Assembly (NCBI GenBank): GCA_905221615.1
Contig: CAJNDT010000946.1
Span: 184,001-248,000 of the forward strand
Reading direction: 5' to 3'
From: Symbiodinium sp. CCMP2592
Taxonomy: Eukaryota; Sar; Dinophyceae; Suessiales; Symbiodiniaceae
Length of the DNA: 64,000 nt
Part shown: piece after piece, positions 1-64,000 of the stretch
How the letters are laid out: every line of letters begins with the position of its first letter
How positions within the stretch are numbered: position 1 is the first letter of the stretch
Made by a program: the position numbers and the translations under genes
The notes under the pieces: model-generated
Databases searched by the model: none
Seen by the model: the letters and a program-made list of their open reading frames with translations, nothing else
Told to the model about the DNA's origin: nothing

Positions 1-1377
1 AAAGTCCAGGATATTCCCCAGAGTCACATGGATTGCTACCAGAACACCCTGCTGTATGCCTGGTAAGGAGCCCGGGCAGAGTCGCAGGCGCTGCAGCAGT
101 TCCTGACAAGATGTCACCATCCCAGGGAACTGTTCGTCCTGGGCCTGCTGCATGAACACCCCCAGCGTTTTCCAGAAAGTCGCTGCTTCTGCCTGGACGT
201 CCTCGATCGCCGTGTCGTCGGTCTGGAGTGGCCACACGGCGTCTTGTTCTGGAGAAGTGTCGAGTTCCCCAATAGGATCGCCACCGTTGGCGACAACATA
301 GGCCACCGCCTGTAGCCAAGCGGTACGCCAGGACACTGGGCCATCGCCAACCCTCTCGCCGCCCCCGTCGGGTATCAGCTCCGCATCGTCCGAAAAGGTG
401 GTGGTAGATGGACGGCGGGTTGCATCTGGAGAGCGACCGGTGGCTTCCATGCACCATGGGCCCGCAGACAGGGTCGGAGCCGGGCCAACGAGGACATCGA
501 CGGTCTCCTCGCGGCGAGGGCTCTTGCTGGGACGATGAGGGACGGCCGCTCCTCCCCGTTTCCAGCGACGGTGCCGGACGAGGTCGCCTGCATCTGGAGC
601 AGCACCACCTAACATGGGTGTGCCACCATGTTCCCGCCCGCCGAAGCCTTGCAGCCCAAAAGCTCCAGTGTCTTGGCCTGCACCAGTGGAAAGAGCACCG
701 AAGGCGCTGCTGCCGCCGAGAACTGCAGGAGCCAAGCTCGGAGGGCCAGGGCTGAATCCAGGAGAGGGTGCCCCCATCTGCGAGACCCCGGAACCCAAAG
801 GAGCCGAGATCCCAGGCAGCACCATTTGGCTCTGTACCATGCTGAAAGCTCGGAGTGATGCAGCAATCCGAAGGATCTCGTTCGACTGGGCCTCCGGCCA
901 AATGGGCCCAAGCCGTTGAGAAGCCTGCGCGATCCGCTCTTCTGTAGTCGAAGACGGGAGGTCGGTCAGGTTCTGGCGCATTTCCTGGCAGGCCTGTATA
1001 AGGTCCTCGTCTACCTTCGCGCTCAGAGCTTGCACTCGTTGGACCAAACCGACAAGGTGTAGTCCAATGGCACTTGTCCACTCTGAAAGTGCCTTGCTGA
1101 GCTCGTCTTTGGCCTTGACGTCTCCCGCGATTCGCTTTGATAGTTTGTGGGATGCCGTCGCCGCCTTGGAGATCTGCTGTTCGACCGACATGTCGATGGC
1201 GACAGCTGCAGGGGACGACCACAGATCCTGCGTAGATCTGGCTGTAATTGCCTGAAGAGCCGTCATCATTGCTGCCGGCAACCCAAAATCTATGCGAGAA
1301 GCCTGTGCCGAGGCCTCCTGGCCTTTCCCTCTCCCCTTCGCCGAAGCCTTGGCATCCGGCTTCGCTTTCGGTGGCAT
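1..1377 (-). CDS. Partial 459-codon ORF, unknown; possible retroelement ORF1
   Basis: A minus-strand frame is open from a TGA at about 1584 to the left edge of the window without a stop, so its C-terminus is missing. The first in-frame ATG is at 1377. The protein begins basic (MPPKAKPDAKASAKGRGKG), continues with an Ala/Lys/Glu-rich, helix-prone part (about residues 35-150, including SKAATASHKLSKRIAGDVKA), then a Gly/Pro/Ser/Ala-rich linker (about 190-265) and a Lys/Arg stretch with KSPRREE near residue 300. The last 100 residues look globular. No domain is recognised. Basic N-terminus, coiled-coil-like part and low-complexity linker resemble ORF1 proteins of non-LTR retrotransposons, and the 12-21 kb element has an SRSPRR stretch in its ORF2; a host gene remains possible. 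High GC and uninterrupted frame make it convincing as coding sequence. Confidence 0.6.
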   Translation of the reverse strand, partial: MPPKAKPDAKASAKGRGKGQEASAQASRIDFGLPAAMMTALQAITARSTQDLWSSPAAVAIDMSVEQQISKAATASHKLSKRIAGDVKAKDELSKALSEWTSAIGLHLVGLVQRVQALSAKVDEDLIQACQEMRQNLTDLPSSTTEERIAQASQRLGPIWPEAQSNEILRIAASLRAFSMVQSQMVLPGISAPLGSGVSQMGAPSPGFSPGPPSLAPAVLGGSSAFGALSTGAGQDTGAFGLQGFGGREHGGTPMLGGAAPDAGDLVRHRRWKRGGAAVPHRPSKSPRREETVDVLVGPAPTLSAGPWCMEATGRSPDATRRPSTTTFSDDAELIPDGGGERVGDGPVSWRTAWLQAVAYVVANGGDPIGELDTSPEQDAVWPLQTDDTAIEDVQAEAATFWKTLGVFMQQAQDEQFPGMVTSCQELLQRLRLCPGSLPGIQQGVLVAIHVTLGNILDF

Positions 1378-1850
1378 AGTCCCGTGGTGGTGGGCAAGCA
1401 GGCGCAACTCTGCGCGGGTCGCTCGCCCTTGCTTGGCTTTCTTCCGCAGCTTGCGGCGCTGTCGCCGCTCTCGCCTGTGCCACGAAGGACTCGCTGTCCT
1501 CGTGGCAAAGAGGGGGGCCGAGATCGGCCCTCGCACTATCCTCAGATGGAGGAACTCCTCCGATCCACAGCAGACCACACCCAATCAGAAAAAGAGGAAG
1601 AATAGGTGTGTAACGGCCTCCGCCGCTCATATGAAAGGCCAACAGCCTATTTAAAGGCAGTGTTGGGCAAATGCCAACGCGGACGGCCGAGGCAGCGTAC
1701 GCGAGGGCAGAAAAGACGTGGAGCCGCCTCCACGTGGCACCGCTTCGGGTGCAAGAAGCTGCCCTCCAGGCAGGCTTCGGCGCTCAACGGCTGCGGTTGA
1801 GCTGGGGTCGGGAAAGGCTGGGCAAAAAGAAGCTTGGGCCGCGACGCCTA
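1378..1850 (-). other. GC-rich leader upstream of the left-edge ORF
   Basis: The ORF frame stays open to about 1584 but has no further ATG. The GC-rich composition continues to about 1850, where it gives way abruptly to CCCTAAA-type repeats. This may be the 5' untranslated part of the same unit. No promoter motif can be recognised; dinoflagellate promoters lack a usable consensus. Confidence 0.3.
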
Positions 1851-1854
1851 ATCC

Positions 1855-1925
1855 TTAAACCCCTAAATCCCTAAACCCTATATAAACCCCTAAACCCTAA
1901 ACCTCTAAATCCCTTAACCTCTCTC
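1855..1925. repeat. Short interstitial CCCTAAA tract
   Basis: About eight degenerate CCCTAAA/CCCCTAAA units. It marks the sharp drop in GC next to the left-edge ORF. Followed by a (GCA)6 run near 1995-2012. Confidence 0.8.
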
Positions 1926-2181
1926 ATCAGGTGGATACCTGCACTGATTTCGCCTGCGGCCCGGGATGCAAGAAGATGCCTTGGGAGCCGAAGCAGCAGC
2001 AGCAGCAGCAGCCGTGGATCTTCGCCTAGGAGAGGGCTTTAGGATTTAGGGTCCACGTTTTTTTTCGGTTACGGCTTAGTAGTTTTGAGATCAGTGTCCC
2101 TGAGTGTCCATATATACGATCAGTAAAGACCATCCTGTCATTGACTTTTTTGGGGACCGATATTTCCTATAATAGTAGTAT

Positions 2182-2559
2182 ATGTGGACCCTCTCGTCTG
2201 CGGGGCTTCTGAAGGGTCCGGACCTCACTGCGAGGAGTCTTCGCGGCGAGCAGCACGCCTTCCCGCCAAAGTCAACTGATGTTCATGCACAGATGTTCTT
2301 GGAGGCGCCATGGCAAGTGGCGACATCGCCGATTCCGGATCCATGCACCCTTTGGGATGCCGGGTATGATCTTGTTGCTTCGCGCATGGTCCTTTGCAGT
2401 CCTGGTGTTGGGACGGAAGCTCATGACGCAAGATCCAAGGGCTTTTTGTGTCCACCGATCCAGACCGTATTCATACCCAGTGCCGCACAGCTGAAAAATG
2501 TGCGCCTGCAAAGCTGTAGAGACGCTGCAAATGCTCTTCATCATCAACTCAGGCCTTAA
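2182..2559 (+). CDS. Weak 125-codon ORF, unknown
   Basis: An ATG-to-TAA frame in a GC-richer island (GLLKGPDLTARSLRGEQ near the N-terminus). No domain or motif is recognised, and frames of this length are expected by chance in 64 kb. It might instead hold exon pieces. Low confidence. Confidence 0.15.
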   Translation: MWTLSSAGLLKGPDLTARSLRGEQHAFPPKSTDVHAQMFLEAPWQVATSPIPDPCTLWDAGYDLVASRMVLCSPGVGTEAHDARSKGFLCPPIQTVFIPSAAQLKNVRLQSCRDAANALHHQLRP

Positions 2560-3265
2560 AGCCTGAACCGAATATGGGCCTAAATAGTTATCAATACTAC
2601 TTTTTTTTTGGGGGGGTGGGCCCCTTATTATGAGTATGAAATTCTGGGCCCCAGAACCCTATTCGAATTATTAAGGCCCCTGTATTACACCGTTGGTCAA
2701 GTTGCATCAAAGCAAGGGGTCAGGATGCCGAAATGTTGGAATCTCACTGTCTTATAAGCACGTGCCCGAGAATATTGGATGGTTCTTGTCTACGTACATC
2801 CATAGACACCTACACGGAAGGACCCAAAACTTGAAAGGTCTACAGCCTAAACCCCTCCACCCTCACGCCCCCAATAAAACCCTGCAGCCTAGGACCCGAA
2901 GCTTTGAAACCCCTGATGTTCGGCATCCCAAAGCCTCATGGCTTAGAAGCTTCCCCCACCCTGTAATAGTGGTATAATAGGAATATAATGGGGCCCTAAT
3001 ATAATCCTATATAATCCTTATGGTGACTATTACAGGGTGGGGGCCCCTTCTAACTCATCGCCCAAATTTCAATCCGAAGTTGAAGAAGGATGATTAATGT
3101 CGGTATTCCCGAAAGTTGACTTGTGGAGGATACAGGCCGTATGCTATACTTTATGTATCCTGTGCCCATGGCCCCATGTGTCCTGAAGCCTAAACCAAAC
3201 TCTAAACCCTAAGCCCTAGACGCCTTACAACCTAAACTGTCATTGCGAGCATGTCTCTGAGTACA

Positions 3266-3374
3266 AACATGGGTAGTTCTCTAGATTTGGGCTCTTTGAG
3301 GGGGTTTATAGGGTCCTTATCATGCGGGTGCCGGTTCCTGAAAAGCGACGCTGATCTAGAGAACTACCCATGTT
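3266..3374. mobile_element. Palindromic MITE-like element, family G
   Basis: Perfect 21-bp inverted termini (left arm AACATGGGTAGTTCTCTAGA plus T) enclose about 67 bp. Non-coding. The AGTTC termini resemble elements at 3523-3606 and 30983-31060. Confidence 0.75.
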
Positions 3375-3522
3375 GTAAACAGCGTGTGGCACATATACAG
3401 GGTTTCCGAGTGGGCCAGCGGTGACTCCCCAAAAGCCTGCATCCTAAACCCCTAAAGCCTTTCGTAAGCCACAAACCCTGAGCCCTCAAACTTAGAAGCC
3501 CCTAGCCCCTACCCAGAGGCTT

Positions 3523-3606
3523 CATAGTAGTTCTTTTTTGGGATTACCTTAGGATTCTATATATATATATATATATATATGAACCCCTAAAAGGAACTAC
3601 TATGGA
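3523..3606. mobile_element. Palindromic MITE-like element, family G
   Basis: Inverted arms CATAGTAGTTC...GAACTACTATGG, with a (TA)11 microsatellite (3558-3580) grown in the loop. Same arm type as 30983-31060. Confidence 0.65.
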
Positions 3607-4199
3607 GCTTTAGGGTAAAGCCATCTACAGCCCCGCTCCCGGAGCCCACCTACCGTTTCTGACACAGATCCAGAAGTCTCCTGCCCAGCATCGCCCCTTT
3701 AGGGCCTTAGGGTACTCTGAGGCCCTGAAACAGAGGCCCTTGAAAAGCCACCGAAGAGAAAGAGCCCTCAGTGGTTCAGGGGTTTGGGGGTTTTGGGTCA
3801 GCCAGCCCTGCACCCTAAAAACCCTAAACTTTAAAGCCTTGAGCACCAAAAAAACCCGAGCCCTAAACCTGTTGTTTGGGAGGCTTTCCCTGAAAGCGGG
3901 CCTAGTCACCCTGCTCGGCACAGTCCTGACCGTGGCAGGCAGGAGGGCGAGGGTGGTGTAATGTTGATCAGGGTTTACAAGTGTTTCCATACAGGAGCCT
4001 CTGAATTTCGTGCTCTTGTTCCGTAGTTATGCCTTTGCAATACCCCAAATATAAGTCCCAAGGGGTGTTTGTGACTTCTCCCGTTTTGTTTCTACGCACA
4101 AAAGCTCATGATGACAGCTTCAGAAAGTATGGGCCCTACTACAACGACTCGAAGAAAGCTTGGGGGCAGAAGAGAGTATGGATCGGCCGAGGAACCCTA

Positions 4200-4310
4200 C
4201 AATCACTCCGACCCTAAACCCATAACCCTAAACCCTAAACCCAAACCCTAAAGCCATGAACCCTAAACCCTAGGCCCTAAACCCTACACCCATAAACCCT
4301 AACCCTAAAT
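4200..4310. repeat. Interstitial CCCTAAA tract
   Basis: About a dozen degenerate CCCTAAA units, immediately left of a family A palindrome. Confidence 0.8.
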
Positions 4311-4338
4311 GGCCCGTAGGCTAAACAAGCATTCCCCT

Positions 4339-4443
4339 AGGGCCCATGTACCCGACAAAGTATTATTTTGGCCTGAACGTCGTAGTCCCTATATAGGTAC
4401 TTTAGGGCCAAAGTATCTACGATATTTGGGTGCATGGACCCTT
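4339..4443. mobile_element. MITE-like element, family A, diverged
   Basis: Family A is defined by AGGGTCCATGTACCCATATA at one end and its inverse at the other, with an inner TTAGGCC/GGCCTAA pair. This copy keeps the right end (TGCATGGACCCTTA) and a changed left end. Confidence 0.65.
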
Positions 4444-4640
4444 ACTTAGACGATTTGGTATGACGATAACACATACTGTAGTGGTACAGCTGCAAGATGA
4501 GAAGCACAACCACTCATGACAGCAGAAAATCGACGTTCACGAGAATGACACTTGCGACGTGTTTTCGTGTTGTTACGCATCCACGACATTCATACATGAC
4601 TCATGACACACCAAGTAAATATACAATCATGAGAGAACAG

Positions 4641-4655
4641 ATTGTTGTTGTTGTT

Positions 4656-4700
<45 letters not shown>

Positions 4701-5150
4701 CCAGGAACACCAGTCGGAGTAGCCGTAGCAGCAGCAGTAGCGGCAGCAGTAGCAGTTGCAGTAAAAGTAGTAGCAGTAGCAGCAGGTGCAGGAGCAGCAG
4801 GTGCAGGAGCAGCAGGAGCAGGAGCAGTAGGAGCAGCAGTAGCAGAGCAGTAGCAGTTGCAGGAGCAGGAGCAGGAGCAGCAGGAGCAGGAGCAAGAGTA
4901 GGAGCAGTAGCAGCAGTAGCAGCAGTAGCAGCAGTAGCAGCAGTAGCAGCAGTAGCAGTAGCAGCCGTGGCCGGATCAGAAACGGCAGCAGCAGCAGTCG
5001 CCGTGCCGTTGCAGCCGTTGTCGCAGTCACAGTCGTAGTCGTAGCCGTCGTATTGATTTAGTCGTAGTAGTAGCCGTAGCAATGGCCATCGTAGTAGTCG
5101 CACCTGCAGTCAGAGCAGCTGCAGCACCAGCAGCAGTAGCAGAAGTGCCA
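4641..5150. repeat. GCA/GTA triplet block
   Basis: Starts with about 14 pure GCA units near 4656-4699 and continues for 500 bp as interrupted GCA, GTA, GGA and GTC triplets. All three minus frames and two plus frames stay open through parts of it, giving poly-Leu, poly-Ala or poly-Cys strings; this is a by-product of the triplet period and not evidence for a gene. Confidence 0.9.
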
Positions 5151-5159
5151 GAAGTTCGA

Positions 5160-7217
5160 GTACATAGGAAAAGGATAAGGACATGAGTTTTTAGCTAGTT
5201 TCAGTAGGAATATAGTGATCGCAGCAATAGCAGCAGGAACCACCCGGGCTCTGGAGTAACAGTCTCGAATTATCATTTTGTTCCTGAAGGAACCATTATG
5301 AAAAGCAAATGTCTACACTATACACTTGTTTCTCCCTGGTTACTCAAAGCCCAGCCACGGCACCAGGTGTCTCATGCCTTTCACGCACATCGGTTCCCGC
5401 AGACAGCTCGATGACCAGCCTGTCGCTGAGCTGTTCCACGAGTTTTCCTTAGCAGGAAATCTTAGGATCGCAAGGTCCTGATAAGTTCGTGGTATGTGAG
5501 GTCTAGCGCAGGATTGCTGTAAGCGCACTATAATATTTGATGATTACTATCAGCGCACTCTGAGGATTACTATCAGGGCAGTTCGGCTGGATGTGGCCCG
5601 GCAACTTAGAGCACCCAACCGTCAGCTGAGCTCTAAACCGTAACCGAAGCCATAATTCTCTGAGCTGTATAGTTCCGAAGCGGTATTCTCCGAAACCTGC
5701 TCACCAGCCAGCCGCTTTTGCTCGAGCAAGAGGCTTTTGCAGACTGCTCGTCCGTTTCCCCATCGACAATGAGAGACTTGTCTCAGAAGCTTCTGGCTCA
5801 AGTTCCGATAGCCATCTCGGGCCGATCTTGCCATGAAATCCCGACGTAGACCCGGGAAGGGATCTGCAAGCTATCAGGTCAAACGTTGGAGCCATCCCAT
5901 CGAGGGGACTGAACAAACATAACTTTTGAAAGCGACGACCCTGTAGGTCTATGCTTTGGCAACTTAGAATCAATAAGTCTTTACCAAGCAACCCAGCCCG
6001 GCATTGAACACGAAATATACCACATAGTAACGCTGGACATCTTGCCATGCGAACACATGCTCTGATCTGCAACCAGTGAGGCCCGGATGGGGTTTGACAG
6101 GGCTGCTGCACTGTCGCTTTCCTCGACACTGGACCCTTCGCGCATACGACGAACATCAGGTCTAGTCTAGCTGTCAAGCATGTCACAAGTCAAGTAAAGC
6201 GAAGCTGAAGCGCCCCAAGCTGTAGGGGCCCAAGCTAAACATCCGACAGCCCGAACTGCTGACAACATACTGCAAAGCTAGACCCCAAATTCGAGAACAC
6301 TGACCTGCTGTCTCCCAATCCATTGCACATCTTGTTCTGCTTGGAAGGGCAGGGGACTTAGTAAGTCGTTTATAAGTAGTGTTATAATTGGGGTAACTCC
6401 ATTTGGGGTACTTATAACTCTGCTTATAACCTACTTGCTAAGTCCCCTGCCCCTCCAAGTGGGTTCTCTGCTCCGAAATTTGCTGACCTCGCCTAGGGGC
6501 CCTAAACCCTAAACCTACCCTAAACCTCACAACTTGAAAACCTAACTCCTTTTCTCAAGAAATCAGCTTCCAACAGCAGCATAGAAGATTTTGTAGAACC
6601 TCTTTCCATCGTCCCCCTCTGAGGCCAAAGTGTACAATGTATACATACATGGACCCTTTATGGCAACTTTTCTATGGTTGTGGGACCACAGATCACAATT
6701 GCAGGAGACGGATTTAGCACTAGGTGAGAAGTTGGATTCTGGTTTAATCTAACTCCGCGCACTAGATGATGTTCCTTGTCAGACTTTGTCAACAACCACT
6801 AAACCCTAAGATCTTCAGAGCCTAAACCCCCAAAACCTCAAGCCCTCTAGTCTAGAATCCTATTTCTGATCCTGCAAGTATAGTTTGGGGAAGCCCTAAA
6901 CCCTGAACACTCCCCTAAACCCTCAACCCTGGAACCCCAAATAACCCTAAGCTCTAGAACCCTAAAACCCCAAGGCTTAAAACTCTAAACCCTAAGCCCT
7001 GAAAATCTTTGAGCCGCTTTGGGAGACCTTCAGGCAGATCGAAAAGAGACCTTGTTTGAAAGAAAGCAAACAAAGCAAGCCCCTGAACCCTGAACCCTGA
7101 ACCCTAAAACCCTAAAGCCCTAAACCCTAAGCGCCCCAAGCCCTATAAGCCCCTCATAAACCCTAATGCCTTAAAGCCCTAAGGCCCTTTTCCCTAAAGC
7201 TCTAAACCCTGCGCCAG
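5160..7217. other. Non-coding stretch with dispersed repeats
   Basis: No exon with convincing splice sites. It contains the family D element at 6340-6459 and many single CCCTAAA motifs from 6490 to 7210. A 161-codon minus frame (5701-6186) has no recognisable domain and is within chance expectation. Confidence 0.5.
6340..6459. mobile_element. MITE-like element, family D
   Basis: Ends are CTTGGAAGGGCAGGGGACTT and the inverse AAGTCCCCTGCCCCTCCAAG, with inner ATAAGTA/TACTTAT motifs. Six other family D copies occur in the window; 58607-58738 is the closest. Confidence 0.8.
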
Positions 7218-7265
7218 GCCATGGGCGAGGAATCTCTGTCGGCGGTTGCCAATCCCATCTTCAAG
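7218..7265 (+). CDS. Exon candidate, unknown protein (16 aa)
   Basis: Follows CCTGCGCCAG and codes AMGEESLSAVANPIFK in phase 0. It is followed by GCTGAC, a GC donor of the kind seen in the J-domain gene. A family A palindrome begins about 10 bp after the donor. No neighbouring exon can be joined with confidence. Confidence 0.4.
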
Positions 7266-7274
7266 GCTGACAGC

Positions 7275-7378
7275 CCTAAGAATCCATGTACCCATATAGT
7301 AGGTACTTCGGCCTTAAAGGGGTCCCTATATGGGTACTTTAAGGCCTAAGTATCTACTATATGGGTACATGGAGCCTT
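7275..7378. mobile_element. MITE-like element, family A
   Basis: Inverted arms ATCCATGTACCCATATAGTA and TACTATATGGGTACATGGAG enclose TTCGGCCTTAAA and TTAAGGCCTAAG. Lies directly downstream of the exon candidate at 7218-7265. Confidence 0.85.
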
Positions 7379-8170
7379 TGGGAAAGGGATGTTCAAGGGA
7401 GGATTTAGGGTTCAGGAGTTTAGGAGTTTAGGATGGGTTTAAGGTTTCATGAGGGGGTTTTGGGGGGTGGTATAGGACTTTATGCAGGATCTTGGTTTAC
7501 AGTGTCGTGAAAGGGATTTGGGTGTGCATTGGGCTTTTTTCGCTGGTTTTATGCACGGGGTTTGGGGCGTTGAGGGTTGGTTGAATGGTGCTGCTTTTGT
7601 TGACGGTGTTTTATAAGGGGTTTGGTTGCACATAGCTTTGGTTTGGGTAGGTATCTTGGTGAGTGCATCGCTGCTCAAGAACAGCTCTGAGTGTACGTTC
7701 GGGGACCTGGGGCATAGCCAAACCCTTAACCCTCCGCCTGAACCCTTGTCAATTTACACGCGCCCCCACAGCTACATCAGTGCGACAAGTCCTCTGCCCT
7801 GCGTCATAGGGGTGTTAAAGGCTCCAAAGTAGCCACAAACTTGATACCTGCATATAGGATAGTAGTTAAGTAGAATAGTAGTTTGAGGGTGCATGTGATG
7901 ATCAGGTATAAAGCCGCAACCCTCCGCACACTAGCATCCAGACCCCTGAACCCTAAGCCCTGCATCGTAAGCCCTAAACCCTAATTGCAGTTCGGGCATA
8001 GTGTGGCTCTGGCAGTTCATCTTTGTCCAAACCGTGGTCCAAACCCATTTCAAATCCAAGCCCGACCACGGCAGCACAGCGGTACTTCAGGGGTCTTAAT
8101 AGTTAGAGTAGCATTGAGTAGCATTGTAGAGTATATTATACGATTGTAACAATGAGGAACCCCGAGACCG

Positions 8171-8287
8171 TATTGATACTGTTGATGATATAAATCCTGC
8201 ATGACCCATAATAAGGAATATACCATAATTCCCATAGTCTAGGGTCATTAAGGTAATGCAGGATTTATATCATCAACCGTATCAATA
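8171..8287. mobile_element. MITE-like element, family F
   Basis: The long inverted arms (about 32 bp) run TATTGATACTGTTGATGATA onward and back to TATCATCAACCGTATCAATA, differing at one base. The interior CCATAATAAGGAATATACCA is shared with 34181-34273 and 48233-48325. Confidence 0.85.
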
Positions 8288-8655
8288 AACTTCGAGGAGG
8301 TCCCTGAAGGGAACTCACGCACAAACTTAGCCCCCCCAAACTGCCCGGTACCCGAAACCTTTGAGTTACCTCCAACCTGGGGGCACCAAACGACCCTTAT
8401 GAGTGGGGCCCGATACCCTCATACTATTGCCGAACCCTAAACTTCCCGCCCGAAACCCTATTGTGGTAATTGAACCTTGAGCAACTTGAGCCCTTTTATC
8501 GAAACATGTCGCGCCGCCGGTAAGTGTCAGGCAATCGAGTCGAACCTGGGCCATGCCCAGAACACGACGCTAGCACCGACAGTGCCTCCAGAGGTACCAG
8601 GGTGCACATACCTTAGGGCTCGTTTCAGGGTGCCGCAAGCTCGGGGTTAGGGTAT

Positions 8656-8750
8656 AAGGGTCCATCTAAGTATATACTTAGGCCTTACAGTGCATATACA
8701 GGAAGCCCTTCAATGCCTAAGTACAAACTATGCAGGTACATGGAGCCTTA
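8656..8750. mobile_element. MITE-like element, family A, diverged
   Basis: Left end AAGGGTCCATCTAAGTATAT, right end GGTACATGGAGCCTTA; inner TTAGGCC retained. Confidence 0.6.
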
Positions 8751-10231
8751 TACGCTAAACTCTTATGGTACCCTTGTAACAGAACCCTTAAAGGGCACGT
8801 CTGATGCCAAACCTTGAATCCCAAGCATTTGCATCATTTGTCCCAGCCACTTAAGGGCGTTCAATCGTTCAATAACCCCGTTAAGGCGGAAGGCCCACGG
8901 CACTAAACCCCACCTGAGTAAACCAATGCACCTTCGAATGTGGGTCATGATCCCGAAAGATGTTGGTACAGTCACCTTGTTGACGGTACCTTGGCTACTC
9001 CAGGTACACCTAGCCCAAGTCTACATTGTTGTCACGACTATGTATGTAATCGTCATGCTGTTCCCGGCTGTATGCGTTCGCAGTTTCTGTAGCTGTTACA
9101 GACCAGAAACCTCAATCCCTACATTCAAACCGACAGCATATTACATCAACCGATCCTACCCGTTCAGGGTCCGAACAAACACCTTACAATTAATGTCGAG
9201 TGAAAGGGAGCCCGCAAAATAGTAGGTCACGCTTGGTTCGGGTGCACTCCAGCCCAACACGCAAAGACTGGCATTTGGCCTGCAGATCCACACGAACTTC
9301 AAATTTCCAACGATTCCATATGGAGCCCTGCACCCAGAAAGGATCACCTTGTTATAGGTTTTCAGGAATCAATTAGGGTTCAGGGTGTCGGGCTGCAGGA
9401 ATGTTGGGGTTAGGGTTAGGGGGTGTCTAGCTCTTACACGAAGATGGTCTTGCAGTTTGCTACCTACCTGAAGGTTCATTGAACTTGAGTGGTAAGTAGA
9501 GATCTCATGGGTCCTAGGAGGTTTCGTAGGTTTATTGACTTGGTTGGTGTTTAGATCAATAGAGGTCCAAGGAGTGTCAAAACAAAATCGAGAGGTCTGC
9601 TTGACATGCAAGAGTAGTCGTGAAGGATGATGCTTGTTTGCCTGCCGCTGCGCTCTTGACGACTTCTGCAGCAGGCTTGTGTGTTTGCTTCGTTCTTGAA
9701 GTGGGGATTATGGACCCGGAACATAACAGTGGTCATGGTCACCGACCATCCGTGGCAACTTCTCACGATGAATGCACCCTAAACACAAACACCCCAACAC
9801 CTTACAAATTCTTGCCCCCAGGCCCTCACAGCCCAAACCATAAGCCCATACCCGCAAAGCTCCGAATTAACTAACGAGCTGAAACGACTCACCGCATGCT
9901 TTCAGCAAAGTCAGGGCCGAAAGCTCATCATGCCTCAGGTCCCTTTGCAGGGGCCTGAAAACTTTGTTTGGTATTCCTACTGAGTTTAGGATCGGGGTTC
10001 CCCGAACACGAATATCCCCAACACCTTGCTCGAATTCTTCCGAGCCCTGCATTTAGCCCTAGACTACCGGCCCGAAGCCCTTCGCCACATATAATTACAC
10101 CACAGATAGCCGGTGAGGCTGAGACCACCATCATTCCAGTGGCGATTCCGGTATTCAGGCACGGCTGCTGTTAAGCCTTAAACCTCACACCCTGAGCCCT
10201 CAACCCTTAAACCCTACACCCTGAAGCTTAG

Positions 10232-10277
10232 GCGGTGCAAGCCGCGGCAGTGCGCGAAGCCTCCCTGCGTCCTCCAG
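10232..10277 (+). CDS. Exon candidate, unknown protein (15 aa)
   Basis: GC-rich island after AAGCTTAG coding AVQAAAVREASLRPP and ending before GATCCC, a possible GA donor. Helix-prone composition. No partner exon identified. Confidence 0.3.
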
Positions 10278-10489
10278 GATCCCTCAGTTAAGATATTCTG
10301 CGCCTATGTTTGGCGATGGGACCCCCAAGCGCCTCGCAACTCCAGTCAAGCGAGACACGAATAGCAGCAGAGGGCCTCTCTGTGGTCAGAACTAGATTAA
10401 CTAGATCGGCTGCAAGCCCGGGAGGCCGGGGTGACGGGGTGATGAAGCAGTCAACAGCAGTGAGCCATCATCCCAATGGTCATCAAAGC

Positions 10490-10670
10490 ATGGCGCAGGC
10501 GACCCAAGCAGAGGTGCAGGGACAACTCAGAGCGGGGCTCAAGCAGCAGGTGCTGTCAAGATTTCGAGACGAGACTTCCAGCTAGCGAGCAGAACATCGC
10601 TTTCGAGGAGAACATGAAATTCCAGGAGAGCTTGAAGCAGACTCCTGTTCCGCGTTTGTTGCAAATACCT
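10490..10670 (+). CDS. Exon-like segment with a frame break, unknown
   Basis: Two adjacent frames look coding: one with MAQATQAEVQGQLRAGLKQQ, then after a TAG near 10584 another with SEQNIAFEENMKFQESLKQT. Both are Gln/Glu/Lys-rich as in a helical or coiled-coil protein. Either two exons with an unseen small intron or a decayed copy with a frameshift. Confidence 0.3.
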
Positions 10671-10699
10671 TTGAGTTCCTACCCTTTTACCCCGTATCC

Positions 10700-12150
10700 A
10701 GCAGACTGTACATGATGTAAGAATAGCTCTGCTTCTTGCGGTCTATGTTATGCGCCACGATCCTGGATGTGAGCACTGTTTCTTCCGGGCCTGGCGGTTT
10801 CGTAGCATAGAGGCCTGAGTGGTTTGCAATACAGCTAGCACTATCCCCTCGTATTACGCCCCTGTGTCATTACATACGGTAGTCTACCACCCAAAACCCG
10901 ATTGCGATCGTTGCGGCCCATGTGTAAAGCCGATCGAACATGACCAATACCTGGCTCCACTGTGCACAAATCTCGGGGCATCTGAACCTGAGCAGCTTGC
11001 TCGAACAGTACGGGGGAAATCACTTACAATCAGACAGACTAGAGTTTATTAAATCTTCAATTCCTAGACCCCCCCCCAACTGCCCTTGAATGTAAACCAA
11101 ATATCTACTATTAAAGGTCATGGGGGCTCCTTCAAAGGGGGGTCCTGGTTTAGGGTTCTGCAAGGGTTACTGTAGGGGTTGCACTGACGAGCCAGACCTC
11201 CACAGTATAGGATCTAGGAGATTTTTCAGGGGGCAGGGTTTGATGTTGGGTATTAGTATTAGGGTTTAAAGTTGAAAGCTTACATCTAAATGTCGCATTC
11301 GTGGTATCTGATCGGAAATTGGTTGCATCCAAGTAAAGCAGATAGTAATAGCCTCAGCTGTATAGTATCTCTACTTCTGCACCTGATGCCCGATCGAGAG
11401 TGTAGGGTTTGAGTGCTAAACCTAAGGCTCCATGTACCCATATAGTATATGCTTTGGCCTTAAAGTGCCTATATGGGGAGGTCCCTAAACCCTAACCCTT
11501 AAACCTTATAAGCCCTAAACCCTGAGCCCTAACCCTAAACCCTGAGCCTCCTGAGCCCTAATGTTGCAAGTCACCCCAGGCATGGTAAGAAGGAGGCAGC
11601 AGTGCAGAAACTGGAGGCTCCGGTGCATCTGGGTAGTTCCAAATTATAGGGCCGGTTTTTAGTTCCCAAAATACAACAAAGACCCCAAAAGGGACCCTAA
11701 CCCACAGAATTACCCATCTGCCGTTGTGTTTTACTTGTGGTTCAGGGTGTAGGTTTCAGGGTTGCCTGGTCCAGAGTTGAGATGGGGGAAGTCCTGTAGT
11801 TGATAGTGGCCCTGATGAGGCATAACATCCATGATGTGAGGCTTTGAGAGTATTCTTGACGATTCTTCTTGTTTTTCTTTACTTCATGATTATTGTTATT
11901 GATATTATCAGTATTGTTATAAGTACCGGTAGTCTTATTCTTGTTTCCTGTCACCACTGTTATTGCGATGTTTGCTACTGTCTGCTTCTTCCCCTTGGGG
12001 CTCAAAGCTGCGGAGGTCGCCGGAGTGGGTTCCAGGGTTTTCAGGGTGACGTGGCCGTACCGACACAGGAGCTCCGCTAACTAATTGTTATAGCATGTGT
12101 ATAAACAGGTTCAAAAATTGTTTAATTTAATATAGATACATATATGGTTA
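10700..12150. other. Non-coding stretch
   Basis: Nothing coding is supported. Holds a half family A element (11424-11477), a dense run of CCCTAAA motifs at 11480-11560 and AT-rich DNA from 11840 to 12150 next to the microsatellites. Confidence 0.5.
11424..11477. mobile_element. Family A left half only
   Basis: AAGGCTCCATGTACCCATAT through GGCCTTAAAGTGCCTATATG is present, then the element stops and CCCTAAACCCTAACC follows. The right half is missing. Confidence 0.7.

Positions 12151-12234
<84 letters not shown>
12151..12234. repeat. (TC)n then (TA)n microsatellite at the retroelement 3' end
   Basis: About 26 TC units followed by about 15 TA units, directly abutting the retroelement's A14 tail (T14 on the plus strand, 12235-12248). 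Confidence 0.95.
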
Positions 12235-12243
<9 letters not shown>

Positions 12244-12281
12244 TTTTTCGCATTTCCGTGCTTTCAGTGGTCGTCCGCTGC

Positions 12282-13217
12282 CTAATTATTGTTGCACAAA
12301 ACCCGGAAAGGTCGAAAAGGTTTCGACACCGGGTGATTCCAGAACGTTGCTGGTGCGATCAATCGTGGGATCCGTCCTTTCAGAAACTCAGCCCACAACA
12401 CCTGCAACTGCTCTGGAAGAAGCAAAATAGGGTTCAATGTCACGGCTGCGTTAATCGACTCACCCCTACAACGACACCACGCAGCTTTCCAGCTATCGTG
12501 CAGGGTAAACAGTGAGCCGGGTTGGGTCACGTGACTGGACTGGGAGCGCTGAATCGCAGCATCCCAGTCAAATGAAGAAACTATATTTTCAAACTCCACT
12601 CTTGTACACTTGCAGTCACTACACGTCTGCTTTGTAGAGGTGGTAGTTCTTGGAGTCAAGCTGTCCCGAAGAGCTTGGACAATGGCAGCAAACTCCACAT
12701 CTGACCATTGCCCAAGATCCTTGTCAGAATGAATTTCCACGACCTCGCTGATCAGGAACTCAATCACCTGCTGGAACTCCTCTGGGAACAATGGGTGCTT
12801 CTCAATGGCTCGTCGCACTCGGTCCTCCAAACTGCTCGGACTGGGGTCATCGAGGATCAAATCACAGAGGCCCAGGTGTGCCTCGTTCTGCCACACGCTC
12901 CACTGTGACTCCTCTGTTTCCTCCGCGATGGCCTTGCCGATGGAGGGAGCGGCCGGCGTGTAGTTCTCAATCTCGTTGTGTCGCCGCTTCTTACTTCCAT
13001 ATCCAGGGTGTAATACCTCTTTGGCACACCGGGTGCGTTTGAGAACATGTAGACACTTTGCAGATGCACGTAGGTGATCTTCCAGGCGTCCCGTCGTCCA
13101 GAAGTTTTTCTGGCATGCTCCACAAACAGTGCCATCAATGTAGCGTCTGTACTCAGCACACCGTCCATGCACCTTGAAAAGGTGAACGGCTAAGCCAGCT
13201 CGCTTGGCGAATGCCAA
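12282..13217 (-). CDS. Retrotransposon ORF2, C-terminal zinc-finger segment (frame 3)
   Basis: Final part of ORF2, read in a third frame and ending at TAG (12282-12284). It carries the His half of a first zinc finger (LAVHLFKVH), whose CRQC half lies in the preceding frame, and a complete second C2H-type finger (CGACQKNF then DHLRASAKC). The rest, about 240 residues, has an acidic middle (SLEDRVRRAIEKHPLFPEEF) and no known domain. The apparent start is not an ATG and is only a frame continuation. Zinc fingers after the reverse transcriptase in LINEs are thought to bind nucleic acid during target-primed insertion. Confidence 0.75.
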   Translation of the reverse strand: MAFAKRAGLAVHLFKVHGRCAEYRRYIDGTVCGACQKNFWTTGRLEDHLRASAKCLHVLKRTRCAKEVLHPGYGSKKRRHNEIENYTPAAPSIGKAIAEETEESQWSVWQNEAHLGLCDLILDDPSPSSLEDRVRRAIEKHPLFPEEFQQVIEFLISEVVEIHSDKDLGQWSDVEFAAIVQALRDSLTPRTTTSTKQTCSDCKCTRVEFENIVSSFDWDAAIQRSQSSHVTQPGSLFTLHDSWKAAWCRCRGESINAAVTLNPILLLPEQLQVLWAEFLKGRIPRLIAPATFWNHPVSKPFRPFRVLCNNN

Positions 13218-14860
13218 TTATCGCACTGCCGGCAGAGCCACTCCACAGGGGTGGTCTTGGTCTCGGGCACTACATCGAGCGTCCGGTGTAGTCGCCAGTG
13301 GCACACATCAACCGCAGCCTGCTCCTTGTAGGCCACAAAGTCTTCGCCAAGTCGCTTTCGGACCAGGCGCTTGATCCGCTCAGGCTGTTCTCTGAACACT
13401 CGCCACCATGCGGGCCATTCCTGAACCGTAACACTGGGCCAGTCTTGTGCATGTCCTTTTACCAGCCAGTGCAGGTCATCAACGATCACCGCTCTCCAAG
13501 TACCTTCGCCCTGTATCATCGCCCATAGGGGCGCAGGCCCATTTCGAGCAAGGGCACTGAGGGTCGATAGTCGCGATCTCCTTGCAAAGAATTCCAAAGG
13601 CCAGCACCCCGTGGCCCAATGGACAAAGGGGATCGGGATCTTCCAAACCTCCTCTATCGGCTTGAGGCGGCAAAGAAGGCGCCTCACAATTCTAGAAAAT
13701 CCATCGCAAAGCTGTCCCCATACTTTACCACTTGGTATCCACAACTCCAAATTGTGGTAGGTGGACACAACCGCGCTCTGGAAGAGGGCCGTGCGAGTCG
13801 AAAGCTGCAGGCTGCGGTTTTGCAGCAGTAGGTGTTTGGCCGCCTCATACGCCGCACTGGCGAGCGCAGTGCGGTGTCTCTGCTCCTGGCGAAGGGAAGC
13901 CCGAGCATCCAAACTGGCTCCGAGATGCTTGTAGAACGGGACAATGTGGATGTACTCATTCAACTCGGGCAAGTAGAGTTTGGACACACCATCCGCAAAG
14001 AAATCCCTGCGGGCCTTGCCCGCACCAGGACCACGAAGGCTCAGAATCATACTGGTTTTGTGCCTTTTCAGGTTGGGGTCAAGGCCGTGGGTGCGAAAGA
14101 CCGAGAGGACGATCGTAGTGACTCTCCTCGCCTTCTGCAGTAATGCCATAGTGTTGTCTCCCTCCAAGACATAGGCAGAGTCGTCTGCCCATGTGGAGTC
14201 CATCATGGCCTCCGGACTGCCCTCGCTGCCATCACCAAAGGGTCCGACAGAGGGGTCGTAAGGCATCTGCAGATCGATCTCCTCCCCAACCAGACATTCC
14301 TGGATACGGTGTAAGATCCTGGAATAAAGGAATGCAAAGATGCAGTCCGCCCACGAGGCGCCAGGTCGGGAGCCAGCCGCTGCTTCGCAGACCTTATTTC
14401 CGTCCGCAAACCGTGTGCAAAACCAGGTGAATCTGTGGAAGTCCCGGATCGCAGTTTGGACCGGGTCCGAGACCGATGCATGTTGGAGCATCCCTCCTTC
14501 TTGAATGAGTTGCCTCATCTCCTCAATGTCTTCCCCATCAAGCCCGAATCTGTGGAAGAGTTGCTCAACACCCTTGTCTGTTCTGAGGTCCCCGACAATG
14601 AGCTCTCTAACAATACGGTAGTAAGCAGCTCTGGTATCAATGAACAAGACAGCGGCATTCTTGCCCTGGGAGGCGCATTTTCTGAGGTGCTGCACTACAT
14701 AGAGGGACGGGTACATCACCGGCATTCCAGCCCTGGAGCCACAATGTAGTGGGTGTAGGATCCCCTGGAAGGCTCCCTCTACCTTCCTTCTCATCGCCCG
14801 ATGTAGCGCTTTGCCCGCAAAGCTGGACACATATAGGCTCCGATGGTTCTCCGGAGGCAC
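13190..14860 (-). CDS. Retrotransposon ORF2, reverse transcriptase core (frame 2)
   Basis: Holds most RT motifs: NHRSLYVSSFAGKALHR (block 2), VLFIDTRAAYYRI with the first catalytic Asp (block A, near 14650), GSRPGASWADCIFAFLYSR (block B), WADDSAYV with the catalytic Asp pair (block C, about 14173-14193), GLDPNLKRHKTSMIL (block D) and VPFYKHLGASLD (block E). Trp precedes ADD where Tyr or Phe is usual. The listed right end is a GTG, not a true start; the frame continues ORF2 after a one-base shift. A thumb and connection region of about 300 residues follows, ending in CRQC, the first half of a zinc finger, before a stop at 13190. Confidence 0.85.
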   Translation of the reverse strand: MPPENHRSLYVSSFAGKALHRAMRRKVEGAFQGILHPLHCGSRAGMPVMYPSLYVVQHLRKCASQGKNAAVLFIDTRAAYYRIVRELIVGDLRTDKGVEQLFHRFGLDGEDIEEMRQLIQEGGMLQHASVSDPVQTAIRDFHRFTWFCTRFADGNKVCEAAAGSRPGASWADCIFAFLYSRILHRIQECLVGEEIDLQMPYDPSVGPFGDGSEGSPEAMMDSTWADDSAYVLEGDNTMALLQKARRVTTIVLSVFRTHGLDPNLKRHKTSMILSLRGPGAGKARRDFFADGVSKLYLPELNEYIHIVPFYKHLGASLDARASLRQEQRHRTALASAAYEAAKHLLLQNRSLQLSTRTALFQSAVVSTYHNLELWIPSGKVWGQLCDGFSRIVRRLLCRLKPIEEVWKIPIPFVHWATGCWPLEFFARRSRLSTLSALARNGPAPLWAMIQGEGTWRAVIVDDLHWLVKGHAQDWPSVTVQEWPAWWRVFREQPERIKRLVRKRLGEDFVAYKEQAAVDVCHWRLHRTLDVVPETKTTPVEWLCRQCDNWHSPSELA

Positions 14861-17800
14861 TGTTGTCCACTTTGTTTGAAGGCCTCATAGAGGATGCCCC
14901 CTCTCCACTGTATTGGCTGCCGTCCATTTAGAAGGGCTTTGATGTAGAGGGGATGGAGTAGGGCTGCGAGTGCTGCTGGGCACTTTCGAAAGATATCACT
15001 GGGAAGCTGATCCAATCCAGGGGACTTGCCAGCCTTAAGGTTGGTGTCCCTGAAAACCGCCTCAATGTCCCTGACAGTAGGCAAGTCAGGCCATTGCCAC
15101 TCCATGCATCTCTCTTCACACCATCTGCTGGACTTCAGAAGGAATTGTTCGGTACTCATCACCGTTCCTGCTTCCTGCTCCCCAAAGTGCTCCAGCCAGA
15201 TATCATCACGGTCAGCAGCATTCTGTGCTTCGTGGTCACCGCGTTTGTTGAGGAGGCGCGGTAAAGCACGACCAAAAGGCCGTTTGGATCTGGCTCCCAT
15301 GCCAGCCTTCTTGGCTCTTTGCATCACCGCCGCCGCACTCTGATGGCCTTCCTTGGCCACACTTTGCAGGAATGCATCCTTGGCGCTTGCAATGAGTCGC
15401 CTGATACGACCAGTGGCATACCTGATCGCAGCAGCAATGATCTCATACAGGAGCCCCTGTTTACGGCAACTATGCTGTTGGTCAAGGGGTTCGGCCGCCT
15501 TCCACGCCAGAAAGGCGTGCTCCCGTAGGCGAGCCCACAAGGTTCTTCTTTGTCGGGTTCTCCATCGTAGAAGATTTTTCTTCTGGCGTAGGCTCCAAAC
15601 CTCATCAGGAATGAAAGAAGCCCGTCCAAAAGCTTGAGGTTGGCCACAATGCTGGTGCAAAGCGTTGGTGATGTGCTGTTGGAGGAGATGGTAGTGCTGA
15701 TCAGGGTGCACATCCCATTGTGGCTGGACAAAGTCTCCACAGGCCTCAAGGAAAAGTTGGCGTCCCTCATCCGTGTCGAGCTTCTCAATGTTGAACTTGG
15801 TCCTGACGAGTCTTGGGCGGTCTCCACCCCCAGGTAGAAGTCCTTGCATTTCCAGAACTGCTGCACGGTGATCATCATTTGGGCTGCCATTGTCAATGGA
15901 GGCACTGGTACTACTAACAGCCTCTGTGATCCGAGCACGGCCTCCCAATCCCAAGTAATCAATGCGGCTTTCTTGTCCCAGTAAGTGGGTAAAAGTCGCA
16001 GTGGGTCCTTCATGAAGCTCGGAAAATGTGGCTGGGATCCAGGCCCCACAATTGCCAAAGATCTCAGCAAGCTTCACCCCTGCAACGTCCGGGTCCCCAT
16101 GGCGTAGGTCTCCAGTCACATGTGGCACCTCCGGAGGGACCCGGCCATTCAAGTCCAAGCCACATACGAAGAGGGCAACATTGCGGAGCCGCTCACAAAC
16201 CTCAGAGAGACGCTGCAAAAAGTCGTCTCGCTCCTTTGGCTTGGTGGAATGTGGGCAATGTCCCGACACAAGTCCAATTCTATCCTTTCCACAGGCAATC
16301 ACCAATGCAATCATCCTGGGTTCCTCATGTATCATCATGATGTTCTCTTCCTGGGGCCGATGCTCCTTTCCATTCACCCGGAGGTAGCCACCGCTTCTTC
16401 GCAACCACACCGCCACGCCCCAGTGCTTCGCCGCATCCGTGGCCAAGCGGTAGTAGTGTTTGCCACAACAGTAGCCGCCACCTTGCTTGGTTTCCTGGAG
16501 GAAGGCAACATCAATTTGCTGTTCCAGGAGTTGTTCTTCCATGTACTGGTGTAGGCCACCCAGTCCTTGGACATTCAAAGTACAGACACGAAGATGGAAA
16601 TGGCGCAACTCCTCATCATCATTGGAAGCCCCCGTGGCCCCACTGACAGGAATCAACTGACCAGCAGATATGGTTGATGGTGGATAGGCTTCCTCATTCC
16701 AACACAAACCACCAGACTCCATCCATAGTGCTCCAGTGCGGCGTGCCGCCAGTTCAACTCCAACCCACGCCAAATTGCTGCTGAGGAATGCTCGGACAGC
16801 TTGTCGGGGGGGTTCCGCGAACTGGTGCTTTCCCTTCATCGAAGACTTCGCGACGCAGTCCGCAAGTTCATTCCAACACTGGCCGGAGTGGCCTTTCACA
16901 TGCGAGATGGACAAATAGGTGCCGTCCATCTGCTGTATCATCAACTCCAGGTCTCTCGTCTTCGCTCCCAGCTCGTTGATTGGAGACCACTGGCCTGTTG
17001 TGGCCCATCCAGCAGCTAAACAATCAACGAAAAGCTGGCAGTTCAGGGAGGGGAAGAGCGCTCTCGCCTGCACAATCCAAAGGAGGGCGGTTGCTAACGC
17101 GACCTGTTCTGCATGAAGTGCAGGCGGACTCAGAGCTTGCCACTCTGACTCTGCATTGCCCAGGATTTGGCCACCAATGACACCAAGGAGCGCTGTGGCA
17201 GCTCCAACCTTCAGGAGAAGCACCACAGCATATCCACTTCGGTTCGTGGCCAGGTGTGCAGAGCCATCGGTATACACATGTATCTCACCTTTACACGTGA
17301 AGAGGTCTGGCAGGAGGTCAGACCAGTGAACAGTATCCTTGACTGCCTCAGCTGCTGCAGGATGTAGTTGGGTCTGGTCAAAGTCCCATTTCATCCAGGT
17401 CGGGCTCCACGGACAGAAAAGGTGTCGCAAGTCCTCGTAGGAGTGGGGCCACTGTAGCACGGTGCGGGTGAGGTCGTACCGGGGGGCCTCGATCAAGTCG
17501 CCCAGTTGGATGGTGGTAGTAGCGCCCTCTGCATTCGATCGCCTTGGTGAACGGCTGCGATTCACCGGTCGGGGTGGTGGAGGTCCGCGCGGGGCATCAT
17601 CACTGGGTGGGGATGGTGTGGTGAACTCGCTAGACTCCGGAAGGGCATCATGGCCCTCAGAGCTGTCATCCATGTCATCGTCCTCCTCGTTGTTTCCATC
17701 CGAGCCAGAGGACCGATGAGAATTTGGAGTGGGCGTAAGCTCACTGGTCTCCTTCATAAAGAAGTTGAGGGTTTCACCATCTTGAACTCGTAGTACCTCT

Positions 17801-19431
17801 GGATCATTGGTGCTTTCCCCTCCCTCAACGACTATAGTCCAGCCTTCAACGTTGGGGGCTTGAATTCCTTGCAGGTACTCAACCGTGTTGAAGTACTGAC
17901 CAGGGAGCCAAACCCATTGCGGGAAAAATCCAAGTCCACGTATATCAAGGAATGCCACCACTGCTTCCGGGTCATCTTCCTTGGTACTTCGAGGTCCCGG
18001 GTGGACTGCAATCTGGGTAGCAACCATCCGCCCTGCGTGGCAAAGCGACTCTGCCGGTCTTGACGGTGAGGAAGTCCAACATTGACCAGGCGGGTACCCC
18101 ATGAGCTGCTCAGCCAGCGTGGTTCGATGCTCTTCCGCACCAGGCAAGTCCTCATAGACAAGTTGGTCCTCTGGGCTCTGGTAGACAACATGCCGACTGT
18201 GGTCTCCTGTCGGTATCCCCGCTCTCGGTGACCACCAAAGCGGGTCCTCAAGTCTCGGGTGGATCAGACCCTCCCAGTCACAAGGCTCATCGCGGTAGAC
18301 AGTCTTTATGACACCACCCTGCACTGGATCACGGGGTTGGTCATCCAGGCGTTGCAAACCTCCGAAGGCATAAAAGTCGACCGAGTTCTCGTCCTCCGTA
18401 GGCACCTGTCCTTTCACTGCATTCCTGGTCAATGCACCTTCAATGTAGAAAGGGAAGGCATGTCCTCCAATGGCACGGTTGTCGATCACCAGCACAGATT
18501 TTCCGACTGCTGGGATCCAGGCTGGGATCGCTACACAACTCCCATAATATGGCCCAATTTGGGGGGTCGTGGCAATGTAGGATTCCGCCCAATCTGGCAT
18601 TTCAGTGCTGGTGCCCTTCACCGCATCGCAGAACCGTTGTATTGACATCGGGAAAGCAATCCCAATATCCAAGGCCTCAGCAGCAAAGAAGGGCGATGCG
18701 ACCCAGACCGATATGTGGGTGGCTCTTCTGTCCTCAGCCGTAAGGGGAGCAGGCCCCAAATCTTCCCTGAAGGCTGATGTCTCAAGCTGGTCCGGGGCCG
18801 TCTCGCCTGCAGAGTGGTACAGCGGTCTTTGATTCAGCCATCTCGCTTCCGCCTGTAGTAGTTGCTCTCGTTCTGTGAGTTGTCCAGCCATCCAGAGCTC
18901 CAAATCTGTAGCACGGGGAACAGGGGTTAAGGCCATTTCGTTGACGATTGGTTGGCCTCTTGCTTCCGTGGCAGTGTGGCGATTGCCGGTTGCTCCACCC
19001 ACCGTCAGTGCTTGGAAGGCCAAAATCACTTTCAGATTGGTACCAGCAGCAAGTCGCCTCGTGGGCCCTCTCATTTGTGACTGCTTGCACGCTGCAGTTG
19101 CAAGGAGCAACCCGAGCGCACATAGCTGGATCAAGTGCAGGCTGCCCACCCATCCCCATGATGGGCCCTGGCAGAGTAGGCTCATAGCAATAATGGCTGC
19201 ATATCGCCACCACACATGCTCAGCAGAACATTCTGTATCTTTGCTCTCCACTTGAATGGCTGGGGCAAGCCGGACGTGGCCTCCCGAAGGGCCGTGCCGC
19301 TTGCTCAACTTTCGGGTAGCGTCCCTGCTGAGGTGCCGGAGACGGCTGTGGGCCACCCAAGGTCCATCATCCTTAATCCAATCCGGCAGCTCTTCACGAT
19401 GGGAAGCTCCAAAAACGTCTGGGGCTGCCAT
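14791..19431 (-). CDS. Retrotransposon ORF2: RNase H, AP endonuclease, RT start (frame 1)
   Basis: 1,546 codons from the first ATG after ORF1 (MAAPDVFGASHREE). Residues 1-700: no known domain, a hydrophobic stretch near 75-112 and an acidic Ser-rich linker before SRSPRR. Residues about 715-850: RNase H with YTDGSA, HAEQVAL, FVDCLAAG and HVKGHSG...NELADC, so the acidic residues and His are all present. Residues about 945-1190: endonuclease/exonuclease/phosphatase fold with LNVQGL, LQETK, GLDLNGR, SRIDYLGL and NDDHRA, catalytically complete. From about 1455: RT block 1 (KAGKSPGLDQLPSDIFR, WRGGILYEAFK). The frame then runs into a stop at 14791; a minus-one shift near 14885 restores RT. The same frame is open upstream through ORF1. 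Confidence 0.85.
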   Translation of the reverse strand: MAAPDVFGASHREELPDWIKDDGPWVAHSRLRHLSRDATRKLSKRHGPSGGHVRLAPAIQVESKDTECSAEHVWWRYAAIIAMSLLCQGPSWGWVGSLHLIQLCALGLLLATAACKQSQMRGPTRRLAAGTNLKVILAFQALTVGGATGNRHTATEARGQPIVNEMALTPVPRATDLELWMAGQLTEREQLLQAEARWLNQRPLYHSAGETAPDQLETSAFREDLGPAPLTAEDRRATHISVWVASPFFAAEALDIGIAFPMSIQRFCDAVKGTSTEMPDWAESYIATTPQIGPYYGSCVAIPAWIPAVGKSVLVIDNRAIGGHAFPFYIEGALTRNAVKGQVPTEDENSVDFYAFGGLQRLDDQPRDPVQGGVIKTVYRDEPCDWEGLIHPRLEDPLWWSPRAGIPTGDHSRHVVYQSPEDQLVYEDLPGAEEHRTTLAEQLMGYPPGQCWTSSPSRPAESLCHAGRMVATQIAVHPGPRSTKEDDPEAVVAFLDIRGLGFFPQWVWLPGQYFNTVEYLQGIQAPNVEGWTIVVEGGESTNDPEVLRVQDGETLNFFMKETSELTPTPNSHRSSGSDGNNEEDDDMDDSSEGHDALPESSEFTTPSPPSDDAPRGPPPPRPVNRSRSPRRSNAEGATTTIQLGDLIEAPRYDLTRTVLQWPHSYEDLRHLFCPWSPTWMKWDFDQTQLHPAAAEAVKDTVHWSDLLPDLFTCKGEIHVYTDGSAHLATNRSGYAVVLLLKVGAATALLGVIGGQILGNAESEWQALSPPALHAEQVALATALLWIVQARALFPSLNCQLFVDCLAAGWATTGQWSPINELGAKTRDLELMIQQMDGTYLSISHVKGHSGQCWNELADCVAKSSMKGKHQFAEPPRQAVRAFLSSNLAWVGVELAARRTGALWMESGGLCWNEEAYPPSTISAGQLIPVSGATGASNDDEELRHFHLRVCTLNVQGLGGLHQYMEEQLLEQQIDVAFLQETKQGGGYCCGKHYYRLATDAAKHWGVAVWLRRSGGYLRVNGKEHRPQEENIMMIHEEPRMIALVIACGKDRIGLVSGHCPHSTKPKERDDFLQRLSEVCERLRNVALFVCGLDLNGRVPPEVPHVTGDLRHGDPDVAGVKLAEIFGNCGAWIPATFSELHEGPTATFTHLLGQESRIDYLGLGGRARITEAVSSTSASIDNGSPNDDHRAAVLEMQGLLPGGGDRPRLVRTKFNIEKLDTDEGRQLFLEACGDFVQPQWDVHPDQHYHLLQQHITNALHQHCGQPQAFGRASFIPDEVWSLRQKKNLLRWRTRQRRTLWARLREHAFLAWKAAEPLDQQHSCRKQGLLYEIIAAAIRYATGRIRRLIASAKDAFLQSVAKEGHQSAAAVMQRAKKAGMGARSKRPFGRALPRLLNKRGDHEAQNAADRDDIWLEHFGEQEAGTVMSTEQFLLKSSRWCEERCMEWQWPDLPTVRDIEAVFRDTNLKAGKSPGLDQLPSDIFRKCPAALAALLHPLYIKALLNGRQPIQWRGGILYEAFKQSGQQCLRRTIGAYMCPALRAKRYIGR

Positions 19432-19640
19432 ACCAAACAGCCATTCAACCCACTCATCTTCCTTCAGGACGGACCGAAAAAGCCCGAAGGGGTAGATGTC
19501 TGTATCTTCCTGTTGCCAATGTAAGATGCGAACAGGACTCCAAAAGGGATTGGGAGTGGTCCAAGCCGTGGACACTCCAGCAGGAACAGACCGAAAAGGT
19601 CCTGCATATTCATATGTTCGGCCACAAAGGCCTTCGCAGG

Positions 19641-20780
19641 CTACTCCGCGTTTTCCTGCTCGGGACCATTGGCCAACTCTGCAATGCGGATGTTCTCGTC
19701 CTCGGAGTCGTCTTCCTCGATCTCGTGGATCTTCTGCATCGCTTCGGCACGTCTCTCCGCGAGCCTGCGGGATAATGGGGTGCCCGACTGTTTGGCAATC
19801 GTAGGTCGCCTGCCCATGTACTTGATCGGCGTACGGGTCGAGGACCTTGACTTGGACCTGGGCTCCCTGGTAGAAGGTGGCGAGGGCAACAGGTTGTTCG
19901 TGGAGGGAGACATCATGTACGGGTCCCTGTGGATCTGCTCGTTGCCAGCAGTCGCCGTATCCACCTCCATAGCTGCAGTTGCCCGTGTAGGAGCCAAGGA
20001 TGGCGCAGGTGGGGTCCGAGGTGCAGGGGCTGAGGCCCGCCTGTCGGGGGTCTTCGGGCACTCTTGCCGATGGCCATGCTCCTCGAGCACTGCGAGGATA
20101 GTCTGTCGGGCACCCTCCTTCGTCATCTCCTCCTTCTTGCACGCTTCGAAGAGGATCTCCGCCAAGTCGGGCTCCTTGTCTTTCTTGGGCGGCTGGAGTA
20201 GTTTGCGCAACTCGTCGATCGCCTCCATGTCCGAAGTTGGTACATCCTTGGTCACCTTCTTGGTCTGGAACATGGTATCCTTGAGCTCTGCAAGGGCCGC
20301 CTCCTTGTTCGCCAAGCTCTCCTCGATGACCTCTGCCATCCGCTCCTTCTTCTCCTTGTATCGGCGTCGTTCCGTCAGGTAGGACTCTTGGAGGTTCTGT
20401 TGGAAGAGCTCCCACTTTGCATCCAGGTTCTTGTCCTCCTCCTCTGCTCGGCGTATCTTCGTCACCGCCCTTCGCAGGCCATTGAGGACTTTCTGGACAC
20501 CAGTGACATAATAGCCAGCAGTGGGGTTCTCCTCCTCGTCCACCACCACAGTCTGCACTGCCCGGCCATCTTTGTCCTTCCGGGCGAGTGACATCTCCTC
20601 GAACGACGGGAAGGCCGAGGTCGAAGAAGGCGGTTGCTCCCACTCTTTCTCTGCTCTGGCCCCGCGAGGTTTCTGCTTGCCAGATCCCTTCGGCCATTGC
20701 CACCCTCCATACTGTGAGGAGGAGGATCTCCAGTCCGAGCCCGAGCCATAATCGTTGCCCCATTGGCTCTTGCGTCCCAT
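19641..20780 (-). CDS. Retrotransposon ORF1, coiled-coil protein
   Basis: 379 residues from ATG 20780 (MGRKSQWGNDYGSG) to TAG at 19641; the frame is open a further 60 codons upstream without an ATG. After a Gly/Ser/Trp-rich head comes a highly charged helical stretch (about residues 75-200, including RRRYKEKKERMAEVIEES) that looks like a coiled coil, then a Pro/Ser/Arg-rich linker (TREPRSKSRSSTRTP) and an acidic tail. No RRM or CCHC knuckle is seen. In LINEs such ORF1 proteins bind element RNA as multimers. ORF2's first ATG lies 210 nt downstream. Confidence 0.75.
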   Translation of the reverse strand: MGRKSQWGNDYGSGSDWRSSSSQYGGWQWPKGSGKQKPRGARAEKEWEQPPSSTSAFPSFEEMSLARKDKDGRAVQTVVVDEEENPTAGYYVTGVQKVLNGLRRAVTKIRRAEEEDKNLDAKWELFQQNLQESYLTERRRYKEKKERMAEVIEESLANKEAALAELKDTMFQTKKVTKDVPTSDMEAIDELRKLLQPPKKDKEPDLAEILFEACKKEEMTKEGARQTILAVLEEHGHRQECPKTPDRRASAPAPRTPPAPSLAPTRATAAMEVDTATAGNEQIHRDPYMMSPSTNNLLPSPPSTREPRSKSRSSTRTPIKYMGRRPTIAKQSGTPLSRRLAERRAEAMQKIHEIEEDDSEDENIRIAELANGPEQENAE

Positions 20781-21026
20781 GTGGTCGGCAAGCTTGTCCA
20801 CGTAGCGAGGCCAACTGTGGTGGGCCTCAAGCAGTGCCCTGTCACGCACAGGGAATGGCTTTCCTGAAGCCCTGGCTCGTGCGATGCGCTGTCTGGCTTT
20901 GGCCCTGGAAGCTCGCAGCCTCCTATGCCACGCCGGAGATCGCAGGTGGGCTATGGCGACGTGTCAATTGGACACTTGGGGTCCCTGGCAATGTTTCCCG
21001 CTGTCGGGAGACTCGATCCAAGACCC
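20781..21026 (-). other. 5' leader of the retrotransposon
   Basis: GC-rich sequence upstream of ORF1, ending at (TA)12. Part of it is open in the ORF1 frame (RARASGKPFPVRDRALLEAH), so a longer ORF1 in full-length copies is possible. Confidence 0.5.
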
Positions 21027-21085
21027 TATATATATATATATATATATATAACAATATACATTCATACATAAACAAATCTGTTGAA

Positions 21086-21122
<37 letters not shown>
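21027..21122. repeat. (TA)n and (CT)n at the retroelement 5' end
   Basis: (TA)12 at 21027-21050 abuts the element; about 35 bp further on is a (CT)n tract (21086-21122). The same two repeat types flank the other end. Confidence 0.95.
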
Positions 21123-21125
<3 letters not shown>

Positions 21126-21283
21126 GCTCTCGTCGTTGCATCGACCTGTTCATCAAGTCACCCACGAAAAGCATGGTGTCATGCACTTACAGCAAAACCT
21201 TGACCTCGTTCTGAGTACGAGGCCGCTTGAACTTGTGGTCGAGCTGGAAAGTTTCGTATACCCTAAACCCATAAACCCTAGAC

Positions 21284-21394
21284 CAGGACTTATAAGTACC
21301 ATAACCCCAACTACATAACCTAACTAGGGTCCCTTTTCGGGTACTTATAAGTCTACTTACTACCCAGTTACTAAGTCCCCTGACCCTCCAAGTA
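21284..21394. mobile_element. Family D, left end lost
   Basis: Inner GGACTTATAAGTACC and right end ACTAAGTCCCCTGACCCTCC remain; the outermost left bases are missing. Confidence 0.55.
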
Positions 21395-21920
21395 AGATGC
21401 CCGGGTTGTGAGTGCTCAGGGTTAAGATGTCCGCTGCCATTCCCTGGCAACCTCGACCCTCGCGTAAAGACCCACAGCTGAGATACCCTAGTGGCCCTAG
21501 TTCCTGAGCAACCGAAATCACAATATTTTTGGTGAATAGGTACCTTACAGCATATAGTTACGTTTAGGGGTATAGGTTTTATAGACTGGGTATTATGCAA
21601 GGCCTTGATCCGTCCTGTCCTATTCGACTCGGTTCTGGGTAGGAGACCGAGAAGCCCGAAGCGCACCCTGCAGTCCTGAACGAGAGACCTGAACCGCGCA
21701 CCATGAACCCTTTGCGCTAAACCCTGAGACCTAGATCAAGCCACATGGAGATCTGAATCTTTTGCAAGAGTTATCTCTTTGCCAGTTCACATTTGCTCTA
21801 TCACAAACACCCCAAATCCTATGTTCTATTTTAACCAAGCACCTATATGAAACCTCCCTAAGCCCGAAACCCCGTAAAGACCCTTCATCTTTAGAGTCAG
21901 GAGCCAACGTCAATATTCCC

Positions 21921-22012
21921 AGAGGATCCGTATACACTGCTATTATGGAATTAGGCCCGAAAAGACCATGACCATTATGGTCTTGGGGACTTAATTCCAC
22001 TATTATAGATCC
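21921..22012. mobile_element. MITE-like element, family E
   Basis: AGAGGATCCGTATACACTGC at the left and the inverse TATTATAGATCC at the right, with inner GGAATTAGGCCC and GGACTTAATTCC. Related copies at 41748-41850 and 60829-60940. Confidence 0.75.
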
Positions 22013-22020
22013 GTTATTAT

Positions 22021-22115
22021 AGCTGAGTGGATACACTTTACACTTTTGGGGTTAATAATGGCTACTCACTATGAAACTGAAAGTGTACACATGTTGGGGC
22101 TTATGAACTCAGCAA
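22021..22115. mobile_element. Palindromic element, family K
   Basis: GCTGAGTGGATACACTTTAC at the left and GAAAGTGTACACATG...AACTCAGC at the right. A second copy lies at 49752-49842 with the same ends. Confidence 0.65.
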
Positions 22116-22315
22116 CTAGGTAGACCCTGTTAAAGGAGCCCTTTGAAGGAACCCTATTCCAACTTACTGTAGCGAGGTCTTCGCTGTCTTCTTCTTGGCC
22201 ATTGCCATGTGGGCCAGGGCCACAGTCAGGTGAACTTGGTTCCTTTAAAGGGTACGATAAGGGCTCCTTTAATCTAGACAAGTTCCTTTAAAGGGTACTA
22301 TAGGGGGGGGCTTAG

Positions 22316-22405
22316 GTACCTTAACCCTGAATAACCTACCTTTTTAAGCACTTATATAAGGAACTCATGATAAGGAGCCCTAAAAAGGTAGGTCCTTCAG
22401 GGTCT
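22316..22405. mobile_element. Palindromic element, family L
   Basis: ACCTTAACCCTGAATAACCT and AAAAAGGTAGGTCCTTCAGG, with an internal AAGGAACTCATGATAAGGAG. Related sequences at 27662-27765, 34020-34100 and 56275-56375. Confidence 0.55.
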
Positions 22406-22635
22406 ATGTAGGGTTTCGGGTTCAGGGTCGAGGGTTTAGGGTTTCGGGGTTATGGTTTCGGGTTGAGGTGTTCGGGGTTAGGGCTATCAGAGGCAGGCTC
22501 CATGATTCTAAAGCCTGTAGTGGCGATCCCTTGCACACCCAAGCCACAGCCCAAAAATCAAGGTGTACATGTCCTAAACCCTTTCTCCCCAAGTGCATTT
22601 ACACAATATATATATTTATATGTACACACACATTT

Positions 22636-22671
<36 letters not shown>

Positions 22672-23268
22672 TTGTATTTCTTTATGTACATATACATATA
22701 CACTTTAACATAAGGAACTATAACCTACTATACTATAGTACAATGTTTTGACCTAAGAGCATCTGCAGCAATACAGGTTATGGCCATCTGATCTAATGCT
22801 GCAGAATATATCATAGCAACATTTGATGTGACACCGTGTAATCGTAATATGCAAGATGGTTAAATATGGCATCTTGCATCATCACAGCATGTGATTTAAC
22901 AGCAACATATCATAACATGATAACATACGTATGTTATCAGAGAGTATTTTAATACAACATGATATGGTATAAAGTCACACACTGTAGTTCACAACAATAC
23001 CAGTACTATGCGGCATACTACAAAAGAATGCAACAGGGTACAAGCTATCCCAAGATACATATAGATATCCAAAAATGTATATATTTGTATGCGATCATGT
23101 ATATACCCATATGTATGTATGTACAGGTACATGCATATGTATATGTGTACACATATGTATGTATCCTCGTATATTTTATGTTTGCATATGCCTGTATACC
23201 CCATGCAATCCCTAAAGCCCTTAACCCTGGCCCTAAACCTTAAACCCTAAACTGCTGAAACCTGGCAG

Positions 23269-23340
23269 GTGCTCCCCTTCGTGTTGATCAACCGCGGCAT
23301 TTGCTGCTTCTTGGTTCAGCTTCGGGGGATCTACATCTAA
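23269..23340 (+). CDS. Terminal-exon candidate, hydrophobic
   Basis: After CCTGGCAG, codes VLPFVLINRGICCFLV then QLRGIYI and TAA (23338-23340). Possible C-terminal membrane segment. Alternatively the exon stops at GTTCAG. A second coding-like piece (VLISGAVARIRQSLACS) begins at about 23415 in the plus direction. No family recognised. Confidence 0.35.
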   Translation: MLPFVLINRGICCFLVQLRGIYI

Positions 23341-23810
23341 TGTTCAGTTTAGGGTTTAGGGTTTAGGGGTTGCGCTATAGGAAGCCCACATGTCAGTTGG
23401 GGTTCTGGGTGAAGGTGTTGATTTCTGGGGCTGTGGCGCGGATCCGACAGAGTCTAGCTTGCAGCCTGAATTCCGCTTCAGGGTTTCAGGTAGAAGTTAG
23501 GGTTTAGGGTTTAGGCTGTCGTCAACCATCAACTCTCCTGTTCCTAGCCTGGTGTCTGGGGTTTCGGGGGTCGATGCTCCACGATGAGCCTTGTATCCGA
23601 ATGCCTTGATGTGAAAGCTACAGCTTACCTGCAAAGTCCACATACCCAACGATTACATACTCGTGTTGAGGAAGCCCTCAGCATAAGGTCCTGATAGAAC
23701 CGTCATACCACGCCGGAGGAGTCCTTCCCTAAACCCCCCAACCCCCTAAATCCTAGACCCCCCCTAAACAATCCTAAACAAACTTGTTTGTCGAAGCTTC
23801 ATTGAGGCAG

Positions 23811-23876
23811 ATGCTTTCAGCGCTGGCTGTCCCGGCATCTCAGCTGGCCCTCCCGTCTGTTTCGCTGTGTTTCAAG
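23811..23876 (+). CDS. Exon candidate, unknown
   Basis: Follows ATTGAGGCAG and codes MLSALAVPASQ then LALPSVSLCFK. Signal-like hydrophobic composition, so it could be a first coding exon. Donor not clear. Confidence 0.25.
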
Positions 23877-24168
23877 GGATTCGGGGTTTAGGGTTTAGAG
23901 GTTAGAGTTTTAGGGTTGGGGCTGAGGGATTTAGAATTTAAGGTGTTGGGTGTAATTTGTTTCTCAAGGTTTAACCCATTGGTTGTCTAGGGCGTTGAGG
24001 ATGGAAGGAGGCTCTGTAGGAGTTGCAACTGGCTTTGTGAGCTATTGCCATGTTCCATAGCTGATTCTTTTGGAAGTACTAACCCTATAGACCTTAAACC
24101 CGAAACCCTGGGAAGTTTGCGCCTGTTTAGGCATCATGGCGCTGACGGGATTGCTCATTCGCCTCGTA

Positions 24169-24377
24169 TGGGAGTTTCCGAAAATAGGGGACCCCAATAT
24201 AGTACCCTAAATGGGCAGTTGTCAATATTAGGGTCCCTTTTCGGGTCCTCATCATAACACGGCACCTAATATGTAGGGTACCCAAAAAGGGACCCTAATT
24301 TTGACAACCACCCAAATAGTAGGATCCTTATTATAGGCACCCCAGAATAAGGTACCCCTAATTTTCGTAAACTCCCA
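24169..24377. mobile_element. MITE-like element, family B, interrupted by family C
   Basis: Termini TGGGAGTTTCCGAAAAT and the inverse ATTTTCGTAAACTCCCA, flanked by TA on both sides (24167-24168, 24378-24379). Uninterrupted copies of 103-107 bp at 30694, 31348 and 31985 show that 24212-24314 is a later insertion. Confidence 0.9.
24212..24314. mobile_element. MITE-like element, family C, nested in family B
   Basis: Termini TGGGCAGTTGTCAA and TTGACAACCACCCA. The family B host reads ACCCTAAATAGTAGGATCC when empty; here the element is flanked by AA on both sides, giving a 2-bp target duplication. Second copy at 55805-55905. Confidence 0.9.
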
Positions 24378-24783
24378 TATCGAAGGGTGCTCCTTCAAGA
24401 CCGGGCCTTCTCCTATGACGACTCCATCCCGCGCGTTGTTTAGGTCATGCCAGTGCATCGATCTTATACAAGGGGTATAGTATAGCACGATTTAGGGTTT
24501 AGGGTTTAGGGATATAGTATATGGTATGGAACTCAATATATATGCACTTCTTCACGGGCTTTTCCTGGCAGAGAGGTGGCATTCACAAAATCGTCAGGGG
24601 ATTACCAGGACCCTTGGGGCTAACTGCGTAGCCTGCGCTTATGGCTCTGGATGTACCACGCTGCGACGCCAACCTATCACCCATGTTAGCTTCTTGGGTC
24701 ATCTACCTTTTCAGTGCTTTTCATTTGGAGGATGAGGCTGAAAAGGCCGATGGGTATTTTACACAGAAACCTACTGGGTGAAG

Positions 24784-24849
24784 TGTCTGCATCGTCGGAC
24801 CGCCCGCCTTCTTCGACCAACACAGCTGCACAGTGGCAGAGTGGACAGG
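24784..24849 (+). CDS. Exon candidate, unknown
   Basis: After GGTGAAG, codes VCIVGPPAFFDQHSCTVAEWT in one frame and is followed by GTTATG. Strong coding appearance (third-position G/C). A family A element starts 11 bp after the donor. Confidence 0.45.
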
Positions 24850-24860
24850 GTTATGAACCC

Positions 24861-24967
24861 TAAGGCTCCATGTACCCATATAGTGTATGTATACTTAGGC
24901 CTTAAAGGGGTTCCTTTATGGGTACCTTAGGGTATAAGTATTTTCTATATGGCTACATGGAGCCTTT
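24861..24967. mobile_element. MITE-like element, family A
   Basis: AGGCTCCATGTACCCATATA at the left, ATATGGCTACATGGAGCCTT at the right, inner TTAGGCCTTAAA. The left end is preceded by TA. Confidence 0.85.
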
Positions 24968-25938
24968 GGCGAAGGCTCCGAGAGCCCACATGCTTGACAT
25001 CGTAAACCTCTGATGCTCACGAGCCCTGATCCGGCTCAAACTTTTGGGTTTAGTTCAGGCTAGCGGCTACCTGAACTCGCCAATCTCCTTTATTAAAGAG
25101 GGAAGCCAAAATCTACTTATTTTAAAAAAGGGAAGCCAAAATCTATACTTTTTAAAGAAGGAAGTTTGTAGGGAATCAAATTATGGAACGTTGACAAAGC
25201 AGGTTCTCTGGGATCCTGGCAAGCGTTGAACGCTGAAACTGAAAGCCCTAAGCCCTAAGCAAACACCAAAAGGCAAGGCTCAAGGTTTTGGAGTTGGAGT
25301 TGGGAGTTTTAGGAATAAGGATACCAGGTACCACCACCTCAAGGGTATCTGAATATGTTCCAGTTTCAGGGTGTTTGCTCCTGCAATTAGTTCCCTAACT
25401 CAAGCATCAAACCCCAAATTTCACAACCCAAATGCTAAGCTTCCTAAACCCTAAACCTGCAAACCTAAATCCGTAAGCGCCTGCAACCGCGACCCATGGC
25501 ACGAAACTTGAGATTCAGAGCACGAGAAGGCCCTAACGGCAGGATCTTTGATAGTAGCAGGTTTAGGGTTAAGCGTTGAAGTTTAGGGTTTACTATAGGA
25601 GCCTTAATATTTACCTATACTATTTTGGCGGCTCCTTAGGAAAATTATAGTATAATGGGCCCCAACACCCTATTCTAAATTAAAAGCCCCCTATAGTTTG
25701 GAGTTGGGCTTTAGGGTTTATGCGTCAGTCATCAGTCCCTAGAGGAAGCCCTGTTTCAAGCTTGTATAAAGCCCGGACACAACCACAAAGCCATAGCATC
25801 CTACGAAAGCATGTTGAAAGTTACACCCGTATAAAGCCCAAAAGGTCCGAAGCAACTACATAGCACAATGTAGGGTTTCTATATCAGGTCTTATTAGGCG
25901 ATATTAATATGATTTGGGGATGTCTTCCCCTGTAACAG
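24968..25938. other. Non-coding stretch
   Basis: Holds a short tandem repeat (25093-25155), scattered CCCTAAA motifs and AT-rich palindromic fragments near 25597-25690. Nothing coding is supported apart from a possible short piece near 25203-25227. Confidence 0.4.
25093..25155. repeat. Two to three 30-bp tandem units
   Basis: Units share GGGAAGCCAAAATCTA followed by a T-rich and A-rich spacer. Confidence 0.8.
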
Positions 25939-26053
25939 TACGTCGACCCTGTGGGAAACGTCTCGCGCCAGTTATTGCTTCCTTGGCTTCCTGTTCGTCA
26001 TAAGCGCGGTGGGCATCATGATCGCCAAAGAGCACGGGGATCCCAGACCATAG
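25939..26053 (+). CDS. Terminal-exon candidate with a membrane segment
   Basis: After CCTGTAACAG one frame codes LWETSRASYCFLGFLF and VISAVGIMIAKEHGDPRP then TAG. The hydrophobic run of about 20 residues bounded by charged residues looks like a C-terminal transmembrane helix. Another frame is also open over part of the segment, so the frame choice rests on composition. Confidence 0.45.
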
Positions 26054-26806
26054 CTAATGGTTTGGGTTCTAAGCAGGTTGACCGTGGATTCTAGAACTGA
26101 CGTTCTCGTATAACTAGCCAGATAGGATTTGAGGAGTATTCCTCAAAAGGGGTAATTACATTGTATTTTCAGGGTAGCTTTGCTAGTTTAGGGCATAAAC
26201 CTCCACTTACCTACCACCTTTAAGATTTAAATGAGGAAATCATCTGAAGGAATCCCAAAAATAGATTTTTAAGGTACAGGTGCAGTTTCGGCTGGGATGT
26301 CTGGAATGTGGGGTCGAGAGGTTGTTTGGATACCTTAACCTACCAGAGGCTACTCGGGACCTTGTACATTTCATGTTGATTAGGAAACCATGTTCTAGTG
26401 GGCTTTGGAGCCCTGAGTATAAACCAGAGAGAAGTTTGACAAAGAGCTCTGACGACGGGCCTGATAGGGTTCCTTTAAGGCTTGCAAGGTTCAATAAGGC
26501 ACTATAATGTTTTAAGGACTTAGGGCTCTGCGTACACGGCTTCGGGTGGGTTCATCCCCCTTCACTTACTGCCGGTGGCAGCAGGCATCACAGGAATCGT
26601 AAGGCAACGTTGAGGGATTCTCGAACCGAGGTGTCTGTATATTGACAAAGCCTGTGGCCTCGAACATGTGTTCCTGTTGAATTTTAGGGGCTTTGGATTT
26701 AGGGGTCTTGGGTTTGGGGTTCAGGGCTTAGGGTTTAGGGGTTGATACCGTACCTGAAGCTGCCTGGCAGCAAACTCCAGTAGCACGACGGTCCGCATGA
26801 AATGAG

Positions 26807-26879
26807 GCCGGACGTGAATGCCAATGATGTGTTCTTCGCCTTCGCCGCGGCCCTATGCGATTTGATCGCTTCGCCCCTG
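26807..26879 (+). CDS. Exon candidate, unknown
   Basis: After AAATGAG, codes PDVNANDVFFAFAAALCDLI then ASP. Ala/Phe-rich, possibly membrane or helical. Donor uncertain. Confidence 0.3.
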
Positions 26880-27053
26880 AGTATATTTCTTAATGCCTAC
26901 TAAGCCCTAAAGCCACGTACCTTATTTAGACCCGGATATAGAAGCCTAACTAATGAGCACTCTTGGAGTATACGATAACAGATCAAAAGCTGTACTCCCC
27001 GATATTACAAGCCTTCTGCCGACAGCGAACCTTCGACCTGGATCCTTTTTCAG

Positions 27054-27094
27054 GCGTTGTCCGAAGCCGGTGGACTCCTGGCTGCCGGTGCAGG
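27054..27094 (+). CDS. Exon candidate, unknown
   Basis: Good acceptor (CCTTTTTCAG) and codes ALSEAGGLLAAGA; GTTTAG follows as donor. A telomere-like motif begins right at the donor. Confidence 0.4.
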
Positions 27095-27218
27095 GTTTAG
27101 GGCTTAGGGAGGCGAGTTTCGGGCAGCAAGTTCGAACTTGCGGTTCATAGAAGCATGCAAACCCTCTACCCTAAACGATTAACCCTAACCCTAAATTTGG
27201 GATTCTAAATTCTCCAAG

Positions 27219-27274
27219 AAGCTGCTGGTGTTGAACTGCGCTCCCAAGGCCTCGCCCCACCACTATGTGCAGGG
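27219..27274 (+). CDS. Exon candidate, unknown
   Basis: After TTCTCCAAG, codes KLLVLNCAPKASPHHYVQG, followed by GCAGAG (GC donor). Looks like a strand then loop of a globular protein. The frame also runs on for several codons. Confidence 0.45.
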
Positions 27275-27661
27275 GCAGAGCCGAACCCCACGCCTCCGCC
27301 CGGCCTTCCCTGAACCCTAAATCCCTTCTGAGTAGCTGAGTGGGTAACCTTTAGCCTTTGGGGCTTGTATAGTCCTAGGTACCGAAATGGAACAGGTTAA
27401 CCTTGTTATGGGCTAGGGTACTCAGCCCCGAAACCCTCAAAAGGAGCCCTCGGAAGGAGCTCCAAGCACGTCAGGTGGCCGTCTTAGAGCTCCTGTCCGA
27501 CAAGCTGATGTTTGCACAGACCCAAGTTTGAGGGTTCAGGGGTTAAGGGTGTTTAAGGGTTTAAGGGTTGGGGGTGGGGGGGGAGGAATTCGGCATTCGG
27601 GGTTTGCATGTTTTGGGCTTCAGTGTTGAGGTTTTAGGGAGGGTTTTAGGGTTTCAGGGTT

Positions 27662-27765
27662 TACCTTAACCCCGAATAACTTACCTTTTTAAGGACTTCT
27701 ATAAGGAAACCATAATAAACAAAAACCAAACAGGGTAGGTTCTTCAGGCTCCAGGTAGGGTTTCA
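27662..27765. mobile_element. Palindromic element, family L, diverged
   Basis: TACCTTAACCCCGAATAACT at the left and ACAGGGTAGGTTCTTCAGG at the right; matches 22316-22405 in outline. Confidence 0.5.
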
Positions 27766-27811
27766 GCTCCAGGACTTGGGACTTCAAGGTTTGCAAAGTC
27801 GAGTAAGGGTT

Positions 27812-27930
27812 CTTAAAGGATCATGGGAGTCAGTAACTAGGGTTATAATTAGGGTCACGATACTTATAACCACTTGTAACCCCATTCAGGTACTTATAAC
27901 CTTACATACTAAGTCCCATGATCCTCCAAG
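27812..27930. mobile_element. MITE-like element, family D
   Basis: CTTAAAGGATCATGGGAGTC at the left, ACTAAGTCCCATGATCCTCC at the right, inner ACTTATAACC. Closest relative is 32829-32950. Confidence 0.8.
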
Positions 27931-28132
27931 TTGAGGATCTTGGTCTTTTTGTGAACACACAATCAGCGGCTGAAAGCCGGGTCTCGTGGGGTTCGGTTCG
28001 GTGTCTGCCAGGGCTTGGGGAGTTTTATGGATCGGAGTTTGCAAGTAAGATGGATGTCTGGTTGAGGGTTTCGGAGTTTTGGTTGAGGGATTATGGGTTT
28101 AGGATGTATAGGGTTTCTCGGTTTGGGGATTC

Positions 28133-28180
28133 AATGCGTCGGGTCATATCCTATTAAATGCGTCGGGTCATATCCTATTA
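28133..28180. repeat. Perfect 24-bp tandem duplication
   Basis: Two identical copies of a 24-bp unit beginning AATGCGTCGGGTCATATCCT. Perfect identity suggests a recent slip. Confidence 0.95.
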
Positions 28181-28502
28181 AGTTGAACCGCGTGATTTGA
28201 AGGGTATGGGAGGGTAAATATGTGGGAGTTGTTGGCTGAGGGGCTTGGTCTGGGGTTCGGACGAAGGACGTTGTGATTGGAAACTCTCGATTTGGTCTTG
28301 GAGTGGCAGGAAAGGTAGTCCCGAGTGGCTTTCAGTGCGGTCGAGTCACTAAACCCATGTTGAGAATCCGAGTGAAATTCAGCTACTTGGAGGAATTTCT
28401 ATCCGCGGAACCTAAACCCAAAGCCAGACCCTGAACCCTAAACCCTAAACCCAGAACGTAGACCAACTGCCGAGGTGCTGACACAGGTAGGCATCATTTT
28501 AG

Positions 28503-28540
28503 GCCGGGCGTGGCTGGGTCGGGGACTTCTGTGGTGGCAA
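28503..28540 (+). CDS. Exon candidate, unknown
   Basis: Acceptor CATTTTAG, codes AGRGWVGDFCGG plus two bases of a Lys codon, donor GTAGAAG. Both splice sites are canonical. Phase 2 at its end. Confidence 0.45.
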
Positions 28541-28810
28541 GTAGAAGCTCTGGTAGGCTGTTAGGATATGTGGCCTACTTGGAGGTTCATGGGTAGTTAT
28601 AATAAGGGTTCCCTTAAGGGTCCTTTAAAGGGATCTATAGGGATTCTATGAGGGTATAGGGTTTAGGGCCTACTTGGAGGTTCCTGGGTAGTTATAAGGT
28701 GGGGTTACAAGTCCCCTACAAAAGGGTTATAAGTATAGTTAGGATATGTGGCCTAGAGCAGTTTAGGGTTTGGGTTAGGGTTGCCATGGTTGATGTTGGC
28801 TGCCCTTCAG

Positions 28811-28852
28811 ACGGCCAAGATGCTGCACTTTGGGACATGACCTCATCCCACA
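28811..28852 (+). CDS. Exon candidate, WD40-repeat-like
   Basis: Acceptor CTGCCCTTCAG, then codes DGQDAALWDMTSSH with a possible GTTGAG donor. The order D-G-x-D, two hydrophobic positions, then L-W-D is the C-terminal signature of a WD40 repeat. One short exon cannot name the protein. Confidence 0.4.
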
Positions 28853-28928
28853 GTTGAGCACACAATTGTCTGGATGTTGTCGACATCTCATTCGTGATCC
28901 GAAGCTTCGATGGTGGGGTTTGAACCCT

Positions 28929-29151
28929 GAGGGTCCATGTGCCTATATGACTATATGGTATATATCGTGTGGTCTTAAAGTATTATTCCCTGGGGCTCCA
29001 AATAGCCCAAAGTAGGTATTATTGATAGACTTTATAGACTTTAGGCCCCCAGAAGTAGGTACTATTTGTATAATTACTTGGAGCCCCAAAAAATTCCCCA
29101 CAAAGTACTTTAGGGCCAAAGTATATGCTACATGGATGCATGGGCCCTTGG
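28929..29151. mobile_element. MITE-like element, family A, interrupted
   Basis: Left GGGTCCATGTGCCTATATG, right GCTACATGGATGCATGGGCC. At 223 bp it is twice the family length because another palindrome (28991-29088) sits inside it. Confidence 0.75.
28991..29088. mobile_element. Palindrome nested in family A
   Basis: Termini TGGGGCTCCAA and TTGGAGCCCCA, with inner GTAGGTATTATT and AGTAGGTACTAT. Different from families A to L by its ends. Confidence 0.75.
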
Positions 29152-29205
29152 AGCGCACTTGGGACCTCGTTCAGGCCAAGCCTCCAGCGCACTGACTAAA
29201 CCACT

Positions 29206-29339
29206 ACTTGGAGTGTCGGTGGACTTAGTAAGTAGGTAGTAAGTAGACTTATAAGTACCCTATTAAGGACCCTAATTGGGGTTATGGTACTTATAAGTCC
29301 CTAAAATAAACAGTTACTAAGTCCCCCGACCCTCCAAGT
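29206..29339. mobile_element. MITE-like element, family D
   Basis: ACTTGGAGTGTCGGTGGACT at the left, GTCCCCCGACCCTCCAAGT at the right, inner TTATAAGTACC and GGTACTTATAA. Confidence 0.85.
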
Positions 29340-29657
29340 GCTGTATGTAAGTATTGTCAGTAATGTTACACGCATCAGGGGCACGAAGCAACGAAGGACC
29401 GAGAGTCTTTGGTCTGGCAACCTCGCAGAGCTTGCAGTCCAAGAACTCTGGGATTCAGATAGCTGTACTCCGGAGCCTGAGAAAGTGAGAGATTCCTAGC
29501 AAAACCAAGACACTCCCGGTAGCCGAATCATCTTCAGTCTTGAGCCTTCCACAGCCCAAGCCGTCCGGCCATAGATTCTAGATTCCTGCACAGCAGGAAT
29601 TCTGTTTGCTTGGGTCATTCGGAAGAAGATCGTGTCTCTATTAGGTGCGGGTCTCAG

Positions 29658-29741
29658 GTAACGCTGCGGAAGTATTTGTATTCACAGCAAGCTGGACTTG
29701 TGCAACGACAACAAGAGCAGCACGTGACGTCTGCCATACTG
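29658..29741 (+). CDS. Exon candidate, Gln-rich helix (28 aa)
   Basis: Acceptor GGGTCTCAG and a strong donor GTGAGTAAG. Codes VTLRKYLYSQQAGLVQRQQE then QHVTSAIL in phase 0 at both ends. Looks like an amphipathic helix. Among the best isolated exons by splice sites. Confidence 0.55.
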
Positions 29742-30556
29742 GTGAGTAAGAGTAGCAGCGATGCACCTGCTGCTTCCGCGGTTGCGCAGTTCCACCTCAT
29801 ACCCGTGGTTGTAGCATGACCATCTGCTGCGAGACAATTGCTATAACACTATTGCCACGACTGTTGTTTTGCCCTCTAATTTGAACTATTGCAGCTGCTT
29901 CTATTGCTACTTCTACTGCTACGACTCCACTGCCGCAGCAACAAGAACAACAGCAACGAACATGTCCGCGTGTGCCGCTGTCATGCATGTAATGCGCTCA
30001 TCCTGTAGTACCTCAGTTTGACTTTACACAGGAATTCTTGAATGAGCTCAAGCTCCGACGGTATCCAACATCTTCCTTTCACGCTTCGTCATATGCACGG
30101 ATGTTTCATGCATAGCACACTCAAGATTATTGGGGTAGCCATCTGGCTTGGAGTGTAATTGCATCCCCAAACTATTCTGAGATCCTTACTATACGACCAA
30201 CAACGGCAGGTTTTGAAATGTTATGGCTACTCGCAGAGCATACGTTTTAAGATCTTGGGATTAGGATTTCGGATTTTCTCTGTAAGGCTTCGGGCGTCCA
30301 GGCTTCAGGGATGCAGGGTGGAGGATGGTGCAGGACTTTGTCACCACCCCCCCATTAATCCCAGGAGCCCGCAATCAGACCCCTATCTATCTACCTACCT
30401 ATCTATCCATCTATTTATCTGTCTATATATGTGTATATATATATATATGTATGTATGTATACATATTCATATATCTTCTTATTCATATATTCCTACAAAC
30501 TTTAGACCCCCAACTCTCTACTGTTTGTATACTTGGAGTCTTAGAGATCGCCTGAG

Positions 30557-30640
30557 GTTTCGACCAGCAGCTCGTCCGGGGCGACCTTCGCGACATGCTG
30601 ACGCTCTTCCAAATGGAGCGTTTCCAGACCATCGAGGCGC
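30557..30640 (+). CDS. Exon candidate, helical
   Basis: Acceptor CGCCTGAG; codes FDQQLVRGDLRDMLTLFQME then RFQTIEALF. Helical pattern with regular Leu/Phe. The donor may be GCGCTG after ATCGAG or lie slightly later. No family recognised. Confidence 0.45.
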
Positions 30641-30693
30641 TGTTCTTAGGAAGGAGGCCCTGTTTTTAAAGGGTCCGAAGTAGCTAGATTATA

Positions 30694-30800
30694 TGGTAGT
30701 TTTCCGAAATTTAGGGATACCTTATCTTGGGGTTCCTTATAATAAGGATCCTACTATTTAGGGTGCTATATTAGGGTCCCCTATTTTCGGAAACCCCCCA
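30694..30800. mobile_element. MITE-like element, family B
   Basis: TGGTAGTTTTCCGAAATTTA at the left, TATTTTCGGAAACCCCCCA at the right, flanked by TA on both sides. Confidence 0.85.
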
Positions 30801-30982
30801 TATATGACAGAATGTAGGCTTTCTATATCAAGAATCACTGTATGGTCTGGGTACGTATCCTCCATAACAGTACCTAGGACCCTTTGGGGAAGCGCTGTTA
30901 ATACTGCGGAGACATCAGGAATAATACCCTGAGAACTACAACGAGGATCCTAAGGCAAACGCCCCGAAAGATGACTACCCAT

Positions 30983-31060
30983 GGCCCCAGAGTAGTTCCT
31001 TGTTGGGCTTACCTTATAGAATTCTAAATCTGAGCCCCAAAAAGGAACTACTTTGGGGCC
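30983..31060. mobile_element. Palindromic element, family G
   Basis: GGCCCCAGAGTAGTTCCTTG at the left and AAGGAACTACTTTGGGGCC at the right. Confidence 0.7.
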
Positions 31061-31347
31061 TTGGGGCTAAGCTGATTAAGTGACTCTTTGATGGGAACCC
31101 TGTAACAAGAAAGGACTGTGCTACATTTTTCGATCCAGGCGGGCACATTGATATGGAGAAGTTAGGTACGGCCCCCGTACAGTAAGAGTCTATAGTAGGG
31201 CTACTACTAAGGTCCTACTATATCTACATTATGAATATTACTCAACTATTACTGAGTGTGAGCCGTACCCAATGGAGCAGGTTTACATCAAGGATTTCAG
31301 TGAGTGCCTATACAGCTCGCTGGGGATCTTGGGGTGCTGCGGGCATA

Positions 31348-31450
31348 TGGGAGTTTCCGAAAATGGGGGACCCTAATATAGTACCCTAAATAGTAGGATC
31401 CTCATGATAGGGACCCCAAAAGCAGGTACCCTAATTTTCGGAAACTATCA
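31348..31450. mobile_element. MITE-like element, family B, uninterrupted
   Basis: TGGGAGTTTCCGAAAATGGG at the left, AATTTTCGGAAACTATCA at the right, TA on both flanks. Serves as the empty-site reference for 24169-24377. Confidence 0.9.
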
Positions 31451-31617
31451 TATTTGCAACAGAAAACAACGCTACTTGTCACGGGCCTTTGTGGCCTTCG
31501 ATTCTAGGTTGGGGACCTCCGACTCTTAAGTCTGTGGCTCAGGGTTTAGGGTTGAGGGTTTATAGGGGTTTAGGGTTGAGGGTTTTGGGGTTGGGGTTTA
31601 GGGTTCAGGGTTTCGAG

Positions 31618-31707
31618 ATGAGTCGGGCCGTCTTGCAGAATGTCCAGGTGACGATGTGGAAGATCGAAGGCACGGGTCTGAGCGATTTTCACGGGGCTTT
31701 GGGAATG
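31618..31707 (+). CDS. Exon candidate (30 aa), unknown
   Basis: After GGTTTCGAG, codes MSRAVLQNVQVTMWKIEGTG then LSDFHGALGM in phase 0 and is followed by GTTGCC. Could be an internal exon or begin with its own ATG. Strong third-position G/C. Confidence 0.5.
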
Positions 31708-31984
31708 GTTGCCCCAAAAGAATAAACAGACCGGCTAGTAGACCTTCTTAAACAATTCCTAAGGATATAGGTATAGGGCTCTGTCAATTATTTCTAAAAG
31801 GACAGGGGTGGGGGCACAGGGGTGTCGCAATGCCGTGGTTACATGAAAAGCCCTGAAGTCTGTCAGCAAATCCACATCCTAAACCCTGAACCCGTGGCAA
31901 GAGGTACTGGAAGAAGTAGGGAGTGGCCGCCAGCTGAGACTGTCAAGTTCAAAGCCATCAAGAACGATTGATCCTTTCTCGAAA

Positions 31985-32087
31985 TGGGAGTTTCCGACAA
32001 TAGGGACCCTAATATGGTACCCTTAATAGTAGGATCCTTATTACAAGGACCCAATAATAAGGTACCCCTAATTTTCGGAAACTCCCA
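31985..32087. mobile_element. MITE-like element, family B
   Basis: TGGGAGTTTCCGACAATAGG at the left, ATTTTCGGAAACTCCCA at the right, flanked by AA on both sides, so the 2-bp duplication is not always TA. Confidence 0.9.
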
Positions 32088-32389
32088 AATCAAGCCCCCA
32101 CGAACACAGAGATATGGGCCACAGATGCACGAAAAAGGGCTCAAATCTCAGACCTTGTCCGTTTTGTACACTACCCTATATGAATGAACTCCATTCCCAA
32201 CACCTTCAAGCGTCAAGCCCCGTGAACTATTCGTAGATCCCGGAAAAGCTGCGCGGCTCATCACACCCGAAGGCCCAAAACCCTGAAGCCCTTTAAATCG
32301 TACTGGAGCCGTTGAAGTCTGTGGGACTATCAGCCTCAAAGCCCTTCAAAAGGCTTTAATAGAAGCACCCACTCCGACACACCGAGTAG

Positions 32390-32445
32390 AGTTGCGATCC
32401 TGCTTGACCCCCGCGCTTTGCAACTCCACATGCTGCAGAAGCGCA
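32390..32445 (+). CDS. Exon candidate, unknown
   Basis: After ACCGAGTAG, codes VAILLDPRALQLHMLQKR; the frame runs on for SVQRT and a stop. A GC donor (GCGTCC) is possible near 32446. The first residues look like a buried strand. Confidence 0.4.
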
Positions 32446-32828
32446 GCGTCCAAAGAACCTAACCCTAAAACAGGACTTCCACCCGGATTTGCGACTCGCA
32501 CACTTTTTGTGCGAGTTCTTCTGGGCTTCAACGAGGCTGGGGGTCGCGGAAGGGAGTTGTTTGGCGGGTTGTTTAACGGGTTCCATGCCGGCACCCTCAG
32601 GGTTTTCAGGGAGCTAGCAGGGTTGAATATCGGGTTCTGGGGGTATCTTGCAGCCTACTGCTTAGTATTCAGACCCCTTTTTCTGTAATTATCAGTGTTT
32701 GGGGAAGGTTTCTCGATGTCTGCATTGGGACAAATCCAGTCAATGACCGGCCTTACTGCGATCAGGGGATCAACTTAAGCCCTAGGTTACCTGGCCTTAA
32801 GTTGATTCGGAGCCTTACCCTAAACACT

Positions 32829-32950
32829 ACTTGAAGGATCATGGGACTTAGTAACTAGGGTTATAGTTAGGGTAACTATACTTATAACTACTTATAACCC
32901 CAATTAAGGTACTTATAACCTTACTTACTAAGTCCCAGGATCCTCCAAGT
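32829..32950. mobile_element. MITE-like element, family D
   Basis: ACTTGAAGGATCATGGGACT at the left, AGTCCCAGGATCCTCCAAGT at the right. Ends 27 bp before the exon candidate at 32978. Confidence 0.85.
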
Positions 32951-32977
32951 ACAACCCCCGTTATAGATCCCTTGCAG

Positions 32978-33048
32978 GGAACTCTCAAGGCCCTACAGGC
33001 TTCGTGGGCCTCGATACTCTGGGCTCATGGGCCTTTGATGCTGCTAAG
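32978..33048 (+). CDS. Exon candidate, unknown
   Basis: Acceptor CCCTTGCAG, donor GTCTCA. Codes GTLKALQASWASILWAHGPL then MLL, ending in phase 2. Hydrophobic, Trp-rich; perhaps a membrane or buried helix. Confidence 0.5.
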
Positions 33049-33294
33049 GTCTCAAGGGTTTAGAGGTTCGGGTTTAGAGAATTATCTTGAAGCCCTAATT
33101 ACTAAACAAATCTTACCAAGTTTATCGAGTTGGTTCAAGCCCTACAGTTTCGCATATACTAGGCTGCCCAGTAGTACCCTTATTGCCTTTCTGTAGTCCC
33201 AGGTTCTTTATAAAGTTACCCAATACCAAAAAGGGAGCCCTTTTTATTCCTGGGCATCCCAGTATAGGTTCTTGGGACCCTTTCTGGTCTTGAG

Positions 33295-33357
33295 ATATTG
33301 CCGCCAGTATTTGGAGCCGTGTCCAGCATTGCATGCCCATCCCCTCCATCTTATTAG
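33295..33357 (+). CDS. Exon candidate, unknown
   Basis: Acceptor GGTCTTGAG, donor GTTTAG. Codes IAASIWSRVQHCMPIPSILL. The preceding exon candidate ends in phase 2 and this one needs one base, so they do not join directly. Confidence 0.4.
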   Translation: MLPPVFGAVSSIACPSPPSY

Positions 33358-33525
33358 GTTTAGGGTTTAGGGAAGTCCCGAATCATCCTATACCCTAAGG
33401 CTCCTAAGAGGGTCTTGGGCTTTCTGGGGGAGGGTTTCGGCTTTGGGGGCTAGGGGCCGGGATCTCACTACAAGGGTCCAGGAGCCTTAAGGTAAGCCCT
33501 CGTCTCTCAAAATCGCTTGCTGCAG

Positions 33526-33610
33526 CCGCAACACTCTCGGCCTCACGACCGTTGCACCAACGCCCTGACCATGCGCGAGAAGTTCTATCTGAACTACGAC
33601 CCAGAGGCCG
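33526..33610 (+). CDS. Exon candidate, unknown
   Basis: Acceptor TTGCTGCAG. Codes PQHSRPHDRCTNALTMREKF then YLNYDPEA, followed by GCAGAG (GC donor). If the donor is later the frame continues GRDFQ. Mixed polar composition typical of a folded protein. Confidence 0.45.
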
Positions 33611-33830
33611 GCAGAGACTTCCAAATTATTCTATTCTTGTAGCTGTCGTCTGACGTCGGTTTCAACTATCAAAAGTATGATATGCATATATATATATATA
33701 TATGTACATTGTTGGTATTCTTCTTTCGTTATGAGTACATGTGTTTCTGTCGGGATTTTTAATGACGCCGACGAGTAGACGGCATTCTACGCCCGAAACT
33801 CCTCCTCAGCATCTGGACCTGAACTATCCC

Positions 33831-33933
33831 TAAGGGTCCATGTACCCATATAGCACATACTTTGGGCCCAATGTACCTATATAGGGAGTACTTTAAGGCC
33901 AATGTATATACTATATGAGTACATGGACCCTTA
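33831..33933. mobile_element. MITE-like element, family A
   Basis: AGGGTCCATGTACCCATATA at the left and TATATGAGTACATGGACCCT at the right, both flanked by TA; inner GGGCCCAATGTACC. Confidence 0.9.
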
Positions 33934-34180
33934 GGGTATGGGGCTGGAGTTTCGGGCTTGAGGCTTCAGGGTGTGGTTGTCGGGCCTTGCAGGCTCTGCG
34001 GAGTTCAGGGCTTAGGGTGTACCACGACCCTTGTAAGGACTCGTATAAGGAAATCATCAAAAGGAGCCCGAAACGTTGTGGATGCTTAAGGGTCCAGGTA
34101 AGGGTTAAGGCTTCGGATTCTGGACCAGCTGCTGGCTTCTCACTGCCTGGGCTTTATTTAGGTTTGGAAAGAAGCGAGAC

Positions 34181-34273
34181 GGTTGATGATTTATATAAAT
34201 CCTGCATCACCCATAATGAGGAATATACCATAATTCCCATAGTTTAGGGTCCTTAAGGTAATGCAGGATTTGT
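34181..34273. mobile_element. MITE-like element, family F
   Basis: GGTTGATGATTTATATAAAT at the left and GGATTTGTGTCACCAACC at the right; interior CCATAATGAGGAATATACCA. Confidence 0.8.
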
Positions 34274-35098
34274 GTCACCAACCGGAGGAGCGAGAGGTCG
34301 GGAGTCACTTTCCGGGTTCAAGTGGTCCTTGTGTGCTGGTGGTGGGTTGGTATGAGCGCAACACCCCAAACTCCTGAATCCCCTGAAAAACGGCACTTAT
34401 CTACTAGGGTGTTCGGCTTTAGGGTGTTGGCTCCGGATTCTAAGAACCTCAGAATCCTGGCGAGGACGATACCCAGAAGCTGTCCATCGTCATAAAGCAG
34501 CAAGAGGCCAGGGGTCGTTCGCGAGCACCCGGCCTCGAGCTGCAACTTTCAACATGCCGACAGAACAAGAGCACAACCACATTCACAGGAATAGCAAAAC
34601 GACGCCGTGAAGGCAGGAAGCTCTCATGCCACTAGACGACATCCTAAATCCTGAACCCATCTTAAACCCTAAACCACTAAACCCCGTTTCGTAAGCTCAG
34701 TCTCCAGCATGACGTCTACAACTCAAAGAGCCATGTGTCGTGTTCCTGACCATGGCTGTAGGGATCCAAGTAATCGGGCTGTTGTTCCTGAAACTCCCTT
34801 ACTCTGTGAGGTTGGAATTTGTAGGGTTGGAGGTCGTGATGTTTGTTTTCATAATGAGTCATCCTGGCTTAAAGGACCTTTCAGGGGAAGGGCTAATTTA
34901 GGTAAACACTAGACGAAACCACTACACCCCAACCCACTGAACCCGAAATGCCTGTGAGGCCATAGATCATTAAACAGACAAAACTCACAATATGTGTGCG
35001 CATGTACACACGCATACACTTCACGTCTTCGCATTGGTCGATGATGTTCTGCAACTTCCAGCAGTAGGATCTGCCGCGCTCCATGGCAACACAGACCC

Positions 35099-35299
35099 CT
35101 AAGGGTCCATGTAGCCAAGTTTGTACATATATATATATACATATATATATATATACACATACCAGAAGATATAAGTATATGTACACTATATAGGAATACA
35201 TGTACGTGCCCGTATATAGATGCATGTGCATGGATTTGTGTGTGTGTGTATGTATGTATGTATGTATGTATGTATGTATGTATACATATATATATATAT

Positions 35300-35330
<31 letters not shown>

Positions 35331-35568
35331 CATATACATATTGTATATGTATATGTGTATGTATGTTAGTATATGTGTATATATGCATGTATGTATGTAT
35401 GTATGTATGTACGCATGTATGTAGGTAGGCAGGTGTGTACGTATGTATGCATGTATGCATGCATCTATGTATAAGTTCATGTGTTTCCATATTTGTTGGC
35501 CCCAATGTGCGTTTGCAGGGACTACTTTACGGCCGAAGTATATGAAACAAGTATACGTGGACGCTCTG
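35099..35568. mobile_element. Family A element swollen by microsatellites
   Basis: Starts CTAAGGGTCCATGTAGCC and ends with GGGACTACTTTACGGCC and a decayed right arm. Between them lie (TA)n and (TGTA)n tracts (about 35130-35460). The long Tyr/Ile/Met frames here come from the repeat period. Confidence 0.6.
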
Positions 35569-35599
35569 GATCACCCTAAGCCCTGTGATCTGTTTCCAG

Positions 35600-35640
35600 C
35601 TCGTCGGCAGCGCCGTTGCTCAGCTGGCTCCAGCTACTTG
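35600..35640 (+). CDS. Exon candidate, unknown
   Basis: Acceptor CTGTTTCCAG; codes LVGSAVAQLAPATW. The end is not defined. Low confidence because it is short. Confidence 0.3.
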
Positions 35641-35752
35641 GCTTGCACGACCATGGATTAAAAGATTAGTTGGTTTCTGAATATCAGGAAATCCTTTTTT
35701 GGAGGTACAGACAAACGTTGATGCTAGTACTTGTTTTTGTTTTTTTTGTCAG

Positions 35753-35826
35753 GGCCTTGAAATTCTGACACTTCCATTTGGGTCAGGCTTTTCAGCTACT
35801 CTCCGGTCTGTCGAAGTCATCCAGCT
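35753..35826 (+). CDS. Exon candidate, leucine-rich-repeat-like
   Basis: Best polypyrimidine tract in the window (15 T in the 20 nt before TCAG). Codes GLEILTLPFGSGFSATLRSV then EVIQLT. The LEILTLPFG-x-GFSATL rhythm resembles leucine-rich repeats, but one unit is not proof. A GA donor (GACAGC) is possible. Confidence 0.45.
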
Positions 35827-35861
35827 GACAGCGCGCACGCCCTGGTCAGAGCATCAATGTC

Positions 35862-35982
35862 GTCCCAATCCTCATCAACCTCTCCGTGTGTCTCTGTCTC
35901 TGTGTCTCTCGGTCGTCTCATATGTCCCAATCCTCCATCAACCTCTCCGTGTGTCTCTGTCTCGGGCTCGGTCGTCTCATAT
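35862..35982. repeat. Two 60-bp direct repeats, TC-rich
   Basis: Both copies run from GTCCCAATCCT to GGTCGTCTCATAT with small differences; the spacer is one base. Confidence 0.9.
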
Positions 35983-36444
35983 AGAAGCCGGAATAGTACC
36001 AATATTATCGTTAACCAGACAAGCTGCATTTGTTTGCAATTCCAAACCCTGTAGGTTTATTATGGAGCTTCGGCTTCGGGCTTTCTGCTCGGGGGTTGGA
36101 GTTACCAGAAGTATTTTTCCTATATCTCCGCAACAACAAACCATGAATCCGAAATCTTGCGACTCCTTCGTATAGATCCTGGGGGAGCCGTGTGCGAAGT
36201 CCGACAGCAGCCCAAAAGCAGTAAATTCAGTAGAATTTGTCAGCCACTATCCATCCACTCTGAATAACCCAAGGCAGGTATCCTTGATATCTACGTGCTG
36301 CATGTAGACACTGCAGAATTGGTAAACCCAAAGTAGGAAGGAATTCTACGTTTGGAGTCTCAAACCCAGCATACCAAGCCTTCAACCCTTTGGAACCCAA
36401 TTCCGACCTCATGACGCAAACTACCCATGGAACATCGCAAAGCT

Positions 36445-36558
36445 TTATACTTACCTTTGGTTAGTAGGGAATGGAGGAATGGGGTACGAATATAACTACT
36501 ACTACTACTACTGCTACTGCTACTGCTACTGCTACTGTTACTGCTACTGCTACTACTC

Positions 36559-36590
<32 letters not shown>

Positions 36591-36621
36591 GCTACTGCTA
36601 CTGCTACTACTACTACTACTG

Positions 36622-36679
<58 letters not shown>

Positions 36680-36722
36680 TACTACCATTCTTCCATTCCC
36701 TACTAACCAACGGTAAGTATAA
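36445..36722. mobile_element. Palindromic element with a 190-bp CTA/CTG triplet core
   Basis: Arms of about 38 bp (TTATACTTACCTTTGGTTAG onward, inverse ending in CTAACCAACGGTAAGTATAA) with two mismatches enclose (CTA/CTG)n. Frames through the core give poly-Ser, poly-Thr, poly-Val or poly-Tyr and are artefacts. Confidence 0.85.
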
Positions 36723-36948
36723 AACCCTGATAGAAGCCACCTATGTGCACCCTAAACCCAAGACCCTGAACCATATCAGGACTAAGCACCCTAAACCCTG
36801 AACCTTACACCCTAACTAGGGTCTTAAACCCCAAGCCCTACAAAATAGTATGTTATGACCCCTTAATTATAGGGTATAACCCTAAAACAGTAGGTTTGGG
36901 GATCCCAAGGTGGGGCCTTAAGCCCCCAAACGCGTATCATGCCTTCAG

Positions 36949-37002
36949 GTGGCTGGAGCCCTGGTGGGCGCAGCAGGTGGCGTTGTCACGTACCGGGCCT
37001 AG
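36949..37002 (+). CDS. Terminal-exon candidate, Gly/Ala-rich
   Basis: Acceptor CATGCCTTCAG; codes VAGALVGAAGGVVTYRA then TAG. The glycine-zipper pattern suggests a membrane helix at a C-terminus. A GT donor before the stop (GTACCG) would make it internal instead. Confidence 0.45.
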   Translation: MAGALVGAAGGVVTYRA

Positions 37003-38001
37003 AAAGTCTTGCGCTAAGGGTTATAGGGCTTAGGGATTAGGGTGAGTGTAGGGCTTAGAGTTTAGGGATTCTAGGATTTAGGGATTATGTTTTAGGGTTA
37101 AGGATTTTTGGGCTTCTGACGTTCCGGGATTCGGGGTTTGTTCCTTTAAGCGAGCCCCAGGAGGAGCCTAAAGGAGCCCTTTAAGGGCTCCTCTCAGGGC
37201 CCTATAAGAGGCATGAATCTGTTCTTTTGAAGTCTCCCTTAAGGGATCTATGCGGGTTCTATAAGGCTTGGGGCTTAAGGCTTCTTCCGGGTTTTGGGCT
37301 TCGGATCTGGAGGGTTGTGGGCTATAGCGTGAATCTAAGACCGTAGGACGTTGGTTGCGATATGGGAATGGCCAAGACAGGAAGGGAGCCTAACACAGAC
37401 CGTTCAGCAACAACAACGGCACATACCTTAATTGGCATGTAACAAAGGCTTTTCAGTATCCCTTTTAGCAAGCACTACAGTAGCCGTTTACTGACCCCAG
37501 CGCAGATCCTGAATCCCAAGTTTAAAGAATTCTCAGACAGGTTTTCCAATATCCTTTAATTAAGGAATATACTCCTTGAGTCTCCATCGTAGTATTTTTT
37601 TCGGGGTGCTGACCTTATGGGATCCGAAATATGAAACTGTTTAAACCAAAAAACGGAGCTGCAAGGGAGACTAAAGGTACTCCTTGAGTCATTTTATAGG
37701 GATCCAATTCTCAGAAGAGCGTATCGGAAGATCGGAGAAGAGATCTCACTCAGGCGTCAATTCCACGCACCTTCAACCCTAAGCCCTACAACTTCAAGCA
37801 AATCGCTAATCCCACCTCATCCGTACACCCTGAACCCTTCAAACCGTAGAGCAACCACATAAACAAAAGCTGTAAACAACTACAACTTAACAAAAATCGC
37901 TGAACCCTACCTCATCCCTAAACCCTCAACCGTCTAAACCAAAGTCTACAAACCCTACCCCACCCCCCTGAATTTGACTAAGAGGCCGCTGGGTCCTGCA
38001 G
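37003..38001. other. Non-coding stretch
   Basis: TTTAGGG motifs at 37018-37100, AT-rich palindromic pieces at 37139-37265 and 37560-37690, and a short direct repeat around AAATCGCTAA (37800-37915). No exon supported. Confidence 0.4.
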
Positions 38002-38084
38002 CTGGTGCTGGGCTTGGAGTTGTCACCGGCGTGGGAGCTGCAAACTCCTTGGGTGTGGAGGCGATTTGGCCGGAGAGTTTTTAA
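38002..38084 (+). CDS. Exon candidate, Gly/Ala/Val-rich
   Basis: Acceptor GGGTCCTGCAG; codes GAGLGVVTGVGAANSLGVEA then IWPESF and TAA. Composition resembles 36949-37002. Another frame is also open, so the call rests on composition. Confidence 0.35.
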
Positions 38085-38834
38085 GTTGGCTTGGGCTATG
38101 GGGCCGGACCCCATAATGCGGAAACCACATGTATGTGTGGGTGTTTGTGTATACATATATAAATATAGATATATACACGGTTTTCAGCCGGGGAGTTTTG
38201 AGCTCAGGGTTTGGGGTTGAGAGCTTTTAGGGTTTGTTTCGTCATTTGAGGGGTTCTTCACAGGTTCTTTGGGGTCTGTTACAGGCGCTGGATAGATTCA
38301 ACAAGGGTTCTTGGGGTTTAGGTTCAACCCAATAGTCTCCTGCACAGGTCATTTCCTGAACGATGTTATGGTTAGGACCGGACCCTGTAGTGCTGTGTGT
38401 GTGTGTGTGTGTATGCACATACATGTATAACCACAAGCATACGATATGCAAAAGATCAAAGATATGATTAGACAAGTATATAAAGCATCATGTGTGTGTA
38501 AATATATGTAAGTAAAGCACATATACATATGTACACACAAAGAATAAATAATGCGATAAATGTCATCATGTTCTTAAACAATAACAAACAACTAAATAAA
38601 TGCAGAAAGTGGTTACTGTTCGCTGCTGAGCAGCTCGTCACCTACCTTAGCCTTATAAGGTAGTCATACCACCGGAAGCATTTGTAGATACTGAAATTCG
38701 GCGTGAATGTCCAGATATACCATGTGAAACGTCATAGAATTTCGTAGAGCTCTTATACAGCATGTTTTGAGTGTAGGGCTTAAGGTTCAAGGCTTTGTGT
38801 TCGAGTTCTGATATGCCAAGCATGTGCATTGCAG

Positions 38835-38912
38835 GTCGCTCGCGTGGACTTGTCATCCGCAATGGTGAACCGTCTCCGCGACGTCAGCGACAGTGTGGAG
38901 GTGGCACGAGAG
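38835..38912 (+). CDS. Internal exon 1 of a three-exon group (26 aa)
   Basis: Acceptor GTGCATTGCAG, donor GTGTGT; 78 nt, phase 0 at both ends. Codes VARVDLSSAMVNRLRDVSDS then VEVARE. It can join in frame to 39668-39757 and then 40807-40872, which ends in a stop. The product is not recognised. The heptad-like spacing suggests an amphipathic helix. Confidence 0.6.
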
Positions 38913-39560
38913 GTGTGTCATTGCGACCTTTCTGGTCAATCGTTTAATTTTGCAAACTATTCATGTATGAACTTTGTGACCTATGCAGAATGTCGAGCTT
39001 AGCCATGGCCAATTAGCTGGGAACTTTGCACCTGCATGTGCCCCTGTCTTGCACTTAATCAGGGTTTTCGCCTTATGTGCCGAGAGCGCAACCAGAGAGT
39101 CTGAACCCACGAGCCACAGCCACGGTAGAGTCGTTATGTAGCGGGACGGATGACGATCTCAAGGAACCATAGCCATAGTCATACTTGTTGTCACCACCAT
39201 ACTGCCATGACAAGCATCATCATCAGCAGCGTCATCAGAAGCACCAGCATCCTCCATCGTCATCATCGTACTAAGTAGTGTCATCATCGTCATCAGACAG
39301 CAGCAGCACGTTCCTCCTGGACTTCGTCATGATGGAGAACACGAGATTATTACCAGAGCTTGCTTAATCGGGAAGTGCTGGCATTAATCTTGCTGGCTCA
39401 TCTTCACGAATATCCGCCGCATTACCGCCACCTTCACCGCCACCGCCGTCATCAACTGTGTCACAGTACAAGGCAAGCAAGAATTCGCCAACATGTCTGA
39501 ACACTGAACCAGCAACCCTAAGCCCCAGAACCCAAAACCAGCACAACACTAAACCCAAAC

Positions 39561-39649
39561 CCAAAGGGTCCAAGTATCATCATGGTATATACTTAGACCC
39601 CCCAAAATGCACTATAAGTATATACCAGAATGATACTTGGAGCCTTTGG
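39561..39649. mobile_element. Palindromic element, family I, beside a splice acceptor
   Basis: 35-bp arms (CCAAAGGGTCCAAGTATCAT onward; inverse ATGATACTTGGAGCCTTTGG) with three mismatches. Ends 18 bp before exon 39668. Confidence 0.85.
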
Positions 39650-39667
39650 GAAAGCCGTAGCATGCAG

Positions 39668-39757
39668 GTCTCCACGGCTCGCTCGCAAATCGGCACGGGT
39701 GCGCTGTACAACGCGGAGAACTTCCTGAAGGCGCGCGGCGCGCTCGCATTTCCCTAC
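39668..39757 (+). CDS. Internal exon 2 of a three-exon group (30 aa)
   Basis: Acceptor GTAGCATGCAG, donor GTACAC; 90 nt, phase 0 at both ends and very GC-rich. Codes VSTARSQIGTGALYNAENFL then KARGALAFPY. Joins in frame to the neighbours on both sides. No family recognised. Confidence 0.6.
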
Positions 39758-40079
39758 GTACACCTTGAACCGTAACGGTTCTTGATAAAGGAGTCTACGG
39801 TTTATAGGGGGTTTAGGCTAAGCTTTAGGGTTTAGGTTTTAGAGGGTTCTGGCAGTTTGAACAATCTTTAACAGCCGCCTTCAGTATGTTGTTGCTCCGG
39901 TTTGTGCTCAGCACTTTTTTTAATTCTCAGTGTCAAAACCGGCTGCGGGTTGCGAGCTCCGAGATCCTACCTCCTGGGTCTCGTCGTAGCCAATCTTTGA
40001 GGTACCGGGTCCTATCCTCAGGCGATGACGATGACAGGTTTTTGTAGGGTTTAGGGGTAGATGCCCTAAGCCCCAAATA

Positions 40080-40135
40080 CCCCAAACCTTAAACCCTAAA
40101 CCCTAAGCCCCAAATGCCCCGAACCCTGACCCCGC
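40080..40135. repeat. CCCTAAA tract
   Basis: Several CCCTAAA/CCCCAAA units inside the second intron of the three-exon group. Confidence 0.7.
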
Positions 40136-40228
40136 AGCCCCAGAACCGACACCCAATCCGAGTCCTCGGCTCCAACCAGCCCCGAAGCCCAACTGCAGGG
40201 CAAGCTAGCCCAGTAGGGCTCCAGTGAT

Positions 40229-40372
40229 AGTGGGTTTAGGGTTTAGGGTTACCTAACAATCGTGGGTTTAGGGTTCAGGGTTACCAAAAAAGTAGTGGGT
40301 TTAGGGTTCAGGGTTACCGAAAAAGTAGTGGGTTTAGGACTTAGGGGTACCTAAAAACAGTGGGTTTGGGGT
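40229..40372. repeat. 33-bp tandem repeat containing TTTAGGG
   Basis: Four to five units, each beginning AGTGGGTTTAGGG and ending with an A-rich spacer. The telomere motif is part of a larger unit here. Confidence 0.85.
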
Positions 40373-40624
40373 GAAAAGAGTTGAGGGGTTGCATACTACA
40401 TGTCGAGAAACTAATTATTTAGGCAACTGGAGCCCTAGGGCAATCCACGGAACCCGTGCAAAGGTGCACGAGTAAGGACCGCAGGGGGGGTGTATTATCA
40501 CTACGCTACACCCGACACAGCCTAAAGACCTAACCCCACAACAGAAAGCCCTAAAGCCGTAATCAAGACGGACCTACCGCATACAAACAGCAACGCATAA
40601 AATAATCCCTGAACCGGACCGTAA

Positions 40625-40760
40625 GCCCTAAACCGTAAATCCCTAAACCTAATAAATAACCCTAAACCCTAAACCCTAACCCCTCCCTAGGCCCCCCTAA
40701 ACCCGAAGCCCTAAGCCCTAAACCCTAAACCCTAACCCGAAGCCCTATACCCCAAGCCCT
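40625..40760. repeat. CCCTAAA tract
   Basis: Dense CCCTAAACCCTAA units, about 40 bp upstream of the terminal exon at 40807. Confidence 0.85.
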
Positions 40761-40806
40761 AAGCCGTCAACCCTACAGCCCAAGGCGAAGCCTAGTCCCT
40801 CAACAG

Positions 40807-40872
40807 GTCGACCTGGTGCCACAAGGACAGCTCTGGCTGCGAATCGCTGATGTCCGGCAAGAGGATGCCTAG
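40807..40872 (+). CDS. Terminal exon of a three-exon group (21 aa and stop)
   Basis: Acceptor GTCCCTCAACAG; phase 0; codes VDLVPQGQLWLRIADVRQED then A and TAG. It joins in frame to the FPY end of 39668-39757. QLWLRIADV looks like a strand of a globular domain. Confidence 0.6.
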   Translation, partial: VDLVPQGQLWLRIADVRQEDA

Positions 40873-41747
40873 AAGCACTCGCCCGACATTTTGAGTTGAA
40901 TGGGTTGTAATTGTACCCTTTCGGAGGGTTTTTGTGGTTGAGTCCTCTGTTGTTCGTAGATTCAGCGGTTTAGACGTTTTAGGTTGGAGTTTAGACTCGT
41001 ACACAAACCCGAGTTAGCAGGTAGGGAACGAATTCAGGTTACTTGGTATGTAGTGTATTAGATTGCATATGCACTTATCGGTTTGTGTTGGGAGGTTCCT
41101 TATACTACAGTAATGGTATCGGGCCAGGCTATCCTAAGCGTTCCGACACCCTCAAACTTGGAACCTCTCAACCCTAAGCCTCGAATCCTGAAAGCTCATT
41201 TTCGAACCATTCGAACACTTAGCCAAGTAACCCCATACTACCCTTATGTGTAAGTTCATAAACCCTAAACCTTCTGTATAAACCCAATATCTCTTTTTTA
41301 GGGCTCTTGAGCTCGAGCGAGAGCCATCGATCCAATGAGACCCCTGTCTTCACAACGACGTTTAGGACTTTAGGGTTTTTAGAGTTTCGGGCTTGAGAAT
41401 ACGGTGTTGGGCTTAGGGTTTGGGGTTTGCATCCTCGAAAGCAAGGTGTTCCAATTACGTACGCACGAACCTTGAAAAATGGCGGCGTGCCGCCTGCACC
41501 TGTTTGCTTTAACCTTCTCAGTAATTCAAATTTTATACTACATGGGTAATGATCCGGGTAGTGCCAATAAACCAAAAACCCACACTCTCCAGAGGATCGG
41601 TGTCATGAACTTCAGACACCACGCGGCTTAACTTTCGGGTCATTCTAAGATTCTAAGGTTTAGTTTTTAGGCTTTAGACCGTTTAATTTAGGGGTGCATG
41701 GAACTTGGGCCTTCGACCAGGATTATTGGCATCAGGGCTTAGAGAAC

Positions 41748-41850
41748 CCACAGGGTCCATACACACTATATACCAGTATGGAATTAGGCCCACGCGGGAT
41801 GGTCTTTTGGGACTTAATTCCATAATGGTAGTGTATATGGGCCGTCTGGG
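41748..41850. mobile_element. MITE-like element, family E
   Basis: CCCACAGGGTCCATACACAC at the left, GTGTATATGGGCCGTCTGGG at the right, inner GGAATTAGGCCC and GGACTTAATTCC. Confidence 0.85.
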
Positions 41851-42017
41851 GAAACTTTAATTGCAGCAAATACCACTCCGTGGGGAATCTAGGGGAGTGG
41901 TTAGCTGTGGTAGCATTAAGTAGGGGCCCTATACCTTCGTACTATAGCAACCCCATTCATGGCTTGAGTTCTGTGGTACGACATAACTTATGGGTTTAGG
42001 CTCCGACATTTCGCTTC

Positions 42018-42056
42018 AAGCCATCCGCGATGATGTGTGGCTGTTTCACCGTGCTG
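42018..42056 (+). CDS. Exon candidate, unknown
   Basis: After TTCGCTTCAAG, codes IRDDVWLFHRAA with a weak end (TAACAT, no standard donor). Could be a chance frame. Confidence 0.25.
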
Positions 42057-42059
42057 CAA

Positions 42060-43223
42060 GTAACATAGGGGCTGAAATAATCGATAGTATTCACTATCAT
42101 CTTCCCTGCATAACTGCAAACATGTGTTATCCCGAAACCATCTTCTGAATATTCTGGCGCTTACAGCAACCCTTAGAGAGGAACCCTTGGAAGAACCTTT
42201 AGACGACCCCATTCGCATCATTTAGGAGCATCCTAGAACCCCCTTGCAAGTAAAGACGCCTGCAGAAAAGTACCGAATTTACAGCGTTTACCCTAAACTC
42301 TAGAAGAGAGTTTTGATCATGAAGGCCCCTCTAGTAATTCACTGCTGCTGCTCCGGAGCATCTGCTGAGAAGACAATTCCATTAACCTGCAAACACTTAT
42401 ATGCGACTTTCTGACAATTACGCCTAGTTGAGTAACGAGAATCTAGGGTTCAGGCTTTATGCGTTGCGTAACAGGACGCATAGATGCAGGCTTTTGGGCC
42501 CATCGACCATGTACTATATGTAAGGCTTCTGGCCCCATGTTGAGCCTTGGGTTTAACATCAGGATTGAGTAGGGCTTAAGTTTAGCGTTTAGGAGCCCGC
42601 TGGCAGTATGGATGGAGGTTAGACAAAAACTAGGGGGTCCATTCTTCTGTCCAATCGCTCAGGGTTTAGGGTTCAAACCCTGAACTTCAAAAACCTAAAC
42701 CCTACTTAAGCCCTAAAAGCAATAGGCCCTAGACCCTGGAACGATCGCATTCTGCCTGGAGTGACTCGGTTCTAGACTTGATGCTAGCAGAGCTGCTTCC
42801 TAAATGAGTCGCGGCATCGCAGGGCGCAGAATTATTATGTCCCAACCTAGAAGCCTTCAGCCCCAAACCCTTATCATTCGCAAAATCTCAGGCGCTCTGA
42901 GCCCCAATCTCTGCACTCCAACATCTCACAACAGTTGAGTTGGGATGCACGAGCCCATAGCCACGCCTAAAAGCATGCGATCGATTTGCCCCGTGTGAAG
43001 TGAGAGGGACAAGCCTGCGATTTTCATAAGCCCTGGCATATCAAAGGCAAAACCCTATAAAGCCTAAATCCTCACCCCTAAAGCCCTAAACCCTAAACCC
43101 TCTAATCCCTAAATCCCAAACCCTAAACCCTAAAGCCCTAAACCCGAAACCCTAGACCCTAAACCCCAAACCCTAAGCCCTAAACCTTTATCGACCCCTG
43201 GTCATAACCTCTGCCTTACTATA
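42060..43223. other. Non-coding stretch
   Basis: Scattered CCCTAAA motifs with a dense tract at 43055-43190. No exon supported. Confidence 0.4.
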
Positions 43224-43290
43224 CGGTTGATGATATAAACTTTGCATTACCCATAATATGGAATGTTCCATAATTCCCATAGATTAGGGT
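43224..43290. mobile_element. Family F left half
   Basis: ACGGTTGATGATATAAACTT through TAATTCCCATAGATTAGGGT, where it passes directly into TTTAGGG; right arm missing. Confidence 0.7.
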
Positions 43291-43337
43291 TTAGGGCCCC
43301 TAAACCCTACCTTTCCCTAAGCCACGAGATATCAGAG

Positions 43338-43432
43338 CCCAAAGCCCTAAGATTTATCCGCTGTGAACTCCTCGCCACCGACGAACTCCCAAAGCTGCGA
43401 AGCCCGGACTTCCAAGCGCACAGTACAATCTT
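43338..43432 (+). CDS. Exon candidate, unknown
   Basis: After ATATCAGAG, codes PKALRFIRCELLATDELPKL then RSPDFQAH, with a GT donor (GTACAA). Reads like a normal folded protein. Not joined to neighbours. Confidence 0.45.
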
Positions 43433-43493
43433 CTACCATATCATAAAACGTGCGATTTCAATATCGTGTTTTTTTAAGCTTTATGGTATAGTT

Positions 43494-43545
43494 TTGTATA
43501 GTATAGTATGGTATAGTATAGTATAGTATAGCAAAGTATAGTACA
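43494..43545. repeat. TATAG pentanucleotide repeat
   Basis: Eight to ten AGTAT/ATAGT units with small interruptions. Confidence 0.9.
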
Positions 43546-43977
43546 GTCGAGCAGAAGATCCAAACACCGTCAACTCCAGCACCTTCACATACCCGGGGCT
43601 AAACCCGAAGCTGCCGTAGCCTGATTGCTGAATACCCAGAGCACACAATTTTGCACCCTCAAACTCGGAGGGTCCAGGCCTTAGAGAACCAACTGCGACG
43701 GCCGGAATCAAGTCACGATAGGAGATTTGTGGCCTTTATATCGGAGTTCCAGAAATCGAGTACCTAAGTACCCTCTTCAGAGGTCCTGATGACCAGAATC
43801 CTGCTAAAATTCATATTGTCATTATTTCTGAGGCCGTAGTAACCCCGACCGTATGACCAACTAGACCCTGTAATGAAGGGGCATGATCAATTCAAAGACT
43901 TGTTTATAGTCCAGGAAAGAAGCGATACCAGAGTCAAACCCAAAACCCTATTCCATTCTAGTTTGTAAAGCCCATAT

Positions 43978-44187
43978 TTTACCCTAAACCCCTACACCCT
44001 AGACCCCCAAACCCGAAACCCTCAACCCAAAATCCTAAACCCTAAAGCATACAAATCCTAAACCCTAAACCCCTAAAACCCTAAGTCCTAAACCCTAGAC
44101 CCTAAAACCCTAAGTCCTAAAACCTAAAACCCTAAATCCTAAACCCTATAAACCCCAAAACCCTAAGTCCTAAACCCTAGACCCAAA
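43978..44187. repeat. CCCTAAA array, left arm of a convergent pair
   Basis: About 25 degenerate CCCTAAA units. The opposite motif TTTAGGG follows at 44308-44576 after a GC-rich core. Confidence 0.9.
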
Positions 44188-44249
44188 GGAGTTCAAAAAA
44201 AAAGAAGCCCCGAAATCGACCCCGACATGGCCTCAACGGTGCGGCGGCC

Positions 44250-44298
44250 ATGGCCTCAAAGCGCCAGGAGCGCTTGGACTTCGAGGCCGCCTTCCTTG
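44250..44298 (+). CDS. Candidate first coding exon, possibly of the J-domain gene
   Basis: In the GC-rich core between two opposed telomere-like arrays. ATG at 44250 follows GCGGCC; codes MASKRQERLDFEAAFL plus one base, then donor GTGTCC. It is the closest start upstream of the J-domain exons, but its phase (one base left over) does not match the phase-0 J-domain exon directly, so an unseen exon or a different acceptor is needed. Confidence 0.35.
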
Positions 44299-44307
44299 GT
44301 GTCCTTT

Positions 44308-44576
44308 TAGGGTTTGGGGTTTAGGGTTTAAGGTTTCAGGTTTTAGGGTTTTAGGGTTTGGGGTTTTAGGGTTTGGGGTTTAGGGTTCAGGGTAGGGTTT
44401 AGGGTTTAGGGTTTGAGGGTTTTAGGGGTAGGGTTCAGGGTATGGTTTAGGGTTTTCGGGCTTATAGGGTTTAGGGTTTTAGGGTTTTAGGGTTTGGGGT
44501 AGGGTTCAGGGTAGGGTTTAGGGTTTTAGGATTTCAGGGTTTCGGGTTTTAGGGGTTTAGGGTTTAGAGGTCAAAT
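44308..44576. repeat. TTTAGGG array, right arm of a convergent pair
   Basis: About 30 degenerate TTTAGGG units with GGTTTCAGG and GGTTTTAGG variants. Confidence 0.9.
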
Positions 44577-45482
44577 AAGGGCTTTACAAACTAGCTTTAA
44601 GGGGCCTTGAGATCCCAATAGGGGCTTGAATTAAGGAATACTGTCCTTTAAGGGATGTATGAGGGATCTATAGATTTTTAGGGTTTAGGGGATTCTGATA
44701 TCGGTTGATTAAGGCATATACCTTAAATCATAAGATTATGCCCCCTGTAGTTTAATTTAAGGTATCTATATTCCTTTAGTACTGGGTATTGAGATCTCTG
44801 GGTGTACTTTTCGGGGCCTTAATTTAAGCATAACCTATACTAGTCCTAAGGGCTCTTCTAACAGGCTCCCTTGAAGGGGATGAAGGCCCCTACAGGAGCT
44901 ATGTTGTTGTTTTTGTATGTGTCTGCGCATGTGTATGTGTTTCGTTTGTGCTGTTTCGTGTTGGTGCGTTTGGATCCTGCGTTGTTATGTTTGGTTCGTG
45001 CGTGTTTGTGCGTTGTGTCTTTGGTTTTCATCATTGATTTCGTTGGTTTGTCTACTCCGTCTTGAATAACTCAGTGTTGTTTCTGCTGTCGTACATGTTT
45101 GCTGCGACTGGTGTCGGTCTTGTACAGGTCGGACGATGTCATTACTTCGGTTGTGCTATGTTCCGCACTTTCGGCCATCACAATGTGGTATCGTGCGCAA
45201 CACCGACTATCCCGGATCCTGCCTGCAGTGGTGTCATAGCCTCGTTGTATGGTACTTTGCCCACCGCGAAGGCCGGCAGCTCTGCATGTTGTGCATGAGG
45301 GCCAGCTTGTGCATGGGGGGAATAATTACGGACCAACATTACCGTATTCCCTTATAAGCCCTGTATAGTTAGTTATAGCAATAAATACGTCCAGTTTATA
45401 ATGCGAATATTCCGGCCCCTACGTTGGACACCAAATCCCCAGAAACGCCCTCAACCCGAAACCGCCCTTTCTCCATTGCGAG

Positions 45483-45536
45483 GCCAACGACTACTACGCC
45501 TACCTCAACCTCGATGTGCGGGCGAATGACGCGGAG
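45483..45536 (+). CDS. J-domain gene, exon A (helix I)
   Basis: First of five mini-exons that join in phase into a DnaJ J-domain, the part of Hsp40 co-chaperones that binds Hsp70 and stimulates its ATPase. Acceptor CATTGCGAG, donor GTGCAG. Codes ANDYYAYLNLDVRANDAE, the usual D-Y-Y-x-x-L start and helix I region. If the acceptor at 45441-45442 is used the exon gains NALNPKPPFLHCE. Intron A (837 bp) carries a half family E, an H and an F element. Upstream and downstream parts of the protein are not securely found, so the J-protein class is unknown. No zinc-finger CxxCxGxG motif is seen. Confidence 0.75.
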
Positions 45537-46012
45537 GTGCAGAGTTGTACTTGAGAGAAGACGCTTGGTTGCTTTTCCCAAACCTTCAACCCTACCTTCA
45601 CCACCAAGGGACAACCTCGTTCGGGAAAGAAGGGAAGTCACATTCAGGAACCCTCAAAAGGTTTTCGCGGGGTAAAGGTAAGCCCTAAACACTACACCCT
45701 CAACCCTAAGCCTTTCCTGTACCCCGAAGGGAATCGCAATAAAGGCGCTCAACAGCAGTTACGCCCTAAACCATGCAGAAACACATGCCCGAAAGGAAGC
45801 CCTGCAAAATCCTTCAAGCTTTATTACCCAGAGGGTCCATGTATACTACGTCATGAGATATGGCTTTGGGGATTTAGACGACCCACTTACGAAGGCTTAG
45901 GGTCGAATGCTCTGGGAGGGGGATTGAAGGGGGCTTTGTGGTGTATCGTGAGGCATGGGATAGTAAGAATAGGTCTCTTGTATTGGACTGCACCTTTAGA
46001 TGGACTCTAACC

Positions 46013-46094
46013 CGCAGGCTCAAAGTAGCCCAAGGGCCTTGTATAGTATGGTCTTTGGGCCCTTTAAGATATGAGTCCTTAGAGCCTAAGGGTA
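46013..46094. mobile_element. Palindromic element, family H, in intron A
   Basis: AGGCTCAAAGTAGCCCAAG at the left and TATGAGTCCTTAGAGCCTAA at the right, inner CATAGTATGGTCTTTGGGCC-type motif. Confidence 0.7.
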
Positions 46095-46194
46095 AGGGGC
46101 TGCAAGAACTGATTGTTCAAGCCCGGCCGGCCAGGTTTCGGGTTTAGGTGTGTGAGTTAAACTTGATGGATCGGTGTACTTTAGGATGACTACC

Positions 46195-46312
46195 ACGGTT
46201 GATGATGTTAGGGTTTAGGGTTTAGGGTCCTGAGTTACCGTAATGACCCTAGATCATCGGAAGTATGGTAGATTCGTTATTATGGGTATTGCAGGAATTA
46301 TATCATCAGCCG
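46195..46312. mobile_element. Family F element, rearranged, in intron A
   Basis: CGGTTGATGATG at the left and TTATATCATCAGCCGTA at the right; TTTAGGG copies have replaced part of the left arm. Confidence 0.6.
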
Positions 46313-46373
46313 TATTGTCAACTATTGTTATTCGTAGCATAGTACTAGCACTAGCAGCCGGCATGCGTGACAG

Positions 46374-46408
46374 GTCAAACGACACTTCCGACAGTTGGCC
46401 CTACAGCG
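46374..46408 (+). CDS. J-domain gene, exon B (helix II)
   Basis: Acceptor GCATGCGTGACAG. Codes VKRHFRQLALQ plus CG, the basic helix II that contacts Hsp70. The next exon supplies G to make Arg. The donor is GAGGGC, a GA donor; placing it three bases later would add one Arg. Intron B is 762 bp and contains a family B element, a nested family D element and a TTTAGGG tract. Confidence 0.75.
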
Positions 46409-46506
46409 GAGGGCTCAGCACGTGGGGATTTAGGAGTGTATGCATTCCAGGGCCAGAGGTTACCTGTACCCTCTAAACCCAATCTTGTTGGTGCTTTCAT
46501 TATATA

Positions 46507-46614
46507 TGGGAGTTTTCCGAAAGCAAGGGACCCTAATATAGTACCCAAACTAGTAGGATCCTCTTTACAAAGGACCCCAAAATAAAGTACCACCAAATTT
46601 TGGGACACTTCCGC
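46507..46614. mobile_element. Family B element in intron B
   Basis: TGGGAGTTTTCCGAAAGCAA at the left, decayed right end TTTTGGGACACTTCCGCG; TA precedes the left end. Confidence 0.75.
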
Positions 46615-46662
46615 GTATCCCTTCAAAGGTCGGTTATTTGGTTCGGGGAGGGGCTTAGGGCT

Positions 46663-46866
46663 ACTAGGAGGCTCATGGGTAGTTATATAGTAGAAGCCAG
46701 AAAGTTGGAATATCATTGTCCTCATGCCCTTCAGGTAAAGTATAAGGGATCCTAGCACTAAACCTCCTAAACCCATGTTCCAACTTTCTGGCTTCTACTA
46801 AAAATGGAGTTATAAGTAGGGTAGCGGACTTATAGCTCCACTTATGTCTACCCATGAACCTCCAAG
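46663..46866. mobile_element. Family D element interrupted by another palindrome
   Basis: ACTAGGAGGCTCATGGGTAG at the left, CTACCCATGAACCTCCAAGT at the right. The insert at 46690-46798 has near-perfect arms. Confidence 0.85.
46690..46798. mobile_element. Palindrome nested in family D
   Basis: GTAGAAGCCAGAAAGTTGGA at the left and its exact inverse at the right; TA flanks both ends. Including those TA steps, the inverted match is 23 of 23. Confidence 0.9.
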
Positions 46867-46897
46867 TAAGGCTTCAGGGCTGCAAGGTCGAGGTTTC

Positions 46898-47017
46898 AGA
46901 GTTTAGGGTTTGGGATTCAGGCCACGGTTTAGGGTTTAGGGGTTTAGGGGTTTAGGGTTTAGGGCTTAGGGTTTAGGGTTTAGGGGTTTAGGGTTTAGGG
47001 TTTAGGGTTTAGGGTTC
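46898..47017. repeat. TTTAGGG tract in intron B
   Basis: About 14 units, many perfect, the cleanest telomere-like run in this part. Confidence 0.9.
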
Positions 47018-47170
47018 TAGAGCAGGCTACGAAGAGCAAGCACAACAAGCAACCAAGGGCATTTGGAAAATGAGAACTAACCGTGGCAATATCCCGAAGC
47101 CAGCGGGGCGGAGGGGCATTCGGGCTTGGATCAGTGCCTTCTTTGTCTTCTGTCCATGCTGGCAGCATAG

Positions 47171-47206
47171 GTGGCATCCGGACAAGCACCAGGAAGGTGC
47201 GGCGAG
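47171..47206 (+). CDS. J-domain gene, exon C (HPD motif)
   Basis: Acceptor GGCAGCATAG. Its first G completes an Arg codon, then WHPDKHQEGAA plus AG. HPD is the invariant motif required for Hsp70 stimulation, so the domain looks functional. The donor is GACGGT, a second GA donor. The flanks AG|GAC (donor side) and AG|GAC (acceptor of exon D) are identical, leaving the exact cut ambiguous by up to three bases. Confidence 0.8.
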
Positions 47207-47645
47207 GACGGTGGTTTGCAGCATGTAGTCATGCCAAACATGCATCCTACTTGAAGGATGCCCGTGCTGGTCATGATGACAATAACCACAATAATTGACC
47301 TCTGCTATTGTAAGTGAGTATTATGGATAATATAATATAGTTGCATTTACAAGTTGGTTGTGTCTACTTGCCTGGCTTGTCAATGTGTCAACTTGTAATC
47401 CTCTATGATGGCCGGGAGCATCATGCATCATTCTGATTTGTTTTCTGTCGCAAGACCCTGTGCAGAAGTTGGGACAGCTGAGAGAAAACACTTAAATCCG
47501 TTTTCTGCTAGGAAAATGTGCTGGCCGTCCATCATAGACTCAAGATCCTTCAGTAAGCGCTGCCATTCTAGGGCCCAAAACAAACCCTAAACCCTAAACC
47601 GCTAAACCCTAAGCCCTAAACCCTAAACCAAAACAAATTCCACAG

Positions 47646-47682
47646 GACCCGCGCCACAGATATTTTCCAACAGATCAACAAG
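47646..47682 (+). CDS. J-domain gene, exon D (helix III)
   Basis: Acceptor AATTCCACAG. Completes AGG (Arg), then codes TRATDIFQQINK, helix III. The donor is GCAGTG, a GC donor. Intron D is 884 bp. Confidence 0.75.
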
Positions 47683-48232
47683 GCAGTGACTTTGGAAGTC
47701 AATGGTCCGTTTGTAAACAAGAATACAGGAGACCTGAACAATTATAGAATACAGCTTGGGGGGTATACTGTACTATACTAGAAGGGTGTGTTACCACTGA
47801 CTCTTTTGATCCAGATAGTATCGGGGTTTTGGAGGATGATGTAATAATTGAATTTTACAAGGTCTGTCTTGCAGATGGGTCCCCTGGCAGCTGTTGAGAA
47901 TGTTTGATGGATGGAGTCCGTCGAGGAAGGCGTCAGCGGGTTGCTCTCTTTCTTTTTGTGATTCTCTGTCTCTCTCTCTCTCTATTTCTCTCACGCTGAA
48001 CCTTTCAAGTTTAAGGTCTACGGCTACGGTTAAGGGTTTCACTACAGGTCATTACGGTGATGAGTTCCTACGTCTGGCGGATCGGGCCCTTTCGAAGGAT
48101 GTGGAGCAGTATCCGTCTTGTCTTTTTTTGTAAAGTGCAACTATTCCCAAAAGTATTTAGTTGTTCCCAGTGGGTTGCTGAACAGCCTTAACCCTAAATC
48201 CTAAACCCAGAAACTCCTGCACCCCAAGCCCT

Positions 48233-48325
48233 ACGATTGATGATATAAATCCTGCATTACTTTAAGGACCCTAAACTATGGGATTCCTTATTATGGGTAA
48301 TGCAGGGTTTTTATCATCAACCGTA
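48233..48325. mobile_element. Family F element in intron D
   Basis: ACGATTGATGATATAAATCC at the left, GTTTTTATCATCAACCGT at the right; interior inverted relative to 8171-8287. Confidence 0.85.
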
Positions 48326-48396
48326 GTACTCTAAACCCTGTAAACCTTAAACCCTAAGCCCCAGTACCCTAAACGCTAACCGTCCCTAACCCTATG

Positions 48397-48503
48397 GGTC
48401 CAAGTACCTAATGATCATATACTCTCTTGAATATTGAGCTACATGACTACTATCCTAAACCGAAGTACCTAAGGATTGGGTCCTTTGGACCCTTTGTGTA
48501 AAC
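48397..48503. mobile_element. Palindromic element in intron D
   Basis: TATGGGTCCAAGTACCTAAT at the left, ACCTAAGGATTGGGTCC at the right; related to the sequence at 49908-50075. Confidence 0.55.
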
Positions 48504-48566
48504 CCCTAAGTACCCCCTTGGGAGGGTGGTCCGTTTTCAGTATCCGCAAGCGCCCAGCGCTGCAAG

Positions 48567-48590
48567 GCCCATGAGGTGCTGTCCGACAGA
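48567..48590 (+). CDS. J-domain gene, exon E (helix III end and helix IV)
   Basis: Acceptor CAGCGCTGCAAG. Codes AHEVLSDR, the usual A-x-E-V-L-S-D motif. The likely donor is GAGCCG (GA). Exons A to E give about 62 residues covering the whole J-domain without a gap or frame conflict. The next exon is not certain; 49005-49042 (LTKRLNQHCQRQ) is a weak candidate. Confidence 0.7.
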
Positions 48591-48599
48591 GAGCCGGGG

Positions 48600-49751
48600 G
48601 CCTCTGGGGTTAAGGACTTTGTTTTATGGTTTAGGGCTTGCAGGTGTTAGGGTTTATAGGGCTGCTAGGGTTTGTAGGGTTTGTAGGGTCTGTAGGGTTT
48701 TGGGTTTAGGGTTTAGGGTAGGTATCGATTTGGGATAGCTTTTAATGAGAGCCCTAGTTGTAAGTAGTTTTGGGGGCTGAGGAAATCGACGCCTAGCGTG
48801 TCTGTCGGCTTTGAGTGCTTCCGGGGTTTTCGGGATTTAGGGCTTTAGGGGTTTAGGGTTCGGGCTTATCGGGTTTAAATCATGTTTTTAGGGTTTGGAT
48901 TGCGGGTAGGTTTGTTGTGTGCTTTAGGGCACGCTTCGGCACACTCATCCGTAAGCTCTCCCGCACGATTTGGCTTCGCTGCTTCGTTTTTTGATATGGC
49001 AGAGTTGACCAAGCGCCTGAACCAACACTGCCAGCGACAGTAAGCGCCTTTTGTCACGAACCTCGAACCTGCTGCAAAGTCGGCATCATGATAGCAATAG
49101 ACATAAACGACACAGGACATCAATACCTGATTCGCATGATGAGTTACATTCAAGAGGCATCGGCTTGGCATGGGTGATTGCTTTGCTGCCTGCAGCTGCT
49201 CTGAATTCATGCATGCAACTAAGGCTCCGATCTCGATACGATGCCGTATGGTATCAAAAGTCAGCTGCTCAGCCATTGCTCCTTTGACGTTCCTAAATGC
49301 GCAACCAAATTAAATGCCTCTGTAAAGAGTAGGGTCCAGGGACGCTCTGAGTGGACCCCGTGCTCGGGGTAGCCACGTAGGGTTTCGGGTTTCGAGGTTT
49401 AGGGGTGCAGAGCTTATGGCCTAGAGGTTAGAGTTTCTGGTCCCTGTTTCACCACATGCCTCTGGATTTAACATGTGAAAAAACCGCGACTCTTGTTCAC
49501 ATCGGGGTTTAAGGTGATTTAACGCCCTAAACCCTAAACGGCTGTGAGTTGCCACGACCACAGCAGAACAAGAAGCCCACACTCAGGGTTCAGGACTTAG
49601 GGTTTATGGTTCAGGGGTTGGGTTTTAGGGTTCAGGGCTGAGGGTTTAGGGTTTGGGCTTTAGAGTGTATAATTTCCAAAACTACTGAGTACGCTGCTGC
49701 CGGGAAATACCCAAGCTGAAATGCAGCCGCTTTCTGTGCTGAGCAACTTAG
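48600..49751. other. Probable intron, mostly non-coding
   Basis: TTTAGGG motifs at 48625-48720 and 48835-48890. One weak exon candidate (TTGACCAAGCGCCTGAACC, 49005-49042). Nothing else supported. Confidence 0.35.
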
Positions 49752-49842
49752 TAGCCGAGTGGATACACTTTACATTTTGGGGGGTAGTATTACCCACTAT
49801 ACAACTAAACGTGTACACTTATTGGGGGTTTATAATCTCAGC
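49752..49842. mobile_element. Palindromic element, family K
   Basis: GCCGAGTGGATACACTTTAC at the left and AACGTGTACAC...AATCTCAGC at the right; matches 22021-22115. Confidence 0.7.
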
Positions 49843-49907
49843 ACGTAAGGCAAAGAGGACCGAGACCAATTTGTCGGTCTAAGACTGTGCTCCTTGGAAC
49901 TTCCCCA

Positions 49908-50075
49908 AGGGTCCAAAGGACCCAATAATCAGGTACTTGGGTTTAGCTCTATAAGGGGCTACTATACGGGATACTATAAGGGTTCTATATAGTATAGGGG
50001 CCTAATAATTAGGAACTTGGGTTTAGGATAGTAGTTATGTAGGTTAATGTTTGGGAGAGTACCCGGACCCTTAGG
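49908..50075. mobile_element. Larger palindromic element
   Basis: AAGGGTCCAAAGGACCCAAT at the left and TACCCGGACCCTTAG at the right, with two inner copies of AGGTACTTGGGTTTAG/AGGAACTTGGGTTTAG in direct order. Confidence 0.5.
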
Positions 50076-50146
50076 GCTTTGCTTTGGAGGCGCTGGCACT
50101 GGGTTCGCGAGAGTTCGAGACGACAATCGACTGGCTTGACATCTGG

Positions 50147-50202
50147 TTTCCAGGTCAACTCGGTTTAGGGTTTAGGGTTTAGGGTTTTCCAGGTCAACTC
50201 GG
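50147..50202. repeat. TTTAGGG tract flanked by a 17-bp direct duplication
   Basis: TTTCCAGGTCAACTCGG occurs at 50147-50163 and again at 50186-50202. Between them is 22 bp of pure (TTTAGGG)3 plus T. The duplicated segment contains a TTTCCAG|GT splice-acceptor-like motif. Confidence 0.95.
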
Positions 50203-50290
50203 ACAGGTGCATCACTGTCGAAACTATACGAACCAAATCCTCATCTCCGCCAAACAGACGCTCAAATACAGGGTTTCCGAAGACCTCCAG

Positions 50291-50504
50291 CTCATATTAC
50301 CTGCCCTGGGAGATCCCAAGATTCATCAAGCTCGTCTGCGATGGGTTCACACCATCGAGAGGCGAGCCTCTTGATATCCAAATAGTGCAAGTCGTCAACG
50401 AGAGCGGGGCCACGGATGTGCTGTTACTGGACATGCCAGCAGTCAGTTCCGTGCCGATGGCCCAGAAAACACCTACCCGCATCCTCGAAGGGCGCGGGAA
50501 TTGA
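50291..50504 (+). CDS. Terminal-exon candidate (71 aa), unknown
   Basis: After AAGACCTCCAG one frame is open to TGA (50502-50504): SYYLPWEIPRFIKLVCDGFT, then a middle with DIQIVQVVNESGATDVLLLD and a basic end. Composition is that of a folded protein. A second frame (LILPALGDPKIHQARLRWVH) is also open over the first third, so the frame is not certain. Confidence 0.4.
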
Positions 50505-51576
50505 TTGCACTTAGAGGGGTAAAGTGGAGCATGAAGAGGATTTGGTCTCGCATCAACACCTTCTGCCACCCCGAGCTTTGAGCTCACAAGGGCTGGGGCC
50601 CCGCACTCTACACCCTGCGATCAAGAAAACCTACACTCATACATGCGACATGCTAGAAACGGACCAAAACCGGTAGACCCTAAACCCTAAACCCAGACCC
50701 TAAGAGCCCTGATACGTGTAAGACCTACGCAGCACTTATGGACAGACTTCGAGCTCGCTCTCTGCAAACCCTTGTGGGTTTAGGGGTAATGGATAAGGAG
50801 ATAGGGACAACGGCTCAGGAGAAACTATGCAGAACGGTCGATATGTTATGGGGCTTAGGGATAAGGGATGAGGAAGGATACAGATAGCGGTTTAGGGGAA
50901 GCTATGGTGTTCGATGTGCCCCTGAGATTCCAGCTATGTAGAGTAGGTTTACTCGTTACTGGTATTCTATGGTGTATCCAGGGCAGAAGAGAACTTGTTA
51001 CTGGGCTTGGGCTCCCAGTAGCAATAGGATAACTATGAATGCATGCCGAGTGATCAGGTTAAGAGTAGAGTCAGTGCATCTTTGCACATATCGTCAAAGA
51101 ATGTATCTGCAGTTAAAGATCCAGATCTGTACATGCAGTGTGGGACCGATCGTCAACTTCCTTCCCGAAACCACAAATGCAAAGGAGCAACATCGGGATT
51201 TCGATGTTTGCTGCACACATTTTTCACACATATACCAACCTTCCTACATACCCCTACCTGTGTACGGAGGGGCGGCAGGCAGGAAGGGAGGGAGGTGTCT
51301 GCCTACGTGCTGATATGCTGATCCGCTCATGTAGGTATGTGTTGATTAATGCCAGTGGCCGTATTCTGAGGCAACCCAGGCATCCAGGTCCTCTGAATTA
51401 GTAGGTTCATATGTTATCTACCCCACTAACCTATTGAATAGGTAACGCTAAACCCGAGCCGCCACAACCCCTAAACCCTAAACCCCTAAACTCCAAACCC
51501 CATAGACCCCTAAACCCCTGAACCCAGACCCTAAACCCAAACCGCCTAAACTCCAAACCCCTAAACCCCTTTTTAG

Positions 51577-51663
51577 GTAGCCGAAGCCCCAGAGCAGCCC
51601 AGGCATCAAGGGCGCCGTCGGGCGGTGCCCGAGTGGGCCCGGAAGGCGGATAGCTGGCCTTGA
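51577..51663 (+). CDS. Terminal-exon candidate (28 aa and stop)
   Basis: Acceptor CCTTTTTAG; codes VAEAPEQPRHQGRRRAVPEW then ARKADSWP and TGA. Arg/Pro-rich C-terminal tail. GC-rich island between CCCTAAA motifs and a (TA)n tract. Confidence 0.45.
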   Translation, partial: VAEAPEQPRHQGRRRAVPEWARKADSWP

Positions 51664-51696
51664 GGGCTTCGAAACTTTGGGTTGTTATTGTGGCAT

Positions 51697-51697
51697 G

Positions 51698-51739
<42 letters not shown>

Positions 51740-51970
51740 TACATATGTATATATATATATATATGTATGTATATATTGGAATTTCGATTACTTTTATTAT
51801 TGCTATTATGATTATGATTATCGCTAATACTTGTTAGTTAGTATCAGTATTCGTATTCGTGTTAGTATGAGTATTTGTATTGGCATTAGTATTCTATACC
51901 ATACATGATATACCACATGCACAACATGTGTATGTATGTATATCTATATCTATATCTATATCTATATATG
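51697..51970. repeat. (TA)n, ATT-rich and TATATC repeats
   Basis: (TA)11 and two further (TA)n tracts to 51770, then TATTAG-like repeats and (TATATC)5 at 51938-51967. Confidence 0.9.
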
Positions 51971-52731
51971 CAAAAACATTTAACGGGCTTGAAGAGGGTT
52001 TAGAGGCTCACAGTGGCTGGGGTGCTTGAGCGTTTGGTCTTCTGCCGTTGGAGGTTAGAGGGTTTTAAGAAAACGGGTCGATTTCCAAGGTATCGAGCTA
52101 GATAATGGCACTATCACGATGCAAGTAGCAGTCTTTGGCCCTTAATGCCTGAAACAAGCCCTAAACCCAAATCCCTAAACCCCGAACCCTAAACCCCTAA
52201 AGAGGAGGTCTTAGAAGTGCTGCGACATGGACTGCAGTTCACGAGGAGACTTTTTGTTGTCGCTGCCGTTATCTGTTTGATCTGTCTGTAGGGTTTAGGG
52301 ATTTAGGACTTAGGGCTGATTCATGACCATGAGTATTCTGAACCAGCAGACTGAAACCATTGAAGCAATACGGAAAGCTCCGAGGGGAATGTCGCCATGT
52401 TACACCGGACCGTGGGAGTTTGAGAAATGAGCAACCTTCGTATTGAACCGACCCTCGTTCAGTTTAAGGTACCCGCGAACAACACAACCTGCATATGAGT
52501 CTGATTGTGGAACCCTGCGAAGACCCGCTGTCTACCCTGACGATACTTCTAAGAGCCCAATAAACACATTATCAAAAACGATCGAAACCCTGTATACTAT
52601 AAACCCTTGACCGTAAACTCGGTAAACCCTTGACCTGAAAACCTACGTACCCTACATACCCGAAACCCCACAACTCCAACTGCACTATATACCGTAAGCC
52701 TTCAGCCCGGTATACCTTGAGCCCCAAATAG

Positions 52732-52800
52732 GTGGCGGCTGGCCGCAGTGGAAGCGTCGAGGTCCGTACCGACTCTGGCAGTACGGAAGGCCGCGGATCA
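52732..52800 (+). CDS. Exon 1 of a two-exon group (23 aa)
   Basis: Acceptor CCCCAAATAG, donor GTAAGA; 69 nt, phase 0 at both ends. Codes VAAGRSGSVEVRTDSGSTEG then RGS. It joins in frame to 53133-53183, which ends in a stop. No family recognised. Confidence 0.55.
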
Positions 52801-53132
52801 GTAAGAGAGCGAGAGCGAGCGGCGTTCGGAAGGATTCATACATGCATGTCTACATCAACCTGCTTGCGCCGAATGGACCATGTCTCACAAGGCCAACAAC
52901 TGCCAGACCCCCAAAGCCCTGAAACCCCAAAGCGCAGCAAGAGCCAGTTAGCAAGGACATGGAAGAGACATGTCGTCATCATTGTTGGCTTTGCAGCAAG
53001 AGACCCTAAACCCTGAAACCTAAATCCTAAACTCCAAAGCCTGGAGCCTTAAGGGTTTGGGGGCTTAGGGTTTGGGCTTTACGGTTTTGGGGTTTAGGGA
53101 AATCCCCTGAATTCCGAGAAGTTTTGTGCCAG

Positions 53133-53183
53133 GATTTTGGCCTCAAGGCCTTCGAGCAGGCACCGTGGATCGTGGCGGCGTAG
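53133..53183 (+). CDS. Terminal exon of a two-exon group (16 aa and stop)
   Basis: Acceptor GTTTTGTGCCAG; codes DFGLKAFEQAPWIVAA then TAG, phase 0. The intron from 52801 is 332 bp with GT-AG ends. Confidence 0.55.
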   Translation, partial: DFGLKAFEQAPWIVAA

Positions 53184-53249
53184 CCTTGCACTGAGCATCG
53201 GCACTTCTGGGGTCGCCAAAGACACCAGGGAAACAACAAGGCAACTGTA

Positions 53250-54900
53250 CATGGCTTCGCTTACATACAGATGTACTATACAGATGTGTATATATACATT
53301 TATTATGTAAGATATGTATATATACATTGTATAATATATAGATAGAATCATGTACAAGCATAGAGAGAGACATATACTATGTACATCTGTTGTATAGGTG
53401 CACGAACAATACTGGACAACGAGATACTGTACTTACCCACAAGCAGTTCAAGCATGTGCTTATATGTATGTGTGCATAGTTATGCACCTACATAATCAGC
53501 GAGAGTCTCGTGAATTGTCGAGTGTAGTGTGTGTATACACGTCTAGATATATAGATGGAGGTTGGTACATAGGAACGTCACAAGTCACTGCACAGGTGTC
53601 CGTTGTATGTAGTGTCTGGGGTTTGTCTAGGGATCGAGGCTTTCAATATGCCCCACCCAAAAAGGCTGATTGCACCCGAAAACCCGATGCCCCTTACGGC
53701 CAGACCAACTTTCCGTACACAGGTTCGAAGCGTGATGAGGCTTCAAGCCCCCAAGCCATACATGCTCGGTGTGTGAATATAGACATGTCAGGGTTTCGAC
53801 ATTTAGGCTTTGTGCCGCAAAATCTCAAATCCTACAAGCCGGGGCGATGCAGCAGCATTTCGGCCCCGAACTCAAAACCCACAACCTTGAACGGGCAAGC
53901 ACCCGGACCAGCAGCGCATACCCAAACCTTTTGCCCCTAAACTCCTCTTGTTTGGAAAGCCAGACAGTCCTTCAGTGCATTATTCTCGATCAGGTTAGAT
54001 CGTGTTCTGTGAGGTTACACTATACTACGCTTTTAACTACATTGTTACAGCGTTTTTTTCATAAGAGTGTATAGTGTTTTTTTGCTGCGGTACTTAGGGC
54101 TCAGAACCTTGGGACTTTTAGTTTCGGGAGTTGTGGGTGTGGGGCTGCTCATGTAGAACCTTGGAAAGTCTGACCCCTTGAATCCAAATTAGAAGTTCAA
54201 CAGCGCCGGAGGGGTAGAGTCGTAAGCAGCTGGAAGCACAGTTACTCTCCCGGGGCGTATTCGGCCCTGGCTAGAGCCTTATGATCCCGCAGAATGACGT
54301 CTGAGGCTTACCCGCAGAGGCAGCGGCAGCATCCGGCGTTCCGTGGTCCAACGATATAGACTGAACGATGGGTAATTACTGCTATTCCCTCACAATCCGA
54401 GGCCTGTTTGCTAATCAACTGTTTGGACATGTTACATTTTGGCTTTGTCCTTTCCGACGTACTTGCCAATTCCTCACTCGCAATTTCACTCACTCACTTA
54501 CGTACCTACTCACAAACTTACTTACTTTCGCACACTTACTCGTGTTGCTGGTCACCAAGCACATGAACCACTGGCTTCCGGCATGTCCTCCTTCTGAGGG
54601 GCCCTTGGTTACCTGAGGCTCATACGCCTCATACGCGTTCCTTGCACCAGGTTGAGGTTTACCCTAAGGTCCCTAACATTTTAGGGAACCTCATCAGAAT
54701 GTAGGATTTCTGAGACCCCAAAGAGTCCCAAGGGCTCTCCCTAGGAGATTCCGGACCCTCTTGTAAAGAGATACCTGGACCCTTCGGGTTGAGGGGCCCG
54801 AAACCCGTAAGTGGGAGAGCCCATGTTGCCAGTTCGGAGATTTGGCACTCCAGGTCCTTGCTGCAACCTGCGTCAATACCTTATACAAGTGCCTCACCCA
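53250..54900. other. Mostly non-coding stretch
   Basis: TATA/TGTA-rich DNA at 53260-53400. A 180-codon plus frame (53398-53940) has no domain and is near chance length. A possible exon fragment (RQRQHPAFRGPT) follows GCAG near 54315. Confidence 0.35.
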
Positions 54901-55001
54901 AAGGCTCCATGTACCTTTATAGTAGATACTTAAGCCCCAAAGTAGTCCCTATATAGGTACTTTGAGGCCTAAGTATCTACTATAAGGGTACATGGAGCCT
55001 T
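54901..55001. mobile_element. MITE-like element, family A
   Basis: AAGGCTCCATGTACCTTTAT at the left and its near-exact inverse ATAAGGGTACATGGAGCCTT at the right. Least diverged A copy; the interior CTATATAGGTACTTTGAGGC is typical. Confidence 0.95.
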
Positions 55002-55789
55002 AGGGTCAAGCATCTTTGACAGATGATCGTAGAATGCTTCCAGTATGGATAGTGCCGGTTTTCTGCCCAGCAACAGCTTTAATATTCGTACTACGCTGAA
55101 CGAAAAGGGCAAGAGCTCACAGCAAGCTCCAATACGGAGAGCCCTACTAAACCGCCCTGACGCCCTAAAGTCCTGAAGCCAAAAAGCCCTAAAACCCTCA
55201 AGTCGTCTAAAGTCCTGAAGCCCCAAACCCCTAAAGTCCCAAATCCCGAAAGCTCTAAATTCCTAGAGTTTGAACTTAACCTTACACCGTAGTTTCGAAA
55301 CCCTAAAAGCCCATTTCCCCAAAGCCTCAGACACAGGGTCCCTCTTACAGCATGTTCTTTATTCGGGCTTATGCTAGGGCCCTACAAAAAGACGGGGGAT
55401 TCTTGGACCTGTCTCCTCTTCCTTGAGTCAAAAACACCTAAGTTCATGGTTTTGGGGTTCAGGATTCAGCGTTTAGGGCTCGGGGTGCAGGATTCAGGGT
55501 TCGGGCAGCGGTTTTTTTGGGGTAGTATAGCCCCTATATAATCCCTATATATATAACCAAAAAGCTTTAGTTCCCCATGATACCCGACAAGCAGATAACT
55601 TAAGTTACCATAATAGGGGATCTATACGGGTTCCTTTAAGGGATCTATAAGGGCCCCCTGAAGGCATCTATAAGAGTTCCTTTAAAGGCCATGGAACCAA
55701 CGGGTGCAGGCCTGCCAGCTTCAGCGATGGATCTCGCTTCTGGGAGGGGCCGGCAACCCGGTCTTTCCGAGAAGCTTTCTACCCTTGGG

Positions 55790-56030
55790 CTCTAAGGGTT
55801 CATATGGGTGGTTGTCAATATTAGGGTCCCGTTTGGGGTACCCTAAATATTAGGTGCCGTAGTATTTCAGGGACCCAAAGAGGGCATAAGTTTGAGAGCC
55901 GCCCATATCCTAAGGCTTTTGGGCCCAAAGACCATACTAAATACGGCCTTTGACCATACTAAATACGGCCTTTGACCATACTAAATACGGCCTTTGACCA
56001 TACTAAATACGGCCTTTGGGCTACTCTGAG
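55790..56030. mobile_element. Family H element with a nested family C and a 22-bp tandem array
   Basis: CTCTAAGGGTTCAT continues after the insert as ATCCTAAGGCTTTTGGGCCC. Inside the remainder, GACCATACTAAATACGGCCT plus TT is repeated four times exactly (55930-56017), against a single copy in related elements. Confidence 0.85.
55805..55905. mobile_element. Family C element nested in family H
   Basis: TGGGTGGTTGTCAATATTAG at the left and GAGAGCCGCCCA at the right; TA on both sides (55803-55804, 55906-55907). The uninterrupted H copy at 57589 reads CTCATATTTT at this point. Confidence 0.9.
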
Positions 56031-56123
56031 CCTGAGGGTAAGGTTGAGGCCAGCTAAGGCATCGGGTTTAGAAGGTCAGTCTCCCACAGCAACTCCCAGG
56101 AGGTTTAGAGTTTAGGGTTTCCC

Positions 56124-56209
56124 TACGGGTCTATGTGCCCATGTAGTATACCTAGGCCTTAAAGTACCTATATAAGAGTCCCAGTCTAGATTAATCCACG
56201 GAGCCTTAG
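56124..56209. mobile_element. Family A element, diverged
   Basis: ACGGGTCTATGTGCCCATGT at the left; right end reduced to CACGGAGCCTTAG. Confidence 0.5.
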
Positions 56210-56274
56210 GGCTTTATGGCACAGGAACCAGGAAGTAGACACTTCAGGGTTTGGGAGTCCCGGATACTCCGCCC

Positions 56275-56375
56275 ATCTTAGCCCCAAATAACCCTGCCCT
56301 TTGAAGGGCTTACGTAAGGAACGCATAAAAAAGGAACCCCCAAAAAAGGTGGATTTTAATTACAGGGTCCGGGTG
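56275..56375. mobile_element. Family L element, diverged
   Basis: AGCCCCAAATAACCCTGCCC at the left and AGGTGGATTTTAATTACAGG at the right. Confidence 0.45.
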
Positions 56376-56895
56376 AAGCCTGTCGAGTTCGGCCACTGAG
56401 CTGTAAAACACTGAACCTCGACGAACCCAGCAGGCCGCGTTTAGGGTTTAGGATTTATACAGGGTTTAGGGTTTAGGGCTGCGCTTTGGTTTGAGAATGT
56501 TGGCTTGGGGGTTGGGGCTCACAGTGGGTTGTATATGGCTGTTAGAGTAGCATTTAGGGCTTAGCATGTTGGGGGATGATGAGTTCCGGGATATCGTGCT
56601 GCATTGCTGCTGTCAGCAGTCGTACAGTTTCGGAGTGAGGGCTCAATTTATAGGGTTTAGGGTTTAGAGACATTGCTGTTTGTAAGACTCTTGCGCGGCG
56701 AATGGTTCGTGGGGGCCCATGAAAACACAAGCCCTGAATCGAAAACGGCATACATGGCTAGGGTGTAGGTTTTATGAGGGTTTAAATGCTCCGGGACCAG
56801 ATGTTGCGACAGAGAAGGAATGACGCTAGTCGTGTGCAAATCGTGTCCCTATTCGCTGCCCGACGCCAATACTACTGGACCGGGGCCTATACCCG

Positions 56896-56980
56896 AAGGG
56901 ACCCTGTACCCAAACAGTTTATACACTGGCCATTGAAGTAGTCCCTGTTTAAGTACATGGGGGTACATGGACCCTTAGGG
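56896..56980. mobile_element. Family A element, short
   Basis: AGGGACCCTGTACCCAAACA at the left and GGGGTACATGGACCCTTAGG at the right. Confidence 0.65.
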
Positions 56981-57065
56981 ATACAGCCCATTTTACACCC
57001 TCAACACCAAAGGCACTCCAATGAGGCGCGGTGCCGAAGCGTCCATGCTGTTGAATATAACCCCT

Positions 57066-57147
57066 AAGGCTCAAAATAGCCCAAAAGCCTTACATAGTAT
57101 GGTCTTTGGGCCCAAAAGCCTGAAGATATGAGTCCTTAGAGCCAAAG
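57066..57147. mobile_element. Family H element
   Basis: AAGGCTCAAAATAGCCCAAA at the left and GATATGAGTCCTTAGAGCC at the right, inner CATAGTATGGTCTTTGGGCC. Confidence 0.75.
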
Positions 57148-57505
57148 GGTAAGTCAGTTTGAAGAAAGGAAAGGTAAAGAACGCCTTTTAAGTGAGCCCC
57201 TTTATGCTTGTATCCGAATCCCCAGCCCAATGCTGAAGCTTATGAGGCCCTGTTTAAAACCCTACGACACGCCTCAAAGCTAAACCCTCATCCAAATCCT
57301 TATAACGCAGTTGATACGTCCATGGCATGCCCCAATGCTCCTAAGTACGTATATGGGCGTTACTTCCCCAAATCAGAACCTTAACTCCTAATATAGAAAC
57401 CTTGAAATAAATTCTACTGTGTATATGTATATATATATATATATATATATGTACAGAGTATAGGTATTTAGGACCCTTTGTGAGGGTTTCGTTTCTTGAG
57501 AGCAG

Positions 57506-57543
57506 GCCACGTCCTGCTGCCTCGTGCGCACGGCCGGGGCCAG
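57506..57543 (+). CDS. Exon candidate, unknown
   Basis: Acceptor TTGAGAGCAG, donor GTCGGA. Codes ATSCCLVRTAGA plus two bases. Short but GC-rich with both splice signals. Confidence 0.35.
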
Positions 57544-57562
57544 GTCGGACCATTCCTACCCT

Positions 57563-57759
57563 AAGGGCCTATGTGTTCATGCAGTAAAACCCTTGGCTCT
57601 AAGGACTCATATTTTGACGCTTTTGGGCCCAAAGACCATACTATGTAAGGCTTTCGGGCTATTTTGAGTCTTAGAGAAAACCAATGAAGTAGCCCCCCCA
57701 ACAGGGTACTTTAGCCCCTAGAAAGATCTATATGGCTACATGGGTACATGGACCCTTAG
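57563..57759. mobile_element. Family A element interrupted by family H
   Basis: CTAAGGGCCTATGTGTTCAT at the left, ATGGGTACATGGACCCTTAG at the right. The H insert at 57589-57667 (inverse orientation to 57066) accounts for the excess length. Confidence 0.75.
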
Positions 57760-58407
57760 GGCCTCAGGGTTAGGGAGAATCTGAAGCGCCACCTAGGTGT
57801 TAGGGGTGTTTCTTTGGTTTACCAAGGGCTCTATGGGGGTTCTGCAAAGGCTTTATGAAGGCTCCACAATAGTTCTATGAGGGTTTAGAAAGGGTTATAT
57901 ACAAGGTACTTACAGGATTATATTTTAGGCCCCGAAAGATCGTAGTTTGGTTTTAGGAGTTCTAGTCGTTGCTCGTTTTCTTTGACTCAGCGCTTGCCAT
58001 TCTGTTTGGATGTGGGGATTTTGGAAGATTCGGGGAATTCTGCAAGGATTGAGGGGCACAGGTTTCTGAACTGATTAGGCTCTCCACCTGCTCTCCACCA
58101 TATCCTAAGTACCCTCTGTTGGGGGCCCATAGCTTCCCTATTTCATGGTACAAGATGCCACTTGGAGCTTGCCAAGGCGCTTTCGTGTCTGGTGTTGTGT
58201 TGGACTCTGGACAACCACACTATAGCGTGCCCAAACAACCGATTCTAATCATTAAGGCCCAACACCCTACTCTAATTACTAAGGACCCTATAATATTAAA
58301 ACCCCCAATGATACCAAATATAGTAACGCTTAGAGGACCCTTTTTAAGAACCCTTTAAAGGAACCCTACTCTAATCATTAAGGCCCCTCCTCTTTCTGTG
58401 GGACGAG

Positions 58408-58437
58408 CTTCTCACCTCCTGGGCTCGCCTTCGGCAG
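58408..58437 (+). CDS. Exon candidate, unknown
   Basis: After GTGGGACGAG, codes LLTSWARLRQ and is followed by GCACAG (GC donor); the frame stays open for a further 20 codons (AQKGRRSPPKGFQTAEA). Basic, helical. Confidence 0.35.
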
Positions 58438-58606
58438 GCACAGAAAGGCCGCCGCAGTCCGCCAAAAGGCTTCCAGACAGCAGAAGCTTGTCCTAGGCCC
58501 TTGTTATGTAGGGTTAGGGTCGAGGGCTTGTGGCGTAGGCTTTGGTATTTAAGGTGGCGAAATATTAAAGTCCAGAGTTGACAAGGTTTTTCTAAGGATA
58601 GAGTCC

Positions 58607-58738
58607 ACTTGGAGAGGCAGGGGACTGAGTATATAAGTAGGCTATAAGTAGAGTTAAAGTTATAAGTACCCTAAACGGAGTTACCCCAATTATGTCCCTA
58701 CTTATCAACGACTTACTAAGTCCCCTGCCCCTCCAAGC
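58607..58738. mobile_element. MITE-like element, family D
   Basis: ACTTGGAGAGGCAGGGGACT at the left, AAGTCCCCTGCCCCTCCAAG at the right; one arm has TATAAGTAGGC repeated. Confidence 0.9.
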
Positions 58739-59154
58739 AGGGCTTGATTTCAGGTTTCAGGTGGTTAGAGGTCCGGAGCATCTTAGGGTTTAGGGACATA
58801 GCTTGAGGAGTTATGCAAAGTCATTCGCGTATTTGACAATCAAGGTACAGAGGACTAACTATTGTGGTTCCATTGCGGGAGCTCGCTGACGCACAGGGAG
58901 ACCTATTCACCCGCCTGCTTTGGCATCCGTTGGTAAAGACAAGATTGCCAGAAACTTGTTGAGTATAGCTCCTCTAGACATATACAGTAGTAGGGTTTAT
59001 ATAGGGCTTAGGGTTTGTAGGGTTTAGGACCTATCGGCCCCCCTGTCCAAACGAAGATGGCAATGGGGGAATCCTGGGTTCGGAGTTGATGGCAGCTCAA
59101 GATGATAATGCACCCTTGAACATAGGTTCATGAATATGGCATGGACAATGGGAT

Positions 59155-59559
59155 TTGGTTGTTGGCCAAGGTTCGGAGATTCCGGTTCTGACGGTAGGTT
59201 TGTCGGTGCAGAAACACTGCCACCTCATCGTGGAAGCCTCAAAAAGCCAAACACAGCTGGAGCATGCTATCGCTGCAGTCAGCCTGGGCAAGGTGCAAGG
59301 CGGTGCCTCTGGCAACATTGTCCTGCTGTTCGACTCGAACCTGTGGGGGGAGGCCATTACCTGCCCCCACGTGAGGCGACCTCCGGTCGCCAAGGCTGCA
59401 GTGCAGAAGATTTGGAAAGCCGTACAGGCGGCCCGACTCCGGCCAGATCAGGGCGGACTCATGGCTCCGCACGACGTGTTGTGCATCGTGGACGGTGGAC
59501 GATCGGATGAGTCACTCCGGCAGCACTTCGGCATGCTTATGTTCCGCGATCGGTGGTAG
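59155..59559 (+). CDS. ORF of 134 aa, unknown, GC-rich
   Basis: A continuous GC-rich frame ending at TAG (59557-59559). The listed first codon is a GTT/TTG-type position, so the true beginning may be a splice site or further left. Contains TVGLSVQKHCHLIVEASKSQ, an inner GASGNIVLLFDSNLWGEAI and an end HDVLCIVDGGRSDESLRQHF. Strand and helix alternation looks like an alpha/beta domain; no catalytic motif recognised. It is longer than any other exon here, so it may be a retrocopy or a last exon. Confidence 0.5.
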   Translation: MVVGQGSEIPVLTVGLSVQKHCHLIVEASKSQTQLEHAIAAVSLGKVQGGASGNIVLLFDSNLWGEAITCPHVRRPPVAKAAVQKIWKAVQAARLRPDQGGLMAPHDVLCIVDGGRSDESLRQHFGMLMFRDRW

Positions 59560-60041
59560 TGGTTTGAGATTAAAGCGGATTGCGGAAAAGTCGAGAAGCA
59601 TCAATCCAACAGTCCTTGTTCCTGAAATGGAAACAACAACTGTTCAAGCTTAGGATCTATGATCTACAGTCGAATTAACTATGGTCCGGGGTTCAGGGAT
59701 TGTCGGGTGTGCTCCAGTGAGTTCTGTGATGTAACTCCTTTTAGCAATTTTGCGTCCGGCTTTGCGATATATTGGACATGACCCACGCAGCAAGGCAGGG
59801 GCTGAAAATTAGAATGTAAACACGAGTCTTGTGAGGAGTACCGAAGCTTCTACGTTTCTCCACCCGGTCGTATTCGTTCAAGGTTTCCACCCTCGTCTGC
59901 CCAGCCGCCCCGGGCGGACGACTCCGACAGCAAGGAAGGCCGTCCGTGCTTGCTAATCCTTCCTAGTTGTTGAAGCACCCACGTCTCATGTGTGCACAGA
60001 CTTTGTTGTGATTTGGTCAGTGATTCGGTTTTCGTCTTAGC

Positions 60042-60776
60042 ATGAGTTTTTCCCGTCTGATGTTCGTGCTTTTGCTGATGATCAACATGCCGATGAATGT
60101 CTGTCTTGTCTGCTGGCGGCGGTCTAAATCCCAGGCAGGGCCTGCAAACAGAGGTGCGGAGCTTGGGACAAAACTCTCGCGACGTGAGCTGTCAACCATA
60201 GACATCGAAAGTTGTTTCAAAGAGCCACGGATCCTGAATTGTGCATTTCCGTTCATAAGCGCGACAAAATGCGACCGAGGGGCTACGTCGAAAGTGCGAA
60301 GAGAAGACAGGATTTCTTTCCGGCCCCTGAAACCCCAAGCCCGTCTGCAACTCCACACCTGCAAGGGCCACCAGGCTAGTGGGTCCTTGTCTGGGTCCTT
60401 TTCTACGGTTGCAAAACTATTCTTGGGACCTATAAAGAGGGACCCTGATTTAGAGAGTTTCTCGCAAGTCTGCATGCAGCTGGAGAAAGTCGGAGCATCA
60501 GCCCGAGAATGGCTTTGTAAGTTAGGAACGCTGTTTCAGGATGTTTGGGGTCAGCAGATTGCATATTGTCGTTCGGGTTGGTTTAGATTAACCCTAGGCA
60601 ATGTGCGTGGCAATTGCAGGCTCAAAGAAGCCTCCACAACCGGAAGAACGGAAAGCCAGGTGCCTGGGGTAATATATGGACTCGTGATGTTCTTCCTTAG
60701 AGTTCCTTCATGCGTTGTTAGCATAAACACGCCCGTCAACCCTGGTCTTATCCTGCAAACCTCATACACCCTATAA
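60042..60776 (+). CDS. ORF of 244 aa with a signal-peptide-like start, unknown
   Basis: ATG-to-TAA frame, the longest outside the retroelement and rough edge ORF. The N-terminus MSFSRLMFVLLLMINMPMNV followed by CLVCWRR resembles a signal peptide or anchor. No domain recognised in the rest. A rough estimate puts a chance frame this long at well under one per window, but base composition is not strongly coding, and a 152-codon frame lies opposite. Confidence 0.35.
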   Translation: MSFSRLMFVLLLMINMPMNVCLVCWRRSKSQAGPANRGAELGTKLSRRELSTIDIESCFKEPRILNCAFPFISATKCDRGATSKVRREDRISFRPLKPQARLQLHTCKGHQASGSLSGSFSTVAKLFLGPIKRDPDLESFSQVCMQLEKVGASAREWLCKLGTLFQDVWGQQIAYCRSGWFRLTLGNVRGNCRLKEASTTGRTESQVPGVIYGLVMFFLRVPSCVVSINTPVNPGLILQTSYTL

Positions 60777-60828
60777 GCTTGATAAGCCTCCAAAGGCTAA
60801 ATCCTATAATGATTCAGGCTTCTATGTT

Positions 60829-60940
60829 ACCCAGAGGGTCCACAGACACTACTATTCTGGAATTAGGTACCAAAAGACCATCCCTATTATGGTTTTTGGG
60901 ATCTAGTTCCATAATGGTAGTGTATATGGACCCTCTGGGT
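60829..60940. mobile_element. MITE-like element, family E
   Basis: ACCCAGAGGGTCCACAGACA at the left, GTGTATATGGACCCTCTGGG at the right, inner GGAATTAGGTACC and GATCTAGTTCC. Confidence 0.9.
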
Positions 60941-61062
60941 TAGCTTCGGGCTTTGGCCTCCGCGACCCGAATGCTTGAACCTTATGGCAAAGTCTACTTG
61001 TCCATGTATTAAGGGACCCTTTACGGGTACCATAGGTCTTTAGGGATTACATAGGGTATATG

Positions 61063-61172
61063 GGTCCAGGTGTCCATATAATTAGTAGATACATGGGCCC
61101 TACAGTACCTGTATAAGGACTACTTCAAGGCCAAAGTACATAGCAAAAGATGTTTGCACATGGGCCCTTCAT
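61063..61172. mobile_element. Family A element, diverged
   Basis: ATGGGTCCAGGTGTCCATAT at the left and TGTTTGCACATGGGCCCTTC at the right; inner AAGGCCAAAGTACATAG. Confidence 0.6.
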
Positions 61173-61179
61173 TAGGCTT

Positions 61180-62560
61180 GTTTGACATTTGGCAAACTCT
61201 ACTTCGGAGGGTAGGGGTCAGGGTTCATCGGCTAGGGCTGGGGTGGCGCAGGGTCTATATCTATATCGCTTAGGATGACGAAATCTTTGTCTTTTTTCAT
61301 GAGGGGTCGAAAAGCTGCATCGTTCTGTTTGTCGGCGATTTGTCGTTTATCAAAAGCCAAAGGCTGTCTTATTCGGCTTCCTGCATTACAGCCTTAAGCC
61401 GGAGCAGGCCAAGAGTTTGAAAGGAACATCAGGCATCCTTTGCTACACGATCTACCTAACGCCAAATTCTCGCCACAAGTAAGGGTCAACGTGCCCACAG
61501 ACTCTAGAGTTGCGCCTTCAAGTCCCGAAATACAAGGATTGCATTAAAGGCCAAAGCATGTCATTTATGACTACACGGAATTTTAGTATAGCCGGTACTT
61601 AGGTGGCCAAGGTCTTACAGGCTTCTGCAGGTGAGTTTGCACGGCCTGAGGTTCTATGAAGCTTCTGGTTACATTGTTGTTTAGTTTTTGTTTTATCGGA
61701 TGGTGATTTCCTGTATGGTGATCTCTGAAAGTAGGTCATGACTGCTTTCCTAAGGTGAATATAAGGTTCAAAGGGGTACTGTACCTCTACGGAAGGATTT
61801 TGGATATGTTCGGTCCTATAGCTGAAGTCGTTCACGGAGCTAACCGTGCCTCTTATGCAGGCTGTACAGTACATCTACATCAGTTATCAGTGTCATGGGC
61901 CTAAGCGTACTTTAAGTAGCGGCTATTCCTAAACCCTAAATCCCTAGCCGTGTCGTCAAGCGTCTTAGTCGGAGGGTTCAACCGTGTGGGCGTCTGCCAG
62001 GCAGCTGGACCCAGACGAGGCAGGTGCGCTTACCTCATGCCCCCATCGAGGGCCCAGATTTTTGTAGACGAGTGATGAACAGACAGGACACCATGTCTTT
62101 ACTGGCTGGGGCCACAGCAACAGGATCCGGATGAATATCGGTATGAAGGCAGGAGGAGAGATTGATTAGGGATTGGTCTACACTGTTCAATTCCCCAAGA
62201 CTTGCCCCTAAGCCTGCTTGCAGCCCTAAGAGCCTCTGTAGTCTTAAACCTTCTAAACCCGTCATAAATGCATAAAGCCCTGTACGCACCCGGACTGGGT
62301 TTCGCAGGGCGCGAGACATGGGATATGGGCGTGCCTTGAAACTAGAGGTGTCTGATTTAGGGGTCGATACATTAGATAAGGAATATGCAGGGTCGATATT
62401 GCCTTCCCCTGGTGTCAGCGGCTGTCATTGCTTTACAGTTTTTCGGTCACCCGACTTGATGTGTTTCAGCTCTCGTGTGACACTCGGCCGGCTATCGGCT
62501 CCCTTTTGCCCAAACCCTAAGCTGTAAACCCGGAACCCCGTTCGGAGGCCTTAAATTCCA
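61180..62560. other. Non-coding stretch
   Basis: No exon with usable splice sites is seen. Few telomere-like motifs and no palindrome of the listed families. Confidence 0.35.
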
Positions 62561-62569
62561 AACCTCTAC

Positions 62570-62660
62570 CCCAAGGCTCAAACTAGATTGAAAGCCGTGT
62601 ATAGTATGTTCAGTCACTGGGCTCAAAGCTTAATTACTTAATTTGAGTCCTTCGAGCGTA
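62570..62660. mobile_element. Family H element, diverged
   Basis: CAAGGCTCAAACTAGATTG at the left and TTAATTTGAGTCCTTCGAGC at the right, inner TATAGTATGTTCAG. Confidence 0.5.
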
Positions 62661-63119
62661 TACGGGCTAGACCCTGCCTTGCCACCCTTGAACCTTACAG
62701 ACGACCCAGAGATGCCCCTCACAGATCCTTTACAGACTTCTAGTCGACTTGTAGCAAGCCCATTACTGCCCTTAAGAGTCCTTCGATTGTGGTAATGTAG
62801 GGGCCTTACTAATTGGACTATGGTTTTGGTGCCCTTATACCATAAGTATAAAATGAGGGATTCGCAGAATAGTGTAGGTGATTATAAAGACCTCTAGTAT
62901 CTCCGCTCCTTCCTCCCTCCTCCCTAGCGCCACACTCCTCCGCCCCCAAAATTACTACTTGTAAGGTGTTTATATCACATAAGAAGGAGCCCCAGAATAG
63001 TATAGGTAATGATTAAGGCCTCTATATTATATCCTTATGGTAGCCCTTATAGACCCCTTTAAAGAAACCCTGAGGAGTAGTGTAGGTAGTGATTAAGGCC
63101 TCTATATCGCAATTGAAAA

Positions 63120-63190
63120 AAAGAGTACCCCAAATAGTAGGAATCTTGTTACAAGGACCCCAAAATATGTACCCCTAATTTTCGGAAACC
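63120..63190. mobile_element. Family B right half fused to a CCCTAAA array
   Basis: AGTACCCCAAATAGTAGGAA through CCCCTAATTTTCGGAAACCC, where the expected TCCCA end is replaced by CTAAACCCTAAA. Confidence 0.75.
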
Positions 63191-63307
63191 CTAAACCCTA
63201 AAACCTAAAACCTAAACAACCCCTACACCCCCAAACCCCCAAACCCTAAACCCCAAACCCTAAAGCCCTAAACCCTAAACCCCTAAACCCTAAAGCCCTT
63301 AACCAAA
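63182..63307. repeat. CCCTAAA array, left arm of a second convergent pair
   Basis: About 16 units, followed by a GC-rich core and then the opposite motif. Confidence 0.9.
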
Positions 63308-63360
63308 AATTTTCGGAAGCCCTCAGATCACATTTGAAGCTCCGGGTCGGCCTGGAAGGG

Positions 63361-63410
63361 ACCTGCCGAGCCACGGCCAAAGGAAAAGGACCCGGAGCTG
63401 CAGAAGCGAG
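63361..63410 (+). CDS. Exon-like charged segment in the core of the convergent pair
   Basis: After ACCTGCCGAG, codes PRPKEKDPELQKREKDP with a GT donor (GTTAGG) in one frame. Another frame is open too. Similar position to 44250-44298 between opposed arrays. Confidence 0.3.
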
Positions 63411-63420
63411 AGAAGGACCC

Positions 63421-63665
63421 ACGTTAGGTTTAGGGCTTGGGGTTTAGGGTTCAGGGTTCAGGGTTTAGGGTTTAGGGTTTAGGGTAGGTTAGGGTTTAGG
63501 GTAGTTTAGCGTTTAGGGTAGTTTAGGGTTTGAGGTTTAGGGTAGCTTAGGGTTTGAGGTTTAGGGTTTAGGTTAGGGTTTACTGTTTGGGGTTTAGGGT
63601 TTAGTGTAGTTTAGGGTATGGGGTGTGGGATTTAGGTTTAATTTAGGATAGTTTAGGGATGATTT
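63421..63665. repeat. TTTAGGG array, right arm of a second convergent pair
   Basis: About 25 TTTAGGG/GGTAGTTTAGGG units, with a further short run at 63783-63820. Confidence 0.9.
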
Positions 63666-64000
63666 TGTCTTGGGAGGCGGGGAGGGAAGGAAGTACCCAG
63701 GTAATATAGGGCCCCTAAATAGTTCAAAAGGTTACCAGTACTATTTTGGAGGTTCCTTAATTTAAAATTACGGACCCAGATAAGGTTTAGGGCCCGGTTT
63801 AGGGTTTAGGGTAGTTTTGAGATGATTTTGTCTTGGGAGGGGGGCGAAGAGGGGGGGGGAGGATTGTTTAGGGGTATTATAGAGGTTTAATACTTATGGT
63901 TCAGGGATGTCGGGGTTTAGAGTCTAGAGGTTAGTACCGTCAGTGTTGTGTGGTCTTTGGTTTCGTAGCGCACTTTGGCTTTTCGTTTTAGGCCAAGCTC

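What the first reader, a model, noticed from the sequence alone, without database searches (positions are those of the whole stretch)
45483..48590. A complete J-domain assembled from five mini-exons with mixed GT, GA and GC donors
Five segments of 24-54 nt, spread over 3.1 kb, join without a frame conflict into a textbook DnaJ domain: DYYAYL start, basic helix II, HPDKH, helix III, AHEVLSD. Phases require the donors GTGCAG, GAGGGC, GACGGT and GCAGTG, all paired with AG acceptors. No frame of usual length covers it, so standard gene finders would miss it. GA and GC donors are known from dinoflagellates; using three donor types within a 62-residue domain is striking.
Basis: partly seen in the sequence, partly recalled or inferred. 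Interest (0 to 1): 0.85.

Follow-up and report, generated by a model that had tools for sequence, protein, structure and literature searches.

The report
Dinoflagellate J-domain gene in tiny exons
This is a real but ordinary co-chaperone (J-domain) gene of a dinoflagellate, cut into very short exons whose mixed splice signals are normal for this genome; it mainly shows how such genes escape standard gene finders.

Summary
The five segments are at the stated coordinates and join in frame into a DnaJ domain (PF00226 58.5 bits, E 7e-16). This is not chance: a splice-aware profile search gives 45.1 bits here, against at most 21.8 in 200 dinucleotide shuffles. Two corrections follow. Junction 2 fits better with exon 2 ending at 46405 and a GC donor (GCGGAG) than with GAGGGC (66.1 against 58.5 bits). 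A sixth exon at 49224, joined to exon 5 ending at 48592 by another GC donor, supplies helix IV; the whole domain then scores 74.5 bits. The donors become GT, GC, GA, GC, GC. The genome (1.098 Gb) holds 429 exact dinoflagellate spliced-leader copies, control 0. Mixed donors are normal in it: 28 introns in 16 other split J domains use GC 16, GA 9, GT 3, so three types in five introns has probability about 0.33. Elsewhere in the genome the donor's second base tends to equal that of the downstream exon (13 of 22, expected 7.7, p 0.008), as here (4 of 5). This fits the published 4-bp target-site duplication that supplies the 5' splice site in Symbiodinium introners. No transcript was available.

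The parts
44250..44300 (+). candidate first coding exon, MASKRQERLDFEAAFLG, start codon in a GCCATGG context; inferred, donor position uncertain
   Evidence: frame 44202-44303 has coding score 18.7 bits; a paralogue on contig C664 aligns weakly through residues 8-17 of it
45483..45536 (+). exon 1 of the J domain (helix I), donor GAG|GTGCAG
47171..47206 (+). exon 3 (HPDKH loop), donor GCGAG|GACGGT; end uncertain by a few bases
47646..47682 (+). exon 4 (helix III), donor AACAAG|GCAGTG
48567..48592 (+). exon 5 (AHEVLSDR), donor GAGA|GCCGGG
49224..49245 (+). exon 6 (helix IV, ELRSRYDA); start supported, end uncertain, the open frame runs to 49284
53133..53183 (+). candidate terminal exon DFGLKAFEQAPWIVAA-stop; low confidence
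46002..46098 (+). dispersed repeat inside intron 1
   Evidence: 39 other places listed at 81-88% identity, a lower bound
46208..46317 (+). second dispersed repeat inside intron 1
   Evidence: 5 other places listed at 80-86% identity, a lower bound

Best explanation
A protein-coding gene of a dinoflagellate nuclear genome encodes a J-domain co-chaperone. The domain is spread over six exons (the first five 54, 32, 36, 37 and 26 nt), separated by five spliceosomal introns of 439-884 nt. The spliceosome of this organism accepts GT, GC and GA as donor with AG acceptors, usually followed by G. The donor type varies because the donor dinucleotide tends to be a copy of the first two bases of the downstream exon, as left by a 4-bp AGGN target-site duplication when the intron was inserted. 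The mature protein would contact an Hsp70 through HPD. Shown here: the exons, the domain, the donor usage in this genome, and the base match. Inferred: splicing itself, the intron origin, and the chaperone function (general knowledge of J domains, recalled).
For: DnaJ match 74.5 bits over the whole profile. Splice-aware search 45.1 bits against at most 21.8 in 200 shuffles. Helix IV continuation ranks first of 3710 choices, 2 of 200 shuffles reach it. 429 exact spliced-leader copies, control 0. Other split J domains in the genome have the same kind of introns (28 introns, GC 16, GA 9, GT 3). Donor base 2 equals exon base 2 in 4 of 5 introns here, which suggested the test, and in 13 of 22 robust introns elsewhere against 7.7 expected, p 0.0076. 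Published: Symbiodinium microadriaticum introners have 4-bp duplications and take the 5' splice site from them (PMC9860276, passages seen); GC or GA donors make up 25-74% of introns in Symbiodiniaceae (PMC11453091, passages seen).
Against: No transcript was seen. No close intronless copy in the genome confirms the junctions (best 53%). In the window alone the base match is not significant (4 of 5, p 0.10), and intron 2 does not match. The position test covered 16 positions without correction. No terminal inverted repeats were found in the introns. Intron 1 as a whole is single-copy; only its inner repeats recur (introns 2-5 were not searched). At a higher intron cost the script keeps only exons 1-3 (38.4 bits). 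Beyond helix IV the guessed protein has no Pfam match above cut-off.
Confidence: 0.88

Rival explanations
1. The locus is a decayed gene: exons of an old J-domain gene persist but are no longer spliced or translated.
For: Exons are very short, no downstream domain was recognised, and the region is rich in repeats.
Against: No stop or frame conflict in the 185 nt of exons 1-5, codon use like that of intact J frames in the genome (28.2 bits in sum, though exon 2 gives only 0.7), and AG acceptors with usable donors at every boundary.
Confidence: 0.08
2. The domain is real, but intron 3 uses a GT donor a few bases further on, adding six residues to the loop after HPD, so no GA donor is used.
For: An in-frame GT donor exists and the longer domain still scores 69.2 bits.
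Against: The GA versions score higher (74.5 and 75.7), the version ending at 47206 aligns without gap to PDB 6rzy, and it has an AGGAC repeat across the boundary. GC donors at introns 2, 4 and 5 would still be needed.
Confidence: 0.1
3. Chance assembly of a J-like peptide from short frames.
For: The exons are only 26-54 nt and donors are loosely defined.
Against: 0 of 200 shuffles come near (max 21.8 against 45.1 bits), and no tile of the window away from the locus exceeds 19.2.
Confidence: 0.01

Closest known systems
DnaJ/Hsp40 J-domain family (PF00226); best solved match 6rzy, 'Heat shock protein 40, type II'
   Same: Full profile coverage, HPD motif, ungapped to 6rzy over 60 residues.
   Different: No other DnaJ-type domain was found for the guessed downstream exons, so the subclass is unknown.
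GT/GC/GA-AG introns of Symbiodiniaceae (PMC5177918, PMC7789003, PMC6123633)
   Same: Same three donors, AG acceptors; introns of 439-884 nt against published means of 505-893.
   Different: Exons 1-5 are shorter (26-54 nt) than the published means of about 102-256 nt.
Introners of Symbiodinium microadriaticum (PMC9860276)
   Same: Donor base tends to repeat the downstream exon base, as a 4-bp AGGN duplication would give.
   Different: No terminal inverted repeats; intron 1 not multi-copy as a whole. Origin from introners is therefore not established.

Membership tests
J-domain (PF00226) | Match above the curated cut-off over the whole profile | tested here: met
   74.5 bits, cut-off 27.8, positions 1-63 of 63
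J-domain (PF00226) | HPD motif between helices II and III | tested here: met
   WHPDKH read from the start of exon 3
J-domain (PF00226) | Stimulates an Hsp70 ATPase | not testable with these tools
   needs protein
Dinoflagellate GT/GC/GA-AG introns | Organism is a dinoflagellate | tested here: met
   429 exact spliced-leader matches, pattern read backwards 0
Dinoflagellate GT/GC/GA-AG introns | Donors GT, GC or GA with AG acceptors | tested here: met
   all five introns as read here; the whole domain was not recovered with GT only
Dinoflagellate GT/GC/GA-AG introns | Junctions present in transcripts | not testable with these tools
   no reads held
Introner-derived introns | Short direct repeat across the boundaries (target-site duplication) | tested here: inconclusive
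   repeats of 4, 1, 5, 6 and 2 nt in introns 1-5; 8 of 120 pairings reach or exceed the mean run
Introner-derived introns | Terminal inverted repeats | tested here: not met
   scores of 5 window introns not above cross-pairs (mean 8.8 against 10.9)
Introner-derived introns | Many near-identical full-length copies in the genome | tested here: not met
   intron 1 only; introns 2-5 not searched

The most novel reading that the evidence does not exclude
In this dinoflagellate genome the choice among GT, GC and GA donors is mostly not a splicing code but the fossil of the insertion target: the donor's second base is the fourth base of a duplicated AGGN site, visible even in conserved-domain introns that no longer look like introners. 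The spliceosome would then have relaxed its second-base requirement because introns kept arriving at AGGN sites.
Probability: 0.35. Interest if true: 0.45.

Novelty: new member of a known kind. Interest (0 to 1): 0.22.

Why it matters
It is a worked example of a gene that a splice model needs GC and GA donors, and exons under 40 nt, to recover. The locus-specific match of donor and downstream exon base gives a simple way to test, with any junction set, whether donor diversity in dinoflagellates is inherited from insertion sites.

Tried and rejected
Close intronless paralogue to confirm junctions: none found; the best matches in the genome were 53% (62-residue query) and 41% over 86 residues (99-residue query). 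Assignment to a DNAJC11-like class (an idea from recall) was to be tested with PF11875 in the own genome; the tool was busy every time, so it stays untested. tblastn of 21 J-protein frames of the genome against the window from 30 kb on and 20 kb beyond gave nothing convincing downstream (best E 0.05, on the minus strand). A coding-score chain for the rest of the gene gave no Pfam match above cut-off and is not relied on. Terminal inverted repeats: none (5 window introns and the 20 of 28 others that are long enough). Rfam at gathering threshold and tRNA scans of the window: nothing. An 8-nt extra exon proposed by the first run of the script (intron cost 7, gap 9) was dropped as an effect of its costs; the control used intron cost 10 and gap 7, intron cost 9 and gap 7.

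Full report
Observation. The five segments exist at the stated places and join without a stop into ANDYYAYL...AHEVLSDR. The joined peptide matches DnaJ (PF00226) at 58.5 bits, E 7e-16, cut-off 27.8, and 40 distinct PDB sequences at E up to 0.001, most of them named as DnaJ or Hsp40 proteins.

Chance. I wrote a splice-aware profile search (profile from 19 intact J domains of the same genome and 5 PDB J domains; the window's own domain was left out). With donors GT, GC, GA and acceptor AG it scores 45.1 bits at this place and returns the same exon order. In 200 dinucleotide-preserving shuffles of the 6.5-kb region the mean is 15.6 and the maximum 21.8. Of 38 tiles of the window on both strands, the two that overlap the locus score 45.1 and 34.7, and the next best is 19.2. 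With GT donors only the score falls to 30.0 and covers only exons 1 and 2; with GT and GC it is 42.4, up to HPDKH. With intron cost 12 instead of 10 only exons 1-3 are kept (38.4). With any donor allowed only junction 3 moves, to 47200 with a GG donor (49.9) (all).

Corrections. Ending exon 2 at 46405, donor GCGGAG, is in frame and gives LALQWHPDKH: PF00226 rises to 66.1 bits, TIGR02349 from 48.6 to 54.8, and each of the 40 PDB sequences scores higher. The free search also chose 46405. The two donors are three bases apart, so both could be used. As a control, a helix IV profile made from 13 tails of J frames of the genome (about half of them visibly misaligned, which weakens it) ranks this continuation first of 3710 donor-acceptor choices, 7.6 against 0.9 bits for the next; in 200 shuffles of 48641-60000 the best mean is 3.5 and 2 reach 7.6. 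I keep 47206 for its AG|G context; both 47206 and 47203 use GA donors.

Organism. The assembly has 1,098,105,373 bases in 5,383 contigs. The 21-base dinoflagellate spliced-leader sequence, taken from PMC8045281 (passages seen), occurs 429 times exactly, against 0 for the pattern read backwards. I did not identify the species.

Is the donor mixture unusual? I analysed 20 of 37 planned loci, chosen by me from the partial J-domain matches among the 124 matches (the other 17 were not given). In these 20 loci, 16 had introns in the best chain with G[TCA] donors and 4 did not; 28 introns in all: GC 16, GA 9, GT 3. 21 of the 28 junctions stay the same when any donor is allowed: GC 14, GA 5, GT 2. Ten loci have two or more introns, and six of these mix two donor types (L044, L047, L050, L054, L056, L059; L054 is doubtful); with robust junctions only it is 3 of 8 (L047, L050, L056). 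None has three types. With the frequencies of 29 introns (one added from L033), three types in five introns has probability 0.33. Published tables agree: S. microadriaticum lists GC/GT/GA as predominant donors (PMC5177918, passages seen); a table passage in PMC7789003 gives 73.95% GC or GA donors in the column with mean intron 505 bp, which I take to be S. microadriaticum because the heading was not shown; a review gives 25-74% for Symbiodiniaceae (PMC11453091, passages seen). What stands out is the fragmentation: four introns within the 57 profile positions, against at most three in the 16 other loci. These were picked from matches that a six-frame search could see, so more broken domains would have been missed.

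Why donors vary. In introns 1, 3, 4 and 5 of this gene the first two intron bases equal the first two bases of the next exon (GT/GT, GA/GA, GC/GC, GC/GC); intron 2 does not match (GC/GT). The shared stretches across the boundary are 4, 1, 5, 6 and 2 nt; 8 of the 120 possible pairings reach or exceed that mean, and the base match alone has p 0.10 in the window. This pattern suggested the test, so the independent figure is the one from elsewhere: in the 21 robust introns of other loci position +2 matches in 0.62 against 0.35 expected (p 0.0056, one of 16 positions tested, uncorrected), and +3 in 0.10 against 0.25. In the full set of 28, positions -8 and +7 also have p of about 0.03, as expected of chance among 16. 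With L033 added, +2 is 13 of 22 against 7.7, p 0.0076; with the 7 less certain junctions 16 of 29 against 9.8, p 0.008; pooled with the window 17 of 27 against 9.4, p 0.001. This is what a 4-bp AGGN target-site duplication would leave. PMC9860276 reports 4-bp duplications and co-option of the 5' splice site from them in S. microadriaticum introners (passages seen). Against a recent introner origin here: no terminal inverted repeats (5 window introns, and 20 of 28 others long enough to test), and intron 1 as a whole occurs once, with only two inner stretches repeated.

The rest of the gene. A likely first coding exon lies at 44250-44300 (coding score of the frame 18.7 bits); a paralogue on contig C664 aligns weakly through it. 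Downstream exons are not resolved: a coding-score chain passes through a plausible terminal exon at 53133-53183 but has no Pfam support, and chains running further score slightly higher (49.3 against 46.7). The J-protein subclass is therefore unknown.

Literature. Searches of the held library for dinoflagellate splice donors, introners, J domains and microexons (15 of 74, 12 of 19, 10 of 32 and 2 of 2 papers listed) showed in their listings no paper on this gene or on a J domain with this exon structure; most subscription papers are not held. Of the papers cited I saw passages found by search terms, not whole texts. Roy et al. 2023 on dinoflagellate introners was seen only as cited in PMC11453091 and PMC10666404.

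Verdict. A real J-domain gene with introns ordinary for this genome, except for unusually short exons. The mixture of donors is expected. The base match between donor and downstream exon is the part worth testing further.

Noticed in passing
window 12285-20814, minus strand: Long open frames of 2007, 556 and 311 aa; the first has an RNase H match just below cut-off (25.1 of 25.8 bits), the second a weak reverse-transcriptase match (11.9 bits): retroelement-like.
   Followed up: partly
window, many places, for example 43981-44567 and 46926-47016: Runs of CCCTAAA/TTTAGGG telomere-like repeats inside introns and spacers; 132 exact TTTAGGG and 126 CCCTAAA in the window.
   Followed up: no
window 46002-46098 and 46208-46317: Dispersed repeats of about 100 bp inside intron 1 with copies at 80-88% across the genome; the first folds somewhat better than shuffles (z -2.0, 10 of 200 shuffles as good).
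   Followed up: partly
window 59152-59553: Open stretch of 134 aa with a strong coding score (51 bits) and no Pfam match.
   Followed up: partly
L041-L060, intron position +3: The base match between donor and downstream exon falls below expectation at +3 (0.10 against 0.25 in 21 introns), right after the excess at +2.
   Followed up: no
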